A stretch of 64,000 nt of DNA from Brevundimonas sp. Its GTDB lineage: Bacteria > Pseudomonadota > Alphaproteobacteria > Caulobacterales > Caulobacteraceae. The notes beneath the pieces were generated by a model. The model made no database searches, was not told the origin of the DNA, and saw only the letters and a list, made by a program, of their open reading frames with translations. Positions 1-64,000 of the stretch are shown here, piece by piece; positions within the stretch are counted from its first letter, which is position 1; each line of letters starts with the position of its first letter. The DNA is taken from positions 1-64,000 of the forward strand of contig NZ_JACESB010000011.1 in the NCBI RefSeq assembly GCF_013912005.1, in the 5' to 3' direction. Position numbers and translations under genes: made by a program.

Positions 1-756
1 CGGACGCGCGGCGCGGGCCGGCTGGGGCGTCGCCGCCGCCGGCGCGGGCGCCGCGGCGGGCGGAGCGGCCTCGGCCTGCTGGGTCGGAGCGGGCGCGGTC
101 GGCGCCTCGGCCGCGGCCACGGCGGCCCGGGCGGCGCGCTGCTGGGCCTCGAAGCGGCGGGCCAGTTTCTCGGTCAGCTCGCGGGCCGCCGCCGGCTCCA
201 TCTGCGACATGACCGCCGCCAGGGCGCGCGGCCGCATGGCGGCGGCCACCGGCAGGCGCACTCCATCGTCCAGGGTGGCGAACACCCGCGCCGCGTCGCG
301 CGGGCGCATCGCCGAATAGACCGCCACCAGCCGGTCGATCTCCGCCTTCTCGCGCTCGTCGACCTGTCCCAGCAGCTGCTGCACCTCGCCCTTCACCGTC
401 TCCAGCGCCTGCACCCGGGCGTCCAGCTTCTGCTCGGCCGCCGCCAGCAGGGGCAGCATCGAGGCGAGGTCGGCGTCGCGGGCGTCCAGTTCGGTGCGCC
501 GCTGCGACAGGGACTGGATGACGCGCAGCTCCGCCGGCGAGATGCCGGCCTGCTGCGCCAGTTGCTCCGGCGTCAGGGCGCAGACCGCGGGCGGGGGCGC
601 AGCGGCGGCCGGAGCGGCGGCGCCGGCCGCCGGCACCGCCTCCTCCGCCCAGGCGCGCGCGCCCTCGAACAGGCCGGGGGCGACGCCGACGGCGCGCACG
701 GCGACCACGCCGCCGATGGCGACCGCGACGAGGGGCAGGAGGCGGGGGGTCTTCAT
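1..756 (-). CDS. motE: MotE-family flagellar motor protein (partial, runs off left edge)
   Basis: The gene reads leftwards from the ATG at 754-756 and is still open at base 1, so the C-terminus is missing (252 codons visible). Residues 5-25 form a hydrophobic N-terminal segment (signal anchor or signal peptide). An Ala/Pro-rich linker follows, then a predicted coiled coil at about 80-135 and an MgtE-N-like helical segment at about 140-202. An Ala/Pro-rich tail begins near 207. This architecture fits MotE, the periplasmic partner of MotC in alphaproteobacterial flagellar motors. The start lies 16 bp beyond the pflI stop in the same direction, so it is probably the last visible gene of the fliL-fliM-pflI operon. 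The assignment rests on architecture and synteny, because the family has little sequence conservation. Confidence 0.75.
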   Translation of the reverse strand, partial: MKTPRLLPLVAVAIGGVVAVRAVGVAPGLFEGARAWAEEAVPAAGAAAPAAAAPPPAVCALTPEQLAQQAGISPAELRVIQSLSQRRTELDARDADLASMLPLLAAAEQKLDARVQALETVKGEVQQLLGQVDEREKAEIDRLVAVYSAMRPRDAARVFATLDDGVRLPVAAAMRPRALAAVMSQMEPAAARELTEKLARRFEAQQRAARAAVAAAEAPTAPAPTQQAEAAPPAAAPAPAAATPQPARAARP

Positions 757-772
757 GGGGCGCGACTCGCGA

Positions 773-1312
773 TCAGGCGGCGAAGAGGTCTTCGTCCAGG
801 GTGCGCCGGGCGCGGTTGAGGTTTTGCTTCGCAGTCTGGTTAGCGGTCAGGGCGCCGACGATGGCGGCCACATTGTCGCGCCCGCCGGGACGGGCCGGAG
901 CGGCCAGCCCCTGGATGCGGTCGGCGAGGGCCGCCATGCGCCGGGCCCGCTCGTCGTCGGCGGGAACCGCCGACGCGGCGACCGGACGCGGCTCGGCGGC
1001 AGCCGGACGAACCGGCTCCGGCGCCGCTGCGGCGGGAGCCGGGGCGCGGGCGATCAGCGACTCCAGCTGCGCCTTCACCTCGCGCGCCTTGACGATCCGG
1101 TCGTGCAGCAGGTCGGTCTCCTGGCCGGAGGCCCGCAGGGAGGCCAGCGCCGCCTCGGCCCGGCCGGCGGCCGCATTCAGCTCGGTCACCGCCGAGGCGA
1201 AGGCCTGCTGGCCCGCCCGCAGCGCCGACAGCTTCTTCTCCAGCCGCACGCCGTAGCCGAGGGCGGCCACCAGCAGCAGCATCAGCACCCCGTCGAGGAT
1301 CATCCCGGTCAT
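773..1312 (-). CDS. pflI: DUF6468 / PflI-like flagellar positioning protein
   Basis: This is a 179-aa protein. One N-terminal membrane helix (about 3-22) is followed by a coiled coil (about 23-95), an Ala/Pro-rich stretch (about 88-125) and a short helical tail, which is the layout of a bitopic membrane protein with a cytoplasmic coiled coil. In Caulobacter crescentus PflI, which helps place the flagellum at the pole, is encoded directly after fliM, as here. The start codon overlaps the fliM stop (TGATG), so translation is probably coupled. The name is inferred from topology and gene order rather than from residue-level identity. Confidence 0.75.
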   Translation of the reverse strand: MTGMILDGVLMLLLVAALGYGVRLEKKLSALRAGQQAFASAVTELNAAAGRAEAALASLRASGQETDLLHDRIVKAREVKAQLESLIARAPAPAAAAPEPVRPAAAEPRPVAASAVPADDERARRMAALADRIQGLAAPARPGGRDNVAAIVGALTANQTAKQNLNRARRTLDEDLFAA

Positions 1313-2379
1313 CAGCGTCTTCCCTTCACCAGGCTGGAGGCGGCCTCGACGTTCACCGGGGCCTCGACCCGCACCGCGATGTGCTGCCCTTTCCGGCCCA
1401 TCCGCCCGATGGTCAGCGGGATGGATCCCGCCCGCACCGAGACCTCGGAGTTGGGCGTGGCGTTCAGCATCAGGGTGTCGCCGACCTTGAGATCCAGCAC
1501 CTTCGACAGCGGCAGCTGCTGCTCGTCGAGCACCGCGCGCACCTCGGTTCCCGTGGTCCAGAGCTCGGTGGCCAGGTGGCCTTCCCAGATGTTGTCGCGG
1601 CCGAACTTCTCGCCCATGAATTGCTGCAGCAGCATCTTCCGGATGGGCTCGAGGGTGGCGTAGGGCAGCAGCAGCTCGATGCGCCCGCCGCGGTCCTCCA
1701 TGTCGATGCGCAGCTTGACCAGGATGGCGGCGTTGGCCGGCCGGGCGATGGCGGCGAAGCGCGGGTTGGTCTCCAGCCGGTCGAGGTTGAAGTGCACCGG
1801 GGTCAGCGGCTCGAAGGCGGCGCGGGCGTCGTTCAGCACCACCTCGACCATCCGCTGGACGAGAACCCGCTCGATGGTCGTGTACGGCCGGCCCTCGATG
1901 CGCAGGGCGGCGGTGCCGCGGCGGCCGCCCAGCAGCACGTCGACGATCGAGTAGATCAGGTTCGAATCGACCGTCAGCAGGCCGTAGTTGTCGAGCTCCT
2001 CGGCCCGGAACACCGCCAGGATGGCCGGCAGGGGGATCGAGTTCAGATAGTCGCCGAAGCGGATCGACGAGATGTTGTCGAGACTGACCTCGACGTTGTC
2101 GGAGGTGAAGTTCCGCAGCGAGGTCGTCATCAGCCGCACCAGGCGGTCGAAGACGATCTCCAGCATCGGCAGGCGCTCGTAGGAGACGAGGGCCGAGTTG
2201 ATGATGGCGCGGATGCCGGAGCGCTCGGAGCCGTCGTCCTCGCCCAGATCGAAGCCCAGCAGGCTGTCGATTTCGTCCTGGTTGAGGACCCGTTCGCCCA
2301 GCGCCGGACGGTCCTCCGCCGCCGGGTCGAGGGACTCCGCGAACGGGTCCGGCGCGTCGGCGAAGGCGGCGTCGGTCAT
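1312..2379 (-). CDS. fliM: Flagellar motor switch protein FliM
   Basis: This 355-aa protein has the normal FliM length. Residues 32-42 (LNQDEIDSLLG) are the N-terminal CheY-P binding motif. Residues about 60-245 are the CheC-like middle domain, and about 265-345 are the SpoA/FliN-like C-terminal domain of the C-ring. FliM links chemotaxis signalling to rotor direction at the cytoplasmic face of the basal body. The gene lies 2 bp after fliL and overlaps pflI. It reads leftwards under the control region at 3027-3201. Confidence 0.96.
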   Translation of the reverse strand: MTDAAFADAPDPFAESLDPAAEDRPALGERVLNQDEIDSLLGFDLGEDDGSERSGIRAIINSALVSYERLPMLEIVFDRLVRLMTTSLRNFTSDNVEVSLDNISSIRFGDYLNSIPLPAILAVFRAEELDNYGLLTVDSNLIYSIVDVLLGGRRGTAALRIEGRPYTTIERVLVQRMVEVVLNDARAAFEPLTPVHFNLDRLETNPRFAAIARPANAAILVKLRIDMEDRGGRIELLLPYATLEPIRKMLLQQFMGEKFGRDNIWEGHLATELWTTGTEVRAVLDEQQLPLSKVLDLKVGDTLMLNATPNSEVSVRAGSIPLTIGRMGRKGQHIAVRVEAPVNVEAASSLVKGRR

Positions 2380-2381
2380 TC

Positions 2382-3026
2382 CTACTGCACCAGCATTTCT
2401 TCGATCAGCACCGCGTCGACCTTGCCCGGGGCGGCGATCAGGTTGACCCGGCGCAGGATTTCGGCGCGGAGCTGGAAGCTGCCGGCCGAACCGGCGAGAT
2501 CCTCGGGCCGCAGCTCGCGCAGGAAGCCCTGGAACATGTCCTGCAGCCGGGGCATCTCGGCCTGCAGGTGCTCGGCCACGCCGGCGTCATGCATCTCGAG
2601 GGTCAGCTTGAGCTTCAGGAAGGTCGGACGTCCGTCCGCGGCCTGGATGTTCACCACCATGTCCGGCAGGGTGTAGAAGACCACCCCGTCAGGCCCCTCG
2701 GAGATAACGCCCAGCGAGGCGTCGGCCTCGCCGCCCCCGCCGCCGCCGTGGCCGCCGCCCTTCTTCTCGGCCTTCTTGCCGTGGCCGTCGTCCTTCTTGG
2801 GCGCGGCGTGCCCGTCGGCCGCCGCGGCCTTGGGCTGCATCAGGAAGAAGGCGGCGCCGCCGCCCCCGCCGAGCACGAGCAGGGCCGCCGGGATGATGAT
2901 GAAGAGCAGCGGCAGCTTCTTCTTCGCCGGGGCGCCCTCGCCCTCCGGCGTGTCGCCGTCCGCGACCGCGGGCAGGTTGGCGTCGTCGCCATCCTTTCCG
3001 CCCTTCTTCTTGCCGAACTTCAGCAT
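2382..3026 (-). CDS. fliL: Flagellar basal-body protein FliL
   Basis: This is a 214-aa membrane protein. It has a basic cytoplasmic start (MLKFGKKKGGK), one membrane helix at about 39-63, a Gly/His/Lys-rich periplasmic linker and a C-terminal FliL domain from about 110. FliL surrounds the stator and supports torque. An in-frame ATG at 3056 would add 10 residues. I prefer 3026 because the CtrA-like box at 3072-3086 would place transcription start near or after 3056, and because FliL proteins normally begin with a short basic segment. It is the first gene of the leftward operon fliL-fliM-pflI-motE. Confidence 0.92.
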   Translation of the reverse strand: MLKFGKKKGGKDGDDANLPAVADGDTPEGEGAPAKKKLPLLFIIIPAALLVLGGGGGAAFFLMQPKAAAADGHAAPKKDDGHGKKAEKKGGGHGGGGGGEADASLGVISEGPDGVVFYTLPDMVVNIQAADGRPTFLKLKLTLEMHDAGVAEHLQAEMPRLQDMFQGFLRELRPEDLAGSAGSFQLRAEILRRVNLIAAPGKVDAVLIEEMLVQ

Positions 3027-3071
3027 GCCGCAACGCCCCGGGAATCTCCGGTCCATTCGAGCCGGGTTTGG

Positions 3072-3086
3072 TTAACGACCCGTTTA
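3072..3086 (-). promoter_or_regulatory. CtrA-like box upstream of fliL
   Basis: The sequence is TTAA, 7 bases, TTTA, one mismatch from the CtrA consensus TTAA-N7-TTAA. It sits 46 bp upstream of the chosen fliL start. In Caulobacter the fliLM operon is a class II flagellar operon under CtrA, so position and context both fit. The regulatory assignment is an inference. Confidence 0.55.
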
Positions 3087-3089
3087 GAA

Positions 3090-3106
3090 CCGGCAAATCC
3101 TGCCGG
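3090..3106. promoter_or_regulatory. FlbD/ftr-like palindrome
   Basis: CCGGCA and TGCCGG form a 6-bp inverted repeat with a 5-base spacer. It resembles the Caulobacter ftr elements bound by FlbD (CGGC, A-rich, GC pattern). It lies about 55 bp upstream of the sigma-54 promoter of flgF and next to the CtrA-like box. It could therefore activate flgF while repressing fliL, as FlbD does in Caulobacter. Confidence 0.45.
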
Positions 3107-3159
3107 GCGCCGGGGCCAGCTTCGCCGCTGAAACGCCCGCCCCGCGGGGATTCACCCTG

Positions 3160-3176
3160 TTGGCACGCCTGTTGCG
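3160..3176 (+). promoter_or_regulatory. Sigma-54 promoter of flgFGAH
   Basis: TGGCACG, 4 bases, TTGC matches the sigma-54 (RpoN) -24/-12 consensus exactly, with 10 bases between the invariant GG (3162-3163) and GC (3174-3175). Transcription should start near 3187, just before the AGGAG ribosome site at 3191-3195. This agrees with rod and hook genes being class III, RpoN-dependent genes in Caulobacter. It also rules out the upstream TTG at 3160 as the flgF start. Confidence 0.85.
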
Positions 3177-3201
3177 AAGCCATTCGCGAAAGGAGCCGCC
3201 C

Positions 3202-3939
3202 GTGGAAAACGCCGCCTACGCCGGACTGTCCCGCCAGATGACCCTGCGCCGCGAGCTCGACGTCGTGGCCAACAACATCGCCAATGCGGACACGACCGGC
3301 TTCAAGGTCGAGCAGCTGCTGCTCGGAACCGAGGTCGGCGAGCGGGCCCGCAACGCCTTCGTGCGCCCCGGCGTCAGCTTCGTGCTCGATAACGGGGTGG
3401 GCCGCGACTATGGCCAGGGCGCGCTGGAGCAGACCGGCCGGACGCTGGACTTCGCCATCGAGGGCGAAGGGGCCTTCTTCAAGGTCCAGGACGGGGCGGG
3501 CGAGGCCTACACCCGCGACGGCGCCTTCACCCTCGATCCCGAAGGCCGGCTGACCACCCAGGGCGGGCACGCCGTGCTCGGCGACGGCGGCGAGATCATC
3601 CTCGATCCTTCGCTGGGCGAGCCGCAGGTCGCCGCCGACGGCACGATCAGCCAGAACGGCCAGCCGGTGGGCCGGCTCGCCCTCGTCCGCTTCGACACGC
3701 TCGGCGTGCTCGAGAAGGGCGGCGACGGCCTCTACCGCAACGCCTCGAACGCCGCCCCGGTCGAGGCCAACGACGCCCGCGTCCGGCAAGGCATGCTGGA
3801 GGGCTCGAACGTCAATCCGATCCTCGAGATCACCAACCTCATCGAGATCCAGCGCGCCTACGAGAGCGTGTCGCGGATGATCGAGAACACCAACGACCTG
3901 TCCCGCCGCGCCGTCGAGCGGCTGGGCCGGGTTTCGTAA
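3202..3939 (+). CDS. flgF: Flagellar proximal rod protein FlgF
   Basis: This is a 245-aa rod protein read from the GTG at 3202, which has AGGAG six bases upstream and lies after the sigma-54 promoter. The N-terminus (ENAAYAGLSRQM, then VVANNIANADTTGFK) is the flagellar rod/hook N-terminal motif. The C-terminus (EGSNVNPILEITNLIEIQRAYE) is the matching C-terminal motif of axial proteins. FlgF forms part of the proximal rod in the periplasm. It is the first gene of the rightward operon flgF-flgG-flgA-flgH. Confidence 0.95.
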   Translation: MENAAYAGLSRQMTLRRELDVVANNIANADTTGFKVEQLLLGTEVGERARNAFVRPGVSFVLDNGVGRDYGQGALEQTGRTLDFAIEGEGAFFKVQDGAGEAYTRDGAFTLDPEGRLTTQGGHAVLGDGGEIILDPSLGEPQVAADGTISQNGQPVGRLALVRFDTLGVLEKGGDGLYRNASNAAPVEANDARVRQGMLEGSNVNPILEITNLIEIQRAYESVSRMIENTNDLSRRAVERLGRVS

Positions 3940-3953
3940 GGGAGCACTGAGAC

Positions 3954-4742
3954 ATGCGCGCGCTCAGAACCGCCGCCTCGGGCATGGCCGCCCAGCAGCT
4001 GAACGTCGAGGTCATCTCGAACAACATCGCCAACATGAACACGGTCGGGTTCAAGCGTCAGCGGGCCGAGTTCCAGGACCTGCTGTACCAGAACGTCGAA
4101 CGCATGGGGGCCCAGTCGTCCAGCCAGGGCACGGTGGTGCCGACCGGCATCCAGATCGGCGCCGGCGTCAAGGCGGGCGCCGTCTACCGGGTCACCGAAC
4201 AGGGCACCCCGACCCAGACCGGCGGGCGCTACGACGTCGCCGTCGACGGCCGCGGCTACTTCCAGATCCTGCTGCCCTCGGGCGAGACCGCCTACACCCG
4301 GGCCGGCAACTTCGCGGTCAACGGCGAGGGCCAGCTGGTCACCGACGACGGCTACGCCGTGCAGCCCAACATCTCGATCCCCCAGGACGCGGTCGACGTC
4401 TCCATCTCCAAATCCGGGCAGGTCCAGGTGATCACCCAGGGCGAGCCCGAGCCGCAGATCGTCGGACAGCTGGAACTGGCCACCTTCTTCAACGAGGCCG
4501 GACTGGAAGCGGTGGGCGACAACCTGCTGCTGGAGACGGCCGCCTCGGGCCCGGCGAACGTCGGCACGCCCGGCGAGGTCGGCTTCGGCGAGATCCTGCA
4601 CGGCTACACCGAAGCCTCGAACGTCGACGCGGTGGCCGAGATCAGCGCCCTGATCATCGCCCAGCGGGCCTATGAGATGAACTCCAAGGTCATCACCACC
4701 GCCGACCAGATGCTGTCGGTCAGCGCGCAGGTGAAGTCGTGA
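3954..4742 (+). CDS. flgG: Flagellar distal rod protein FlgG
   Basis: This 262-aa protein has the standard FlgG length. The N-terminal signature is ALRTAASGMAAQQLNVEVIS with NNIANMNTVGFKRQRAEFQD, and the C-terminus contains EASNVDAVAEISALIIAQR. FlgG builds the distal rod. A GGGAG ribosome site precedes the ATG, and the gene starts 14 bp after the flgF stop. Its stop overlaps the GTG of flgA (GTGA). Confidence 0.96.
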   Translation: MRALRTAASGMAAQQLNVEVISNNIANMNTVGFKRQRAEFQDLLYQNVERMGAQSSSQGTVVPTGIQIGAGVKAGAVYRVTEQGTPTQTGGRYDVAVDGRGYFQILLPSGETAYTRAGNFAVNGEGQLVTDDGYAVQPNISIPQDAVDVSISKSGQVQVITQGEPEPQIVGQLELATFFNEAGLEAVGDNLLLETAASGPANVGTPGEVGFGEILHGYTEASNVDAVAEISALIIAQRAYEMNSKVITTADQMLSVSAQVKS

Positions 4743-5335
4743 GGGCCCTGATCCTCGGCGCCGCCGCCGCCCTGCTCCTCGCGGCCCCCGCCCTCGCCGG
4801 GCCGGTCAGCCTGAAGAGCAATCCCGTCGACGCCGACGGCGCGGTGACCCTCGGCGACGTCTTCGACGGCGCCGGCCCCGCCGCCGGCGTGGTGGTCGGC
4901 CGCCGCTCCGGTCCGTCGGTCGTGTTCGAGGCCGGCCAGCTGCAGGCCATGGCCCGGCAGGCGGGCCTGGACTGGTCGAATCCGAACGGCCTGCGCCGCG
5001 TGGTGGTCCGCCACGCCGCCTCCGCGCCGGCCGAGGGCGGCTCGCCGTCGCCGGCGGCCGTCGCCGCGGCCGTTCCGGCGTCGTTCGCTCCGGCGCCGCG
5101 CCGCAGCGCCTGGGCCGACCGGATCATCAGCCGCAACGACATCGTCGAAGTGCTCTACGAGGCCGACGGGCTGCGCCTGACCATCTCGGGCCGCGCCGAG
5201 GGCAACGCCGCCGAAGGCCAGCGCCTCGCCATCCGCAATCTCCAGTCCGGCCGCGTCTTCGACGCCGTCGCCGTTGCTCCGGGCCAGGCCGTCGCCGGCC
5301 CCGCCGCCCGCACCCACCAGTTCGCCGCCCGCTAG
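4739..5335 (+). CDS. flgA: Flagellar P-ring assembly chaperone FlgA
   Basis: This is a 198-aa protein from the GTG at 4739, overlapping flgG by 4 bases. Residues 1-20 are a signal peptide ending ALAGP. The C-terminal half contains the FlgA core (ISRNDIVEVLYEADGLRLTI, then a GRAEGNAAEGQRLAIRNLQS region) that assists P-ring assembly in the periplasm. It is shorter than many FlgA proteins, and the SAF-like first half is only weakly recognisable. The position between flgG and flgH is the same as in Caulobacter. Confidence 0.85.
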   Translation: MRALILGAAAALLLAAPALAGPVSLKSNPVDADGAVTLGDVFDGAGPAAGVVVGRRSGPSVVFEAGQLQAMARQAGLDWSNPNGLRRVVVRHAASAPAEGGSPSPAAVAAAVPASFAPAPRRSAWADRIISRNDIVEVLYEADGLRLTISGRAEGNAAEGQRLAIRNLQSGRVFDAVAVAPGQAVAGPAARTHQFAAR

Positions 5336-5350
5336 AGGGAAAGAGTACCC

Positions 5351-6085
5351 ATGCGCACCGCCCTGACCGCCGCCGCCGCCGCCCTGTCCCTCACCGCCTG
5401 CTCCACCGCCGTCGAGGCGGTGCGTGGGCCTGAACTGGCCCCGATCGGCTATCCGGCCGCCCTGGTGCCGACCACCCAGACCTACCTGCCCTCGCCCGAG
5501 CAGCAACGGGCCGACCGCGCCGCCAGCGCCAACAGCCTGTGGCGCGTCGGCGCCCGCACCTTCTTCGGCGACCAGCGCGCCCGGCACGTCGGCGACATCC
5601 TGACCGTCGACATCAACATCGACGACCGGGCCCAGACCCAGAACTCGACCCAGCGCAGCCGCTCGAACGACATCTCCGGCGGCGTCACCAACCTGTTCGG
5701 CCTGGAGAACAGCCTCGGCCGCGCCTTCCCAGGCGGCTTCGACGCCGCCAACATGATCGGGCTCGAGGGCGAGTCCAACGCCGCGGGCTCGGGCAGCGTC
5801 AGCCGGTCGGAACGCGTCAACCTGACCATCGCCGCCGTGGTCACCGACGTGCTGGCCAACGGCAACCTGGTCATCCAGGGTCGGCAGGAAGTGCGCACCA
5901 ACCGCGAGGTCCGGGAGCTCACCGTCGCCGGCATCGTGCGGCCGGAGGACATCTCCTCGGCCAACACCATCCGCCACACCCAGATCGCCGAGGCGCGCAT
6001 CAGCTACGGCGGCCGCGGGGACATCAGCCGGGTGCAGGCGACCCCTGCGGCCCAGTCGCTGGTGGAGCGGTTCAGCCCGTTCTGA
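5351..6085 (+). CDS. flgH: Flagellar L-ring lipoprotein FlgH
   Basis: This is a 244-aa lipoprotein. The signal peptide ends in the lipobox LTAC, with the lipid-bearing Cys at 17. The body has the FlgH signatures GDILTVDINIDDRAQTQNST and, near the C-terminus, IVRPEDISSANTI followed by EARISYGGRG. It forms the outer-membrane L-ring. A GAGGGAAAGAG ribosome site precedes the start. It ends the flgFGAH operon, and a short GC hairpin without a T-run follows at 6086-6099. Confidence 0.95.
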   Translation: MRTALTAAAAALSLTACSTAVEAVRGPELAPIGYPAALVPTTQTYLPSPEQQRADRAASANSLWRVGARTFFGDQRARHVGDILTVDINIDDRAQTQNSTQRSRSNDISGGVTNLFGLENSLGRAFPGGFDAANMIGLEGESNAAGSGSVSRSERVNLTIAAVVTDVLANGNLVIQGRQEVRTNREVRELTVAGIVRPEDISSANTIRHTQIAEARISYGGRGDISRVQATPAAQSLVERFSPF

Positions 6086-6205
6086 CGGCCCGGCGGCCGC
6101 GCAGCATAACCGCAACAGATCAAGCTCCTGTTCGGAATTCCCGAAGCAGAGCCGTGAACCCCCTGAAGAAACCCGCGTTTGCCCGGTCAGACGCGAGTAT
6201 TCTGC

Positions 6206-6673
6206 ATGTTCCGGTTCGCCATCCCTGCCGTCGCCGCCCTCGGCCTTTTCGCCGCCGCCGCCCAGTCCGGCGCCGGCGCCGCGCCGCCGCCTTCCCCCGA
6301 CGGCATGGGGTGGCACCTCAGCCACGAAGGCGCGACCGCCAAGCTGGCCTATGGTCTCGCCAATTCAGACCAGCTGGCCCTGATGCTGACCTGCGAGCCC
6401 GGGCGTGGCACCGCCGCCGTCTATGGCGAGGTCCAGCCGGCCAGTCCGCGCCTGATCCACGCCTCGAGCGGGCCGGCCGCCATCGACCCGCTGGGCGGGG
6501 GCCTGTTCGGGGAAGCCCGGATCGCCACCGCCGACCCGACCCTGCAGCGCCTCGCCCGCAAGGGGACGTTGGCGGTGGAGGGCGATGCGGGTAGGTTCCA
6601 GCTCACCGCCACCACGGAGGAGCGACGCGCGATCGCGGCCTTCTTCGACTGGTGCGGCGGAAACCGCGTCTGA
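6206..6673 (+). CDS. Secreted protein of unknown function, paralog A
   Basis: This is a 155-aa protein from the ATG at 6206. Residues 1-26 look like a signal peptide, so the mature protein should be periplasmic or secreted. I recognise no named family. Two cysteines stand out: one in LMLTCEPGRG and one near the C-terminus in FFDWCGG. The same pattern recurs in the next gene (FECEPGG and ELCAG), suggesting a duplicated small domain held by one disulfide. The 3' end is followed 32 bp later by the paralog's start. Confidence 0.65.
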   Translation: MFRFAIPAVAALGLFAAAAQSGAGAAPPPSPDGMGWHLSHEGATAKLAYGLANSDQLALMLTCEPGRGTAAVYGEVQPASPRLIHASSGPAAIDPLGGGLFGEARIATADPTLQRLARKGTLAVEGDAGRFQLTATTEERRAIAAFFDWCGGNRV

Positions 6674-6705
6674 ACCGGAGCCGGTCTGACGCCAGGGGGC
6701 GGACC

Positions 6706-7146
6706 ATGATCGACCTGCTCGCCAGCGCCGTGCTGCTGCTGACCTCGGTCCAGAACGCCGCCGCGGCGCCCGAGAGCGGCTGGACCTGGACCCTCTACGC
6801 CGACGACTCTCCGGTCGTGCTGGCCCACGAGGTTCCCGACACCGCCCATCTGCGGACGACCTTCGAGTGCGAACCCGGCGGCAGCGTCGCGCGCCTCACC
6901 CTGTACGGGGTGGAGGCCGCCGCCGGCATGGCCCGCCTGGCGGCCGGCGAGGCGACGGCGGTGGCCGAGGCCGCCGGCGGCCGGGACGGCCTCAGACTGG
7001 CGCTGCGCACCGATCACCCCGTGTTCGCCGCCTTCGCCGTCGACGGCCGGCTGTCGGTGGCCGTGGGGGACCGGCGCCGGACCATCGAGGTGCCGGCCGC
7101 GCATCTGGCGCGCCTGCGGCGGTTCGCGGAGCTCTGCGCCGGCTGA
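6706..7146 (+). CDS. Secreted protein of unknown function, paralog B
   Basis: This is a 146-aa protein from the ATG at 6706, with a GGGGG ribosome site just upstream. An in-frame start at 6652 would overlap the previous gene and lacks a clear ribosome site. It has an N-terminal hydrophobic signal segment. It shares with its neighbour the order TFECEPGG, a beta-rich middle, an F-A-x-F-like element (FAAFAVDG) and a C-terminal ELCAG. Function is unknown. The pair looks like a tandem duplication of a small exported domain with one conserved cysteine pair. Confidence 0.65.
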   Translation: MIDLLASAVLLLTSVQNAAAAPESGWTWTLYADDSPVVLAHEVPDTAHLRTTFECEPGGSVARLTLYGVEAAAGMARLAAGEATAVAEAAGGRDGLRLALRTDHPVFAAFAVDGRLSVAVGDRRRTIEVPAAHLARLRRFAELCAG

Positions 7147-7211
7147 CGGGCGTCGTCGCCGGTTGACGCGCCCGTCCCGGTCCGCTGCACTCTCCGAAAC
7201 CGGAGGGGACG

Positions 7212-9014
7212 ATGAAGACACTGCTCGCCGCCACGGCCGCCGCGGCCGCCCTGTGCCTCGCCGCGGCCTCGCCGGCCGCCGCCCGGACCGAGCCTGCCGC
7301 GGCCGCGCCGGCGCAGGATGCCCGGCTGGCGGCGCTGCTGGCCGACTACGAGGCGTACCTGCGCTCGGTCGATCCGATCACCGCGGGCATGGAGGGCGAC
7401 GCCGCCGCCAAGCGCCGGCTGCCCGACGTCTCCCGCGCCTTCGAGGAAGCCCAGGCCCCGGTGCTGCAGGGCTTCGCCGCCCGGCTGGAGGCGATTGATC
7501 CCGCCACGCTCGGCGAGGACGACCGGCTCAACCACGCCTTCCTCGCCTACGTTCTCCGCCGGAGCCTCGACCGCATCCCCCTGGACGCCGCCCGCATCGG
7601 CGCCTTCAACTCCGAGGGCGGTCCGGGCCAGTCCGCCGGCTACATGGCCAGCGTCACCCGCATCGCCGCCCGGGCCGACGCCGAGGCCTGGATCGCCCGG
7701 CTGGAAGCCCTGCCCCGCTTCTACCGCGACCAGCTGGACGACGCCCGCCGCGGGCTTCAGTCCGGGCTCGTGCAGCCTCGCCCCACGGTCGAGAACGCCC
7801 TCGGCCTGATCGAGCCCGAGGCCGCCCTGACCGCCGCGACCGATCCCCTCCTCCGGCCATTCGCCGACCTGCCGGACTCGATCCCGCAGGCGGAGCAGGC
7901 GGCCCTGCGGGCCCGCGCCGCCCGCGCGGTGGCGGAGGGGATCATGCCGGCGCGCCGGGAATGGGCGCGTTTCCTGCGCGAGGAATACCTGCCGCGGGCC
8001 CCGGAGAGCCTCGGCCTCGTCCACCGCCCCGGCGGACGCGAGCTCTACGCCTTCCTCGTGCGCGGCTACACCACCACCGACCTGACCCCGGACCAGATCC
8101 ACCGGATCGGCCTGGAGGAGGTCGCCCGCATCCGGGCGCGGATGGAGACGGAGATGCGCGCCGCCGGCTGGAGCGGCGACTTCGCCGGCTTCCTCGCCTT
8201 CCTGCGCAGCGATCCGCAATTCTACGCGACGACCCGCGAGGACCTGCTGGAGAAGGCCTCGGAGATGGCCAAGCGGGCCGACGACGGCCTGCCGGCCCTG
8301 TTCGGAACCCTGCCGCGCACCCCCTACGGCGTGCGCCCGGTGCCCGCCGAGATCGAGGCCAACTACACCACCGGCCGCTACTTCCCCGGCTCCATGCAGA
8401 ACGGCGTCGCCGGCGGCTACATGGTCAACACCTCGGCGCTGGACCAGCGGCCGCTGTACGAGCTGCCCGCCCTGACCCTGCACGAGGCCGTGCCGGGCCA
8501 CCACCTGCAGATCGCCCTGCAGCAGGAGGCCGAGGCCGGCCCCTACTTCCGGCGCAGCGTCGACGTCACCGCCTTCACCGAGGGCTGGGGTCTGTACGCC
8601 GAGTTCCTCGGCGAGGAGATGGACTTCTACCGCACCCCGTACGAGCGCTTCGGCCGGCTCAGCTACGAGATGTGGCGCGCCTGCCGCCTCGTGGCGGACA
8701 CCGGCATCCACTGGCTGGGCTGGGACATCGACCAGGCCCGCGCCTGCTTCCGCGACAACTCGGCCCTCTCGCCGCTCAACATCGAGACCGAGCTGCAGCG
8801 CTACATCGGCTGGCCGGGCCAGGCCACGGCCTACAAGATCGGCGAGATCCGGCTGCGCCAGATCCGGGCGCGGGCCGAGCGGGAGCTGGGCGAGCGGTTC
8901 GACGTGCGCCGCTTCCACGACGCCCTGCTGGTCGACGGCCCCCTGCCGCTGGACCTGCTGGACGCGCGCATGGACCGCTGGATCGCGGAGGAGAAGGCGC
9001 GCCCGGCGGCCTGA
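7212..9014 (+). CDS. DUF885 family protein, exported (putative metallopeptidase-like)
   Basis: This is a 600-aa protein with a signal peptide (residues 1-24, ending AAAR). It belongs to the DUF885 family, recognised by HEAVPGHHLQ at about 424 and FTEGWGLYAE about 30 residues later. The HExxxxHH plus downstream Glu resembles the zinc site of gluzincin peptidases, and peptidase activity is suspected but unproven for most members. The full length fits the family. It is probably monocistronic, ending 3 bp from the convergent MmcQ gene. Confidence 0.85.
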   Translation: MKTLLAATAAAAALCLAAASPAAARTEPAAAAPAQDARLAALLADYEAYLRSVDPITAGMEGDAAAKRRLPDVSRAFEEAQAPVLQGFAARLEAIDPATLGEDDRLNHAFLAYVLRRSLDRIPLDAARIGAFNSEGGPGQSAGYMASVTRIAARADAEAWIARLEALPRFYRDQLDDARRGLQSGLVQPRPTVENALGLIEPEAALTAATDPLLRPFADLPDSIPQAEQAALRARAARAVAEGIMPARREWARFLREEYLPRAPESLGLVHRPGGRELYAFLVRGYTTTDLTPDQIHRIGLEEVARIRARMETEMRAAGWSGDFAGFLAFLRSDPQFYATTREDLLEKASEMAKRADDGLPALFGTLPRTPYGVRPVPAEIEANYTTGRYFPGSMQNGVAGGYMVNTSALDQRPLYELPALTLHEAVPGHHLQIALQQEAEAGPYFRRSVDVTAFTEGWGLYAEFLGEEMDFYRTPYERFGRLSYEMWRACRLVADTGIHWLGWDIDQARACFRDNSALSPLNIETELQRYIGWPGQATAYKIGEIRLRQIRARAERELGERFDVRRFHDALLVDGPLPLDLLDARMDRWIAEEKARPAA

Positions 9015-9017
9015 CCC

Positions 9018-9362
9018 TCAGGCGAGGCCCAGCGCCGCCCGCTGCGTCTTCGGCAGCTTCGCCGCGATGAGGCCGTGGGCGATCGTGAGATGTTGGGCCA
9101 GCTCGTCGTCGGGCCAGGCGGCCGGGTCGTCCAGATGCACCCATTTCGCCCGGGCGAGATAGGGCGCCGGCCGGGCCCGCCCCTCCCCGGTCAGCACCTC
9201 GAAGGCGATGTCGGAGACCTTGAACGACAGCCCGCCCATGCCGCCGACGATGGCGAACATCCTGCCGCCGACCCTGTAGGCGTCGTGATCGTCGCCGAAC
9301 GGATGGTCGAGGGTCGCGCCCGGCAGCGCCAGGCAAACCCTGCCGACCCCCGCCCGGTCCAT
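9018..9362 (-). CDS. MmcQ/YjbR family protein
   Basis: This is a 114-aa protein of the MmcQ/YjbR (CyaY-like fold) family. It has the usual elements: a leading LALPGATLDHPFG, then RMFAIVGG, SFKVSD and a final helix after KWVHLDD. Such proteins are small cytoplasmic proteins with a proposed DNA-binding or frataxin-like fold and no firm function. The gene starts 2 bp after the msrA stop in the same direction, so the two are probably co-transcribed. Confidence 0.85.
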   Translation of the reverse strand: MDRAGVGRVCLALPGATLDHPFGDDHDAYRVGGRMFAIVGGMGGLSFKVSDIAFEVLTGEGRARPAPYLARAKWVHLDDPAAWPDDELAQHLTIAHGLIAAKLPKTQRAALGLA

Positions 9363-9364
9363 GG

Positions 9365-10015
9365 TCAGGCCTCGACGCCGACTCCAACCGGGCAGGTCAC
9401 GCCCGTGCCGCCGATGCCGCAGTAGCCGCCCGGGTTCTTGGCCAGATAGCCCTGGTGGTAGTCCTCGGCGAAGTAGTACGGCCCCGCCGGCGCGATCTCG
9501 GTGGTGATCGTCCCCTGCCCGGCCGCCGTCAGCGCCGACTGGTAGGCGTCGCGGCTCGCCTCGGCCTCGGCGCGCTGACCGTCGTCCAGATAGTAGATGG
9601 CCGAGCGGTACTGGGTGCCGACGTCGCCGCCCTGGCGCATGCCCTGGGTCGGATCGTGGTTCTCCCAGAAGGCCTTCAGCAGCTCGCCGTAGCTGATCTC
9701 CCGCGGATTGAAGACCACCTGCACCACCTCGGCGTGGCCGGTGCGGCCCGAGCAGACCTCCTCATAGGTCGGATTCGGCGTGAAACCGCCGGCGTAGCCG
9801 GCCGAGGTGACCCACACGCCCGGCAGTTGCCAGAACACCCGCTCGACGCCCCAGAAACAGCCCATGCCGAACACCGCAGTCTCGAAGCCCTCCGGGTGCG
9901 GCCCCTTCAGCGGGCGGCCGGTGACGTAGTGGACCTCGTCGGTCCGCACCGGCTGGTCGCGCCCCGGCAGGGCGGCGTCGGCGGTCGGCAGGTCGTGGGA
10001 CTTCTGGAACAGCAT
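9365..10015 (-). CDS. msrA: Peptide-methionine (S)-S-oxide reductase MsrA
   Basis: This is a 216-aa protein that repairs methionine-S-sulfoxide in proteins. The catalytic motif GCFWGVER lies at about 52-59. Other MsrA blocks are [19 protein letters not shown] and EDYHQGYL. The C-terminal GGYCG and TCPVG carry cysteines that could act as recycling thiols. The protein length is normal for the class. It lies upstream of the MmcQ gene in one leftward unit. Confidence 0.95.
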
Positions 10016-10144
10016 GGCGGATACTCCGGACGATCGTTCGCCGCATATGGGGCCTCAGGCGGCGCTTGCCGAGGGGGGCCGACTGTTCTAATCAGCGCCC
10101 CTCCCGCCGGTCCACTCCCGGCGGGCCTCCGCCGCGGTGGATAC

Positions 10145-10234
10145 GGACAGGTGGCCGAGTGGTTGAAGGCGCACGCCTGGAACGCGTGTATAGGGGAAAC
10201 TCTATCGAGGGTTCGAATCCCTCTCTGTCCGCCA
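10145..10234 (+). tRNA. tRNA-Ser (anticodon GGA)
   Basis: The sequence folds as a class II tRNA. The acceptor stem GGACAGG pairs with TCTGTCC (one G-T pair). The D arm lies in GGCCGAGTGG. The anticodon stem CACGC/GCGTG encloses the loop CTGGAAC, giving GGA. A long variable arm follows, then the T loop GGTTCGAATCC, discriminator G and an encoded CCA (10232-10234). The 3' end is the integration site of the island to its right. Confidence 0.95.
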
Positions 10235-10236
10235 CC
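10221..10236 (+). repeat. attL: 16-bp direct repeat at tRNA-Ser 3' end
   Basis: CTCTCTGTCCGCCACC covers the last bases of the tRNA plus two more. It is repeated exactly at 34230-34245, just beyond hsdM. With an integrase 146 bp to the right, it is read as the left attachment site; integration keeps the tRNA intact. Confidence 0.85.
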
Positions 10237-10245
10237 ACGCACTTT

Positions 10246-10266
10246 CAGCACATCCACACACATCCG
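10246..10266 (+). repeat. 21-nt near-repeat, copy 1 (see 51370-51390)
   Basis: A 21-nt stretch with repeating CACATCC units, just right of attL, matches 51370-51390 at 20 of 21 positions on the same strand. The role is unknown. One possibility is an integrase arm-type site or a conserved intergenic element. Confidence 0.5.
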
Positions 10267-10381
10267 CAAATGTCCGGCAAACTACCGTATTTGCTGATCT
10301 TTTTATCCGCCGCAGTCTGGACACGGCTTTCGGCGCTCGACATAGTCCGATCAATATACGTGGGTAGGATCGGGGGTTAGA

Positions 10382-11641
10382 TTGCGGCTTCATCATCGCT
10401 TGGGCGCGCTCGCCGTCAGCCGCCAGAAGACGCCGGGAATGTATGCGGACGGGGGCGGCCTCTATCTGCAGGTCAGCCGAAGCGGGTCGAAATCGTGGAT
10501 CTTCCGGTATGCGATGGAGGGCCGAGAGCGGGAAATGGGGCTTGGCCCCCTGCATACCGTGAACCTGTCCGAGGCGCGGGAGCTCGCGCTTGAGGCTCGC
10601 AAGCTGAAACTTCGTGGCATCGATCCCATCGACGCGCGGAACGCCGAGCGCGCCTCCAAAAAGCTCGAGGACGCAAAGGCGGTCACTTTCTCCCAAGCCG
10701 CCGAAGCCTACATCAAGGCCAACAAGGTCGCGTGGAAGAATCCCAAGCACGCCGCCCAGTGGGAGGCGACCCTGGCCACCTATGCCAAGCCGGTCTTCGG
10801 GGACTTCGCCGTGGCGAGGGTCGACACCACGCTCGTGCTGAAGGCGATCGAGCCCATCTGGACCACCAAGCCCGAAACGGCCAGCCGGCTTCGGGGGCGG
10901 ATCGAGACGGTTCTGGACTGGGCCACCGTGCGCGGCTTTCGGCAGGGCGAGAACCCGGCGCGCTGGCGCGGGCACCTCGACAAGCTGCTGCCCTCAAAGG
11001 CCAAGGTCCGCACGGTCGAGCATCACGCCGCCCTCCCCTATGCCGAGCTTCCGGCCTTCATGGCCGAGCTGGCCGGTCAGAAGGGCGTCGCCGCCCGCGC
11101 CCTGGAGTTCGCCGTACTGACGGCCGCCCGCACCGGCGAGGTGATCGGCGCCACCTGGGCGGAGATCGATCTGGACGCCCAGGTCTGGACCATCCCCAGG
11201 GAGCGAATGAAGGCCGGCCGCGAGCATCGCGTGCCGCTGAACGCACGCAGCGTTGCGGTTCTGAAGGAGATGGAGGCGCTTAGGACCTCCGAATTCGTCT
11301 TCCCCGGCGGCAGGGCGAAACGGCCGCTCAGCAACATGGCCCTGCTCAACGCCCTCAAACGCATGGGCCGGGCAACGCTGACCACCCACGGCTTCCGCAG
11401 CACCTTTCGGGACTGGGCCGCTGAGAACACCGACTATGCGGGTGAGGTGGTCGAAATGGCTCTGGCCCACACCATCGGCAACAAGGTGGAAGCGGCCTAT
11501 CGCCGAGGCGATCTGTTTGAAAAGCGGAAAGGACTCATGGGCGATTGGGGGCGCTTCTCAGTGATGAAGCGTGCCAACGACATTGAAATCTCGCCAACAG
11601 TCGAACACCGGCCCGCACCGACCCACGCCGATCTGTCCTGA
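10382..11641 (+). CDS. int: P4-type tyrosine recombinase / integrase
   Basis: This is a 419-aa integrase read from a TTG start. The N-terminus (about 18-110) is the arm-binding domain typical of P4/tRNA integrases (GMYADGGGLYLQV, then GLGPLHTVNLSEAR and GIDPID). A SAM-like core-binding domain lies at about 110-210 and the catalytic domain follows. Visible active-site residues are the Arg in TARTGE (about 251), HGFR at about 336-339 and the nucleophile Tyr in VEAAYRRG (about 372). It is intact and 146 bp from the tRNA, as expected for the enzyme that inserted the island. Confidence 0.95.
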   Translation: MRLHHRLGALAVSRQKTPGMYADGGGLYLQVSRSGSKSWIFRYAMEGREREMGLGPLHTVNLSEARELALEARKLKLRGIDPIDARNAERASKKLEDAKAVTFSQAAEAYIKANKVAWKNPKHAAQWEATLATYAKPVFGDFAVARVDTTLVLKAIEPIWTTKPETASRLRGRIETVLDWATVRGFRQGENPARWRGHLDKLLPSKAKVRTVEHHAALPYAELPAFMAELAGQKGVAARALEFAVLTAARTGEVIGATWAEIDLDAQVWTIPRERMKAGREHRVPLNARSVAVLKEMEALRTSEFVFPGGRAKRPLSNMALLNALKRMGRATLTTHGFRSTFRDWAAENTDYAGEVVEMALAHTIGNKVEAAYRRGDLFEKRKGLMGDWGRFSVMKRANDIEISPTVEHRPAPTHADLS

Positions 11642-12284
11642 GCAGACCATTTCGGGAGCTCTCGGCGCAGCACTCGCCGTTGCTACGAGGAATTGCCGAG
11701 CTGAGGGATTTGATTCATCCGTTTGGCGCGACGTTCAGCGACTGGCGAATGCAGAGGCGATGTCGAGGCCCGTCTACGCAAAACTGGCCATCGATCATGC
11801 CAGCGAGAAGGTGCAGAGGGCACTCCGGGTCAATCTCGCCACTCGGACGATTATGAATCTCAGAGAGAAGGCCGCAAGCAACAGGCGGATCAGTGCTGAG
11901 GACCTGGACCACGCGCTATTCAGCATGATCATCACGATGAACTACCTGTCGACGATGGGCGAAGATGGCGTGGGGCACGTCGAGCTTCTCGCGCGGGGCG
12001 ATACGGCGAAAGCCGGCAGTTCCAAGGGCGGCGCCAGCACCCCTTCAGACGAATGGAAGGTTCCCGCAAAGGCGATTTTTGAGACCCTCTGGGCGGCTGG
12101 TGAACGCCACAAGAGCGACAAGGCTTGGGCAAATCGAATCCGGAAGGAAGCAGAGAGGCTTCAGACGGGCTCAACTGCTAGCTGGCCAAACACCATGCTT
12201 CCAACCGCTGTGGGTGACTGGAAAGTGGACAAGGGCATTCCACGGCGGAAGCGAAATAAGCGAACAAGCGCTTCCGCGCCATGA
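11571..12284 (+). CDS. Island protein of unknown function
   Basis: This is a 237-aa frame from a GTG at 11571 that overlaps the integrase 3' end by 71 bp. An internal ATG at 11760 would give 174 aa and avoid the overlap, so the start is uncertain. I recognise no domain. The protein looks mostly helical with a basic C-terminus (RRKRNKR). That last segment runs into the TraJ-like remnant, and the stop (12282-12284) overlaps that fragment's first ATG. The C-terminus may therefore be a product of the recombination that truncated the mobilisation gene. Confidence 0.45.
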   Translation: MPTTLKSRQQSNTGPHRPTPICPEQTISGALGAALAVATRNCRAEGFDSSVWRDVQRLANAEAMSRPVYAKLAIDHASEKVQRALRVNLATRTIMNLREKAASNRRISAEDLDHALFSMIITMNYLSTMGEDGVGHVELLARGDTAKAGSSKGGASTPSDEWKVPAKAIFETLWAAGERHKSDKAWANRIRKEAERLQTGSTASWPNTMLPTAVGDWKVDKGIPRRKRNKRTSASAP

Positions 12285-12451
12285 TCCAGGCGCACGGCGA
12301 CCTCGCCCGTCTCGGTGGCCTTCTTAAGCTATGGTTGAGCGAACACGAAGATCACGGAGCCCCGGCTATCGAGGTCCGGTCAGTCCTGCATCAGATCGAG
12401 GCGATGTTGCCTGAGGCGCGCACGAAGATCCTCGGCATCAAGGTCGGCTAG
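12260..12451 (+). pseudogene. Truncated TraJ-like relaxosome (MobC-type) protein
   Basis: The open frame from 12260 to the TAG at 12449-12451 encodes a C-terminal segment with AHGDLARLGGLLKLWLS. I recognise this as the conserved C-terminal signature of TraJ/MobC-type relaxosome accessory proteins (RP4 TraJ group), which bind oriT with a ribbon-helix-helix N-terminal domain. That DNA-binding half is absent: an in-frame TAA lies immediately upstream at 12257-12259, and the first ATG is at 12281 (56 codons). It is read as a remnant of a mobilisation region. Its stop overlaps by two bases the stop of the convergent XRE gene. Confidence 0.7.
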
Positions 12452-12714
12452 ATTTCCAGCCGGGGCGGCAATGCGTCCGCGACCTCGCCGAACAAGACCT
12501 TCGGATCGTGGCCGATTGCGGCGGCTATCGCGCAAAACTCGACCACGTCGATGCGACGCACCCCGCTTTCGACCTTGGACATGAACGGCTGGGTCTTGCC
12601 CAGGCGGCGCGACACCTCTGCCTGAGTAAGTCCAGCCTGCGTCCTGGCGGTCACCAAGGTCCGCAGGACGCCCGTATAGGCGTCAGTGAAGGTCGATCTT
12701 GGCAATATCGCCAT
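12448..12714 (-). CDS. XRE-family helix-turn-helix regulator
   Basis: This is an 88-aa protein that is almost entirely one HTH_3 domain. The HTH helices lie around TQAEVSRRLGKTQPFMSKVE (about 30-49), followed by GVRRIDVVEFCAIAAAIG. Such small regulators often act as repressors of their own or neighbouring island genes, or as antitoxin-like partners. It is divergent from the small ORF at 12769, and the 54-bp gap between them could hold its operator. Confidence 0.88.
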   Translation of the reverse strand: MAILPRSTFTDAYTGVLRTLVTARTQAGLTQAEVSRRLGKTQPFMSKVESGVRRIDVVEFCAIAAAIGHDPKVLFGEVADALPPRLEI

Positions 12715-12768
12715 CCCAACATCAGGAATGGTCTTGCTAGATGCCGCTTTGGAATATACGAAGTTCGC

Positions 12769-12978
12769 ATGCCCAAGACACGCCTCCCCTCAGAGCCCGT
12801 TGATTCAGGCGAAAAATGTCCTGCCGACACCCTTGAGCCGATGAACCTGAAGCAGGTCCAGCGCATGATCTTTGAGGCTGTGTTCGGAAGCATGTACACG
12901 CCGCTCGATGATGGCGGGGACGATGATCATGACCGTGATGGCGCGGCCGGCGCGTCCGAGAATGCAACTCGCGAGTAG
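12769..12978 (+). CDS. Small acidic island ORF, unknown
   Basis: This 69-aa frame starts at the ATG at 12769, divergent from the XRE regulator. It has a plausible helix (LKQVQRMIFEAVFGSMYT) and an Asp-rich tail (DDGGDDDHDRDG). There is no recognised family and no strong ribosome site. The MNT gene follows 35 bp later in the same direction, so the two could share a transcript. It may be a chance ORF. Confidence 0.35.
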   Translation: MPKTRLPSEPVDSGEKCPADTLEPMNLKQVQRMIFEAVFGSMYTPLDDGGDDDHDRDGAAGASENATRE

Positions 12979-13013
12979 GTCCGCACCCGCGACCTGTATG
13001 TTGGCGGTCCTGA

Positions 13014-13676
13014 ATGTTTGAGGATGACCGCAGCCGAATCCTGAGGATCACCGAACTTCTCGAGTTCCAGCGAACCGACGTTGCCACGGAGGCCCAGACC
13101 GCCGGCGATAATGGCCGGCTGGACGTTCTCTGGTTCCGGCTCGGGGCCATTGACCGGCTCTGGTCGGGGCTCTCCGCCGCCTACAGAGCCCGGCACCCTC
13201 AAATCAGCCAACTGGGGCTGCCGACCGAAGAACAGATCTTCACGCAGTTGGCCATGCCTCCGAAACGGGAGATCATGGGCTTGGCCGAAAAGGCCATTTC
13301 CGCGTTCACACCCATCTGCGCCAACCCGCCGCCGCCACCGTCGGTGCAGGCTCGCTGTAAAAGCCCGACCTCTCGGCGTGACGCGGTGGTGGAAGCCCTG
13401 CGGCGCCTGGAGCCAGAGCTCCGTTCAATGGGCGTGGAGGCCCTCTATCTCTTCGGCTCGGTCGCACGCGGCGAAGACGGACCGGATTCGGACATCGACG
13501 TCGCCTATGACGTGGCCCCCGCGGTCACAGACCGGTTCGGCCTGATCGACCGCGAGGCCGTCGCGAAGGCGGTAACCGACGCGGTCGGCGGCGAGGTCGA
13601 TCTCGTCGCGCGCAGCGGACTTTATCCCGATGTCGCAGAGCGGGTCGCTAAGGACCTGGTGGTCTTATTCAAGTGA
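13014..13676 (+). CDS. MNT-type nucleotidyltransferase domain protein with helical N-terminal domain
   Basis: This is a 220-aa protein. Residues about 120-218 form a minimal nucleotidyltransferase (MNT/MntA) domain. The motif GSVARGEDGPDSDIDVAYDV supplies the two metal-binding Asp residues, and a third acidic position lies in GEVDLVAR. In MntA-HepT pairs this domain AMPylates and silences a HEPN RNase toxin. Here no HepT-type gene is adjacent; instead residues 1-105 are an unrecognised helical domain joined by a Pro-rich linker (PPPPPS). HEPN proteins are encoded at 15907 and 19217, so a trans partner is possible. Confidence 0.8.
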   Translation: MFEDDRSRILRITELLEFQRTDVATEAQTAGDNGRLDVLWFRLGAIDRLWSGLSAAYRARHPQISQLGLPTEEQIFTQLAMPPKREIMGLAEKAISAFTPICANPPPPPSVQARCKSPTSRRDAVVEALRRLEPELRSMGVEALYLFGSVARGEDGPDSDIDVAYDVAPAVTDRFGLIDREAVAKAVTDAVGGEVDLVARSGLYPDVAERVAKDLVVLFK

Positions 13677-14087
13677 GCGGCTGTGGCCTGGTTTGACACG
13701 AAGAGCGCGGCTTCACGCCTATCGATCCCAAGAGGCTCATGCGCAATGGTAGTCCTGCGCGGCGGCTTTGCGCCATGAGGAGACCTTGGTATCAGGCCGG
13801 AGAGCCGACATTGATCGACTAGATCGCCTCAGGCACGAGGGTCCCGGACGCGGATGCTCCGCCTCGCGCGGCGCGTGGAAAAGGGTCGCGGAGCCTAGCT
13901 CTACGCGACCCTTGATAGTTGGGACGGCACCAGCCGCCCAGTTTGCCCCGACTGCCGAAAGAAACAGGAGCGTCTCCGCTCCGATCCTACGCTTACAGGC
14001 GGCAACCTTTGCCGCAGTCTTCTTCGTCAAAACCGACGGAGGCGACCGGATGGGTGATGATGTCCCAGGATTCGCGGGACACCTCTG
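13677..14087. other. Intergenic stretch, no confident gene
   Basis: These 411 bp lie between the convergent MNT and nuclease genes. A leftward 97-codon frame (13737-14030) is interrupted by the strong stem-loop at 13881-13913 and resembles no family, so I do not call it. It may be degraded sequence. Confidence 0.5.
13881..13913 (-). terminator. Stem-loop, likely terminator of the leftward nuclease gene
   Basis: AAGGGTCGCG and CGCGACCCTT form a perfect 10-bp stem around a 13-base loop. Read leftwards the stem ends in a short T-run (CCCTTTTCC), which suits a rho-independent terminator about 175 bp after the stop at 14088. Read rightwards there is no T-run. Confidence 0.5.
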
Positions 14088-15689
14088 CTACGGAACACCC
14101 ACCTCCAAGAGATTGCCGTCCTCGGTTTCCACGCCCAACGCCTTGCTGTTCGAGGGCGCATCGTACTGCCGATCGATCCGCGCCAGCGGGTGATTGAAGA
14201 AGTGCTGGTCCAGCATGTTGAGAACCGACTTCGGGCGCAGGCGCGCGGCGTACTTGCGCACGTCTGGACCGTCCTTCCAGCCGATGGCGTAGCGGCCGAT
14301 CTCGGCCTTGGCGGCGGCGAGGCGCTGCAGGGCGTCCGGGGCGAACGTCCCACAGGTCCAGAATTCATAGTGGAAGCTGCATTCCTGGAAGCGGTCCTGG
14401 CGGACCGCCCAGTTGTGGATGCGCGGCACCTTGGTCGTCAGCCAAGTCTCGACGTCATCCAGGGTCGTCACCTGCGTCGGCGACCGCCCCTTGCACTCGT
14501 AACTCCAGACTTCGCGATATTCCTTGACGCGGAAGACGTCGATCTCGGCCCCGCGACCTGTGGTCGGGTCGATGATCTTGCGGCCGATGTCGATGGAGCC
14601 GTCGTCGAGCTTGGCCACGCAGTGACCGACCAGCATTTCGAAGAGATCCCCGCGCAGGTTGCCCGCCGCGCCCTCTATCCGTTCGAGGCTGCGGAAGATC
14701 TTGTCCACCACTTCGGGCTTTTCGACCGCCAAGGCCGCGGCCTTGGTCAGGGTGTGCATCAGCGCCGCCAAGCCCTCGGCCACCTCGCGCCCGAAGAGCA
14801 GCTCAGGCGTCGCCATCATCACGCCGTGCGAGCGGCCGAGGCGGAACGCCTCCCTGGAAAAGGCGTCGGCGACCAGGACGGGGAAGATCGGAGCCACCTT
14901 CCGCAGGCCGCCGACGATGGTGCACTTGCGCACGAAGGCGGCGACCGCCGCCTCGTCCAGCGTCGAACCCACGACGACGTCGGCGGCGAGGAAGCCGGGG
15001 ATCGGCCTGCCGTCGCCGTCGCGGCGCACCATCGGGCGCAGATAGGACGGTCCGGCGAGGTCCCAGTTGAAGGTGCCGACCCGCGGCAGGCCTTCGGCGC
15101 TGTCGCGGGTCTGGATGGCGTCGTAGCTGGCGACGCCGAGCTTGCGCGCCCAATCGCGCACGGCGCTGAGCAAGATGACTTCGGTGCGAAGCCGGGCGCC
15201 GAGTGCGGCGTCCTCCTGCGCGGTGAGGAAGAGATTATCCTTAAGGGAGATGCAAGAGCCCAGGCCGACGGCTTCCGTGCGGTGGACGAGATCGGCGGCC
15301 AGCAATCGTTCGAGAACGGCCCCCGCCGAAACCTGGCCGGTCTGCCCGATGGGCGAGCCGCACACGATGGGGAAGTGGCGCTCAGGCACGATGCCGCCGC
15401 GCGCCAGCAGGGCTGCGAGGGCGGCGGAGTAGGCCGGGCTCGCGAGCTTGGCGTCGCGCACGAGGGCCTGCCAGTAGGCCCGTCCGCCCCGGTGGCTGTC
15501 GAGGTACATGAACCGCACCCCTTTGGGGAACGGCAGGCCGCTCAACTTGTGGACCGCCCCGCCGGCGCGGGCGATGCGCTGGCGCGCGGTCGCCGCGGCC
15601 AAGCCGTCCGCCTCTAGCGCCTGGCAGACGCGGTTGGACAGACAGGGGCCCTCGGCCTTGAGGATGCTTTCGATGGTTCTGACGGTCAT
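14088..15689 (-). CDS. Winged-helix + PD-(D/E)xK nuclease domain protein
   Basis: This is a 533-aa protein from the ATG at 15689. A GTG six codons upstream is an alternative, and neither has a clear ribosome site. Residues about 1-60 resemble a winged helix-turn-helix (TIESILKAEG, then TARQRIARAGG). The C-terminal part (about 345-470) shows a PD-(D/E)xK nuclease pattern: Glu351 in LRGDLFEMLV, Asp384 in RGAEIDVF and Glu398-Cys-Lys400 in SYECKG. This predicts a restriction-type DNase with its own DNA-binding module. It lies downstream of the KAP and HEPN genes in the same direction, separated by 217 bp with its own promoter-like sequence. Confidence 0.72.
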   Translation of the reverse strand: MTVRTIESILKAEGPCLSNRVCQALEADGLAAATARQRIARAGGAVHKLSGLPFPKGVRFMYLDSHRGGRAYWQALVRDAKLASPAYSAALAALLARGGIVPERHFPIVCGSPIGQTGQVSAGAVLERLLAADLVHRTEAVGLGSCISLKDNLFLTAQEDAALGARLRTEVILLSAVRDWARKLGVASYDAIQTRDSAEGLPRVGTFNWDLAGPSYLRPMVRRDGDGRPIPGFLAADVVVGSTLDEAAVAAFVRKCTIVGGLRKVAPIFPVLVADAFSREAFRLGRSHGVMMATPELLFGREVAEGLAALMHTLTKAAALAVEKPEVVDKIFRSLERIEGAAGNLRGDLFEMLVGHCVAKLDDGSIDIGRKIIDPTTGRGAEIDVFRVKEYREVWSYECKGRSPTQVTTLDDVETWLTTKVPRIHNWAVRQDRFQECSFHYEFWTCGTFAPDALQRLAAAKAEIGRYAIGWKDGPDVRKYAARLRPKSVLNMLDQHFFNHPLARIDRQYDAPSNSKALGVETEDGNLLEVGVP

Positions 15690-15906
15690 GGCGCTGGAGT
15701 ATGTCACACAGCGCTATTTATAACAGATACCTCCTAATGAGGCGTCCTCGCCGCGTTTTTTGCCTGTTTGACGATCATCTTGAACTAACACACCTTTTTG
15801 AGCTGGCAAAAATGCCAGAGTTCGCCAAATCGCACCAAAACGCTGTCACGCACCCCAGGCCTGCGGGCCTTCGGGCCCGTGAACCCAGGTTCACGAGCCG
15901 CGTGGT
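15690..15906 (-). promoter_or_regulatory. A+T-rich leader with three inverted repeats
   Basis: This gap before the nuclease gene is clearly A+T-rich. It holds a TATAAAT-like -10 candidate near 15716-15723 and three inverted repeats. CTGGCA/TGCCAG lies at 15803-15818. CGGGCC and GGCCCG flank a TTCG loop at 15864-15879. GTGAACC/GGTTCAC lies at 15879-15894. The two right-hand hairpins may end the KAP-HEPN transcript; the left palindrome could be an operator for the nuclease gene. Confidence 0.45.
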
Positions 15907-16860
15907 TCATAGGGCTTCGCCCTTCAGCAAGGCGTCATAGCCGACGTCGAGCCAGTGATCGCGCGCCTCGCAGTGCGTCGCCCAGAACGCCCGCAGACCG
16001 TCGATCAGGCCGGCGCGCGCGAACGGCAGATCGAGGAACTCCAGCTGGTCGTACTGCGGGACCGGCACGGCGCCGGCGCGCCAAGACCCGTAGAGCACGC
16101 CGGCCTGCAACACCTGGCGCACGGCCAGCAGGATGCGTCCGGCGCGGTCGACCTCGTTGAAGGCCAAGCCGCTCTTGGCCTTGTCGACCTGGCCGCGCGA
16201 GAAGGCGTCGGCGGCGTGGGCGATGGTCTTATGCCGCAACTTGCGGATGGCGGCGAACACCTCGTCGTTCAGGGCCGCGTCGAGCCGCTCCAGAAGCGCC
16301 TTCGAGATCCGGTCCTCCGGCGAGCGCTGATCTGGCGCAACGCCGCTGAGGCGGTCGAACTGCCTATGCATCAGCTCAGCCTTCCCCCAGTCGTCCTGGC
16401 CGCCACCGCCCTGCCAGAAGGCGGCCTCGCCTTCCGAGACCTTGGCGAGCTGGGCCTGAATCTCGGCGTCGCGGACCGGCGCATAGTCGTAAGGAACGCC
16501 TTCAAGACCGATGAAGTTTGCGCGGGTCAGCAGCTCGTGGTGGGCGATGATGTCGTCGAGCAAGCGCCGGAGCGAGATCACGCCCTTCTTCGGCTGTTTC
16601 GGGTCGGAGTATTCGACGAGCTTCGAGATCCCGAGCACCTGGCTCGCCACATAGCCTTGGTCGAGGAACTGGGCGAGGATCGGCGCCACAGCCGCCGAGG
16701 GCCCCGCCGCGTCGGTGTCCTTGCGCGCCTCGTTAAAGGTGCGGAACACAGCGTCCTGCCACATCAACTGGCTGAGCTGGCCGTTGATCGAATGGACTGG
16801 GTCGCCATCCAGCCAGTCGAGCCAGCGCGCGTGGGCGGCGCGGTAATCCTCAAGGCTCAT
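15907..16860 (-). CDS. AbiU2-like HEPN domain protein (predicted RNase)
   Basis: This is a 317-aa mostly helical protein. RKLRHKTIAHA at about 206-216 gives an R-x5-H motif (Arg209 and His215) in a long helix, as in AbiU2-type HEPN domains. HEPN proteins with an intact R-x4-6-H motif are commonly metal-independent RNases that act as toxins or abortive-infection effectors. The start overlaps the KAP NTPase stop by 4 bases (ATGA), so the two are translationally coupled and probably act together. The HEPN call rests on one motif and helical content. Confidence 0.6.
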   Translation of the reverse strand: MSLEDYRAAHARWLDWLDGDPVHSINGQLSQLMWQDAVFRTFNEARKDTDAAGPSAAVAPILAQFLDQGYVASQVLGISKLVEYSDPKQPKKGVISLRRLLDDIIAHHELLTRANFIGLEGVPYDYAPVRDAEIQAQLAKVSEGEAAFWQGGGGQDDWGKAELMHRQFDRLSGVAPDQRSPEDRISKALLERLDAALNDEVFAAIRKLRHKTIAHAADAFSRGQVDKAKSGLAFNEVDRAGRILLAVRQVLQAGVLYGSWRAGAVPVPQYDQLEFLDLPFARAGLIDGLRAFWATHCEARDHWLDVGYDALLKGEAL

Positions 16861-19145
16861 GCCGGCTTGGCCTTAGACGACCTAGGCTTGGCGGACGATT
16901 TCCGCGCGCGCGGGGCCGCCGGCGTGCCGCTGGCCGTTCCGTCCTTCGCCGCCGCCCGTAGGCCGTCCCGCAGCGCCACGATGCGTGCCGTCTCGTCCGG
17001 GTCAAGGCCAGGGGCCGCCAGGAACTTCTCACAAGCGGCCAGTAGCGTTTCCGGGTCGTAGAAGTCGGGATCGGCAAGGCCGCGGAAGAACCACACGTCG
17101 CGCCCGGCGTCCGAGACCGAGCGGGCGAGGATGCCCTTGGCCACCCGAGCAAGAGCGTGCGCGTTGGCGTTGACGGTGCGGGCGAGCCAGGCCTTCGCCG
17201 TCGCCGCGTCGCCCAACGTCGTCCAGGTCAGCATGATGTCCCAGTAGTAGGGAGCGTCGGCCAACCGCCCGTCCTGTTCCGCCTCGATCGCCGCCAGGGC
17301 GCGTCGGCCCAGCGTCTTCAGGGCCCGCTTGTCGATGACGTCGCCCACCTCCGAGCCCTCGGCCGGGAGGAGGCCGCCTTCGCGGGCCCGCCAAACGTAG
17401 AGCGTGGCCAGAACCTCGGCTGGGGTGTCGTCGCCAGTCGCCTCAAGGAGAATCCGGCCGGCAGTCTTGGGGTCCCAACCGGAAAGGATCTGGCGCAGCA
17501 GGTAGTGCATGCTGACGCCTGGCGGGAAAAGGGTGCCGCCGCTGCGCTCCTGGGCCTGGATGAAGGCGGCCTTCTGGACGAAGGCCTGCAGCATGGCCCG
17601 GCCGGAGGTCAGTCCGCCGCGCGGGACCTGGCGGTACTGCAGCTCGTCGACATAGTCACCGACCAGCGACTGGCCGCGGGCGTCGACCATCGCGATGGCC
17701 TTGGCCAGCGCCCGGGTTTGCACCGCTAGATCGTCGGGCGCGGCGACGGCGGCGTCGATCAGCGCCTTGGGGACCACTTGATCGGAGGGAAACAGGGCGA
17801 AGTAGGCGTCGTAGCCCTTCGGCGAGCCGACCCCGCGGCGGTTCACGGTCTCGGCCCAGATCTCCCCGAACTCAAAGCGGTCATCCTCGCGCAACAGCTT
17901 GGCGCGCGACGGAAAGAGCGCGCTGAGCAGCTCGACGACGTCATTTTGCCGGGAGGGCGGCAGGCTCTCCCGAAACGCAGCACCGCAGGCCTTCTTGTCC
18001 TCATCGGAGGTGTAGCCGGGGCTGTCGATGAGGAAGTCCCGGTTGGCGCGCACCCAGTCGAAGACCTTCGGCTCGAATAGGCGCAGCCCCTCCATGGCAA
18101 CGACATCGCCGGCGTCGACCTCGGTCGCCAGCGGCGGCCAGGCGAAGCGCAAGGCGTTTGTAAGGCGGACGATGTCGCGCGGGCTCTGAATCCAGCGATG
18201 GAAGCCATGGAAGACGATCTCGCGCCAGCGGGCGCTCGGCTTCACGTGGGAGAGCACGAAGGCCATCTCGCGATCGACACGGCGAAGGAGCGCCGACCGG
18301 CCGGCGTGCGGCAGCTCCACCTCATGCTGGATGATCTTCTCGGTGAAGGTCGGCTCGCCGCTTTGGCGCTGATCGCCCTCGCCGAGCGCCCTCCAGACGA
18401 TGCGACGATCGTAGGCCAGGACATAGACGATGTTCGGCAGCTGGCCGACCGACTTCACCATCTGCATGATCGCCCGGACCTCCGCGGGCTCCAGGCGGTC
18501 GATATCGTCGATGAAAACCACGAAGCGGCGCCCGCTCTTCTCTAGCCGCTTGACGAGGTCGTCGTAGGCCGCCTGCAGAGTGGGCTCTCCCAGCCAGGCG
18601 TCGATGGTCTGCTCCATCGCCGACTTGACCGCCGCGCCGCCGATGCGGATGCCCACCGCCTCGGGCGGGTGGGCCGTCGCGGCCAGGGTGACCGCGGCCT
18701 TCACGGCGGGATCGATCGTCGCCTTGGCGGTCTTGTGCGCCACTTTGCGCACCTTGCGGACGGTCTCGCCGCCGTCCTTCAGCGCTTCGGCGAGCACGCG
18801 GAAATAGGCGCTGATCAGGTCCTGATGGCCGGAGAACATCCAGGGGGAGAAGCGCACCATCTCGACCGCGCGGGCCGGTTGGGCGCGGTTTTTGGCCTCC
18901 AGGAAGTGGGCGATGAAGTTGAGCGCCGTGGTCTTGCCCGAGCCCCAGGCGCCGTGCAGGCCGATGACATAGCCTTTCGGGGCGGAGAGCTCCCAGAGCA
19001 CGTCGGCCAGGCGCTGGGCGAACGGCCGATAGCCGAAGTCGTCTTGGGTCCAAGGGTCCTGTCGCGGGGAGTCGTCGGCGAAGCTGAAGCCCTCCAAGGC
19101 CGCATTCGTCTCGTCCTCCGCCAAATCGCCCTCCCGGTCCGCCAT
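16857..19145 (-). CDS. KAP family P-loop NTPase
   Basis: This is a 762-aa KAP-type NTPase. Walker A is GAWGSGKT at 65-72, the KAP signature RFSPWMFSGH is at about 98-107 and Walker B VVFIDDIDRL is at 209-218. KAP NTPases are STAND-related and recur in phage defence (PifA group), where they may sense infection and trigger an effector. Most of the C-terminal half is helical and may be the sensor. The C-terminus is basic and Ala/Lys/Pro-rich (ARKSSAKPRSSKAKPA). It overlaps the HEPN gene by 4 bp and is divergent, with a 71-bp gap, from the TPR-HEPN gene. Confidence 0.88.
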   Translation of the reverse strand: MADREGDLAEDETNAALEGFSFADDSPRQDPWTQDDFGYRPFAQRLADVLWELSAPKGYVIGLHGAWGSGKTTALNFIAHFLEAKNRAQPARAVEMVRFSPWMFSGHQDLISAYFRVLAEALKDGGETVRKVRKVAHKTAKATIDPAVKAAVTLAATAHPPEAVGIRIGGAAVKSAMEQTIDAWLGEPTLQAAYDDLVKRLEKSGRRFVVFIDDIDRLEPAEVRAIMQMVKSVGQLPNIVYVLAYDRRIVWRALGEGDQRQSGEPTFTEKIIQHEVELPHAGRSALLRRVDREMAFVLSHVKPSARWREIVFHGFHRWIQSPRDIVRLTNALRFAWPPLATEVDAGDVVAMEGLRLFEPKVFDWVRANRDFLIDSPGYTSDEDKKACGAAFRESLPPSRQNDVVELLSALFPSRAKLLREDDRFEFGEIWAETVNRRGVGSPKGYDAYFALFPSDQVVPKALIDAAVAAPDDLAVQTRALAKAIAMVDARGQSLVGDYVDELQYRQVPRGGLTSGRAMLQAFVQKAAFIQAQERSGGTLFPPGVSMHYLLRQILSGWDPKTAGRILLEATGDDTPAEVLATLYVWRAREGGLLPAEGSEVGDVIDKRALKTLGRRALAAIEAEQDGRLADAPYYWDIMLTWTTLGDAATAKAWLARTVNANAHALARVAKGILARSVSDAGRDVWFFRGLADPDFYDPETLLAACEKFLAAPGLDPDETARIVALRDGLRAAAKDGTASGTPAAPRARKSSAKPRSSKAKPA

Positions 19146-19216
19146 CGCCTGCTGCGGCGAACTGAACTATCCCACCAGCCGTCGAACCTGAGCTACCCGG
19201 ACGCCTGCCACAAGCC

Positions 19217-20800
19217 ATGGCCATACACCCGCTGCCCGAGACGATCGCCGACTTGATGGCGATGGACCTCGCCGCCTTGCCGCCGGAAGAGGCGTTGCAG
19301 GCGGCCTCGATCCTGATCGACCTCGGCGACGACGCCGGCGATGCGGCCGCGCTCGACCGGGCCGCCGGCGTCCTCGATTACCTGCAAGCCCGTGGTGGCC
19401 TGCCGCCGGGGATCGATTGCCGCATCCACTACTGCCGCGCCAACATCTGGAGCGCCCGACGCAGGATCACCGGCGAGACGCAAAGCTGGGTCTGGAAATC
19501 GGACCTCATCGACGCCGAGCTGCTCGAACTGCGGCGCACGGTGGCGCACGCCGCCTTCCCCGAACTCCCCCCGATCGCGCGGGCGCAGGCCCTCACCAAC
19601 CTCGGCAACGTCCTCAATCACATCGGCCGCTTCGTCGAGGCGATCGAGGCGTGGGATCGGGCCTTGGCCGGTGTCCCGAACTTCGGTATGGCCAACGGCA
19701 ACCGCGGCCTTGGGCTGATCCATTATGCCAGCGGGCTCTACGACCCCGGCCATCGCGGCGTCCTGGTGCTCGCGGCGCGGCACGCGCTCGAACGCACGAC
19801 CGACCCCGACGTGCTGTGGGAGAGCCCCGGCCTCGAGCCCGCCCAGGCCCACTTCGCCCAACGCGCGGCCGAGATCGACGCCCACTTCGATGTTCCAGCG
19901 ATGTCGGCCGGGTTCGACCTCAACGGCCATTCGCTCGGCCGTGGCCGGCGCGAACGCGACTACCGCCGCTGGTGTCTCAACAACCGCCTGTTCCTCAACC
20001 CCCTGAACGATGTCGGTCCTTACGCCATCGCCGCTAACGACGTCATGACCCTGCCGTCGCTTACCGTCCGGTTCGAGGACGGGCCAAGTCCGCCCCCGGT
20101 GATCCACTACTTCAACGTCCTGAAGCAGGAATACGCGAGCGCCCGCTACGCGCTTTTTGAGGGTCTGACGTCCGAGGGCGTCCATTTCTCGGACCGCGAG
20201 GTGCTGCTCTACGACACCCTCGACTTCCCGGCCTTCGGCCACGGCGTCGAGCGCCTGAAGACCGCCTTCCGTAACGCCTATTCCCTGCTCGACAAGACCG
20301 GCTTCCTGCTGAACGCCTACCTGGGTCTCGGCCATGGCGAGCGGCAGGTCAGCTTCAGAAACCTGTGGTTCGAGACGCCAAAGGCCCGAGCTCTGCACCC
20401 CAAGTTCGACGGCGCCGCCAACTGGCCGCTCCGCGGCTTGTTCTGGCTGGCGAAGGACATCTACGAGGACACCTTCCGCAAAGTCACCGAGCCGGACGCC
20501 CAGGCCCTCTATGAGCTGCGCAACCACCTTGAGCACAAGTTCGTCGGCGTGCACGACGACCAGCTGATGGCGGCTTCCATCTGCCCACTGCCCTCGCCCC
20601 CACTGGGGGTCTTCGACATCACCGCCACCGACCTCGCCGCCAAGACCCTTCGGCAACTGAAGTTGGCCCGGGCGGCCCTCACCTACCTTGCCATGGGCGT
20701 TTTCGCCGAGGAGCGCCGCCGCGAAGCCGAGAGCGGTGGCGGCCTCACCATGCCGATGTCGCTCTTCACGTGGAAGGACGCCTGGAAGCGGCGCGACTGA
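19217..20800 (+). CDS. TPR + LA2681-type HEPN domain protein
   Basis: This is a 527-aa protein. The N-terminal half has TPR-like helical repeats (for example ALTNLGNVLNHIGRFVEAI at about 130-150). The C-terminal half fits the LA2681 HEPN family, with ELRNHLEHKFVG giving R-x4-H at about 434-439. HEPN domains of this kind are predicted RNases. The ATG is 71 bp from the divergent KAP gene, so both could share one regulatory region and form a single system. The end (MSLFTWKDAW) looks intact. Confidence 0.75.
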   Translation: MAIHPLPETIADLMAMDLAALPPEEALQAASILIDLGDDAGDAAALDRAAGVLDYLQARGGLPPGIDCRIHYCRANIWSARRRITGETQSWVWKSDLIDAELLELRRTVAHAAFPELPPIARAQALTNLGNVLNHIGRFVEAIEAWDRALAGVPNFGMANGNRGLGLIHYASGLYDPGHRGVLVLAARHALERTTDPDVLWESPGLEPAQAHFAQRAAEIDAHFDVPAMSAGFDLNGHSLGRGRRERDYRRWCLNNRLFLNPLNDVGPYAIAANDVMTLPSLTVRFEDGPSPPPVIHYFNVLKQEYASARYALFEGLTSEGVHFSDREVLLYDTLDFPAFGHGVERLKTAFRNAYSLLDKTGFLLNAYLGLGHGERQVSFRNLWFETPKARALHPKFDGAANWPLRGLFWLAKDIYEDTFRKVTEPDAQALYELRNHLEHKFVGVHDDQLMAASICPLPSPPLGVFDITATDLAAKTLRQLKLARAALTYLAMGVFAEERRREAESGGGLTMPMSLFTWKDAWKRRD

Positions 20801-21543
20801 CGCAAGTGAGTGCTGGTCAGGCTTGTCGCACGAAGCTTGGCGCGTGCCGCGGACGTTGTGAGAGGGCCGGAGAGCTGATGTTCAAGCCGGCGCGGTGATC
20901 AGCTCGCGAACTCCCTGAATCCAGCCAAGCACGACTCCCCAAGACAAGATTCCCCTCATTCACACCCGCTGCTTGTGGCGGACCTGCCAAAGCGCGCCCA
21001 TGGCTCAAGGATTAGCTGCGCCACCGGCCCTTTGGCGGCCGCGGCTCAGCAGCGCTGCCAATACCTGGACTCGACCACAACTGTTCACCGCGCCTGGCCG
21101 CTAGCCCCCTGCCAACGAGCGGACCTTCCGAACGTCGTCCTTGAGTCAGAACACGACGGTGATTCATGCTTGCGAAGGATGACGCAAGGCAGGTGCACTC
21201 TGGCTAGCCGTGCAATGTTCGGCCGCTAGCGGCCGGGACGATTGGGCAGCGGCGAACTCTCCGTGATCCGGGCTTGCTGCATCCGCGCAGCTCGCCAGCG
21301 CGACCCGCTCTTTGCCGATCTGGAGCGGCTCCGCAGTATTGCCTGAGGCGACGAAGGCCTCTTCCCCCCCGGATGCAGCCGTGACTTGAAGCTCTGTCGG
21401 ATCCGGGTAGCCAGTGAGTGAAGGCGGGGGACACTATTCGGGCGCCCAGCGTCGCCGCATTGCGATCGAGATCATTCCAAGTCGATGCGCACTGTGCAGT
21501 GGCAAGGCAGTGGCAAGTACGAAGGCGTCTCCCGGCCGACCTC
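20801..21543. other. Intergenic stretch, no confident gene
   Basis: About 740 bp with only short frames that lack consistent coding character. A perfect 16-bp palindrome lies at 21220-21235. Given the broken RidA gene to the right, this may be decaying DNA between two cargo modules. Confidence 0.5.
21220..21235. repeat. Perfect 16-bp palindrome
   Basis: CGGCCGCTAGCGGCCG is its own reverse complement. It sits in non-coding DNA of the island. A dimeric regulator site, recombination scar or chance are all possible. Confidence 0.5.
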
Positions 21544-21853
21544 TCATGTCCAGGCGATCACGGCGGTGACCTCGATCCCCAGCCGAGCTTCCGCTGGAGA
21601 GAGCACGGCGGCGGCCGGCGGGGCTGCGCCGAACGCCCGGCGATGCGCGGCGGAGATGCACGTGATCTCCGAAGGATTCGTCACGTACACGACGGTTCGC
21701 ACGACGTCCGCGAGCGTGGCTCCAAGAACCGTCAACGCTCTTCCAACCTCGCCACAGCGTCCGCGATCTCGGTTTCGAGATCACGTCCCTCTCCCGTCGT
21801 CCCGACACGAAGATGAAAGAGTCGACCCGGCGACGGTTGAAATCGGTCTTCAT
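21544..21853 (-). pseudogene. RidA/YjgF family protein, broken by two frameshifts
   Basis: Read leftwards from the ATG at 21851-21853, three frames supply consecutive pieces of one RidA-like protein: RRRVDSFIFVSG, then TTGEGRDLETEIADAVARL, then LGATLADVVRTVVYVTNPSE with a C-terminus ending EVTAVIAWT. Joining them needs two single-base changes, one near 21800 and one near 21735. RidA proteins deaminate reactive enamine/imine intermediates. The N-terminal start also looks short. The gene is therefore inactive unless the shifts are sequencing errors. Confidence 0.72.
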
Positions 21854-22005
21854 GGCGGGAGTGTTTAGCCCAAAGTGTCTCTACGGGAGATCCTCACCTC
21901 GAGCCTCCAGGCGCGCTTCAGGAACGCAACCGGCCGTTAAAAGGTTGATGTGATAGTTGACCTGCGGCCGATAACTCGTAAGTTCATCGCGTGAGAGAGA
22001 AGCCA

Positions 22006-22656
22006 ATGAGCATTTGGGCGATCATAGACGAAATCGCTGCAGCCCTGCGGGCTGCCGAGGACGCGACGGTTGACCGCAAGGTTGACGGTCTGCTGTCAGC
22101 CTTGACGGAAACGCTTGCTGACGCGCTTCCTAACGCAAGCCAGGCGGTTCTGCGCGAGGGGGCGCAGGCAGCGCGGCGCGCCTTCGACGCCGTCAGAGAC
22201 GCTGAGACGGACTCCGCCGCCTTCGCGGCGGGACAGCTTGCCGCCGTGGCCGACGTTTTGGGTTTTGCGGCAGGGCGGGCGGCGGATGACGGGGCGTTGG
22301 CGATGGCGCAGCGAGCGCCTTATGCTTCCTTGCTGGCTGACCTTCGCGGAGGCGCACGCAGCAACCGGCAGCTTCGGCAATCGCTGGGGATCAAGTCGGA
22401 AGAGCACATGTGCCGGCTCCTGAAGGAGATGCGGGACGCCGACCTAGTTACGACCCAGCGGCGGGGACGCGAGGCCTACAATGCATTGACGCCGGTTGGT
22501 CGGTTGCTGGTCGAAACCCGGCTCGGCGTGGCCGAGCCGGCGCGCATCCCCCCGATCGTTGGCATGGGAAACCCATATCAGCTGACGGCTCTCCCGGTCG
22601 CCAATGATTGGGAGGACGGCAGTGCGCTGCCTCGCCTCGATGTCGGGACCGCCTGA
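22006..22656 (+). CDS. Winged-helix protein, first gene of ATPase-nitrilase cassette
   Basis: This is a 216-aa protein from the ATG at 22006; a GTG at 21991 is possible but lacks a better ribosome site. Residues 1-100 are Ala-rich helices. Residues about 106-170 form a winged helix (SNRQLRQSLGIKSEEHMCRL, then a wing around TTQRRGREAYNALTPVGR) of MarR/ArsR-like type. It may regulate the cassette or act as a DNA-binding sensor. Its stop overlaps the ATPase start (TGATG), so the three genes form one transcription unit. Confidence 0.75.
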   Translation: MSIWAIIDEIAAALRAAEDATVDRKVDGLLSALTETLADALPNASQAVLREGAQAARRAFDAVRDAETDSAAFAAGQLAAVADVLGFAAGRAADDGALAMAQRAPYASLLADLRGGARSNRQLRQSLGIKSEEHMCRLLKEMRDADLVTTQRRGREAYNALTPVGRLLVETRLGVAEPARIPPIVGMGNPYQLTALPVANDWEDGSALPRLDVGTA

Positions 22657-24890
22657 TGGCGGGCCGCGTCACCACCTTCTACTCCTTCAAGGGCGGGAAC
22701 GGGCGGAGCATGGCCATGGCCAATGTGGCTTGGGCCTTGGCCACGAATGGCGAGAAGGTGCTCGCCATTGATTGGGACCTCGAAGCGCCCGGCCTGCACC
22801 GGTACTTCCACCCCTTTTTGCGGGATCCGGAGCAGTCCCAAGCTCGCGGCTTGGTCGATCACCTGTGGAACTACGTCCATTACAGGACGCACGAGAAGAC
22901 GCGGCGGGACCAGCTTGCCGAACTGGCCGACGCTTCGGTGATCGTGCAGGAGCTGGAGCTGCCCTTGCGCAAGAGCAAAGGGCTTCTGCACTTCATTGGC
23001 GCTGGCCGGCAAGACGACGAGTATAGCGCCAAGGTCGGCGGCCTCGACTGGGCGACGTTCTACGGCCGCTTCGGCGGCGAGGCTTTTCTCAACCAAATGA
23101 TGGGTTGGGCGCGGTCGCGCTACACCCACATTCTCATCGACAGCCGCACCGGAGTGGCCGACACCGCAGGCGTGTGCACGACCCAGCTGCCTGACGGCCT
23201 TGTGCTTTTCCTAGTCTATAATCGCCAGAGCATCGACGGCACGGCGGCGGTCGCGAAATCGATCATGCGGACTCGGCGAGACCGAGATTTGGGCCCGATC
23301 GACATGCTGGTCTGTCCGTCCCGGGTCGAGGAGAGGGGCACGCTCGAGTCGGCGCGCCGCTATGCCGTCGGCAGACTCGCACCCGCACTGCAACGTCCGC
23401 GAAGTGTGTTAGCCCGCGAGCTGAGACGCAACGAGATCCGCCACTACCCCTGGTGCGCTTTCGAGGAGAAGCTGGCGGTCTTCGAGGACGAGCCTGACGA
23501 ACGCGGCTCCCTGCTGGACGCAATGCATGTCCTTGCAGGACGGTTGGGGCGCAACCAAAGGGTACGGTCATTCGAACCAGTGAAGATCGATCCGGAAACC
23601 ATCGCGCGCTATTGGCGCCGCGCTGCATTCGACGACCCGCGCCTGGCTGAGCTCGAGGAGCTGTCAACCTCGCCGGCGAGCGAGGTGGCGGCCAAACTCG
23701 CGCCTTGGCTTGAGGCGGCATTGGATCAACCCGAGGACCGCACGGATTGGCTGGCGAGCCTCGCTGAAGCCTGCGTGGAACGCTCGGGGTCCCTAGGGGA
23801 CGCCATGGACCCCGACACGGTCGCCTTCCTGAGCGACGCGGGGATGGAGCTCGCCCGCATCGTCTATGAGCGCGAAGGCCGCGAGTTCCGGATCCGGTTC
23901 TCTGCAATCCTTCAAAATCGTTCAGACTATCTGCAGCAGATCGGCAACCTGGATGAAGCGCTGGCAAGCGCAGAGGAAGCTGCATCCCTCTTGGGACGGG
24001 ACAAGACGGAGCTGGCGCAGTGGCGACATGTCCGAGCTCTGGAACGGGTGGCTGCATTACAAGACGCGATTGGCGCCAGCGAGGAGGCGCTTCGCACCTA
24101 TAGGGAGATGGTGACGCGATTTGACGGTCTTAGCCGCCGTGCATTGCCTTTGGGCGGCGAGCTCGAAGGGCTTCGCGCTCGGCGGCTGCTGGCTCAAGCC
24201 CTATTTGCGCGACGTGAGACCCCGGAGGCTCTCGCCGTCCTCGAGCCGGCCGTGCGCCGCCTGCCGGAACACGAGACGGTCACCCGCCTTCGCGACAGCG
24301 CGGAAATCGCCACTGTTCTGGGGCTCTACGCCGAGATTGCCATGGCGATCGATGTGGACCTGGGCCGCCGCGCGGTGATGATGGCGCGGGGGCGGATGGA
24401 TGCGATCAGTGAGACGCGCGGCGCGCGCGCCTCGCTCGAACGCCGCCTCGCTCTCGCCGAGGCTGAGGGCCTGCGTCGCACGGGCCGGCCGGACCAGGCG
24501 ATGTTGGCGCTCGAGGCTCTGGACGACGAAGGTCGCCGAACCTTGGCGGTGCTCGAGAGCCGCGCCGCGATCCTTCTCGATCTGGGGCGGGCCGATGAGG
24601 CCCAGACGTTGCTGTTCGAAGCCATCTCTCGCACATCCGGCACCCCCTCGAACACGGTCCTCGACCTGATCGAGCGCGCGGTTCGGGCCACCGGCGAACC
24701 GTTGCTTCTGATGGAGCTGGCGCTAGGCCAACGCGGCGCACGGCGCAGCGCCAGCGAGAGCGCCGAAGTCCTGAAACTGCTGGAGCGGGCCGCCGCGTCC
24801 CTTCCCGCTGGCCGGCGCCGGGTCGTTCAGACGCTCAAGCGCCTCTTGAGCGCCGATCCGCATGGCCGCGCGTCAGAACCGGACGCCTAG
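22656..24890 (+). CDS. MinD/ParA-like ATPase with Arg-type P-loop and TPR-like C-terminus
   Basis: This is a 744-aa protein from the ATG at 22656. Residues 12-18 (KGGNGRS) are a variant deviant-Walker P-loop in which the usual GK[ST] is GRS. DWDLEAPG at 39-46 and ILIDSRTGVAD near 165 are the other MinD/SIMIBI motifs. The N-terminal 300 residues are the ATPase. The rest (about 340-740) is helical with TPR-like repeats. This KGGxGR family is found in large multidomain ATPases, not in ordinary ParA partition systems. Coupled to the winged-helix gene before it and 2 bp from the nitrilase gene after it, it is probably the signalling core of the cassette. Confidence 0.82.
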   Translation: MAGRVTTFYSFKGGNGRSMAMANVAWALATNGEKVLAIDWDLEAPGLHRYFHPFLRDPEQSQARGLVDHLWNYVHYRTHEKTRRDQLAELADASVIVQELELPLRKSKGLLHFIGAGRQDDEYSAKVGGLDWATFYGRFGGEAFLNQMMGWARSRYTHILIDSRTGVADTAGVCTTQLPDGLVLFLVYNRQSIDGTAAVAKSIMRTRRDRDLGPIDMLVCPSRVEERGTLESARRYAVGRLAPALQRPRSVLARELRRNEIRHYPWCAFEEKLAVFEDEPDERGSLLDAMHVLAGRLGRNQRVRSFEPVKIDPETIARYWRRAAFDDPRLAELEELSTSPASEVAAKLAPWLEAALDQPEDRTDWLASLAEACVERSGSLGDAMDPDTVAFLSDAGMELARIVYEREGREFRIRFSAILQNRSDYLQQIGNLDEALASAEEAASLLGRDKTELAQWRHVRALERVAALQDAIGASEEALRTYREMVTRFDGLSRRALPLGGELEGLRARRLLAQALFARRETPEALAVLEPAVRRLPEHETVTRLRDSAEIATVLGLYAEIAMAIDVDLGRRAVMMARGRMDAISETRGARASLERRLALAEAEGLRRTGRPDQAMLALEALDDEGRRTLAVLESRAAILLDLGRADEAQTLLFEAISRTSGTPSNTVLDLIERAVRATGEPLLLMELALGQRGARRSASESAEVLKLLERAAASLPAGRRRVVQTLKRLLSADPHGRASEPDA

Positions 24891-24892
24891 TC

Positions 24893-26365
24893 GTGACACC
24901 CGGGGCCCTATTCGCCAAGCTTTGGATGCAGGTGAGTCCCCACGCGGGACCGATGGTCGCCGCGCCGTGGCCTGGCAAGGACGCCCGTGAATGCGCGACG
25001 CTCACCGACCTGCTCCGGAACGGGCGCGATGCGGACGTGCCCCCGGAGATCGAGATCTACCTTGAAGGGGGCAATCTTGGCTGCCCCTGCGATGCCGCGG
25101 CCGCCAATCTCGAGCAGCGTGCCTTCGTGGTGATGTGCGCCTTGGACGACGCCGCAATGGACATCCATCCGGCGATGCCCACTCGATTGGGCGGCGCCTC
25201 CGTCTCGGTCAATGCGATGCTGGCTCAGATGAAGCAGGCTCGCACGGCACGCGGAGAGTACGGCGAACATCAGGGGCGCCGAACCCTTCCCAAGGGCCGG
25301 CTCGCAGCTCGTCGTGAGACCCCGGAGGCGGTCGCCGCGAGCGGCGCCAATCTGGAAACCCAATTCGACTATCTGACCGTGCTCGAGCCCCTACCGGAGC
25401 GTTTCGTGGTCGAGATCGAGGTGGTGCCGCCGAGACGGAGCCCGTTGCCCAATCCGCCATCCCGGATCGGTCTCGCCCCAATCGCCGAAGACGCAGACGA
25501 TTTGGCGTTCACGGCGGCGGTCCGCCGTCAGCGGCCGTTCCTTGACGCCCAACCTCGCGATCCGCAACAGCTGCGGCTCAGGACCACCGCAGCGGTGGAG
25601 GCGCTTCTCGATCGCGGGGCGGATCTGATCGTGCTGCCTGAGCTGGCTATTCCCAAGGACGCGCCGAGTGCATTGGCCCTGGCGCTGCGCGCGCGCCCGC
25701 CGCAGGACGGGCTGATCGTTTGTGGAAGCGCGCTGACCGAGGACGTGAGCGAGAACGGACTGCATTTCAACGAGGCGGTCGTTCTGGACGCGCGCGGCCG
25801 TGTACTGCTTCGTCAGCGCAAGGTCCACCCATTCAACATGGGCGTACAGCGCATGAGAGACTGCGGCGTGCCGTTCGCCGCCGGATACGAGAACTCTCCG
25901 CATATGGAGGACATCGAGCCCCATAGCGTAGTTCGCATCTGCGACCTCCATGGAGCCGGTCGGCTCATGGTCTCCATCTGCGAAGACCTTGAGCAGGAGA
26001 CGCCCGGCGGCGTCGTTGCCCGAGCTGTTCGACCGGACTGGATGATCACGCCGGTGCTCGACGTCGGCCAGACTCTCGGCCGCTGGACCCACCAGCGCGC
26101 GATCGAGATCGCGCGGCGCACCGGGTCGCAGGTGGTGGTCAGCTGCAGCGCCACACTCACTGTTCGAGACAAAGGTTGGGCGAGCCTCGATAAGGCTCCG
26201 GCCGGCGGCCTCGGTCTCGGCCTTCTCTACGAGGGTGAGCGGCGAAGAGTGAGGATCGTGGACGCCTCGGAAGACACTTCGTCTCCGCGAGCCCTGGTCG
26301 TCGATTGGGACCCGGACAGCTGGAACGAGGATGAAGTCGGCGCACGGATGCCGCGTCGGCGTTGA
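24893..26365 (+). CDS. Nitrilase-fold (C-N hydrolase) protein with N-terminal extension
   Basis: This is a 490-aa protein from a GTG at 24893. Residues about 190-470 are a carbon-nitrogen hydrolase domain with the full E-K-C triad: Glu250 in VLPELAIP, Lys310 in RQRKVHPF and Cys363 in SICEDLEQ. Enzymes of this fold cleave amides or nitriles or transfer acyl groups. The first 180 residues are an unrecognised extension with a CPCD motif (about 64-67). It is the third gene of the cassette, 2 bp after the ATPase. The intact triad suggests it is the effector or a metabolite enzyme. I know no named defence system with this trio. Confidence 0.82.
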   Translation: MTPGALFAKLWMQVSPHAGPMVAAPWPGKDARECATLTDLLRNGRDADVPPEIEIYLEGGNLGCPCDAAAANLEQRAFVVMCALDDAAMDIHPAMPTRLGGASVSVNAMLAQMKQARTARGEYGEHQGRRTLPKGRLAARRETPEAVAASGANLETQFDYLTVLEPLPERFVVEIEVVPPRRSPLPNPPSRIGLAPIAEDADDLAFTAAVRRQRPFLDAQPRDPQQLRLRTTAAVEALLDRGADLIVLPELAIPKDAPSALALALRARPPQDGLIVCGSALTEDVSENGLHFNEAVVLDARGRVLLRQRKVHPFNMGVQRMRDCGVPFAAGYENSPHMEDIEPHSVVRICDLHGAGRLMVSICEDLEQETPGGVVARAVRPDWMITPVLDVGQTLGRWTHQRAIEIARRTGSQVVVSCSATLTVRDKGWASLDKAPAGGLGLGLLYEGERRRVRIVDASEDTSSPRALVVDWDPDSWNEDEVGARMPRRR

Positions 26366-26433
26366 CGGATGGAAACGCCGAGAGTTGAGAACCTGGTTGA
26401 GCCATCGGCCGCCGCCTTTAGCCGGAGCCATAG

Positions 26434-26730
26434 TCAGAACACCCAGATCAGATCAGCTTCGATCCTGCGGGCCATCCCACTCGAGAACGTCCGTCGCTCG
26501 ACTAGGTCAAGCCGCGTTCCCAATGCATCTGCGATATCGAGGTATATCTGTCCCTGATCGAAGGCATCGAAGTCTGCGTCAGGCGCCAGACCAAAAGCCA
26601 CCTCGACATCCGAACCTACTGTCGCCTCGTCCCGGGCCACCGATCCGAACAGGTAGAGGTGGGACACGCCTTCCCTTCTCAGGGCCTGCTCCATGCTGCT
26701 GAGCTTCGCCAAGGCTTCATCGCGACGCAT
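26434..26730 (-). CDS. MNT-type nucleotidyltransferase, degenerate second Asp
   Basis: This is a 98-aa protein from the ATG at 26730; a start at 26745 would add five residues. It is a single MNT domain: GSVARDEATVGSDVEVAFG, with the third acidic site in TRLDLVER. The usual GSD-x-D is here GSDVE, so the second metal ligand is Glu instead of Asp. It may be weak or inactive. MNT proteins normally pair with HepT HEPN toxins, but no partner is adjacent. It is convergent with the nitrilase gene. Confidence 0.78.
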   Translation of the reverse strand: MRRDEALAKLSSMEQALRREGVSHLYLFGSVARDEATVGSDVEVAFGLAPDADFDAFDQGQIYLDIADALGTRLDLVERRTFSSGMARRIEADLIWVF

Positions 26731-26826
26731 GAAGAAATAGCCCATCTATCGCCGTCAATCGCAACCGCGGGACGCTGATTGCTCTGCAGGGTACCTGCCC
26801 GCCGCCGGCTGAACGCCATGCCCCTT

Positions 26827-29800
26827 TCAGCCCGCGCCACCCCGCGCCCTCAGCGCTTCATAAAGCTGCCCCGGCCCCAGCAGCGCGTCCTTCAGGCCGT
26901 CCTGTATCCTCGGCGACTCCAGCGCCTGTTTGCTCAGGCTGTTGTGCGCCACGAGGGCGTCCATGATGGCGTCGAGAAGCTCCTTGCCGAGGGTCGGGGA
27001 GCTGGCGAACTGGGCCTTGGTGTTGTTGCTGGCCTGCTGGATCAGCTCGTCGGATTCCAGCAGCTTTCCCTTGAGCACCTGGTTCACATAGACGAGCTGG
27101 TCGCTGTCCGTCGTGTCCGCGCCGAACAGGTCATTCACCCGCGCGATGATTTCGTCGAGGAGCGCCTTCTCCTTCTCGTGGATGCCGCCTGAGCCCGTCT
27201 CGGACATTCCCGGCAGCTTGGGCGCATCGCCCGCCGCATAGGTCAGGTCGCGCTTGCCCTCGTTCTTCAGGGTGTGGTGCGTCAGCTTGATGCCGGTCAG
27301 GTCGACGCCTTCCCGCTCGCGACCGAAGACCAGCAGCGGCAGCAGGCGGCGATAGAAGATCGCCCGCTTTTCGACGTCGGTGTTGCCGTAGTCGATGATC
27401 TGGCTGAGGAAGCTGTAGAGCCGCAGATAGGCGCCCATGTCGCTCTTGAAGAGCTCCAGCGCCCCCATGTGGTCGCGGGCGTCCGCTTCACCCTGGGCGT
27501 TGCCGCTGGCCGTCGCCGTCGTGAGAGCCTGTCGGGCTCCGTTGAAAGCCTTGAGGATACGATCCGCGACCGGCTCCAGTGCGGAGATCAGCTGCCCCTG
27601 CGTGGCCTTCGGATCGAGCTCGACCTTGACCACCCGCTCGACGTCGAAATCGTCGTAGTGGCCGGCGGCGTCCAGCTTGGCGCGCAGGTCGAAGATCAGG
27701 TTCGGGTCGGTCGCGCTCTCCAGCTCGGCCGTCTCGAAATAGGTCCGGAAGGCCGCGAGGACCTCCTCGGAGCTGTTCACGAAGTCGAGGATGTAGGTCG
27801 TGTCCTTGCCGAGGTGTGACCGGTTCAGGCGCGACAGGGTCTGCACGGCCTGGATGCCGGCGAGGCGGCGGTCGACGTACATGCCGCACAGTTTTGGCTG
27901 GTCGAAGCCGGTCTGGAATTTGTTGGCGACCAGCAGCAGGTGGAAGTCCGGGCCGTCGAAGGCCTCGCGGATATCCCGTCCCTTCAGGCCGGCGTTGAGC
28001 TCCTTGCTCGTCTCGGTGAAGGGCTCCGCGCCTGAGTCCTTGTCATTCACCTCACCCGAGAAGGCGACCAGGGTCCCGAGCCAATAGCCCTTCTCCTTGA
28101 TGTATTTCTGGATCGCCAGCTGCCAGCGCACGGCCTCGATCCGGCTGCCCAGCACCACCATCGCCTTGGCCTTGCCGTCCAGCAGCGGTTGGACGTTCTC
28201 GCGATAGTGTTCGACGACGATCTGGACCTTCTGGCTGATGTTCCAGGGGTGCAGCTGCACCCACTTCATGATCGCCTTGTTGGCGGCCGACTTCTCGACC
28301 TCCTTGTCGTCCCAGTCCTGGCCGTCGTGAGCGAGGCGGAAGGCCAGCTTGTAGGGGGTGTAGTTCTTCAGCACGTCGAGGATGAAACCCTCCTCGATCG
28401 CCTGGCGCATCGAATAGACGTGGAAGGGCGTCGGCAGGCCGTCGTCGCCCTTGCGCCCGAACAGCTCCATCGTCTTGGCCTTGGGCGTGGCGGTGAAGGC
28501 GACGTAGGTGATGCCCTTGTCGTCCGCGCGCCCGGCCATCTTGGCCGCGAGAATATCCTCGTTGGAGATCTCGCCCCCGTCGGCCAGTTCCGCGGCCTCG
28601 GCGGCCGACAGCATCTCCTTCAGCTTGGAGGCGGCCTCGCCCGTCTGGCTGCTGTGCGCCTCGTCGGCGATCACGGCGAAGGCCTTGCCCTCGGTGGCCG
28701 CCAGCTCCTGCACGGCCTCCAGCGCGAAGGGGAACGTCTGGATGGTGCAGACGATGATCTTCTTGCCGGCCGCCAGCGCCTTGGCCAGCTGTCCGCTCTT
28801 GGAGCCGCTCTCGCTCTTGATCGTCTCGACCACGCCGGTCGTTCGCTGGAAGTCGAACAGGGCCTCCTGCAGCTGGCTGTCGATGACGTTGCGGTCGGAC
28901 ACGACGATGACGCTGCTGAACAGCTTCCTGTCCTGGGCGTCGTGCAGCTCGGACAGGAAATGCGCCGACCAGGCGATGGAGTTGGTCTTACCCGACCCGG
29001 CCGAGTGCTGGATCAGGAAACGCCCGCCCGGACCCTCCTCCAGCACCTTGGCCGCCAGCTTCCGCGTCGCGTCCAGCTGATGATAGCGGGGGAAGATCAC
29101 GCCGGTGATCGCCTTCTTGGCGTCCCGCCGCGTGACCAGGAAACGCCCGAGGATCTCCAGCCAGCTGTCGCGCTGCCAGACCTGCTCCCACAGATAGGCG
29201 GTCGGGTGCCCGCCGGTCCCGATGGGGTTGCCCTTGCCGCCGTGGTCGCCCCGGTTGAACGGCAGGAAGCGCGTGGCCGGGCCTTCCAGCCGCGTCGTCA
29301 TCGCCACCTCGCGGTTGCTGACCGCGAAATGGACCAGCGCGCCGCCGGGGAAGGACAACAGGGGCTCGATCCCCTGCCCCTTGGGCTTCGGATTCCGGTC
29401 GAATTTGTACTGGTCGATGGCGTCCTGAAGACTCTGGGTGAAGTCGGTCTTCAGCTCGGCCGTCGCGACCGGGATGCCGTTCAGATAGAGGACCAGATCG
29501 AGGCAGTTCTCGTTGGCGGTCGAGTAGCGCACTTGCCGCACCACGCGCAGGCGGTTGGCCTGGTAGCGCGCCGTGATGTCGGGGTTCATGCCCATGGCCG
29601 GTTTGAACTGGGCCATCGCCAGCCGTCCCTTGGCGCCCACGATGTCCATTCCATTGCGCAGCACGTCCAGCACCCCGCGCTCGTCCAGCGACTTGCGCAG
29701 CCGGTCGGCGAGGACGGTCTCCGCATTGGCGCCGTGGGTCTTGGACAGGGCCTCCCAGGTCGCGGGCTGGGTCGCCTGAACCCAGGCGGTCAGGTCGGCG

Positions 29801-29919
29801 GGGAACAGGGCGCGGGCGCGATCGTGGCCGGCGGCGTCGCCGGGCGCATGCAGCCAGCCGTGGGCGGCGAGGTGCGCGCAGATCTCGTCCTCGAAGCTGA
29901 TCTCTTTGTGGACGCTCAT
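26827..29919 (-). CDS. hsdR: Type I restriction endonuclease subunit R (HsdR)
   Basis: This is a 1030-aa protein. The N-terminal nuclease domain (about 130-160) has LDLVLYLNGIPVATAELKTD, a PD-(D/E)xK site with Asp and ELK. The translocase has Walker A SAGSGKT at about 307-313 and DEAH-type ADEAHSSQTG near 417, followed by helicase motifs (VAFTATPKAKT; LNRSHLGKDTTYILDFVN). HsdR cuts DNA after ATP-driven translocation when the HsdMS site is unmodified. A GGGGGG ribosome site precedes the ATG. The gene starts 20 bp after the GIY-YIG gene and looks complete. Confidence 0.96.
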   Translation of the reverse strand: MSVHKEISFEDEICAHLAAHGWLHAPGDAAGHDRARALFPADLTAWVQATQPATWEALSKTHGANAETVLADRLRKSLDERGVLDVLRNGMDIVGAKGRLAMAQFKPAMGMNPDITARYQANRLRVVRQVRYSTANENCLDLVLYLNGIPVATAELKTDFTQSLQDAIDQYKFDRNPKPKGQGIEPLLSFPGGALVHFAVSNREVAMTTRLEGPATRFLPFNRGDHGGKGNPIGTGGHPTAYLWEQVWQRDSWLEILGRFLVTRRDAKKAITGVIFPRYHQLDATRKLAAKVLEEGPGGRFLIQHSAGSGKTNSIAWSAHFLSELHDAQDRKLFSSVIVVSDRNVIDSQLQEALFDFQRTTGVVETIKSESGSKSGQLAKALAAGKKIIVCTIQTFPFALEAVQELAATEGKAFAVIADEAHSSQTGEAASKLKEMLSAAEAAELADGGEISNEDILAAKMAGRADDKGITYVAFTATPKAKTMELFGRKGDDGLPTPFHVYSMRQAIEEGFILDVLKNYTPYKLAFRLAHDGQDWDDKEVEKSAANKAIMKWVQLHPWNISQKVQIVVEHYRENVQPLLDGKAKAMVVLGSRIEAVRWQLAIQKYIKEKGYWLGTLVAFSGEVNDKDSGAEPFTETSKELNAGLKGRDIREAFDGPDFHLLLVANKFQTGFDQPKLCGMYVDRRLAGIQAVQTLSRLNRSHLGKDTTYILDFVNSSEEVLAAFRTYFETAELESATDPNLIFDLRAKLDAAGHYDDFDVERVVKVELDPKATQGQLISALEPVADRILKAFNGARQALTTATASGNAQGEADARDHMGALELFKSDMGAYLRLYSFLSQIIDYGNTDVEKRAIFYRRLLPLLVFGREREGVDLTGIKLTHHTLKNEGKRDLTYAAGDAPKLPGMSETGSGGIHEKEKALLDEIIARVNDLFGADTTDSDQLVYVNQVLKGKLLESDELIQQASNNTKAQFASSPTLGKELLDAIMDALVAHNSLSKQALESPRIQDGLKDALLGPGQLYEALRARGGAG

Positions 29920-29939
29920 CGTTTCCCCCCGGCTCGCTG

Positions 29940-30836
29940 TCAGCCAGCCAGCTGTGCCGCTTCCCAGTCTTTGTAGGTCTGGCCGTCCGGCGTCTTCCAG
30001 GCCGTCGTCCCTTGGGCCTGCCGCCCGTAAACGATGGCAGCGGCGGCGCTTGGCGAACTAAACGCATAGTTCTCGGCGAAGACGCAGTGATCGCCGTTCA
30101 GAACCAGAACGCCGGAACGCCGCAGGTCGTCATGCAGACTAGCGTAGCCACTGGTCGCCTTCTCCTGACCTTCCCACGCGGCCCGCGCCTGTGACCCGGC
30201 CTGCACGACGAATTCGCCGTCCTCCAGAACGGCGACGGCCTTCAGCCCCTGCTTGGGATAGTCCAGTGTGAACCGGACGGCAGGCGTTGCGACGGGCGCG
30301 CTGGATGGGGCCGGGGCGGCGGGTCGTACATTCTGCACGAACATGTCGATGCGGACGGCCGGCAGGACCATGAAGAGGTAGTCGAGGAAGGCTTCCATGT
30401 TGGCCCGCGCCGACTCAGACAGCCCGGGACGCGGCGGCGTATTGCCGTTGTCCAGCGGCATGACGCCGACCTTGCGGGCCTCCTCGACCAGCCTGGATTC
30501 CAGGAATTTGGCGTGGGCCTTGTGCAAGTTGTTGGCGGCCGAGGTGACCAGCACGGCCGTCGTCCACCAGTCCTTGCCCGCCTCGTGGCTCCTCATGCGA
30601 GCGGCGATGTCCTCGCCCTCGCCGATATAGGCGAGCGGCTTTCCATCCCGCTCGCCCAGAAGCAGATAGACGCCGGTGAACGACGACTGCGGCCGGGCCA
30701 GCGCCTCCTTCAACCGGGTGCGCGGGGTGACAAGGACATGGCCGGTCCAGTTGAACACCTCAGCCGTCAGCATCCCATCGGGCCGGCCATCGATGAAATA
30801 CAGTTCAAGGGACCGACCCAGCACGCCAGCGCTCAT
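29940..30836 (-). CDS. GIY-YIG nuclease with DUF4357, inside the hsd operon
   Basis: This is a 298-aa protein. Residues about 50-130 are a GIY-YIG domain (GVYLLLGERDGKPLAYIGEG, then DIAARMRSHEAGKDWW). Residues about 225-295 are a DUF4357 module (SGYASLHDDL through VYGRQAQGTTAWKTPDGQ, then DWEAAQ). The start overlaps the hsdS stop by 4 bases, so it is co-expressed with the restriction system. The conserved Tyr and Arg suggest an active nuclease. It may add a second cleavage activity or control restriction. Confidence 0.85.
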   Translation of the reverse strand: MSAGVLGRSLELYFIDGRPDGMLTAEVFNWTGHVLVTPRTRLKEALARPQSSFTGVYLLLGERDGKPLAYIGEGEDIAARMRSHEAGKDWWTTAVLVTSAANNLHKAHAKFLESRLVEEARKVGVMPLDNGNTPPRPGLSESARANMEAFLDYLFMVLPAVRIDMFVQNVRPAAPAPSSAPVATPAVRFTLDYPKQGLKAVAVLEDGEFVVQAGSQARAAWEGQEKATSGYASLHDDLRRSGVLVLNGDHCVFAENYAFSSPSAAAAIVYGRQAQGTTAWKTPDGQTYKDWEAAQLAG

Positions 30837-32200
30837 GCCGCTTCCGCCTGTTCAGGGGCGAGACCACGCACGTCAATTTTGCCGGTGACGGCAGCGGAGA
30901 TCAGGGCGGCGCGGCGTTCCAGCAGAAGGGAGATTGCTTTTTCAGCTTCTGACTCCAGAGTCGAAAACTCCTGAAGTTTCGCATCAAGCCAGTTCAGGAT
31001 TGTCGCCTGCTCGCTGGGAGGCGGCACCGTCATCAGCAGATCGCCCACATCACCAAGACTCAGTTGAATTTTGGTGCCGCCATAGCCGCCCATTTCGAGC
31101 TGAGTTTTCCCGACACACGACAGAGTGACATAGGCGACCCACTTCGGAAGGAGCCGACCACCAGCTAGGCGCGCTAGAGCGACGTGCTGACTCACAAATG
31201 CTGTCTCCAGTTCCGACGGAACGACGGCGACCGATCCAAGGAAAGCGGTGATAGAAAACAGTACATCGCCTGACTGGACACGAGTTCTTTCGCCTTCGGA
31301 CCCAAGCGGGACAGCTACTCTTTGTATGTCTGCAAGGTCCAAATCAACGCGATCTCGCGTCAGATTTCCGATGCGAAGGAAGAGTGCTCCCTCATCCGCG
31401 TAGTGCTCTGCCCAGCCTCGCGATCCGCTGGTAAGAAACACCAGATTGCGCTTCAGCGGTACAACGTCCCAATGCGCCGGCACCTCGCCGAGCCATCCGA
31501 CGCCGGAGTCCTTCATCGGGTCGGCAGGGTCGAGGCCTTTGGTGACGGCGTGGGAGATGACGGCCTGCCGCTTCTCCTTCAGCAGTTCGATCAGTCGCCG
31601 CTGCGCCTCCACCAGCGCATCGATCTTGCCGGTCTCGCGGTCGAGGAAGGCGGCGACGGCGAGCTGTTCGGATTTCGGCGGGCAACAGACGAGTGTCGCG
31701 GCCAAGGGCTCCAGGTTCAGCGATCTGAAGGTCGCGCCGCCAATACTGCTTTCCCACTGGCAGACGGACGCCGAGGCACGAAGGGCCCAAAAAACGTAAC
31801 GCGAGGATGCGTCGTCGTTAACCGCAATTCTCGCCGTCCCTTGGGTCAGGTTCGCACCATTAAGAGACGACGGAACCACCATCACTTTTCCGAAGCTTGG
31901 CCCGATAGAGCAGACGATGTCGCCAGCCCTCACCGTACTTCGACGATACGCTGCGGCGATGTCCTCCGACGTCCTTAGCAGGTTGGTTTCGTCCCTGACG
32001 CCGGACTCTTCTGACATGTCAGCCGGGCGGATGTAAGGAACGCCGCCATCGATGTCGGGGCCTGCCTGGACTATCCCGTAGGTGATTGCACGGTACGGAT
32101 CGACTAAGCGGCTCAGTTTCAGAACTTTCCAGTGTGCTGGCACCTCGCCCAGCCACTCGACTCCGCTGTCCCGATAGCTCCCGTACTTCGGCACGCTCAC
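30833..32200 (-). CDS. hsdS: Type I restriction specificity subunit S (HsdS)
   Basis: This is a 455-aa specificity subunit with two target-recognition halves. Each half begins with a near-repeat ([14 protein letters not shown] near residue 11 and [14 protein letters not shown] near 231) and ends with a coiled-coil spacer ([20 protein letters not shown] and its C-terminal counterpart around [20 protein letters not shown]). It sets the DNA sequence recognised by HsdM and HsdR. It overlaps hsdM and the GIY-YIG gene by 4 bp each. The first half is A+T-richer than its surroundings, as expected for an exchanged recognition domain. Confidence 0.95.
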
Positions 32201-34032
32201 GCCGCCAGCCCCTCGATCATCGCCTTAATCCGGTCGGTGACGGCCAGCAGGTCGGCGTCGATCTCGGCCAGGTCACGCGGCGGTTCGAACACATAGAAGT
32301 GCCGGTTGAACGGGATTTCGTAGCCGACCTTCGTCTTGCTCTCATCAATCCAGGCGTCGGGGGCGTGGGGCAGGACCTCGCGCCGAAAATAGGTTTCGAC
32401 GTCCTCAGCGAGCGGCACATTCTCAGTGTCGCGTAGGGCGCTGTCTGGCATCAGCTTGCCCTTGGCCTTGCCTTTCTGGCCCACCACCGGCCGCCCCTGA
32501 TCATCCAGCAGGGGCCGTTCGACCGTGATGGTGCGATAGCCGAAGGCTTCGTTGTCGAAGATGCGAGACAGCGGCTGCAGCCTGACCTTCCCGCCCTCGG
32601 GCGCGGCGGGCGGGGTCTCACCCTCGACCACCACTTCGCGGGCGACGACCTTGCCGTCGGCGTCGGTGACCGTCGCCAGCTGGGCCGCCTCGAAGCCGCC
32701 GAACAGGCGCGTCACGACAGCAATGTCGTCGTCGGACATCTCGCGCCGCTTGGAGCCAAGGCTCTTGCGCATCTTCTTCCAGAAGACGCTGGCGTCGATC
32801 AGCTGCAGCTTGCCTTTGCGGTGCGCCGGCTTCCGGTTCGAGACGATCCAGACATAGGTGGCGATGCCGGTGTTGTAGAACATGTCGGTCGGAAGGGCGA
32901 CGATGGCCTCGACCAGATCGCTCTCCAGCAGATAGCGCCGGATCTCGCTCTCGCCCGAGCCCGCGCCGCCCGTGAACAGGGGCGAGCCGTTCAGGACGAT
33001 GCCGAACCGGCAGCCGCCTTCCGACGCCGGCCGCATCTTCGACAGCAGGTGCATCAGGAACAGCAGCGAACCGTCGGACACCCGCGGCAAACCCGGCCCG
33101 AATCGGCCGTTGAAGCCCTGTTGCTCGTGCTCCTGACGGACGACCTTCTCGACCTTCTTCCACTCCACGCCGAACGGGGGATTGGACAGCATGTAGTCGA
33201 ACTTGCGGGTCGGGTGGCCGTCGTCGGACAGGGTGTTGCCCGGCGTGATGTTGGCGACGTCCTGACCCTTGATCAGCATGTCCGCCTTGCAGATGGCGTA
33301 GGACTCGTCGTTCAGCTCCTGGCCGAACATGGTCAGGCGCGCGGTCGGGTTCAGACCCGCCAGATAGTCCTCGGCCACCGACAGCATGCCGCCGGTGCCG
33401 GCGGTCGGGTCATAGATGGTGCGGACCACGCTGGGCTTCGACAGCAGGTCATCGTCCTCGACGAACAACAGCGACACCATCAGCTTGATGACCTCGCGCG
33501 GGGTGAAATGCTCCCCCGCCGTCTCGTTCGAGAGTTCCGCGAACCGCCGGATCAGCTCCTCGAAGGCGAGGCCCATCTGGTGGTTGTCGACCGAGCCGGG
33601 GTGCAGATCGATCCGGGCGAATTTCTCGGCCACCTGGTACAGCAGGCCCGCCTTGGCCAGGCGGTCGATCTGGGTCGCGAACTCGAACCGCTCGAAGATG
33701 TCGCGAACTGCCGGCGAGAAGGCCTGGATGTAGGCATACAGGTTCTGGGCGATGTGGTCGGCGTCGCCGATCAGCTTCGCCATGTCCATCGGCGAGGTAT
33801 TGTAGAAACTCTGCCCCGCCGCGCGAAGCAGGAACGGCTCGGGGTTCAGGCCTTCGCCCGACCGCTTCTCGAACTCCGCCAGCACCGCGGGCTTGGTCGC
33901 CGCCAGCACGCAGTCCAGCCGGCGCAGAACCGTGAACGGCAGGATCACCTTGCCGTAGTCCGACTGCCTGTAATCGCCCCTGAGCAGATCGGCGACCGAC
34001 CAGATAAAGGCCGACATGGACTGATGATTCAT
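32197..34032 (-). CDS. hsdM: Type I DNA methyltransferase subunit M (HsdM)
   Basis: This is a 611-aa N6-adenine methyltransferase. HsdM_N lies at about 8-140 ([20 protein letters not shown]). The SAM-binding motif is near DPTAGTGGM at about 210 and the catalytic NPPFG is near 285. TRD-like and C-terminal helical parts follow. With HsdS it protects host DNA; with HsdR it allows restriction. A GGGGAG ribosome site precedes the ATG. It is the first gene of the leftward hsd operon and starts about 200 bp inside attR. Confidence 0.96.
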
Positions 34033-34434
34033 GCGTTACTCCCCGAGCAATCAGGGATAGCACGTGCACGGCGTCTGCGCGCAAGGCGAGGCGATATTCG
34101 AGAAGCGGACGTGGGCGAGCCCGCGGCCTTCGACCCTTTGATGGTCGGCGGGGGCGGAAACGGGGGTAGGATTGCCTTGGAAATCCTAACTAGTTGATTT
34201 CAGATACTCAATTGCCACCCAAGCGCGGACTCTCTGTCCGCCACCGGCCTCTGGCAGGTACCGCCACTTGCCGCGGTCTGGGTATGCCTGCCGGAGCCGC
34301 GGCGCGCGAGGCCCTCATCCTTTCGAAGGGCTCGCGCAAGCCCCCGATCCCGCGCCATCGCACGCTTGCCCCGGCCGCGAGTGTATGGCGGGGCCGGCGC
34401 GCAGGCCGAGGCCGTCGCCACGGCGCGAGTCCGG
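34033..34434. other. Right island border region, no gene
   Basis: About 400 bp between hsdM and the SDR gene. It contains the hsd promoter region and the right attachment repeat (34230-34245). I see no coding frame with support. Confidence 0.6.
34230..34245 (+). repeat. attR: 16-bp direct repeat of tRNA-Ser 3' end
   Basis: An exact copy of 10221-10236, without further tRNA sequence around it. It marks the right border of the island. Confidence 0.85.
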
Positions 34435-35226
34435 TCAGTCGGCGTGGGCCCCGCCCTCGCAGGGCAGCACGGCGCCCGTCGTCCAGCGCGCCTCGTCCGA
34501 CAGCAGGTAGAGCGCGGCGCGGGCCATGTCGTCGGGGTGCGCGATGTAGTTCATGGGAAAGGCGTCGGCCATGGCCGCGCGCCCCTCGTCCGTCGGGATC
34601 CAGCGGTCGAACATTTCAGAGCGGGTGGCGCCGGGAGCGATGCAGTTCACGCGGATGTTCTGGCGCGCATACTCCAGGGCGACGCATCGGGTGAGACCGG
34701 TCAGGGCCCACTTCGACGCCGCATATATCCCGTTGTGGGCGGCGCCGACCATGCCGCCGATCGACGAGGTGTTGACGATCGAGCCGCCGCCCGAGACCAG
34801 CATGGCCCGGATCTGGTGCTTCATGCAGAGGAAGGGCCCCCGCAAATTGGTGGCCATCACGGCGTCGAGGCTGTCGGCGGGGAGTTCGGTGAACGGCGCC
34901 CGTACGCCCCCGACGCCGGCGTTGTTGAACGCGCCGTCCAGCCGCCCGAACCTGGCGACCGTGAAGGCGATGGCGGCCACGACCGAGGTCTCGTCCCGCA
35001 CGTCGCAGGCGACGGCGGCGACGGGCAGCCCTTCGGCCCGCAGTTCGGCGGCGAGGGCCTCGATCCGGTCCGCGCGCCGCGAGGCGGCCACGACCGACGC
35101 GCCTTCGGCGGCGAAACGGCGAACCGCCGCGGCGCCGATGCCGCTCGCGGCGCCGGTGACGAAGACGACGCGATCCTTCAGGCGCGCGCCGGCCCAAGCC
35201 AGCGGCGGGGGAGTCTGGTAAGACAT
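34435..35226 (-). CDS. SDR family NAD(P)-dependent oxidoreductase
   Basis: This is a 263-aa classical short-chain dehydrogenase. The cofactor motif is TGAASGIG at about 25-32, NNAG is at about 98-101 and the catalytic set is Ser (NTSSIGG) plus Tyr-x3-Lys (YAASK at about 168-172). The substrate is unknown. It is divergent from a TetR gene, with a perfect inverted operator in the gap, and is therefore the likely target of that regulator. It is the first host gene right of the island. Confidence 0.92.
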   Translation of the reverse strand: MSYQTPPPLAWAGARLKDRVVFVTGAASGIGAAAVRRFAAEGASVVAASRRADRIEALAAELRAEGLPVAAVACDVRDETSVVAAIAFTVARFGRLDGAFNNAGVGGVRAPFTELPADSLDAVMATNLRGPFLCMKHQIRAMLVSGGGSIVNTSSIGGMVGAAHNGIYAASKWALTGLTRCVALEYARQNIRVNCIAPGATRSEMFDRWIPTDEGRAAMADAFPMNYIAHPDDMARAALYLLSDEARWTTGAVLPCEGGAHAD

Positions 35227-35240
35227 GTCCGGGTTCTCTA

Positions 35241-35282
35241 GTTGACAGCGTCAACCTGAACCGGCCGGTTGACGCTGTCAAC
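35241..35282. promoter_or_regulatory. TetR-type operator between divergent SDR and tetR
   Basis: GTTGACAGCGTCAAC (35241-35255) and its exact reverse complement GTTGACGCTGTCAAC (35268-35282) flank a 12-base spacer. Each copy is itself near-palindromic (GTTGA to TCAAC). The pair lies 14 bp from the SDR start and 11 bp from the TetR start, so bound repressor would block both genes. Confidence 0.75.
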
Positions 35283-35293
35283 CCGAGGGAGGC

Positions 35294-35869
35294 GTGGGCT
35301 TGAGTACGCGGGATGCGATCGTGGCGGCGGCGGGCGAACTGCTGGACGAGGCAGGTCCCGAAGCGGTGACCTTGCGGGCGGTCGCCCAGCGGGTCGGTCT
35401 CTCGCACAACGCCCCCTACAAGCATTTCGCTGACAAGGAGGCGCTCCTGGCCGCGGTCGCGGCGGTCGAACTGCGAAGGCGGGCGGACGCGCCGCGGCCG
35501 CCGCAGGGCGAGCCTCTCGCGATGCTGAAGCGCATGCTGCGGGACAATGTGCGCTGGGCCGTGCAGCATCCCGCGCGGTTCAAGCTCACCTTCGGCAGTT
35601 GGACGCGGCACGACGAGGACCTGGGCGAGGCGGCCCACGCCGCCCGGATGCGGTTCGTGAAGGCGGTCGCCTCCGCCCAGGCCGCGGGCGCACTCCCCCC
35701 GGGCGATCCGGAGCGCGTGTCGGCGATGCTGCTCGCCCTTGGCCACGGCGCGGCCGACCTTGCGCTGGGCGGCCACCTGTCGCGCGAGGGCAAGGGTCAT
35801 GCGGATCCGGAGGACCTCGTGGACGACCTCTTCGATCTGTTCGAGCGCGCAGCCCCGGGCAGAAAGTGA
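35294..35869 (+). CDS. TetR/AcrR family regulator
   Basis: This is a 191-aa protein from the GTG at 35294. The TetR_N HTH lies at about 5-50 (DAIVAAAGELLDEAG, then TLRAVAQRVGLSHNAPYKHF). The C-terminal ligand domain resembles the WHG/TetR_C type (MLRDNVRWAVQHPARFKLTF). It probably represses itself and the divergent SDR through the inverted operator at 35241-35282. Confidence 0.92.
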   Translation: MGLSTRDAIVAAAGELLDEAGPEAVTLRAVAQRVGLSHNAPYKHFADKEALLAAVAAVELRRRADAPRPPQGEPLAMLKRMLRDNVRWAVQHPARFKLTFGSWTRHDEDLGEAAHAARMRFVKAVASAQAAGALPPGDPERVSAMLLALGHGAADLALGGHLSREGKGHADPEDLVDDLFDLFERAAPGRK

Positions 35870-35940
35870 CGGCGCGGGCCGGGCGGTCGGCGCCGTGACA
35901 ACAACACGCCGCGACGCCCCTCGGCGCCGGAGAGTGCCCG

Positions 35941-36705
35941 CTAGTCCGCCGTCCAGCCTCCATCCACCAGCACCGAGCTCCCGGTCATCAGGCTGGACGC
36001 GTCGCTGGCCAGCAACAGCAACGGGCCGGACAGCTCCTCCATGCGGCCCAGGCGGCCGAACTTGATGCGGCCGAGCACGAACTCGCGCGTGCCCGGCGTG
36101 TCGAGGATCGGTCGGGTCAGGGCGGTGTCGATGAAGGTGGGACAGAGGGTGTTCACGCGGATCCCCGCCGGCGCCAGATCGATGGCCATGCAGCGGGTCA
36201 GGCCTTCAAGCGCCCACTTGGACGCGCTGTAGAGCGAGCGGCCCGCCCCGCCGGCGTGGCCCATCTGCGACGAGACATTGATGATCGAGCCCGGCTTGCC
36301 GGCGGCCAACAGACCGCGCGCCACCGCCTGGGCGACGAACAGGGCCGCCTTGAGATTGAGATCGAGCACCGCATGGTAGTCGGCCTCCGTCACCTCGGTG
36401 ATCGACCGGATGCGGTTGGCCCCGGCGTTGTTGAGCAGGATGTCGAACGGGCCCCGGGCGGCGATCTCCTCGCCCACCCGCGCCGTGTCGGTGACGTCGA
36501 GCACGAAGCCGTCGGCCTGCAGGCCGGCGTCACGCAGTTCGCGCACCCGCGCCTCGATTTCGTCGCCGCTGCGGGCGCACAGGGTCACGTGGGCCCCGGC
36601 CTGGGCGAATACGGCCGCGCCGGCCGCGCCGATGCCGCGCCCGGCCCCGGTGACGAGCGCCCTCTTCCCGTCGAGCCGGAACGACGGCGGCGGGGTCAGG
36701 CTCAT
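35941..36705 (-). CDS. SDR family oxidoreductase
   Basis: This is a 254-aa classical SDR. TGAGRGIG is at about 18-25, NNAG at about 92-95, Ser is in NVSSQMG and YSASK is at about 159-163. The end (SSVLVDGGWTAD) is typical. Its ATG overlaps the stop of the DUF3089 gene upstream (ATGA), so the two are coupled. It is probably a dehydrogenase for an alcohol or 3-hydroxyacyl intermediate; the substrate is not visible from sequence. Confidence 0.92.
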   Translation of the reverse strand: MSLTPPPSFRLDGKRALVTGAGRGIGAAGAAVFAQAGAHVTLCARSGDEIEARVRELRDAGLQADGFVLDVTDTARVGEEIAARGPFDILLNNAGANRIRSITEVTEADYHAVLDLNLKAALFVAQAVARGLLAAGKPGSIINVSSQMGHAGGAGRSLYSASKWALEGLTRCMAIDLAPAGIRVNTLCPTFIDTALTRPILDTPGTREFVLGRIKFGRLGRMEELSGPLLLLASDASSLMTGSSVLVDGGWTAD

Positions 36706-37886
36706 GGACGATCCTCCCCGGACCTGGCCTGGTGCGCCTGCGACTGGGCCCGGACGAGATCGATCAGGCTGCCCATGGCGTGGTCCATGTCGATCAGGTG
36801 CAGGCCCCAGGAGTAATCCGGGCCTGTGGCCCGCACGATATGGCCGGCGAGGTCATCGGCGCGCGGATCGGCCGGATCGGCGTTCACGCGCAGCTCGAGA
36901 TAGTCGAATTCGCCCCGGCGGACGCATTCGGTGGTCAGGAGCCCCGGGGTGGTCACGAAGTCGGTGGCGATGTCGCGCGGCGGCTTCAGCCACTCCGGTT
37001 GTTCGGCCCCGCCCGACCCGTTGAGGAAGCCCCGGGTCAGGAAATAGGACCGCGGGCGTCCGGGGCCGCCGGCGAGGCTGGCCGGGTTGACGCAGGCGAT
37101 CCTCAGACCCTCGCGAGCACGGCCGAAGCGCGCGTCCGCCGCCGGCGGCGCGCGGTCGCGATAGGTGGCGTAACTGACCACGCAGCCGGTCTGTCCGGCC
37201 GACCGGCAGAGGGGGATCGACCGGAAGGAGCCTCCGACATCGGCGCCCGCGGGAACGGTGACAGGAGCGCCGATGATCAGGGCGGAGACGAGCCGCTCCT
37301 GGACGGGGCGGCCGTCGATTTCCTCGGCGATCAGGCGGGTCAGCATCGCTCCGCCCTGGCTGTGGCCGATGAGGACCACGCCGCGGCCGCCGTTCTCATT
37401 GGCCAGGTACCAGTTCCAGGCGTCGCGAACGTCAGAATAGCCCCCGACGCCGGCGGGCGGCGGTTCGCCCTGCGGCGGCGGGCCGCCCGCGGGCGCGCGC
37501 AGACGGCGAAGCGTGCCCTGGCGGTAGAGCGGCGCGAAAAGCCGGCACGCCTCGCCGAAGCGGGCGAATTGCAGCCTCACGGCGCTGTACTCGGCCTCGT
37601 CGGGCTGCAGGTCGGACTGCCACGTCGGGTCGTTGGAGACGGTGGGATAGACGTAGAAGCAGTCGATTTGCGGGGCGTCGGCGGGTCGGTGTCGGTCCAC
37701 CGACAGCGCGCCGTCGGGCCCGATCGCGGTCGCATCGAGGTCGACGTCGCAGGCGTCCTGCGGCAGGTCGGGGCGGCACAGCCACGAGCGGCCGTCGGCG
37801 TAGGCGGGGTCGGGGCCTGCGGTGGTCGGGGGAGCGACGTCCACGACCAGGGTCGCGGCCAGGGCGACGACGGCGGCGGCGATCAT
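36702..37886 (-). CDS. DUF3089 family exported alpha/beta-hydrolase
   Basis: This is a 394-aa protein with an N-terminal hydrophobic segment (about 1-23). It belongs to DUF3089, an alpha/beta-hydrolase group. The key blocks are FYVYPTV near the start, the nucleophile elbow GHSQGG near 180 and a C-terminal His region (GLHLIDMDHAMG). It could cleave an ester outside the cytoplasm. It is coupled to the SDR downstream and lies after the terminator of the TonB receptor gene. Confidence 0.85.
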   Translation of the reverse strand: MIAAAVVALAATLVVDVAPPTTAGPDPAYADGRSWLCRPDLPQDACDVDLDATAIGPDGALSVDRHRPADAPQIDCFYVYPTVSNDPTWQSDLQPDEAEYSAVRLQFARFGEACRLFAPLYRQGTLRRLRAPAGGPPPQGEPPPAGVGGYSDVRDAWNWYLANENGGRGVVLIGHSQGGAMLTRLIAEEIDGRPVQERLVSALIIGAPVTVPAGADVGGSFRSIPLCRSAGQTGCVVSYATYRDRAPPAADARFGRAREGLRIACVNPASLAGGPGRPRSYFLTRGFLNGSGGAEQPEWLKPPRDIATDFVTTPGLLTTECVRRGEFDYLELRVNADPADPRADDLAGHIVRATGPDYSWGLHLIDMDHAMGSLIDLVRAQSQAHQARSGEDRP

Positions 37887-37904
37887 GGTCAGCTCCGGTC
37901 AAGA

Positions 37905-37933
37905 AAACGGGCGGACGGCCGGACCGTCCGCCC
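37905..37933 (-). terminator. Rho-independent terminator after TonB receptor gene
   Basis: GGGCGGACGG and CCGTCCGCCC form a perfect 10-bp stem with a 5-base loop. Read leftwards it is followed by GTTTTC. It lies 20 bp after the receptor stop and before the DUF3089 start. Confidence 0.75.
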
Positions 37934-37952
37934 AAGGTTCAGGAGACAGGCT

Positions 37953-40900
37953 TCAGAAGGACTTGCGGATCCCGATTTCGAAGGTCCGTCCCAGCGGGTT
38001 GGCCGTCCACGGGTCGTAGCCGAACTCCTCCTGCGCCGGCGGCGGATCACGGTCGAATAGATTGGCGACCGTGGCGGTGAGGGTGGTGTCGTCGCTCAGC
38101 TCGAACCGATAGGTCACGTCCGTGGTGATCCAGTCCTCGCCGCTCTCGCCGTACTGCACCCCGGCACGCTCGTCCTCGACGGCCGAGACATAGTTGACCC
38201 CGACGCGGACGCGGTGGCGATCCAGGCTGTAGTTGAGCCCGAGGTTGGCCCGCCATTCCGGCGCCGCCTGGCCGAAGGTGGCGAAGTTCAGATAGCCGAG
38301 CCGGTCGTCGCCGGTGGACACCGTCACGCCGTCGAGCTCCGTCGGTCCGGTCTTCAGTTCGGTGACCCGGGTCGCCGTCAGCTCGGCCGAGAAGTCGCCG
38401 CCGCCCAGGGGCATGGCGTAGCTGGTCTGCAGGTCGAAGCCCTTGGTGGTCTGACCGGGGCCGTTGCCGAACAGGGTGGTCACCATCGAGAAGCTGCCGA
38501 CCCCGCTCATCCCCACGGCGCAGCCGCTGTTGAAGGTGATGCGGTTGAGCAGCGGCTGGGCGGCCGGATCGCAGGTGGTGATCGTCCCGCCGGGTCCGTT
38601 GAACACGAGGCTGGCGATCTGGTTGGGGTCGGCGATCTGGCCGATCTGATCCTCGGTCTCGATGTCGAAGTAGTCGAGGATGAACCGGAAGCGGTGGTCC
38701 GCGCCGAAGCCGCGGCTGTCCCAGATCAGCCCGAGGTTGGACGTCCGGGCCGTTTCGGGCTCCAGATTGGTGTCGGTGATGAACTGCGCCGCCAGCCAGT
38801 TGCCGGCCGCGACCGTATAGGTGCGCGCCGCGATGGTGATCTGGCCCGGCAGGACGCCCACCGGCGGCGACTGGTAGTTGGTGCCGTAGGAGCCGCGCAG
38901 CGACAGCGGGCCCCACACGTTCCAGCGCCCGGCGACCTTGTAGACGGTGGCCCCGAGGCCGCCCGAAAACTCCTCGCGGCGCGCCGCCAGCTGGATGTCG
39001 AGGTTGTCGAACACCGGGATCTGCAGCTCGCCGAAGATCGAGTACTGCTCCCGGTCCGCCGAGTCCGGCGGATTGGTGGCGAACAGGACGAACGGGCCCG
39101 GCGCGTTGGGCGTGCAGCCGCGGAAGCGCGGATCGTTCGTGGGCAGCGGGATGGGGGGCAGGTTGGGCGAGCCGACCCCGTTGCCGCTGGTGAAGTTCGA
39201 CGGCCATTCGCACTGGATGGAGCCGTTGAACAGCGGGCTGCTGACCACCTCGCGCGTCTCGAAATGCCGCCACTGACCGCCGGCGGCCCAGCCGAGGTCG
39301 CCGCCCGGCAGCCCGACGGCGAGCGTGCCGTCGAACACCAGGTCTATGGTCACGTCGTGCGACAGGGTTTCGGTCGCGCGCGGATCGAACAGCCAGTCCG
39401 CGACCTCCTCGAGGTTCTCCTCGGCGGGAATGTGGTTGGGGTTGGCCAGCCCCAGCATGGGCTGTTCGGCGAAGGCGGTGGAGAAGGGGTTCCACCAGTG
39501 GCAATCGCCGACCCCGGCCAGCGCCGGATTCTGCGTGCCGAAGCGGGCCGGGTCGAGATCGGGCGCGCGGCAGTTCGGCCCGCCGAAGCCGTTCAGCGCC
39601 TCCTGCAGCCGGAAGCCGATGGTGTCGGGGTGGGTGTTGTAGTTGCGGGCGTAGTTGTAGGTGACGGCGAAATCGTAGCCGACGTCCCGCGCCGGCCCGG
39701 CCCAGCCGCCCAGACGGCCGTTGAGGCCGGCGGAGGCGCGGAAGATCTGGTTCTCGATCCGGTCGGACACGCCTTGTCCGTCGCCGTTGGAGTAGAACGG
39801 ATTCCCGCCGTGGCCCATCAGGCGATAGGTGATGGGCGTGAAGCCGGAGGCCCCGCTGATCCCGTTGCGCGCCGCGAAGGACGCGGCGTAGGGGTTCGTG
39901 ATCGGGACGTAGAGCTGGTAGAGCGCGCCGGTGGCGAGCGCCGGCCCGTTGACGATCGGCTGGGCCGGCGAGCCCATGACCTGCGGCAGGGTGATGTCGG
40001 CGTAGGACGCTTCGGCATGGAAATCCATGTCGGGCGTGATCTCGGCGTTCAGCTGGGCGTAGACGCGCCAGGTGTCCTGGTCCTCCACCAGGCGGTAGTA
40101 CGAGATGTAGTTGTAGGCGCAGGTGAAAGCGTTGTCATAGCGGCCTCCGACGGCCGCGCAGCTCTGGGCCGTGAAGTCAGAGACGAGCCCGAGCGGGGCC
40201 CCCCATTCGCCCACGTCCGTGGCGCTGGGCACGGCCGGCAAGGGCCCGCGAGGCACCCAGCCGGCGAGGTTCGTGAGCGTCGACCACGGCGCGGGGTTGT
40301 AGCCGGGCCCGACCTCCAGGGAGTCGTAGGTGAAGTCGCGCTCCAGCGTGCTCAGGCGGGAGCGGTGCTCGTACTCGAGCGACCACAGGAAGTTGACCCG
40401 GTCCTCGCCGATCCCTCCCAGCAGGCCGAGCGAGTAATCGCCGTCGGAGCCATCGACGTACTTGTACTGGGCCTGGGCCTCCAGGCCGTTGAACCGGGAA
40501 CGGGTGATGAAGTTGACGACGCCGCCGGTCGCGTCGGCGCCGTAGATCACCGCCGCCCCGTCCTTGAGGAGCTCCGTCCTGGCGAGGGCGATGAACGGCA
40601 CATTGCCGGTGTTGATGTTCATCCGCCGGCCGTTGAGCAGGACCAGGGTCTTGTCCGCGCCGAGGCCGCGCAGGTTGAAGTTGACCGAGCCGACGAGGGT
40701 GGGACCGCCGAAGTAGTAGGATTCGCCGGTGGTGGGGCCGGACACGGTGAGGTTCTTGGCGAACTCCAGTGCGGTCGGCGAGCCCTGCGCCTCCATGTCT
40801 TCGCGGGTGTAGACTTCCACCGGCAACGCCGCGTCCTCGGGCGTGCCGCGGATGTTGGAGCCTGTGACAACGATATCGTCCAGTCGGCTCTGCGGCTCCT

Positions 40901-41021
40901 GCCGGGGATCTTCCGGGGCAGGCCCTGGCGCCTGCTGGGCCGCGGCCGGCGAAGCCGCGCCCAGACAGGCGGCGGCGAAAATCACGACTCCAGACGCGCT
41001 GGAGAGCGCTAGCTTCCTCAT
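37953..41021 (-). CDS. TonB-dependent receptor, large
   Basis: This is a 1022-aa outer-membrane receptor. The signal peptide ends near ASPAAAQQA. The plug begins around LDDIVVTGSNI (about 48) and contains FNLRGLGADKTLVLLNGRRM. A long beta-barrel ends in the terminal aromatic motif GIRKSF. This is the Caulobacterales/sphingomonad type often used for plant polymers or hydrophobic acyl compounds. A divergent TetR gene at 41194 may control it, and a terminator closes the transcript at 37905-37933. Confidence 0.93.
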   Translation of the reverse strand: MRKLALSSASGVVIFAAACLGAASPAAAQQAPGPAPEDPRQEPQSRLDDIVVTGSNIRGTPEDAALPVEVYTREDMEAQGSPTALEFAKNLTVSGPTTGESYYFGGPTLVGSVNFNLRGLGADKTLVLLNGRRMNINTGNVPFIALARTELLKDGAAVIYGADATGGVVNFITRSRFNGLEAQAQYKYVDGSDGDYSLGLLGGIGEDRVNFLWSLEYEHRSRLSTLERDFTYDSLEVGPGYNPAPWSTLTNLAGWVPRGPLPAVPSATDVGEWGAPLGLVSDFTAQSCAAVGGRYDNAFTCAYNYISYYRLVEDQDTWRVYAQLNAEITPDMDFHAEASYADITLPQVMGSPAQPIVNGPALATGALYQLYVPITNPYAASFAARNGISGASGFTPITYRLMGHGGNPFYSNGDGQGVSDRIENQIFRASAGLNGRLGGWAGPARDVGYDFAVTYNYARNYNTHPDTIGFRLQEALNGFGGPNCRAPDLDPARFGTQNPALAGVGDCHWWNPFSTAFAEQPMLGLANPNHIPAEENLEEVADWLFDPRATETLSHDVTIDLVFDGTLAVGLPGGDLGWAAGGQWRHFETREVVSSPLFNGSIQCEWPSNFTSGNGVGSPNLPPIPLPTNDPRFRGCTPNAPGPFVLFATNPPDSADREQYSIFGELQIPVFDNLDIQLAARREEFSGGLGATVYKVAGRWNVWGPLSLRGSYGTNYQSPPVGVLPGQITIAARTYTVAAGNWLAAQFITDTNLEPETARTSNLGLIWDSRGFGADHRFRFILDYFDIETEDQIGQIADPNQIASLVFNGPGGTITTCDPAAQPLLNRITFNSGCAVGMSGVGSFSMVTTLFGNGPGQTTKGFDLQTSYAMPLGGGDFSAELTATRVTELKTGPTELDGVTVSTGDDRLGYLNFATFGQAAPEWRANLGLNYSLDRHRVRVGVNYVSAVEDERAGVQYGESGEDWITTDVTYRFELSDDTTLTATVANLFDRDPPPAQEEFGYDPWTANPLGRTFEIGIRKSF

Positions 41022-41048
41022 GGCATCCTCCCGACGATGAGCTTCTTA

Positions 41049-41068
41049 CTCATTCATTCTAGAGTGAG
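41049..41068. promoter_or_regulatory. Candidate TetR operator before TonB receptor
   Basis: CTCA and TGAG are 12 bases apart and enclose a near-palindrome, TCATTCTAGAGTGA (12 of 14 positions symmetrical). It lies between the divergent receptor and tetR genes. Similar TCA-TGA sites occur at 44995-45013 and 50259-50272. Confidence 0.45.
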
Positions 41069-41193
41069 GATTACCGATCCGCCGTGGTTCGTCAAACGCA
41101 AATAGGTGACCGGGGCGCGGTGAGGCTGGAAAGCGGGACGGCGGCGGTTTAGGCCTGCCCCACGCAAGCGGTTCGACGGCGGGAGACTGACAC

Positions 41194-41910
41194 TTGGCAG
41201 GAGCAGAGGAACAGGCGGCGTCGAAGGGTAAGGCCAGGGCCGCGACGTCGGGTCGGGCCAAGAGTCGGCCCCGGACCAAGGCGGAGCAACGGGCCCAGAG
41301 CCTGGAGCAGATCCTGGACGCCGCCGAATACCTGTTCTCGAAGCGCGGGCTGGACGGGGTCACCCTGCGGGACGTCGCCCAGCGGGTCGGCATCCACACC
41401 ACGCTGCTGCACTACTATTTCAAGGACAAGACCAACCTGTTCGAGGCCGTCTTCGCCCGCCGCGCCGGCGTGACCAGCGGCCGCCGGATGGTGGCGCTGG
41501 AGCAGTACGAGGCCGAGGCCGGCGACAACCCGACGGTGGAAGGGGCGCTGCACGCCTTTCTCGACACCGACCTGGACCTCTACTACCAGGGCGGCGAGCC
41601 GTGGATGAACTACGCCGCCTTCTGCGCCCGCGTCAGCAACACGCCGGAGGGCGCGGCCCTGATGGACCAGCACTTCGACCCGGTGGTGCTGAAGCTGATG
41701 CAGATCCTCAAGCGCGCCCTGCCCGACTACTCGGAAGAGGACATCTTCTGGGGCTACCACTTCGTCTCAGGGGCGCTGATGAACACCCTCGGACGCACCG
41801 GCCGCATCGACCGGCTGTCGGGCGGCGTCTGCCACTCGGACGACTTCCCCGCCATCAAGAAGCGCATGGCGCGCTTCATGGCGGCGGGGTTCATGGCCCT
41901 GAAGCGCTGA
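41194..41910 (+). CDS. TetR/AcrR family regulator
   Basis: This is a 238-aa protein from a TTG start. A basic, disordered leader (about 1-30, SRPRTKAEQRAQ) precedes the HTH (ILDAAEYLFSKRGLDGVTLR, then VAQRVGIHTTLLHYYF). The C-terminal ligand-binding part is of the TetR_C type that ends with a GYHFVSGALMNTLGRTGRID-like helix. It is divergent from the large TonB receptor and adjacent to the esterase-MFS unit, so it is a likely local regulator of acyl-compound use. Confidence 0.92.
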   Translation: MAGAEEQAASKGKARAATSGRAKSRPRTKAEQRAQSLEQILDAAEYLFSKRGLDGVTLRDVAQRVGIHTTLLHYYFKDKTNLFEAVFARRAGVTSGRRMVALEQYEAEAGDNPTVEGALHAFLDTDLDLYYQGGEPWMNYAAFCARVSNTPEGAALMDQHFDPVVLKLMQILKRALPDYSEEDIFWGYHFVSGALMNTLGRTGRIDRLSGGVCHSDDFPAIKKRMARFMAAGFMALKR

Positions 41911-41913
41911 ACC

Positions 41914-43566
41914 TCAGCGGGCGTCGGGCCGGTCGCAGGCGGGGTCGGGTCCCGGCAGCACCGGCGAGGCCGTGCCGACGTTCCAGTTCCACGCCATGTC
42001 GCCGCTGAGCCGGCGGCGGCAGACCGATCGCTCGTGCAGGACGAACATGCCCGGCATCAGCCCGGCCTCCGGGCGCGGCGTTTCGGCGAAGCGCAGGTAG
42101 GCCCTTCCCTCGCGGAAGGCCGGCCAGTCCGGGCCCCGAGGGCTGGCCGGACGACCGTCGCGGGCGAAGGCGGTCCAGTAATCGGTCATGGTCCGCGACA
42201 GGCCCATCTCGGCCGCCGTGTCAGGCACGCGGGGCCACAGGGGCGGAGTGCGGTCCGGCGTGCCGAAAACGTAGGGCAGTTCGCTGGCGTGAAAGGCGTG
42301 CAGGCCGGCGCCGTCCGCGGCCGGATAGCCGTGGTCCCACAGATAGACCCAGGCCGGCTGGCCCAGCGCCATCTGGCTGCGCGCCAGCCGCTCCGTGGTC
42401 CAGCCGTAGAGGGCGTCGCGCGCAGCGGCGAGGCTGGCCGCGTCGAGATCGGAGGCGGGATACAGGCGCAGGAACGCGTCGGCCAGGTCATTGTAGCGCT
42501 CGCGGATCAGCCGTTCGTACTCGGCCGCGTCGGCGGGCTTGGGCGGCGCCAGCACACGCAGCGAGCGGATCTCGCCGCTGTTGAAGCCGGTCAGGATCGG
42601 CACGGGCGCCTGCTCGCCGCGCTCGAACACCGCCGGCAGCTGGTCGGTCAGGAAGACGCCGTCGACGACGCCGGACGGGCCGAAGCCCGCGCCCGCCGCG
42701 CCGTCGGTCAGCGCCTGGGCGTCGAGCGCCCGCAGGGCGTCCAGGTCGGCGGCGCCGAGGGAGGCCGCGACCGCCTCCCCCGCCGCCTCGGCCGCGGGCA
42801 TGCCGTGCGCTGGCCGGCGCAGCTCCGGCAGGGAGATCATGTAGGCGCTCTGGGCCACGGCCTTGTGGAACAGGCCGCGCGCCTCGGGCGAGGCCATCAG
42901 GTACATGACGCTGAGGGCTCCGGCCGATTCCCCGGCGATGGTGACGTTGCCCGGGTCCCCGCCGAAGGCCGCGATATTGTCGCGCACCCAGCGCAGGGCG
43001 GCGATCTGGTCCTGCAGGCCGTAGTTGCCCGAGACGCCCCGGTCCGACTCCGCGCTCAGCGCCGGATGGGCGAGATAGCCCAGGGCGCCGAGGCGGTAGT
43101 TGATCGAGACGACGATCACGCCCCGCTCGGCCAGCCGGCGACCGTCGTACATCGGTTCGCGGCTGGAGCCGCCGGTCAGGGCCCCGCCGTGGATCCAGAC
43201 GAACACCGGCGCCGCCCGGGCCTCCCGCGGCGCCCAGATGTTCAGGGTCAGGCAGTCCTCGCTCGTGGCGCCGAGGTCGGTCGAATAGAGGTGACGCGCG
43301 CGCGGGGTCGGCTGCACGCAGGCCGGACCGAAGTCCGACGCGTCGCGCACCCCGCTCCAGGGCTCGGCCGGCTGTGGCGCACGCCAGCGGTTCGCGCCCA
43401 CCGGCGGAGCGGCGTAGGGGATGCCCTTGAAGGCGATCACCTCGCCGGCGCCTGCGCCCTGGACGGCGCCGGCGGGGGCCCGCACCACCGGACCGCCCGC
43501 CGCCGCCCCGGCGGTCAGAAGCAGCGATCCGAGGATCGCCGCCGCGCCGAGCCGCGCCCGTTTCAT
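41914..43566 (-). CDS. Type B carboxylesterase, exported
   Basis: This is a 550-aa protein from the ATG at 43566. Upstream codons would overlap the MFS gene more deeply. The signal peptide is at about 1-24. The body is a COesterase domain: GIPYAAPPVG, then EDCLTLNIW, the oxyanion block WIHGGALTGG and the nucleophile GESAGA near 210, with His in the final third (HAFHASELPYVFG). It hydrolyses carboxylic esters, probably in the periplasm. The start overlaps the MFS stop (ATGA), so import and hydrolysis are coupled. Confidence 0.92.
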   Translation of the reverse strand: MKRARLGAAAILGSLLLTAGAAAGGPVVRAPAGAVQGAGAGEVIAFKGIPYAAPPVGANRWRAPQPAEPWSGVRDASDFGPACVQPTPRARHLYSTDLGATSEDCLTLNIWAPREARAAPVFVWIHGGALTGGSSREPMYDGRRLAERGVIVVSINYRLGALGYLAHPALSAESDRGVSGNYGLQDQIAALRWVRDNIAAFGGDPGNVTIAGESAGALSVMYLMASPEARGLFHKAVAQSAYMISLPELRRPAHGMPAAEAAGEAVAASLGAADLDALRALDAQALTDGAAGAGFGPSGVVDGVFLTDQLPAVFERGEQAPVPILTGFNSGEIRSLRVLAPPKPADAAEYERLIRERYNDLADAFLRLYPASDLDAASLAAARDALYGWTTERLARSQMALGQPAWVYLWDHGYPAADGAGLHAFHASELPYVFGTPDRTPPLWPRVPDTAAEMGLSRTMTDYWTAFARDGRPASPRGPDWPAFREGRAYLRFAETPRPEAGLMPGMFVLHERSVCRRRLSGDMAWNWNVGTASPVLPGPDPACDRPDAR

Positions 43567-44873
43567 GCCGCGCTCCTTTCCTCGCGTCCCAGCACCCGCG
43601 CCAGCCACAGGAAGAGGCCGATCGCCAGCACATAGAAGGGGGTGATGGTGTACAGCGCGATCTGCAGCGAGTTCTCCGGGAAGTCGGCGCGGAAGTAGTC
43701 GCTGGCCGCGCCGACATAGGTCGGCCCGAGGCCCAGGCCGATGAAGTTCATGATCAGCAGCAGCAGGGCCCCCGACATGACGCGCTGGTTCGGCTTCACC
43801 TCTTCCTGCACCAGCGCCACCGAGGACGACAGATAGAAGTAGTTCAGGAAGGTCGGAAACAGCAGGAAGACGAGCGCCAGCTGCCAGCCCGGGGCCCAGA
43901 CGAACAGCAGGTAGAAGGGGATGGCCAGCGTCAGGGACGCCGCCGGGATCAGGGCGTAGGCCTTCTTGCTGATGCGGGTGAAGCGGTCGATCGCCCAGCC
44001 CGAGACGAAGATGCCGCCGCCCATGCCGATGAGCACCACCAGGGCGTACCAGACCGCCACATCCTCGAGCGTCATCCCCTTCTCGCGCATCAGGAACAGG
44101 GTGGCGAAGTTGCCGAGGCCGTAGGTGATGAACTGGGTGGCGCCGCTGCCCAGGGACGCCAGCATCAGCGCCGGCCGGGTGACGAACATCTTCAGGGTCT
44201 CGAGAAAGCGCGCCTTCTCCGGCGCCGCGATCACGGCTCCGGAGGCGTCCAGCCCGCCACGCTTCGGCTCCTTGACGATGAACAGCAGGGCGACGGCGGC
44301 CACCACCCCGATGATGCCGATGCTCACGAAGGCGTCGCGCCAGCTGAAGGCGGCGGCCACCGAGGCGCCGAAGGCGATGCCCAACGCCGCCCCGACCGGC
44401 GGGCCCAGATTGTAGATGCCCAGCGCCATGCCGCGCCGGCCGGTGGGGAAGTAGTCGGAGATGATGGCGTAGGAGGGCGGCACGCCACCGGCTTCGCCGA
44501 AGCCCACCGTCATCCGCGCCACGGCGAACTCGCCGAAATTCCGGGCCAGTCCGCAGGCGGCGGTGGCAGCGCTCCAGATGGCGCAGGCCGCGGACAGGAT
44601 GGCGATGCGGTTGGTCCGGTCGGCCAGCCAGCCGACCGGGATCGCGATGAAGCAGTAGAAGAAGGCGAAGTACAGCCCGCCGACCAGCCCCAGCTGACCG
44701 TCGGTGACGTTGAGGCCGTCCTGGATCGGCTTGGCCAGGATCGACAGCAGCTGCCGGTCGAGGAAGTTCAGAACGTAGATGAACCAGAGCATCCCGAGCG
44801 CCGTCCAGGCGCGGGGACCGACGGGCCGGGAACGGGCCGGAGCGCCGGCGGCGGGGAGAGGGGCGTCGGTCAC
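43563..44873 (-). CDS. MFS transporter
   Basis: This is a 436-aa protein with about 12 membrane helices. The first helix follows RAWTALGMLWFIYVLNFLDR, and motif A-like GWLADRTNR is between helices 2 and 3. It resembles the spinster/phthalate-permease group of organic-anion carriers. It is coupled by a 4-bp overlap with the esterase gene downstream. The 220-bp gap upstream holds a palindrome that could be an operator. Confidence 0.9.
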   Translation of the reverse strand: MTDAPLPAAGAPARSRPVGPRAWTALGMLWFIYVLNFLDRQLLSILAKPIQDGLNVTDGQLGLVGGLYFAFFYCFIAIPVGWLADRTNRIAILSAACAIWSAATAACGLARNFGEFAVARMTVGFGEAGGVPPSYAIISDYFPTGRRGMALGIYNLGPPVGAALGIAFGASVAAAFSWRDAFVSIGIIGVVAAVALLFIVKEPKRGGLDASGAVIAAPEKARFLETLKMFVTRPALMLASLGSGATQFITYGLGNFATLFLMREKGMTLEDVAVWYALVVLIGMGGGIFVSGWAIDRFTRISKKAYALIPAASLTLAIPFYLLFVWAPGWQLALVFLLFPTFLNYFYLSSSVALVQEEVKPNQRVMSGALLLLIMNFIGLGLGPTYVGAASDYFRADFPENSLQIALYTITPFYVLAIGLFLWLARVLGREERSAA

Positions 44874-44994
44874 GCGACGGCCCTCCGGGGCGCAGGTCGC
44901 ACCCCCCTGGAAATCACCACATCGTCCTCCCGGTTATTGTTGGTTTATGGCGTGGTTCCGGCACGAGACCAGCAAGTCGCCCCGCCGTCAATCT

Positions 44995-45013
44995 TCACTC
45001 TCACGCAAGTGAG
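44995..45013. promoter_or_regulatory. Palindrome upstream of MFS-esterase unit
   Basis: CTCAC, 4 bases, GTGAG is perfectly symmetrical and is extended by TCACT to the left. It resembles the site at 41049-41068. It lies 120 bp upstream of the MFS start, in the gap beyond the serine hydrolase gene. Confidence 0.4.
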
Positions 45014-45093
45014 CATTATGCCCGCTCCAGGATGCGACGGCCCCTTCAACGACGGCGGACCGGCGCGGACGCCGGAGACGATGAAGATGTCGG

Positions 45094-46347
45094 TCACGGG
45101 GCCGCCTCGAAGGCCCGGGCGCCGGTCAGGGCCTGATAGGTGAAGACGCGGGCCTTGCGACGGAATTCGTCGCTGACGGGATCGGCGACCCGCTGGATCA
45201 TGCCGACGAAGACGATGTCGTGCTCGGGATCGATCCAGAACCAGGTGCCGCCGCTGCCGCCCCACGCCAGGCTCCCCCGCCCTTCGAGGGAGCCCATCCG
45301 GGCCGGATCCCGCATGATCGAGAACCCGAGGCCGAAGCCGAAGGCGGGGTTGAACGGCAGGAGCCGCAGCGGGTGGGAGCGCGCCAGAACCGGCTCCGGG
45401 ATCATGTTGCCGGCCATCAGCCGCACCGTCGCCGGCGCCAGGATGCGGACGCCGTCCAGCGCCCCGCCGTTAAGGATCATCTGGCAGAAGCGGGCGTAGT
45501 CCGGCGCCGTCGAGATCAAGCCCCCGCCCCCGCCCTCGAACGGCGGCGGCCGCGACAGGTCGTTCACCGGCACGCCGAAGGTCTCGGTCGCCGGCCGCAG
45601 CCCGCCCGCCCCGTCGTCGGCATAGAGGACGCAGGCCCGCGGCAGGTCCTCCGTCCGCAGGTGGAAGCCGGTGTCGCGCATAGCCAGCGGCTCAAGGATG
45701 CGCTGCCGCAGGAAGTCGCCGAAGGGCCGGCCGCTGATCCGCTCCACCACCAGACCGAGCAGGTCTGTAGCCACCGAGTAGAACCACTCCCCGCCGGGCT
45801 GGAACATCAGCGGCAGGGCGGCGGCGCGGCGCGCCAGTTCGTCGAGGCTTCCGGCGGTCAGCACGCCGTTGTCCCTGTAGGCCCGCTCCACCGGATGATG
45901 GTCGAACAGGCCGTAGCCGAAGCCGGCGGTGTGGCTCATCAGCTCGCGCATGCTGGGCGGTCGCGCGGCGTCCTGCAGCCGCATGCCGCCGGCGTCGAAG
46001 TCGACGCAGACCTTCAGATCCGAGAACTCGGGCAGGAAGCGGGTGATCGGATCGTCGAGGGTCCAGCATCCCTCCTCGAACAGGATCATGGCCGCGACGC
46101 TGGTGACCGGCTTGGTCATCGAATAGATGCGGAACAGGGCGTCGCGCGCCAGCGGCTCCGGATCGCCCAGCCACCGGCCGCCGAACGTGTCGAAGCGGAC
46201 GATCCGTCCGCGCCGCATCAGCAGGGTGGAGCCGCCGGCGATCCGGCCCTGCTCCACCATCCCCGCCATATGGTCGCGCAGGCGCTGCAGGCGTCCGGAG
46301 TCGAAGCCCCCCTCCTCCGGCCGGTCGTATGCGGGGAGGAGCGTCAC
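45094..46347 (-). CDS. Serine hydrolase, class C beta-lactamase fold
   Basis: This is a 417-aa protein. The SxxK motif SMTK is at 76-79 and a YSV tyrosine motif lies near 190 (WFYSVATDLLG). The domain belongs to the beta-lactamase/EstB esterase group. No signal peptide is visible, so it is probably a cytoplasmic esterase instead of a resistance enzyme. It starts 4 bp after the acyl-CoA ligase stop and shares its transcript. Confidence 0.9.
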   Translation of the reverse strand: MTLLPAYDRPEEGGFDSGRLQRLRDHMAGMVEQGRIAGGSTLLMRRGRIVRFDTFGGRWLGDPEPLARDALFRIYSMTKPVTSVAAMILFEEGCWTLDDPITRFLPEFSDLKVCVDFDAGGMRLQDAARPPSMRELMSHTAGFGYGLFDHHPVERAYRDNGVLTAGSLDELARRAAALPLMFQPGGEWFYSVATDLLGLVVERISGRPFGDFLRQRILEPLAMRDTGFHLRTEDLPRACVLYADDGAGGLRPATETFGVPVNDLSRPPPFEGGGGGLISTAPDYARFCQMILNGGALDGVRILAPATVRLMAGNMIPEPVLARSHPLRLLPFNPAFGFGLGFSIMRDPARMGSLEGRGSLAWGGSGGTWFWIDPEHDIVFVGMIQRVADPVSDEFRRKARVFTYQALTGARAFEAAP

Positions 46348-46351
46348 AGGT

Positions 46352-47926
<1,575 letters not shown>

Positions 47927-47960
47927 CCTGGTCGTTCGATAGGTCCCGTTACGGCGCTCT

Positions 47961-47987
47961 CCGGGGCGACGGCGGACGCCGCCCCGG
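47961..47987. terminator. GC-rich stem-loop, possible terminator
   Basis: CCGGGGCG and CGCCCCGG form an 8-bp stem 11 bp after the TonB receptor stop. No T-run follows, so termination is uncertain. Confidence 0.35.
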
Positions 47988-47997
47988 TTCGCGCGGG

Positions 47998-50172
47998 CTA
48001 GAAGAGACGGGTGAGGACCAGGCCGTACTGGCGCGGCGGACCGGCGTAGCGCAGGCCCGCGTTGATCGCGGCGATGTAGGTCTGGTCAGTCAGGTTGGTG
48101 GAGAAGGCGGACAGCCGCCAGTCGTCCCGGGCGTACGTCAGGAGGGCGTTGACGATGTTGCGCGCCTCCAGCCGGTCCCCCAGCGCCTCGTTGGCGAAGA
48201 TCGAGGTCCACGCCTCGCCGATGTGAGCGTAGTCGACCCGCGGCGTCAGGGTCGCCCCGCCGCCGAGGTCGAAGGTGCGCTCGACCCCGATGTTGAAGGT
48301 GAACTCCGGCGCATAGCTCTGGCTGTTGCCGGCCAGGTTGAAGCAGTTGGGGCTCGTCGGGCCGGTCTCCGCGTCGCACAGGCCGGTGCGGCCCACGCGG
48401 GGGTCGGCGGCGAAGAAGTCGCCCAGTTCGGAACTGGACAGCGAGGCTGCGACGTCCATGGCCCATGGGCCGAAACGCGCCTGGGCCGAGCCTTCGAGAC
48501 CCATCAGGACCGTATCGCCGCCGACGTTCATGATCGAGGCGATCTGCGGATACTCGGGATCGCCGATGTTGACCTGGAAGTCCTGGTACACGGTGTAGTA
48601 GGCGCCCAGCTGGGTGCGCAGGCGGCCGCCGAGGAATGTGGACTTCCAGCCCAGCTCGTAGTCGACGAGATCCTCGGGCCCGAAGGAACGTGGAGGACGG
48701 TACAGGTTCGGCGGGTTCAGCCCGCCCATCTTGTGGCCGGTGGCGATGAAGCCGTAGACGAAGTTGTCGTCGTCGAGCTTCCAGTTCAGCGTCAGCTTGC
48801 CGGTGACCTTCTCGTCCTCCACCGACTCGTCCTGCAGCAGGACGATGCCGAACTGCGGATAGGTGGTGTAGACCTCGTCATTGGTCGAGGTGGAGTGGGC
48901 GTAGCGCGCGCCCAGCTGGAGCTGCAGCCGGTCGCTGATGTCGTAGCTGACCTGCCCGAAGACGGCCGCGGTCTCCTTGGGCGTGTCTCCGAACAGCGAG
49001 ATGTCCAGCACCCCCTCCGGGAAGCCGATGACGTATTCGCCGTAGGGGAAGGTCGCCGCGGGGAACCGGGCGTCGTCATGCTGGTAGTACAGGCCGACCA
49101 GCCAGCTCAGGCGCTGGTCCTCCGGCGACAGCAGGTTGAACTCCTGGGACCAGATCGTCTCCTCGAACCGGTCGGCGAAGGTGTTGTTCAGCAGGCTGGT
49201 GCCGTCGAGGTCGGTCGAGAACAGGCTGACCCCGTCCTGGTAGCCGGTGATCGACCGCAGCGTCACCCCGTTGTCGAAGGCGTAGCTGACGTTCAGCGAC
49301 GACCTCACGAAGGTGTCGTGGGCCCGGTTGGGGCCGTTGCTGGTGATCTCGAACGGATCGTTCGTCGCCAGGGCGGGATCAGACGGATAGCCGCCCAGAT
49401 CGATGTCATTGAAGTCCGTCTTCCACAGCACGCGCAGGGCGTCGGTCGGCGTCCACAGGAAGCTGGCCCGCAGACTGGTGGAATCCACCTCTCCCGGATT
49501 GCCGGTGTAAGGTCCGGTGATGTCGTAGAAGCTGCCGCGGGTCTCGTGATTGAAGGCGAAGCGGGCCGCCAGCGTATCCCCGAGCGGGAGGTTCACCGCC
49601 CCTTGGGCCTTGAACTGGTCGTAGTTGCCGACCTGGCCGGCGAGGTAGCCGTCGACCCCCGAAAAGTCGGGATTGCGCGAGTTCAGGAAGACGGCGCCGC
49701 GGGTGGCGTTCGCGCCGGCGAAGGTGCCCTGCGGGCCGCGCAGAACCTCGAGGCTGGCGATGTCGTAATAGGGCTCGGTCTGGAAATAGCCGGGAAAGGC
49801 GGCCACGCCGTCGCGGTAGGTGATCACGCCCACGCCGATAGCGGTCGTGGCTTCCGACTTGCCGATGCCGCGGACGTTGAAGAAGTTGCCCTGACCGAAG
49901 TTCTGCACCGTCGTCGACGGGGCGGCGAACTGCAGCTGGTCCAGCGAGGTGACCCCCTTGTTCCGCAGGTCGTCGCCGGTCAGCACGGTGGCGGCGACGG
50001 CGGTGGTCTGCAGGCTGGTCGAGCGGCGCTCGGCGGTGACCACCACCTCGCCCAGGACGGCGGCGTCGTCCCGTTCCGGCTCGGGGGTCCGGGCCGGCGC
50101 CTCCTGGGCGGACGCGGCCTGCGCCCACAACAGCGCCGCGACCGACGCGGTGAAACAGAGCTTGCGACTCAT
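47998..50172 (-). CDS. TonB-dependent receptor
   Basis: This is a 724-aa receptor. A signal peptide (about 1-22, ending ASA) is followed by a plug with VVVTAERRSTSLQTT and VRGIGKSEATTAIGVGVIT. The barrel ends in the terminal LVLTRLF. The FxVRGIGxxxxT plug type is common for sphingomonad-like receptors of unknown acyl or terpenoid ligands. It is divergent from an SDR gene (50334), and a TCAT-ATGA site lies between them. Confidence 0.93.
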   Translation of the reverse strand: MSRKLCFTASVAALLWAQAASAQEAPARTPEPERDDAAVLGEVVVTAERRSTSLQTTAVAATVLTGDDLRNKGVTSLDQLQFAAPSTTVQNFGQGNFFNVRGIGKSEATTAIGVGVITYRDGVAAFPGYFQTEPYYDIASLEVLRGPQGTFAGANATRGAVFLNSRNPDFSGVDGYLAGQVGNYDQFKAQGAVNLPLGDTLAARFAFNHETRGSFYDITGPYTGNPGEVDSTSLRASFLWTPTDALRVLWKTDFNDIDLGGYPSDPALATNDPFEITSNGPNRAHDTFVRSSLNVSYAFDNGVTLRSITGYQDGVSLFSTDLDGTSLLNNTFADRFEETIWSQEFNLLSPEDQRLSWLVGLYYQHDDARFPAATFPYGEYVIGFPEGVLDISLFGDTPKETAAVFGQVSYDISDRLQLQLGARYAHSTSTNDEVYTTYPQFGIVLLQDESVEDEKVTGKLTLNWKLDDDNFVYGFIATGHKMGGLNPPNLYRPPRSFGPEDLVDYELGWKSTFLGGRLRTQLGAYYTVYQDFQVNIGDPEYPQIASIMNVGGDTVLMGLEGSAQARFGPWAMDVAASLSSSELGDFFAADPRVGRTGLCDAETGPTSPNCFNLAGNSQSYAPEFTFNIGVERTFDLGGGATLTPRVDYAHIGEAWTSIFANEALGDRLEARNIVNALLTYARDDWRLSAFSTNLTDQTYIAAINAGLRYAGPPRQYGLVLTRLF

Positions 50173-50258
50173 AGAACCCTCCCTCGTGATCTGCCGGCGT
50201 TCTTCGGCGCCGTCGTCCGCCTTGGTCCCATCCCGAGCCGATCCATGTCAATCCTAAC

Positions 50259-50272
50259 TCATCACTGAATGA
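50259..50272. promoter_or_regulatory. TCAT-ATGA inverted site between TonB receptor and SDR
   Basis: TCAT and ATGA frame 6 bases in the divergent gap, resembling the half-sites at 41049-41068. Only the outer four pairs are symmetrical, so this is weak. Confidence 0.3.
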
Positions 50273-50333
50273 ACATTGACGCCGCGGCGGCCCGGCGGCA
50301 GTTTCGCTGCGCTGCAATACGGGAGGTGGCGCG

Positions 50334-51212
50334 ATGACGATCGATCTGGGCGGACGGGTGGCGGTGGTGACGGGGGCCGGAGGCGGCCTCGGCCGGAGCC
50401 ATGCGCTCGCCCTGGCCCGCTACGGGGCGAAGGTGGTCGTCAACGATCTCGGGGAGGACGCCGCCCGCGCGGTGGCGGAGGAGATCGCGGCGGCCGGCGG
50501 AGAGGCCGTTCCGGTCGCCTGCAGCGTCACCGACCGCGAAGCCGTCGTGGCCATGATCGAGGACGCGGTCGCCCGCTGGGGCTCGCTCGACATCCTCGTC
50601 AACAACGCCGGCATCCTGCGCGACCGCACCTTCTCCAACCTCGAGATCGAGGACTTCGAGGTGGTGTTCGGGGTCCACCTGATGGGCTCCGTCATCGCCA
50701 CCAAGGCGGCCTGGCCGCACATGCGTCGGCAGGGCTACGGCCGGGTGATCTTCACGACCTCATCCTCCGGCCTGTACGGCAACTTCGGACAGTCGAACTA
50801 CGCCGCGGCCAAGATGGGTCTCGTCGGCCTGATGCAGACCCTGGCGCTGGAGGGCCGCAAGTACGGCATCCACGTCAACTGCCTGGCCCCCAGCGCGGCC
50901 ACCCGGATGACCGAGGACCTCTATTCGCCGGAGGACCTGCGGGGTCTCTCCACCGACCTGGTCAGTCCGGGAGTGGTCGCTCTGGCGGACCAGAGCGCGC
51001 CGACGCGGATGATCCTGCTCGCCGGCGCCGGCGCCTTCGAGCAGGCGCACATCACCATGACGCAGGGCGTCTACGTCGGCGACCGGGCCGACGCGGCCGA
51101 ACAGATCGCCGCCCGCTGGGCCCGGATCGGCGACCGCAGCGGGGAACTGGTGCCGGAGTCGGGGTCGGCCCAGTACCACCACGAGGTCAGGCACTCCGAT
51201 CGGGTCGCCTGA
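50334..51212 (+). CDS. SDR family dehydrogenase, MFE-2/3-hydroxyacyl type
   Basis: This is a 292-aa SDR. TGAGGGLG is at about 13-20, NNAG at about 93-96, Ser is in TSSSGLYGNFG and YAAAK follows near 160. The GLYGNFGQSNYAAAKMGL stretch is typical of the peroxisomal MFE-2/HSD17B4 group, so a 3-hydroxyacyl-CoA substrate is likely. GGGAGGTGG precedes the ATG. It is divergent from the TonB receptor. Confidence 0.92.
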   Translation: MTIDLGGRVAVVTGAGGGLGRSHALALARYGAKVVVNDLGEDAARAVAEEIAAAGGEAVPVACSVTDREAVVAMIEDAVARWGSLDILVNNAGILRDRTFSNLEIEDFEVVFGVHLMGSVIATKAAWPHMRRQGYGRVIFTTSSSGLYGNFGQSNYAAAKMGLVGLMQTLALEGRKYGIHVNCLAPSAATRMTEDLYSPEDLRGLSTDLVSPGVVALADQSAPTRMILLAGAGAFEQAHITMTQGVYVGDRADAAEQIAARWARIGDRSGELVPESGSAQYHHEVRHSDRVA

Positions 51213-51369
51213 AGCCGGACGGACCGGCCCACCGAAGGATCGGCCACGCCGGGAAGCGGGAGGTCGGCTGGTGGAGAACGGTCGCCGCACAGGCTCCGGG
51301 CGCCCTGCCCTTCCCTGCCCGGCGGAGACAAGCTGTCGTCAGACTGCCTGCACCGCCATCGCGCGCCTA

Positions 51370-51390
51370 CAGCACATCCACACGCATCCG
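51370..51390 (+). repeat. 21-nt near-repeat, copy 2 (see 10246-10266)
   Basis: Matches the stretch beside attL at 20 of 21 bases on the same strand. It lies in the non-coding gap between the SDR and XRE genes. Confidence 0.5.
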
Positions 51391-51460
51391 TGAGCGGCCC
51401 GCGGGGGGGGGGCGGGGTTGGACGTCGGCCTCTGACGACGGCCCGAACCCCGGGGCGTTC

Positions 51461-52084
51461 TCAGACCGCGTCGAAGGGCACCAGCAGGCTGTTGCCGCCG
51501 AAGTCGCGGACGAGGCTGTGGTAGAGCGCCTCGTCGATCCGCTTGATCTCGCAGATGCACCATATGTCGCCGTCGACGGTGAAATGCGGAGTGTCGAGCG
51601 TCTGGATGTAGGTGGTCTGGCCCGGCAGGGTCGGGTTGAGAACGTTGACCGTCATGGCCAGGGCGAGATCGCCGCGGAAGATGCCGGCCGCCTCCCAGCG
51701 CTCGGTCACCGCGTCGGTCTGGTCGCCGAACGAGCCGTAGACGCTCATGCCCCGGACCTCCGGCACCGAGAGCTGGGCTTCCGTGACCACGGCCCGGCTG
51801 GCCTCGAGGAAGACCGCCCCCTTGCCCATCAGCGAGGTGGGCCACAGGGCGTTCCGCACCCGCATGCGCACGGCCTGGTCCTGGCGCGCGGCCTGGCTGC
51901 GCCGGGCGAGGTCGCGGATCTGACGCCGCATCCGGACGCCGGGCGTGTCGAGACCCCTTTCCCAGCGTGAGACGGTGGTCTGATCCACGCCCAGATGGGC
52001 GGCGAGAGCCGCCTGGCTCAGGCCATGCCGCGCCCGGTGGCTCCTGAGCAGAGCCGGCCAGTAGTCCCTTCCCCCCGTCGTCAC
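51461..52084 (-). CDS. XRE-family regulator with C-terminal sensory-like domain
   Basis: This is a 207-aa protein. The HTH is at about 12-48 (LRSHRARHGLSQAALAAHLG, then DQTTVSRWERG). Residues about 85-205 form an unrecognised alpha/beta domain (GSFGDQTDAVTERWEAAGIF onward) that could bind a ligand in a PAS-like way. It is divergent from the TonB receptor at 52248, with a 163-bp gap, and may control it. Confidence 0.88.
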   Translation of the reverse strand: MTTGGRDYWPALLRSHRARHGLSQAALAAHLGVDQTTVSRWERGLDTPGVRMRRQIRDLARRSQAARQDQAVRMRVRNALWPTSLMGKGAVFLEASRAVVTEAQLSVPEVRGMSVYGSFGDQTDAVTERWEAAGIFRGDLALAMTVNVLNPTLPGQTTYIQTLDTPHFTVDGDIWCICEIKRIDEALYHSLVRDFGGNSLLVPFDAV

Positions 52085-52247
52085 CCCACGCCTCCACCCC
52101 CGTGGCCGCGCGTCGATACTAGCGGCGGCATGCGGCGCCTGCGTGACGGCAGGTGTTCTCAGGTCCGCCTGTTGCGCCCGGGTCTTGAAAGCGTCGAGCG
52201 CCAGTCACGGCGGGCGCCTAAGCGGAAGCCTCGTCAAGGAGGGCTTC

Positions 52248-54221
52248 ATGTCGTCATATGTCACCCGACCGCTGAAGGCGGTCATTCTGGGGTCGGCGGC
52301 CGCGGCCGCCGTTTCGGGCCCGACCTGGGCGCAGTCGTCCCCGCAGGAGGCCGGGAACGTGGACCGGCTGGACGAGATCATCGTCACGGCCTCGCGGCGG
52401 GAACAGCCGCTGGAACAGCTGGGCAGTGCGATCACCGTGGTGTCCCGCGAGGACATCGAGCAGCGGCAGCTGACCTCCCTCGACGAGATTCTGGAGCATG
52501 TGCCCGGCGTCACCCGCGTTCGCTCGGGCGGCATCGGCCAGAACACCCAGGTGCGCATGCGCGGCTTCACGACCAAGCACGTCCTGGTGATGGTCGACGG
52601 GGTGAAGCTCAACAACCCCTCCGAGGCCGACAACCAGTACGGCCTGGAGCACCTCCTGCTCGAGGACGTCGAGCGCGTCGAGGTGCTCCGGGGGCCGCAA
52701 TCGGGGGTCTACGGAGGCGACGCCTCGGCGGGCGTGATCAACGTCATCACCCGCCGGCCGCAGGGCGACCCGGACCTGCGGCTGTCGGCCGCCGGCGGCA
52801 GCCACGACACCTGGCAGGTGTCGGCGGGCTCCAACGGCCGCATCGACAACGCCGGCTATGTGGCCAGCGCCAGCTATTACCGGACCGACGGCATCTCCCT
52901 CGCCAGCCGGCCGCCCGGCAACATCGAGCCCGACGGCTACGAGAACCTGACGCTGAGCAGCCGCGCCGACTGGGACGTCACCCCGACTCTCAATCTGGAA
53001 GCCTGGCTGCGCTATGTGAAATCGACCAACGATGTCGATGTCGGCTCCCTGCCGCCCGGCAATCCCCAAGGCCTTCCCGGCTATCTGTTCCAGGACAGCC
53101 CCGGCGAATCCGAGAACGAGCAGGTGTTCACCGTGCTGCGCGGCCGGCTCGAGCAGCTGGGCGGACGTCTGACGCACGAGGTCAAGGCGTCGCTGGTCAA
53201 CATGGACTCGGTCTACACCACGCCCGGGGTCCGGCAGGAGAGCCGGGGACGGACCACCGAGGTCGGCTACTACGGCAACCTCGAACTCGGCGCCGAGGGC
53301 GGCTTCGTCCTCGCCGGCGTCGAGCACAAGACGGACGAGGGCCGGTTCGAACAGCCCAGCGGCGGCGGCTACGCCACCGTCGACGACTCCATCTCGGAGA
53401 CGGGGGTCTTCGTCACCGCCACCGTCGCGCCGGTCGCGGGCGTCTACCTGTCGGGCGCGGCGCGCTACGACGACAACTCCCTGTTCGGGGGGAACACCAC
53501 CTACCGGCTGAGCGGCGCGTACAACCTTCCCGACGGGGCCGATATCGGCGGCGTCGACACCCGCCTGCGCGCCTCGTGGGGCACGGGCGCCGAGGCGCCC
53601 GGCTTGCGCCAGCTGCGCGGCTCGTCCCCGACCTACCAGGGCAATCCGGACCTGACCCCGGAAAGCTCGTGGATGTGGGACGCGGGCCTCGACCAGTCGC
53701 TCGAGAACGGCTTCGCCCGCTGGAGCCTGACCTACTACAAGGGCGAGGCCACCGACGGGATCTTCAACATCTACGACGGCCCCACCGGGATCACCACGCC
53801 GCGCAACACCGACGGTCTGGTGTTCTTCGAAGGGGTGGAGGCCGAGGCCATGATCCGGCCGGCGCCGTGGATCGACCTGGGGGCCACCTACACCTGGAAC
53901 TCGACGGAACAGGAAGGCGCCGGCGTCCAGCTGTTCGGTCGGCCGCAGAACGAGGCGAGCTATACGATCACCGTGCGGCCGACCCGCCGTCTGAGCGTCA
54001 CCGCCGACGGCTACTGGCGGGATGAGTTCTTCAGCGACTATCCGACCAGCTATCTGATGCCGGGCTACTCGCTGCTGAACCTCGGCGTCCTGTTCGACCT
54101 GACCGACCGGATCCGCGTCGCCGCCAACATCCACAACCTGCTCGACAAGACCTACGAGGAGAAGCTGGGGGATTCCACCTACGGCCGCACCGCGCAGATC
54201 CGCGTCACGGCGACCTTCTGA
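52248..54221 (+). CDS. TonB-dependent receptor, BtuB/siderophore size
   Basis: This is a 657-aa receptor from the ATG at 52248, which has AAGGAGG five bases upstream. Longer frames from 52143 lack this. The signal peptide ends TWAQS, the TonB box region is DEIIVTASRRE and the plug contains QVRMRGFTTKHVLVMVDGVK. The barrel ends IRVTATF. It lies 10 bp before a GDPD gene, so its ligand may be a phosphodiester or a compound cut by that enzyme. Confidence 0.94.
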   Translation: MSSYVTRPLKAVILGSAAAAAVSGPTWAQSSPQEAGNVDRLDEIIVTASRREQPLEQLGSAITVVSREDIEQRQLTSLDEILEHVPGVTRVRSGGIGQNTQVRMRGFTTKHVLVMVDGVKLNNPSEADNQYGLEHLLLEDVERVEVLRGPQSGVYGGDASAGVINVITRRPQGDPDLRLSAAGGSHDTWQVSAGSNGRIDNAGYVASASYYRTDGISLASRPPGNIEPDGYENLTLSSRADWDVTPTLNLEAWLRYVKSTNDVDVGSLPPGNPQGLPGYLFQDSPGESENEQVFTVLRGRLEQLGGRLTHEVKASLVNMDSVYTTPGVRQESRGRTTEVGYYGNLELGAEGGFVLAGVEHKTDEGRFEQPSGGGYATVDDSISETGVFVTATVAPVAGVYLSGAARYDDNSLFGGNTTYRLSGAYNLPDGADIGGVDTRLRASWGTGAEAPGLRQLRGSSPTYQGNPDLTPESSWMWDAGLDQSLENGFARWSLTYYKGEATDGIFNIYDGPTGITTPRNTDGLVFFEGVEAEAMIRPAPWIDLGATYTWNSTEQEGAGVQLFGRPQNEASYTITVRPTRRLSVTADGYWRDEFFSDYPTSYLMPGYSLLNLGVLFDLTDRIRVAANIHNLLDKTYEEKLGDSTYGRTAQIRVTATF

Positions 54222-54231
54222 GGAGCCGGCC

Positions 54232-55197
54232 ATGACCCTTCGCAGGCTCCTCGCCGCCTCCGCCGTCGCCCTGGCGATGTCCGCGGCGCCGCTGGCGGCG
54301 TCGGCCCAGACCGGCGCCCTGCCGGCGGCGGCCTCGCCGGTGGTGAATCCGTTCCCCACCACCACCGACCTGATGCGGTGCCTCGTGCGGCAGGGCGTGG
54401 TCCTGACCAGCGGCCACCGCGCCGGCCCTGCGCCGGGCTATCCCGAGAACGCGATCGAGACGGCGGCCCACACCCTCGCCCAGGCCCCGATGCTCATCGA
54501 GATGGACGCCCGCGTCACCCGTGACGGCGTGATCGTGTTCATGCACGACGACACGCTGGACCGGACCTCCACCGGCTCGGGCCCCGTCGGCGCCCGCACC
54601 CTGGCCGAGTTGCAGACGCTGCGGCTGAAGGATGATGGGGGCGCCGTGACCGGCTTTCCCATCCCGACGCTGACTCAGACCCTGGAGTTCATGCGCGGGC
54701 GCGGCATCCTCGCCATCGACGTCAAGGAGGACGCCGCCATCCCCGCGATCGCCGAGGCCATCCGGGCCGCGGACGCCCGCAACTACACGCTGATCAACCT
54801 GTATCGCCCGTCGCAGGCCCGCGCCTTCCACCGGATCGACCCCGGGCTCAGCCTGATCCATCCGGTCAGCAGCCTCGGCGATCTCGAGGTGCTCCGGCTG
54901 GTGGGGGTCAATCTGCAGGCGCTCTCGGCCTGGACCGGCATCGACCGCTTCGACCCGCGGGACGAGTCGCTGTGGGCCGCGCTGCGGCGCGAGGGCGTGC
55001 CGGTGATGTACGCCACCCTGTTCGCGGCCGATCGCGACGTCGCCGCCGGCAAGGGGCCGGAAATCTTCAACGGCCTGGCCGACGCCGGCGTCGACGTGAT
55101 CCCGACGGACCACCATCTCGAAGCCTTCGCCGTCCTCGACGCGCGGCGGAGCGCCGGAGCCGGACTGGCGGCCTGCGGAGCCTCGCCGCACCCCTGA
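54232..55197 (+). CDS. Glycerophosphodiester phosphodiesterase family protein, exported
   Basis: This is a 321-aa protein with a signal peptide (about 1-26). The GDPD motifs are visible: GHRAGPAPGYPENAIE near 60, then IEMDARVTRDG and FMHDDTLDRT with the catalytic Glu, Asp and His. It hydrolyses glycerophosphodiesters to glycerol-3-phosphate and an alcohol, probably in the periplasm. It is coupled in one operon with the TonB receptor upstream. Confidence 0.92.
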   Translation: MTLRRLLAASAVALAMSAAPLAASAQTGALPAAASPVVNPFPTTTDLMRCLVRQGVVLTSGHRAGPAPGYPENAIETAAHTLAQAPMLIEMDARVTRDGVIVFMHDDTLDRTSTGSGPVGARTLAELQTLRLKDDGGAVTGFPIPTLTQTLEFMRGRGILAIDVKEDAAIPAIAEAIRAADARNYTLINLYRPSQARAFHRIDPGLSLIHPVSSLGDLEVLRLVGVNLQALSAWTGIDRFDPRDESLWAALRREGVPVMYATLFAADRDVAAGKGPEIFNGLADAGVDVIPTDHHLEAFAVLDARRSAGAGLAACGASPHP

Positions 55198-55290
55198 TCG
55201 GGGCCCGCGCCGGGCCGCCCCCGCACCGGGAAGACGTCCCGCCCTTCGGCCCGCCCCCATCGACGGCGGCGGGCCGACGCCGGTTGCCGT

Positions 55291-55809
55291 TCAGGCGAAC
55301 GAGAGCGGGCGCCAGGGTCGCGCCGGACCCCCGGATTCGTCGCGCGCGCCGGCCGGAGCCTTCCCCCGGGCGCGACGCGGTGATCGTCCGGCGCGCGCTC
55401 GTCTCCATCGCCGGGCGACCATGCGGACAGGGACCGACGACAGGGCTCTGACGCGGGTTGTGGCGGACAACGCCGCCCCCAGCACGACGACGTCGAGGTA
55501 GAGCGAGATGTCGAACACGGCGAACCAGACGACCACGTCCGGCGCCATCAGGCTGAAGAACCGAAGCCCCTCGGCTTCGAACAGCCAGAACAGGAGGCCG
55601 CCGATCACCGCCAGAGCACAGAAGAAGAGGACGTGACCGGGCCGAACCCGTTGCAGACGCCTGGCGGGCGCTTCGACAAGCAGCCGTCGGAGGTCCGACC
55701 CCGGCGGCGCCAGACCGGCGGCCAGGAGCACCACGCCCAGCATCGCAAGCAGCATCGCACTCTCCAGCCAGGTTCCCGTGTCACATGGCGTGGTCGCCGC
55801 ATCCGTCAA
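55291..55809 (-). CDS. Small membrane protein of unknown function
   Basis: This is a 172-aa protein with three likely membrane segments at about 18-36, 62-82 and 92-115, followed by a long basic tail rich in Arg and Ala. There is no named family, but the FDISLYLDVVVLGAALSA block looks like a genuine membrane protein conserved in related genera. An internal ATG (residue 18) is an alternative start. It is convergent with the GDPD gene. Confidence 0.6.
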   Translation of the reverse strand: MTDAATTPCDTGTWLESAMLLAMLGVVLLAAGLAPPGSDLRRLLVEAPARRLQRVRPGHVLFFCALAVIGGLLFWLFEAEGLRFFSLMAPDVVVWFAVFDISLYLDVVVLGAALSATTRVRALSSVPVRMVARRWRRARAGRSPRRARGKAPAGARDESGGPARPWRPLSFA

Positions 55810-55834
55810 CCCGCGGCGCCCCCGGGCGGCGGAG

Positions 55835-57379
55835 CTAGATGCGCCGCTCCCGCCCCGCCCAGAAGGGATCGCGGATCGCCCGCCGCAGGGGCTTGCCGAC
55901 GGCGCTCAGCGGAACCTCGTCGATGAAGCGGATGTCCTTCGGGACCTTGTAGCCGGCGAGCCGCTCGCGGGCGAAGGCGACGAGCGTCTCCACCGCCGCC
56001 GCCTGCCCCTCCCGCAACACGACGAAGCCTGTGACCGCTTCGCCCCACTGCTCGTCCGGCAGGCCGACCACCACGGCGGCGCGCACGGCCGGGTGGGCGG
56101 CGAGCACGTCCTCCACCTCGCGGGGATAGACGTTGTAGCCCCCCGTCACGATCATCTCCGAGACCCGGTCGATGAGGTAGAGGCAACCGTCCGCATCGAA
56201 CCGCCCGACGTCGCGCGTGCGCAGCCAGCCGCCGGGCAGGAAATGTTCGGCGTTCAGGTCAGGCGCGTCGTGATAGCCCTTCATGACGAAGGGCGCGCGG
56301 ACCGCGATTTCCCCGGGCTGGCCGGGAGGGACCGGCGCGCCGGTCTCGTCCAGCAGCCGGATCTCGCAGTCCACGGCGGGGAAGCCGCAGGCGAGGCGCC
56401 GGTGGGCGACCTCGGGCGCATGGTCCGCCTTCGACAGCGCGGCGATCGCCAGCGGTGCTTCGGTCTGGCCGTAGTACTGGACCAGCCTGGGGCCGAAGAA
56501 GGCGAGCGCCCGCTCCATCAGCGGCAGGGGCATGGGCGAGGCGCCGTACAGGAGGGTGTGAACGCTGTCGAAGTCCGCCGGTCGCGCGTCCGGGTGATCC
56601 AGCACCATGCCGATCATGGTCGGCACCAGGTTCAGCGCCGCCGGCCGCCAGCGCCGCACCGCCTCCAGATAGGAGGCCGGGGTGAAGCCCGGCAGGACGG
56701 CCGAGGCCCCGCCGCGCAGCCAGAACGGCAGGACGAAGACGCCGCTGGCGTGGATCATCGAGGCGGCGTGGAGCATGACCTCGCCCTCGGCCGGGTCGAT
56801 CAGGTTGTTCAGGACGTTCAGCACGACGGCGGCGTAACTGGCTTGGGTGTGCTCCGCCGCCTTGAGGCTGCCGGTGGTGCCGGAGGTGTAGAGCGCCAGC
56901 ACCACATCGTCCGGCTCCGGTTCGCCGACGGCGGGGGCCGCGTCCGACGCGTCGGCCGCCAGCGCCAGCAGGTCGTCGCCGGCCGCCTCGGTGCCGAGGC
57001 CCGCGACCACCAGGCCGGGGACGACCGCCTGCAGCTCCAGCGCCCGCGCCGCCAGGTCCGGCCCGTGCAGCAGCAGGTCGACCTGCATGCCGTTCAGCAT
57101 CGCCGCCTGCTCCACCGCCGACAGGCGCGGGTTCAACGGCACGCGGACGGCGCGCGCCTTCACGCAGGCGAAGTCCAGCGACAGGCTGAACGCGGCGTTG
57201 TGGGCGAGCAGGCCGATGCGCCGTCCGGGCGCCACGCCGTAGCGCTCGATCAGGACGTGGGCGAGACGGTTGGCCAGGCCGTCGACCTCGGCGAAGGTCC
57301 AGCGCGCGTCGCCGCAGAGAACCGCGGTGCGATCCGCGAAGCGGCGGGCGCCGCGCTCGATCATCTCGGTGGTCAGCAC
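55835..57379 (-). CDS. AMP-binding acyl-CoA ligase
   Basis: This is a 514-aa adenylate-forming enzyme from the GTG at 57379, which has AAGGA at the right distance and follows the crotonase gene by 13 bp. Frames further upstream run into that gene. The key motifs are LYTSGTTGSLKA, YYGQTEAP, TRDVGRFD and the C-terminal lysine in SAVGKPLRR. It activates an acid to its CoA ester as the last gene of the CoA-transferase/crotonase operon. Confidence 0.93.
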   Translation of the reverse strand: MLTTEMIERGARRFADRTAVLCGDARWTFAEVDGLANRLAHVLIERYGVAPGRRIGLLAHNAAFSLSLDFACVKARAVRVPLNPRLSAVEQAAMLNGMQVDLLLHGPDLAARALELQAVVPGLVVAGLGTEAAGDDLLALAADASDAAPAVGEPEPDDVVLALYTSGTTGSLKAAEHTQASYAAVVLNVLNNLIDPAEGEVMLHAASMIHASGVFVLPFWLRGGASAVLPGFTPASYLEAVRRWRPAALNLVPTMIGMVLDHPDARPADFDSVHTLLYGASPMPLPLMERALAFFGPRLVQYYGQTEAPLAIAALSKADHAPEVAHRRLACGFPAVDCEIRLLDETGAPVPPGQPGEIAVRAPFVMKGYHDAPDLNAEHFLPGGWLRTRDVGRFDADGCLYLIDRVSEMIVTGGYNVYPREVEDVLAAHPAVRAAVVVGLPDEQWGEAVTGFVVLREGQAAAVETLVAFARERLAGYKVPKDIRFIDEVPLSAVGKPLRRAIRDPFWAGRERRI

Positions 57380-57392
57380 GGCGGAGTTCCTT

Positions 57393-58163
57393 TCACAGGT
57401 CGTCGAAATCGCCGCCACGGCCGCGGCCGGCGGCGAAGCGGGCGGCGCCGGCCTTGGCGGCGGCGAGGATGGCGGCGCCCGCGCCCCGCCCCTCCCGCCG
57501 CAGCGCCTCCGCCTCGTCCAGACCCCACTGCCCGCGGGCGCTGTCCCGGTCGATGCGAAGGCAGTCCTGGGGGAAGCGCGCGATCTGCAGCGCCAGGGCG
57601 ACGGCCGCCTCGCGCGCTCCGCCGGCCGGAGCCAGCCGGTTGGCGAGGCCGATCTCGAACGCCTCCTTCGCCTCGACCGCGCGTCCCGTGAGGATCAGGT
57701 CCATGGCCCGGCTGTGTCCGATCAGGCGCGGCAGCCGGACCGTCCCGCCGTCGACCAGCGGCACGCCCCAGCGGCGGCAGAACACCCCGAACAGGGCCGT
57801 CGCCGACGCGATCCGCAGGTCCGCCCAGAGGGCCAGCTCCAGTCCGCCGGCCACGGCCGGACCCTCCACCGCGGCGATCACCGGCTTGCCCGTGTCCATT
57901 CGCGTCGGGCCCATCCAGCCGGGACCGTCGGGCTCATAGGCGCCGGTTCCCGCGGCCACCGCCTTGAGGTCGGCGCCCGCGCAGAACACCCCGCCCGCTC
58001 CGGTCAGCACCGCCACCCGGGCGTCCCCGTCCCGGGCGAAGTCCTCGAAGGCCGCGCGCAGGGCGGCGCCCGTCGGGGCGTCCACCGCGTTGCGCCGTTC
58101 CGGACGGTTGAGGGTGACGATCGTCACCGGCCCCTCGCGCTCGACGATCACGGGGTTCGACAT
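57393..58163 (-). CDS. Enoyl-CoA hydratase/isomerase family protein A
   Basis: This is a 256-aa crotonase from the ATG at 58163, 2 bp after the previous stop. It has the GVFCAGADLK oxyanion block, and GGLELAL keeps the first catalytic Glu. At the second catalytic Glu position (usual PE) it has CRRWGVPLVDGG, so the active site differs from classical hydratase. This FCRRWGVP subtype is widespread among actinobacterial and sphingomonad crotonases. It probably acts on a CoA intermediate of the same pathway as its neighbours. Confidence 0.92.
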   Translation of the reverse strand: MSNPVIVEREGPVTIVTLNRPERRNAVDAPTGAALRAAFEDFARDGDARVAVLTGAGGVFCAGADLKAVAAGTGAYEPDGPGWMGPTRMDTGKPVIAAVEGPAVAGGLELALWADLRIASATALFGVFCRRWGVPLVDGGTVRLPRLIGHSRAMDLILTGRAVEAKEAFEIGLANRLAPAGGAREAAVALALQIARFPQDCLRIDRDSARGQWGLDEAEALRREGRGAGAAILAAAKAGAARFAAGRGRGGDFDDL

Positions 58164-58165
58164 GG

Positions 58166-59023
58166 TCAGCCCCGCTTCGACACCTGGGTGGCGATCGGCT
58201 CCCCGCTGTCGCGCTCGGCCACCGCCTGCTTGAAGCCGACCTCCTGGGCCCGCTCGCGGAACCAGATCCCTTCCGGAGAATGGCGGGCCACCCCGTCGAA
58301 GAAGGTGGCCATCATCTGGGTCGAGTTCAGGCCCATGTTCTCGTAGGCCTGGTTGACCACCATCTTCGTCATCATCAGCTGGTTGCGCGGCACGCCCTGC
58401 AGGCGGCCGACCAGCCGGGCGATCTCGGCCTCGAAGCCGTCCTGCGGCGCCGCTGCGAGGGCCAGCCCCATGGCCTCGGCCTCCTTTCCGGTGATCACGT
58501 CCCCGGTCATCATCATCCGCTTCGCCGCCTGCGGGCCGAGGCGGTAGACCCACATGGACGGCGTCGGCACGCCCCACACCCGGGCCGGCGGATAGCCGAT
58601 CCTCGCGTCCTCGGTCATGATCAGGAAGTCGCAACACAGGGCGATGTCCGAGCCGCCCGCCACGGCGGCGCCGTGCACGCAGGCGATGGTCGGCTTGCGC
58701 GCCCGCCACAGGCTCATGAAGTCCTGGGTGTTGCGCCACATCATGGCGAAGTCGAGGGTCGGGTCCCACGGCATGTCCTGACTGCCCGCCACCACGCCTT
58801 TGGCTTCGGCGTAGTCGACAAGGTCGTAGCCGCCGCAGAAACCGGGGCCTGCGCCCCGGACCAGGATCACATGGACGTCCGGGTCGGCCTCGGCCTGGCC
58901 GACGGCCCGGGCGATTTCCCCGGGCATGTGCTCGTCGATGGCGTTGAAGCGGTCGGGCCGGTTCAGGGTGATCGTCGCCACCCGGCCGTCGGTCGCATAG
59001 GCGATGGAGCGGAACTCGGACAT
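58166..59023 (-). CDS. Enoyl-CoA hydratase/isomerase family protein B
   Basis: This is a 285-aa crotonase from the ATG at 59023, 2 bp after the CoA-transferase stop. It has the GFCGGYDLVDY block and VAGGSDIALCCD. Both glutamates usually needed for hydration are replaced: GGSDI instead of GGxEL, and PPARVWG instead of PE. It may therefore catalyse a different crotonase reaction (isomerisation, hydrolysis or decarboxylation) or be non-catalytic. It is one of two unlike crotonases in tandem. Confidence 0.9.
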   Translation of the reverse strand: MSEFRSIAYATDGRVATITLNRPDRFNAIDEHMPGEIARAVGQAEADPDVHVILVRGAGPGFCGGYDLVDYAEAKGVVAGSQDMPWDPTLDFAMMWRNTQDFMSLWRARKPTIACVHGAAVAGGSDIALCCDFLIMTEDARIGYPPARVWGVPTPSMWVYRLGPQAAKRMMMTGDVITGKEAEAMGLALAAAPQDGFEAEIARLVGRLQGVPRNQLMMTKMVVNQAYENMGLNSTQMMATFFDGVARHSPEGIWFRERAQEVGFKQAVAERDSGEPIATQVSKRG

Positions 59024-59025
59024 GG

Positions 59026-60138
59026 TCAGGCCTTGCAGTGTTGGGCGGTGTGCTGCCCCAGCGAGGGGGCCGGGGAAGGCGAGCCGCGTTCGCCGTCGAA
59101 GCGGGCGACCGGCGACGGCAGCCGCACCCGGCCGACGACCGGATGGACTTGCTCGCGCCAGAAACCGGTGGCGGCGAGCTGGGGGTGTCGATGCAGGGCG
59201 GCGCCGTCGTTGACCCGGCCGCACGGCACGCCCTCCCCGCGCAGGGCGTCGAGCAGCCGCTCGACGGAGAGCGCCGCGGCTTGCGGCGCGGCGATCTCCC
59301 GCAGGGCCTCCCAGTGGCCGAAGCGGGAGGCCATGTCGGCGAAGCGCGGATCCTGCAGCAGGGCCGGAAGCCCCAGGGCGCGGCTGAAACCGGCGAACTC
59401 CGCGTTGCTCAGCATGATGGCCACCACCCAGCCGTCCGCCGCCCGCCACGGCCGGTAGATGGCGGCCACGTCGGGCATGGGCGAGGCCGGCTCCTGGAAG
59501 GCCAGCGCCGAGTGCATGTCGATCGCCCCGAAGGCGGCGGCGGCTTCCAGCATGGAGACGTCCACGGTGCGGGGCCGTCCATCCGCCGCCCGCGCCGCCA
59601 GAGCTGCGGTGATCGCCTGGGCCGCATAGAGGCCCGCCACCTTGTCGCAGAGATACTGGGCCGCCAGTCGCGGCTCCCCGAGGTCGTTTCGCCCGGCCAT
59701 GGCGGCCTCGGCCTGAATGACCGGGTCGTAGGCGCGGTCGCCCGCCATGGGTCCGACGTCGCCGAAGCCGGAGATGCGGGCGATGATCAGGTCATCGCGG
59801 CGCGACCGCAGCGCCTCGGCGGTAACGCCGAGCTTCTCCATCACCCCCGGCCGGTAGTTGTGAACCAGGACGTCCGCGCCGGCCGCAAGGTTCAGCAGGG
59901 CGGCGACCGCCATCGGCTGCGTCAGGTCGAGCACGACCGACTCCTTGCCGGCGTTCAGGGCGAGGAAGGAGCCGCTCATGCCCTCGCGCCGCGCCCCGAG
60001 CGCCCGCGCCGTATCGCCGGCCGGCGGTTCGACCTTGATCACCCGCGCGCCCTGCTGGGCCAGCAGACTGGTGGCGAGCGGCCCGGCCACCACCGTGGTG
60101 AGGTCCAGCACGGCCACGGTCGAAAGCGGAGCGGTCAT
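59026..60138 (-). CDS. CaiB/BaiF family CoA-transferase
   Basis: This is a 370-aa class III CoA-transferase. The N-terminal VLDLTTVVAGPLATSLLAQQ and GARVIKVEPP match the family, as do NAGKESVVLDL and VLVHNYRPGV. These enzymes move CoA between acids through a catalytic Asp. It is the first gene of a leftward operon with two crotonases and an acyl-CoA ligase, and it faces a PaaX-type regulator across 59 bp. Confidence 0.93.
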   Translation of the reverse strand: MTAPLSTVAVLDLTTVVAGPLATSLLAQQGARVIKVEPPAGDTARALGARREGMSGSFLALNAGKESVVLDLTQPMAVAALLNLAAGADVLVHNYRPGVMEKLGVTAEALRSRRDDLIIARISGFGDVGPMAGDRAYDPVIQAEAAMAGRNDLGEPRLAAQYLCDKVAGLYAAQAITAALAARAADGRPRTVDVSMLEAAAAFGAIDMHSALAFQEPASPMPDVAAIYRPWRAADGWVVAIMLSNAEFAGFSRALGLPALLQDPRFADMASRFGHWEALREIAAPQAAALSVERLLDALRGEGVPCGRVNDGAALHRHPQLAATGFWREQVHPVVGRVRLPSPVARFDGERGSPSPAPSLGQHTAQHCKA

Positions 60139-60174
60139 GGCGTCTCCTTCGATGATCCGCCACCATGCGGGCCA

Positions 60175-60203
60175 GTGACGAGAGTTTGTGACGTACTGTG
60201 ACC
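60175..60203. promoter_or_regulatory. Three GTGAC direct repeats in PaaX/CoA-transferase gap
   Basis: GTGACG (60175), GTGACG (60188) and GTGACC (60198) lie 13 and 10 bases apart in the divergent gap. The last overlaps the PaaX start codon. They could be regulator sites; chance is not excluded. Confidence 0.4.
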
Positions 60204-61022
60204 GGAACGGACGTGATCAGCAACATTGTTTCGCCGCCCGATGCGCGGACCCTGGTGCTCGACCTGTTCGCCGCCCATCCCGGCGGCCGCTTCACCACGG
60301 CCGAACTGGTTCGCGCCGGGGGAATCTTCGGTCTCTCCCCGACGGCCGTGCGGACAGCCGTCGCGCGGCTCCGGCGCGAGGGCCGGCTCGCCGCGCTGAG
60401 CCGGGGGGTCTATGCGGCTGGACCCGCCGCCGACGCCTGGCGGCGTCGGGTGGAGGGCTGGCGGGACGCGCCGGGCCGCCGCACCGAATGGCGCGGCGGC
60501 TGGCTGATGGCGGCCGCCCGGCCGTCCAGCCTTGCGCGGACGGCCTGGCGTGCGACGCTGCGGGCCCTGGAGGTCGAGGGCTTTCGACAAACCCGGCAGG
60601 GCCTCTGGCTCCGTCCGGACAACCTCGTCGGCGGCCTCGAGGCCTGCCGCACCCGTCTGATCGAGTACGGCGCCGCGCCCGGCCTGATGTCCGCCCGCCT
60701 CGACGCCCTCGACCCCGGCTCCGCCAGGGCCGTCCCCGGGCTGTGGGACGCCGCCGCCCTGGCGGAAGCCCGCCGCGCCCTGCTCGAGCGGCTGCGCCAG
60801 AGCCTCGAACGCCTGCACCAGATCCCCGCCGACGCGGCGGCGCGGGAATCGCTCACGGTCGGCCGCTCCGCGGTGCGGGCCATCGTTCGCGATCCGCTTC
60901 TGCCCGACGAGTGGGAGGACGCCCCGTCGCTCGCCGACCTCGTTGCGGCCATGGAGCCGTACCAGGGCGCCGGCCGCGCGATCTGGCTCGCCTACCTGGG
61001 CCGCGGCGCGTCGACGGATTGA
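60198..61022 (+). CDS. PaaX family transcriptional regulator
   Basis: This is a 274-aa protein from a GTG at 60198; a GTG at 60216 is an alternative. The PaaX winged helix is at about 15-75 (FTTAELVRAGGIFGLSPTAV, then RRLRREGRLAALSRGVY-like). The central and C-terminal PaaX domains follow (WRRRVEGW; DPLLPDEW). PaaX proteins repress CoA-ester pathways and respond to acyl-CoA ligands. Divergent from the CoA-transferase operon, it is probably its repressor. Confidence 0.9.
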   Translation: MTGTDVISNIVSPPDARTLVLDLFAAHPGGRFTTAELVRAGGIFGLSPTAVRTAVARLRREGRLAALSRGVYAAGPAADAWRRRVEGWRDAPGRRTEWRGGWLMAAARPSSLARTAWRATLRALEVEGFRQTRQGLWLRPDNLVGGLEACRTRLIEYGAAPGLMSARLDALDPGSARAVPGLWDAAALAEARRALLERLRQSLERLHQIPADAAARESLTVGRSAVRAIVRDPLLPDEWEDAPSLADLVAAMEPYQGAGRAIWLAYLGRGASTD

Positions 61023-61122
61023 CCGGGCCGCGTGCGGGCGCCGGCGGCGCGCCGTGCGGCGACCTGAAGCACCGTCCGCCGGATCGGCGACTTCGCGGGT
61101 CAAAGCTGGTAGGACCGCCTCG

Positions 61123-61470
61123 ATGCTCCAGCCCATGTGGAACATGATCAGGCGGGTCGGGTTCGTCGGCGGAATGCTGCTGGCCCTGGCCTTCGCTGCG
61201 CCGGCGCTGGCGAGCCACGCCTGCGCCAGCGACCTGGCGCCGTCATGGGGGCAAGCGACGGCGAGCGCTCTCGCCCATGGCGAGGCCCAGTGTCCCGATT
61301 GCGGGCCCGCTTGCGCCAACGGCTGCTGTCACGCACCGCATGTGGCGACGCCGCCGAATGCGGTGATCGAGTCGAAAGGTCCGCAGTTCGCGGCGCCTGT
61401 CGCCTGGGCGCATATGACCGGGCGGCCGCTGGATTCGCCCGCGGGCCCCGACCGGCCCCCACGCCTCTGA
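61123..61470 (+). CDS. Small exported Cys/His-rich protein upstream of RND efflux genes
   Basis: This is a 115-aa protein from the ATG at 61123 with AGGA upstream. The signal peptide ends near PALASHA. A dense cluster CPDCGPACANGCCHAPH near residues 66-82, together with CAS, suggests metal binding in the periplasm. It lies 100 bp upstream of the RND adaptor gene and points the same way, so it probably belongs to the metal-efflux unit. There is no named family I can assign. Confidence 0.7.
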   Translation: MLQPMWNMIRRVGFVGGMLLALAFAAPALASHACASDLAPSWGQATASALAHGEAQCPDCGPACANGCCHAPHVATPPNAVIESKGPQFAAPVAWAHMTGRPLDSPAGPDRPPRL

Positions 61471-61570
61471 TCCTCGACCGGGCAACGCCCGGACCTGCCT
61501 GAGCAACGCCCGGCCTCGCGGCCGCGCGTCCTGAACTCTGGGCCCGGCTCGCGTCGGGCGAGGATCCAAC

Positions 61571-62719
61571 ATGCAAATCCAAAGACACTGGCTGATGACC
61601 GGCGCCGCCGTCATCGCCGCCGTGGGCGTGGGCTTCGGCGCCGCCCAGTTCATGAACCGGCCCGCGAAGACGGAGGCCGGCCACGCCGAACAGGATCAGG
61701 CCGGAGGCGCGGTCGAGGGCTTCGTCGCCCTGCCGCCGCAGCAGGCGGCCGAGGCCGGCGTTTCGATCATCACGCTGCAACGGGGCGGGGGAACGGAGCT
61801 CAAACTGCCGGGCCGCGTCGATTTCGCTCCCGGCGCGGAAGCCGCCGTCGACGCGCCGCTCGCCGGCGCAGTGGCGCGAGTCCACGTCGGGCCGGGTGAC
61901 CGGGTGTCGGCCGGCTCGCCGCTGGTCACCCTGCGCAGCCCCGACGGGGCGGCTTCTCGCGCCACGGCGGACGCCGCCTCGGCCGCCGCAGACGCCGCCC
62001 TGGCCGCCGAGCGCCGGGACAGAACCCTCTTCGAGCAGGGCTGGATCTCGCAGGCCCGGCTCGACATGACCGCAGCCGAAGCCCGTCGCGCCGAGGCCGA
62101 ACTTCGGGCGGCGCGCGCCCGAGTCGGCGCCTACGGCGCGCCCGGCTTCAACGGCATGACCGTGGTCCGGAGCCCGATCGCCGGCGTCGTCAGCCGGCTG
62201 AGCGCCGCCCCCGGCCAGGTTCTGCACGAGGAAGCGCTCCAGGTCGCCGCCGTCGCGGATCCCCGTCGGGTCGAACTCGTCTTCGAGGCCCCGCCCTCCG
62301 CGGCCGTTCTCCTGAAGGTCGGCGACCGGCTCGAAGGCGCGATCGCCGGCGCCCGGGCCGTCGCGGGCGTCGTGACGGCGATCGCGCCGGCGAGCGAGCG
62401 CGGCGTCGTCATCGTCCGCGCCCGCGCGGATGGCGACGTGCCGCCCGCCGGGACGGTGGTGTCAGCGCGGATCCCGGTCGGCGCGGGGACCGGCGCCTTC
62501 GTCGTCCCGCTGGACGCGGTCCAGACCCTCGAGGGCGTCCAGTCGGTCTTCGTCGCGGAGGAGAGCGGCTTCCGCGCCCGCCCTGTCGTGACCGGCCGCA
62601 CCTCCGACGGACGGATCGAGATCCTGTCCGGCCTGACCGGCTCCGAACGCATCGCCGGCGCCGGCGCCTTCCTGCTCAAGGCCGAACTGGCCAAGGGCGA
62701 GACCGAGCACGGACACTGA
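61571..62719 (+). CDS. Efflux RND periplasmic adaptor, CzcB/CusB type
   Basis: This is a 382-aa membrane-fusion protein. A membrane anchor or signal is at about 8-28. The barrel-sandwich hybrid parts are near 70-105 and 170-200 (GPGDRVSAGSPLVTLRS; RSPIAGVVSRL), with a coiled-coil hairpin between them. Beta-barrel and MP domains follow, with a FVVPLDAVQTLEGVQSVFV block. It joins the inner-membrane pump to an outer-membrane channel. The pump gene begins 2 bp later. Confidence 0.92.
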   Translation: MQIQRHWLMTGAAVIAAVGVGFGAAQFMNRPAKTEAGHAEQDQAGGAVEGFVALPPQQAAEAGVSIITLQRGGGTELKLPGRVDFAPGAEAAVDAPLAGAVARVHVGPGDRVSAGSPLVTLRSPDGAASRATADAASAAADAALAAERRDRTLFEQGWISQARLDMTAAEARRAEAELRAARARVGAYGAPGFNGMTVVRSPIAGVVSRLSAAPGQVLHEEALQVAAVADPRRVELVFEAPPSAAVLLKVGDRLEGAIAGARAVAGVVTAIAPASERGVVIVRARADGDVPPAGTVVSARIPVGAGTGAFVVPLDAVQTLEGVQSVFVAEESGFRARPVVTGRTSDGRIEILSGLTGSERIAGAGAFLLKAELAKGETEHGH

Positions 62720-62721
62720 TC

Positions 62722-64000
62722 ATGCTGGACCGTATCATCGACAGCTCCGTCCGCTTCCGCTGGTTCGTCGTCGGGCTGGCCGTCGTTCTGGCGATTCTGG
62801 GCGGACGCGAGCTCCTGCGCCTGCCGATCGACGCTGTGCCGGACATCACCAACCGCCAGGTCCAGATCACCACCGTCGCCCCGGCTCTCGGCCCGGAAGA
62901 GGTGGAACGTCAGGTCACCTTCCCGCTGGAGACCGAACTGGCCGGGCTGCCCGGCCTGGTCGAAACCCGCTCCCTGTCGCGGCACGGCTTCTCCCAGGTC
63001 ACCGCCGTCTTCACCGACCGGACCGACATCTACTTCGCCCGCAACCTGGTCAACGAAAGGGTGCAAGCGGCGCGCGAGGATCTGCCGGAGGGCCTGTCGC
63101 CGTCCATGGGCCCGGTCGTGACGGGTCTGGGCGAGGTCTACATCTGGACGCTCGACTTCACCGGCGCCGCCGCCCGGTCCGGCGTCCCCTATGTGACCGC
63201 CGAAGGCGAGCGGCTGGTCACCGATGCGGAGAAGGCCACCTACCTCCGCACGGTCCAGGACTGGATCGTGGCGCCCCAGCTCAAGACCGTCCCCGGCGTC
63301 GCCGGCGTCGATGTGCTGGGCGGCTATGTGAAGGAATACGCCGTCCATCCCGATCCCGGCCGCCTCGCGGCCTACGGCGTCGGGCTGGTTCAGCTGGTCG
63401 AGGCGCTGGAGCACGCCAACCGCATCGCGGGCGCCGGCTACGTCAATCGCGCCGGAGAGGCCTATATCGTCCGCGCCGACGCCCGGCTGAAGAGTCTGGA
63501 GGACCTCGCCCAGACGCCGATCCTGAACCGCGGCGGACAGGTGATCCGCGTCTCCGACGTCGCCACGGTCGAGATCGGCCGCGCGCCCCGTCTTGGCTCC
63601 GCCAGCGCCGACGGCCGCGAGACCGTCGTCGGCACCGCCCTGATGCTCCAGGGCGAGAACTCCCGCGAGGTCGCCCACCGGGTCGGCGAACGGCTCGAGT
63701 CGATCAAGGCCAGCCTCCCGCCCGGCGTCGTCCTCCGCCCCGAACTGGACCGCACGGACCTGGTCGAGGCGACGATCCGGACCGTGGAGCACAACCTCGC
63801 CCTCGGCGCCCTGCTGGTCGTGGCGGTTCTGTTCCTCGCGCTGGGCGCCGTCCGGGCCGCCGTCATAACGGCGCTGGTCATCCCGCTGAGCTTCCTGTTC
63901 GCGGCGTCGGCGATGAACCGGTTCGGGATCAGCGCCAATCTGCTGAGCCTCGGCGCCCTGGACTTCGGCCTGATCGTGGACGGGGCGGTGGTGGTCATCG
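62722..64000 (+). CDS. CzcA/CusA heavy-metal efflux RND transporter (partial)
   Basis: The first 426 codons are visible and the gene continues past base 64000. The start MLDRIIDSSVRFRWFVVGLA and AVPDITNRQVQITT are typical of the heavy-metal (HME) RND branch. The porter domain follows, and the window ends inside helix 4 with LDFGLIVDGAVVV, the HME charged-residue motif region. It exports divalent or monovalent metal ions from periplasm or cytoplasm. The HME subtype (Zn/Co/Cd or Cu/Ag) cannot be decided from this part. No CzcC-type gene precedes it here. Confidence 0.95.
   Translation, partial: MLDRIIDSSVRFRWFVVGLAVVLAILGGRELLRLPIDAVPDITNRQVQITTVAPALGPEEVERQVTFPLETELAGLPGLVETRSLSRHGFSQVTAVFTDRTDIYFARNLVNERVQAAREDLPEGLSPSMGPVVTGLGEVYIWTLDFTGAAARSGVPYVTAEGERLVTDAEKATYLRTVQDWIVAPQLKTVPGVAGVDVLGGYVKEYAVHPDPGRLAAYGVGLVQLVEALEHANRIAGAGYVNRAGEAYIVRADARLKSLEDLAQTPILNRGGQVIRVSDVATVEIGRAPRLGSASADGRETVVGTALMLQGENSREVAHRVGERLESIKASLPPGVVLRPELDRTDLVEATIRTVEHNLALGALLVVAVLFLALGAVRAAVITALVIPLSFLFAASAMNRFGISANLLSLGALDFGLIVDGAVVVI

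Follow-up and report, generated by a model that had tools for sequence, protein, structure and literature searches.

An island integrated in the Brevundimonas sp. window (the whole 64,000-nucleotide stretch of DNA that was analysed) carries three tightly coupled genes, encoding a winged-helix (wHTH) protein, a KGGxGR ATPase with a long TPR-like tail and a nitrilase-superfamily enzyme. We interpret this trio, with moderate confidence, as an undescribed mobile conflict system, probably an abortive anti-phage one, in which an NLR-like switch would gate a nitrilase effector. The gene set, its conservation, the catalytic residues, its transfer as a unit and the receptor-type fusions of its relatives support this interpretation, and from them we infer sensing, activation, a substrate and an anti-phage outcome for the trio. 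All the domain families involved are known, and their combination is undescribed as far as our literature searches reach.

Organization of the operon and its products

The three genes lie on the + strand at 22006–22656, 22656–24890 and 24893–26365, as tightly coupled as the preliminary description had claimed: the wHTH stop TGA (22654–22656) overlaps the ATPase ATG (22656) as TGATG, and 2 bp separate the ATPase stop at 24890 from the nitrilase GTG start at 24893. An earlier in-frame GTG for the wHTH gene occurs at 21991. The wHTH protein (P0001, 216 aa) comprises an N-terminal part of ~100 residues and an ArsR/MarR-type wHTH at residues ~107–172; taken alone it scored below the Pfam and NCBIfam cut-offs, and the profile of its family (A7) matched the ArsR structures 6o8k and 2lkp at 3e-8.

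The second gene encodes a SIMIBI-type (MinD/ParA-like) ATPase (P0002, 744 aa) whose P-loop reads KGGNGRS at residues 12–18. This motif had been singled out as an oddity; it is real, but an Arg P-loop defines the known family NF047398 (AAA_KGGVGR, 'KGGVGR-motif variant AAA ATPase'), against which the protein scored 147.4 bits (NCBIfam cut-off 90), and as a family-wide trait it was rejected as a novelty. In PADLOC the ATPase matched PDC-M28B, a candidate component, at 3.6e-25, and no further PDC-M28 component appeared among the listed matches of P0001, P0003 and 10 island proteins. Each of the 29 sequences in the ATPase tree has KGGxGR, even where K would have been allowed by the pattern; this uniformity is partly circular, as the sequences had mostly been gathered as KGGVGR-family matches. 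The Arg P-loop may abolish hydrolysis. As to the TPR-like tail, strong TPRs were found in relatives, whereas the TPR matches of the window copy were weak and below Pfam cut-offs. Pfam detected no NACHT domain in the window ATPase; NACHT is present in its relatives L195 and L196.

Across the class, the KGGxGR domain scored above the cut-off in 7 of 385 genomes, at eight loci: two are the system described here, four adjoin a second P-loop gene by eye, one adjoins an MqsA-like HTH gene, and the neighbours of the last (G363) are unassigned. At L190, L191, L192 and L194 a KGGVGR ATPase gene adjoins a second P-loop (GARGxGKxFW) gene, forming another recurrent two-gene unit, and on a Rhizobium beringeri plasmid (L151, 4715–8256) a TIR-like protein is encoded beside a KGGTGR ATPase whose tail is formylglycine-enzyme-like (domains assigned by eye).

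The third product (P0003, 490 aa, GTG start), by its sequence a member of the nitrilase superfamily and a predicted enzyme, combines a family N-terminal domain with a CN_hydrolase domain that passed Pfam PF00795 (34.2 bits, gathering cut-off 23.2). The Glu250-Lys310-Cys363 triad noted earlier is complete, and the equivalents of Glu250, Lys310, Glu339 and Cys363 were invariant in all 50 aligned nitrilases (40/40 chosen homologues and 10/10 added ones). The N-terminal extension, previously called unknown, exists but is common to alphaproteobacterial and actinobacterial homologues, with an LF..L motif. The PADLOC RTasNitrilase model matched residues 230–366 at 1.5e-5, more weakly than the general CN_hydrolase model (2.3e-8). 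With P0003 as the only query no relative was found in 50,697 phage records, and pattern scans found none in viral contigs, so that a phage-borne system was rejected.

The host island and its other genes

The claim that the trio sits in an integrated island was borne out by a tyrosine integrase (10382–11641, +; PF22022, PF13356, PF00589) beside tRNA-Ser(gga) (10145–10234, +), the integration site, where homology to four genus relatives (G147, G886, G884 and G903) ends at 10235–10238. The integrase beside the tRNA and the synteny broken in relatives are both signs of mobile cargo. Of 31 genus genomes, 29 (the window's own among them, and G906 in two pieces) matched the left flank with tRNA-Ser almost in full, the right flank found a good match in just one other genome (G899), and the homology of G884 picks up again only at 42161–51215 of the window; flank comparison showed no undisturbed empty site among the 31 genomes. 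Sixteen bp at the 3' end of the tRNA (10221–10236) recur at 34230–34245, just past hsdM, and may mark the right end of the island. Support for this end is modest, since 16 of 300 random 96-mers drawn from the left part of the window likewise had a match of at least 16 bp in the rest.

Upstream of the trio, genes for an AbiU2-type HEPN protein (15907–16860, −; PF18734, 2.5e-6) and a PifA-like KAP NTPase (16857–19145, −; PADLOC PifA 1.8e-90, PF07693) overlap by 4 bp and likely form a two-gene exclusion/defence pair. An LA2681-like HEPN protein with an N-terminal TPR match (19217–20800, +; PF18733, 1.6e-64) is encoded between the PifA-like gene and the trio. Downstream, PADLOC and Pfam identified an MNT-type nucleotidyltransferase (26434–26745, −), a PDC-S09 candidate, and a type I restriction-modification operon (R, DUF4357/PDC-S14 protein, S, M; 26827–34032, −), in which the DUF4357/PDC-S14 gene (29940–30836, −) sits between hsdR and hsdS.

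The three-gene unit is mobile and patchily distributed

By combining a scan of genome contigs (59 loci) with plasmid and family matches, we found the complete order wHTH-ATPase-nitrilase (clade 1) at eight distinct loci: the window, L012, L013, L016 (the same contig as L030), L022 (with a nitrilase gene identical to that of L023), L024, L025 and L033, each pair being counted once. Besides the window, the hosts are three Rhizobium, Azospirillum SYSU D00513, Methylobacterium brachiatum, B. bullata and another Brevundimonas. Additional to these eight, G183 has the trio divided over two contigs, with the same TPR repeat at an end of both. Intergenic gaps ranged from −4 to +40 bp in all six loci measured. 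On a conjugative Rhizobium plasmid (L013, 3299–7996) an IS21 element splits the ATPase gene while the wHTH and nitrilase genes remain open, so the unit tolerates losing the ATPase. The nitrilase of G040 has a transposase ORF, IS256-type by eye, immediately upstream. Within the bacterial family the distribution is patchy, with matches below 1e-20 in 3 of 149 genomes (the window, G097 and G040).

A nitrilase tree of 31 chosen rows placed the trio in one clade (support 94/97) and the window copy with those of Methylobacterium, Azospirillum and Rhizobium (100/99), apart from two other Brevundimonas copies. The ATPase tree gave the same order for the seven shared clade-1 members; its support for clade 1 plus G183 was low (60/24). 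Since the two trees agree within clade 1 and the window copy clusters with Rhizobium and not Brevundimonas, the three genes transfer horizontally as a unit. As the nitrilase tree is unrooted, two separate gains of the ATPase are possible, as is its loss. Between two Rhizobium copies dN/dS was 0.139 for the nitrilase, 0.118 for the wHTH gene and 0.116 for the C part of the ATPase.

Defence-type neighbours were present at the window, L012, L016 and L033, where the last three have SIR2/ThsA-like, KAP, FRG, DUF3800, SoFic and PDC-S31 proteins (10 proteins chosen by eye). Plasmid or metabolic neighbours were seen at L013, L022, L024 and L025: L013 and L022 adjoin plasmid rep genes, and L024 and L025 had no clear defence neighbour by eye. 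PADLOC assigned 50 proteins from the surroundings of seven clade-1 loci (58 listed neighbours less 10 that were dropped, plus two annotated ones) to 49 families, and the 25 families shown have one or two members each. Because these families are small and several are probably cross-hits (Cas12-type, Csa3/Csx1-type), we claim no enrichment of defence families.

A second gene order outside the class

A nitrilase profile run against 398 genomes of the phylum matched in 40 and returned 30 loci. A KGGxGR motif lay near the nitrilase in 12 of the 30 (nitrilase frames of 329–527 aa), compared with 0 of the 14 that have ordinary frames of 272–334 aa; the other four were the window, whose ATPase motif fell outside the fetched stretch, G176, with a nitrilase-wHTH pair, G792 and a contig end (G671). 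Ten further matching genomes had no locus returned, and one of these, G614, was scanned as a wider stretch (L210); neither L210 nor L209, the wider stretch around G590 (one of the 14), contained the motif. On these counts (12/30 vs 0/14), together with the two gene orders, we rejected an ordinary nitrilase standing beside an ATPase by chance.

All 12 loci (clade 2) have the order nitrilase-wHTH-ATPase with a homologous wHTH-type middle gene (12/12), and all 12 genomes are listed in the phylum of the window but outside its class. The middle gene of L199, tested singly, was MarR-type by Pfam, and the L202 nitrilase reads in two frames. Profile comparison between the two clades gave 92% for the wHTH protein, 99.5% for the nitrilase (residues 77–421) and 99.8% for the ATPase domain, ATPase homology being claimed only to residue ~225. 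Among nine clade-2 ATPases scanned, seven had TPRs and two (L195 and L196) had an Mrr nuclease, NACHT and pentapeptide repeats, with WD40 repeats in addition in L195. The sensor repeats thus vary while the nitrilase and wHTH protein stay constant, as expected of a receptor reading different cues. By eye, clade-2 neighbours were mostly housekeeping genes that varied between loci.

Nitrilase-wHTH pairs without the ATPase

The KGGxGR motif was absent from all 55 further nitrilase loci that were scanned (L014, L015 and the genome-contig loci without the trio), so the nitrilase can exist without the ATPase. The wHTH profile matched, mostly weakly (1e-3 to 1e-7), in 16 of 17 Azospirillum-type and 32 of 36 actinobacterial (Actinomadura) nitrilase loci, and no ATPase match was found in any of these 17 and 36. 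In one Azospirillum group the pair is flanked, in conserved synteny, by an alcohol dehydrogenase/cyclase pair on one side and an MFS/cyo cluster on the other, and in Actinomadura the wHTH gene is divergent from the nitrilase; for neither were defence neighbours recognized by eye. Conserved ordinary surroundings, which the preliminary description had set against a conflict system, thus count in part against the pair branch, but not against the three-gene branch.

A third group, on plasmids of Bradyrhizobium, Sphingobium, Rhizorhabdus and Methylobacterium aquaticum (13 records, 7 fetched), has a nitrilase with a wHTH-type gene in 7/7 fetched records (three by annotation, four by eye), a small third gene in 6/7 and no KGGxGR motif in any of the seven. 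In the operons of L219 (6566–9410), L220, L221, L222, L223 and L225 the nitrilase and wHTH-type genes are accompanied by one for a small protein of ~150 aa, those of L220 and L225 differing by eye from those of L219, L221, L222 and L223. In L224 (7760–9379) the wHTH partner is extended to 539 aa, the extra part resembling, by eye, a PAS/histidine-kinase-type sensor. As such ATPase-less pairs recur, nitrilase and wHTH protein form the core that stays constant, and the ATPase is one partner among several.

Two more distant nitrilases were also noted: one at L198 (6225–9443, −), with a KAP NTPase gene next to it, transposase-like genes around and no KGGxGR motif, and a mycobacterial one at L058 (2389–8735), near a DUF5131 gene and a divergent gene for a 490-aa protein without a Pfam family.

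Comparison with known systems

A PADLOC search, a check proposed in the preliminary description, matched no complete named system to the trio; such an assignment was rejected, since the matches of the ATPase were confined to candidate classes and that of the nitrilase to a portion of a DRT model. We recognized no description of this gene set in open-licence PMC full text, a coverage outside which most subscription papers and preprints fall. Of the earlier suggestion of an undescribed trio, the conserved mobile three-gene unit holds, whereas the KGGxGR ATPase and the idea of a nitrilase effector were already known.

The only defence precedents for a nitrilase within the literature found are the RT-nitrilases, DRT1 and a UG5 relative. 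DRT1 is reported to have a nitrilase effector with a catalytic triad/tetrad, to act in abortive defence and to have its activity tied to oligomer state (PMC13275509); in that 2026 paper nitrilases are described as not common in antiphage systems, and the DRT1 substrate is posed as a question. The UG5 RT-nitrilase comes with a TM protein (PMC9122126). The nitrilase-fold domain is common to these proteins (DRT1/class 3 UG RTs, UG5) and the trio; they unite RT and nitrilase in a single protein, whereas the trio has no RT and a separate ATPase-TPR and wHTH protein. Pfam found no RT in P0001–P0003 at E values up to 1, and the lack of an RT domain rules out membership of DRT1.

The window ATPase shares its P-loop domain, above the NCBIfam cut-off, with NF047398/PDC-M28B proteins, which elsewhere adjoin TIR, caspase/SAV_2336, an MqsA-type HTH or a second P-loop ATPase, in contrast to the wHTH protein and nitrilase found here. 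Bacterial NACHT (bNACHT) proteins, related to NLRs and reported to defend against phage, combine a switch NTPase with C-terminal repeats (PMC12169576), as does the trio ATPase, and two relatives of the latter are themselves KGGVGR-Mrr-NACHT-repeat proteins; the window ATPase differs in giving no NACHT match and in having its putative effector in trans. The three-part logic of the trio also resembles that of the MoxR-vWA ternary conflict systems, which include MinD/ParA-like domains predicted to be inactive (PMC7159879). Among P0001–P0003 and 10 island proteins Pfam found no MoxR ATPase or vWA protein, and a nitrilase is unmentioned in the main text of that paper.

Discussion

We propose that the C-terminal repeats of the KGGxGR ATPase (TPRs in the window copy, pentapeptide repeats or WD40 together with NACHT in its relatives) would sense an infection cue, upon which the altered SIMIBI P-loop domain would shift its nucleotide state or assembly. 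This change might in turn release or assemble the nitrilase, whose Cys-Glu-Lys site would hydrolyse an amide- or nitrile-containing metabolite, and the cell would halt. The wHTH protein, the constant partner of the nitrilase, might act as an autoregulator or adaptor. By analogy with DRT1, the trio nitrilase may also be controlled through its oligomer state (PMC13275509).

The same loci could instead reflect a regulated metabolic or stress module, in which the wHTH protein controls an amidase/nitrilase and some mobile copies gained the KGGxGR ATPase-TPR as a signal input, with no role in defence. The wide occurrence of the pair alone, in the 16/17 Azospirillum-type and 32/36 actinobacterial loci that have no ATPase, speaks for such a module, as do the synteny with alcohol dehydrogenase and cyo genes in the Azospirillum group and the divergent wHTH gene in Actinomadura. 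We nevertheless consider it unlikely for the trio, given that several copies of the trio are plasmid-borne or adjoin integrases, with defence-type neighbours, that NACHT, Mrr and WD40 fusions are a receptor and not a metabolic architecture, and that the distribution is patchy (3/149 genomes of the family).

The location of some copies also raises the question of a plasmid- or island-stabilization (addiction) module, with the nitrilase as toxin and the wHTH protein and ParA-like ATPase as its control: the trio lies ~0.4 kb from an annotated repC in L013 and ~1.3 kb from a repC-like ORF (by eye) in L022, and in the window it is part of an integrated island. Three large genes with sensor repeats would be atypical of such a module, however, and both the 55 loci in which the nitrilase persists without the ATPase and the IS21-split ATPase of L013, with wHTH and nitrilase open, argue against it, making it quite improbable. 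Least of all do we expect a DRT1-like nitrilase system whose activating oligomer is supplied by another polymerase. In its favour are the nitrilase effector common to DRT1 and the trio and the RTasNitrilase match at 1.5e-5, but that match is weaker than the one to CN_hydrolase, the trio has no RT domain, and Pfam showed none for the 10 island proteins scanned.

Beyond the window, the conflict system that we favour may belong to a widespread NLR-like immune class, to which we give an even chance, in which a constant nitrilase-wHTH pair is combined with interchangeable switches: KGGxGR-TPR, KGGxGR-Mrr-NACHT-pentapeptide/WD40, the small third protein of the Bradyrhizobium, Sphingobium and Rhizorhabdus plasmids, or a wHTH protein enlarged by a big additional domain. 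If the proposed function is correct, nitrilase chemistry would serve phage defence in a second way, without an RT, and an RT-free nitrilase operon with an NLR-like switch would make this chemistry a more general immune effector. With enzyme and switch encoded separately, it would also offer a cleaner system for finding the metabolite that is destroyed.
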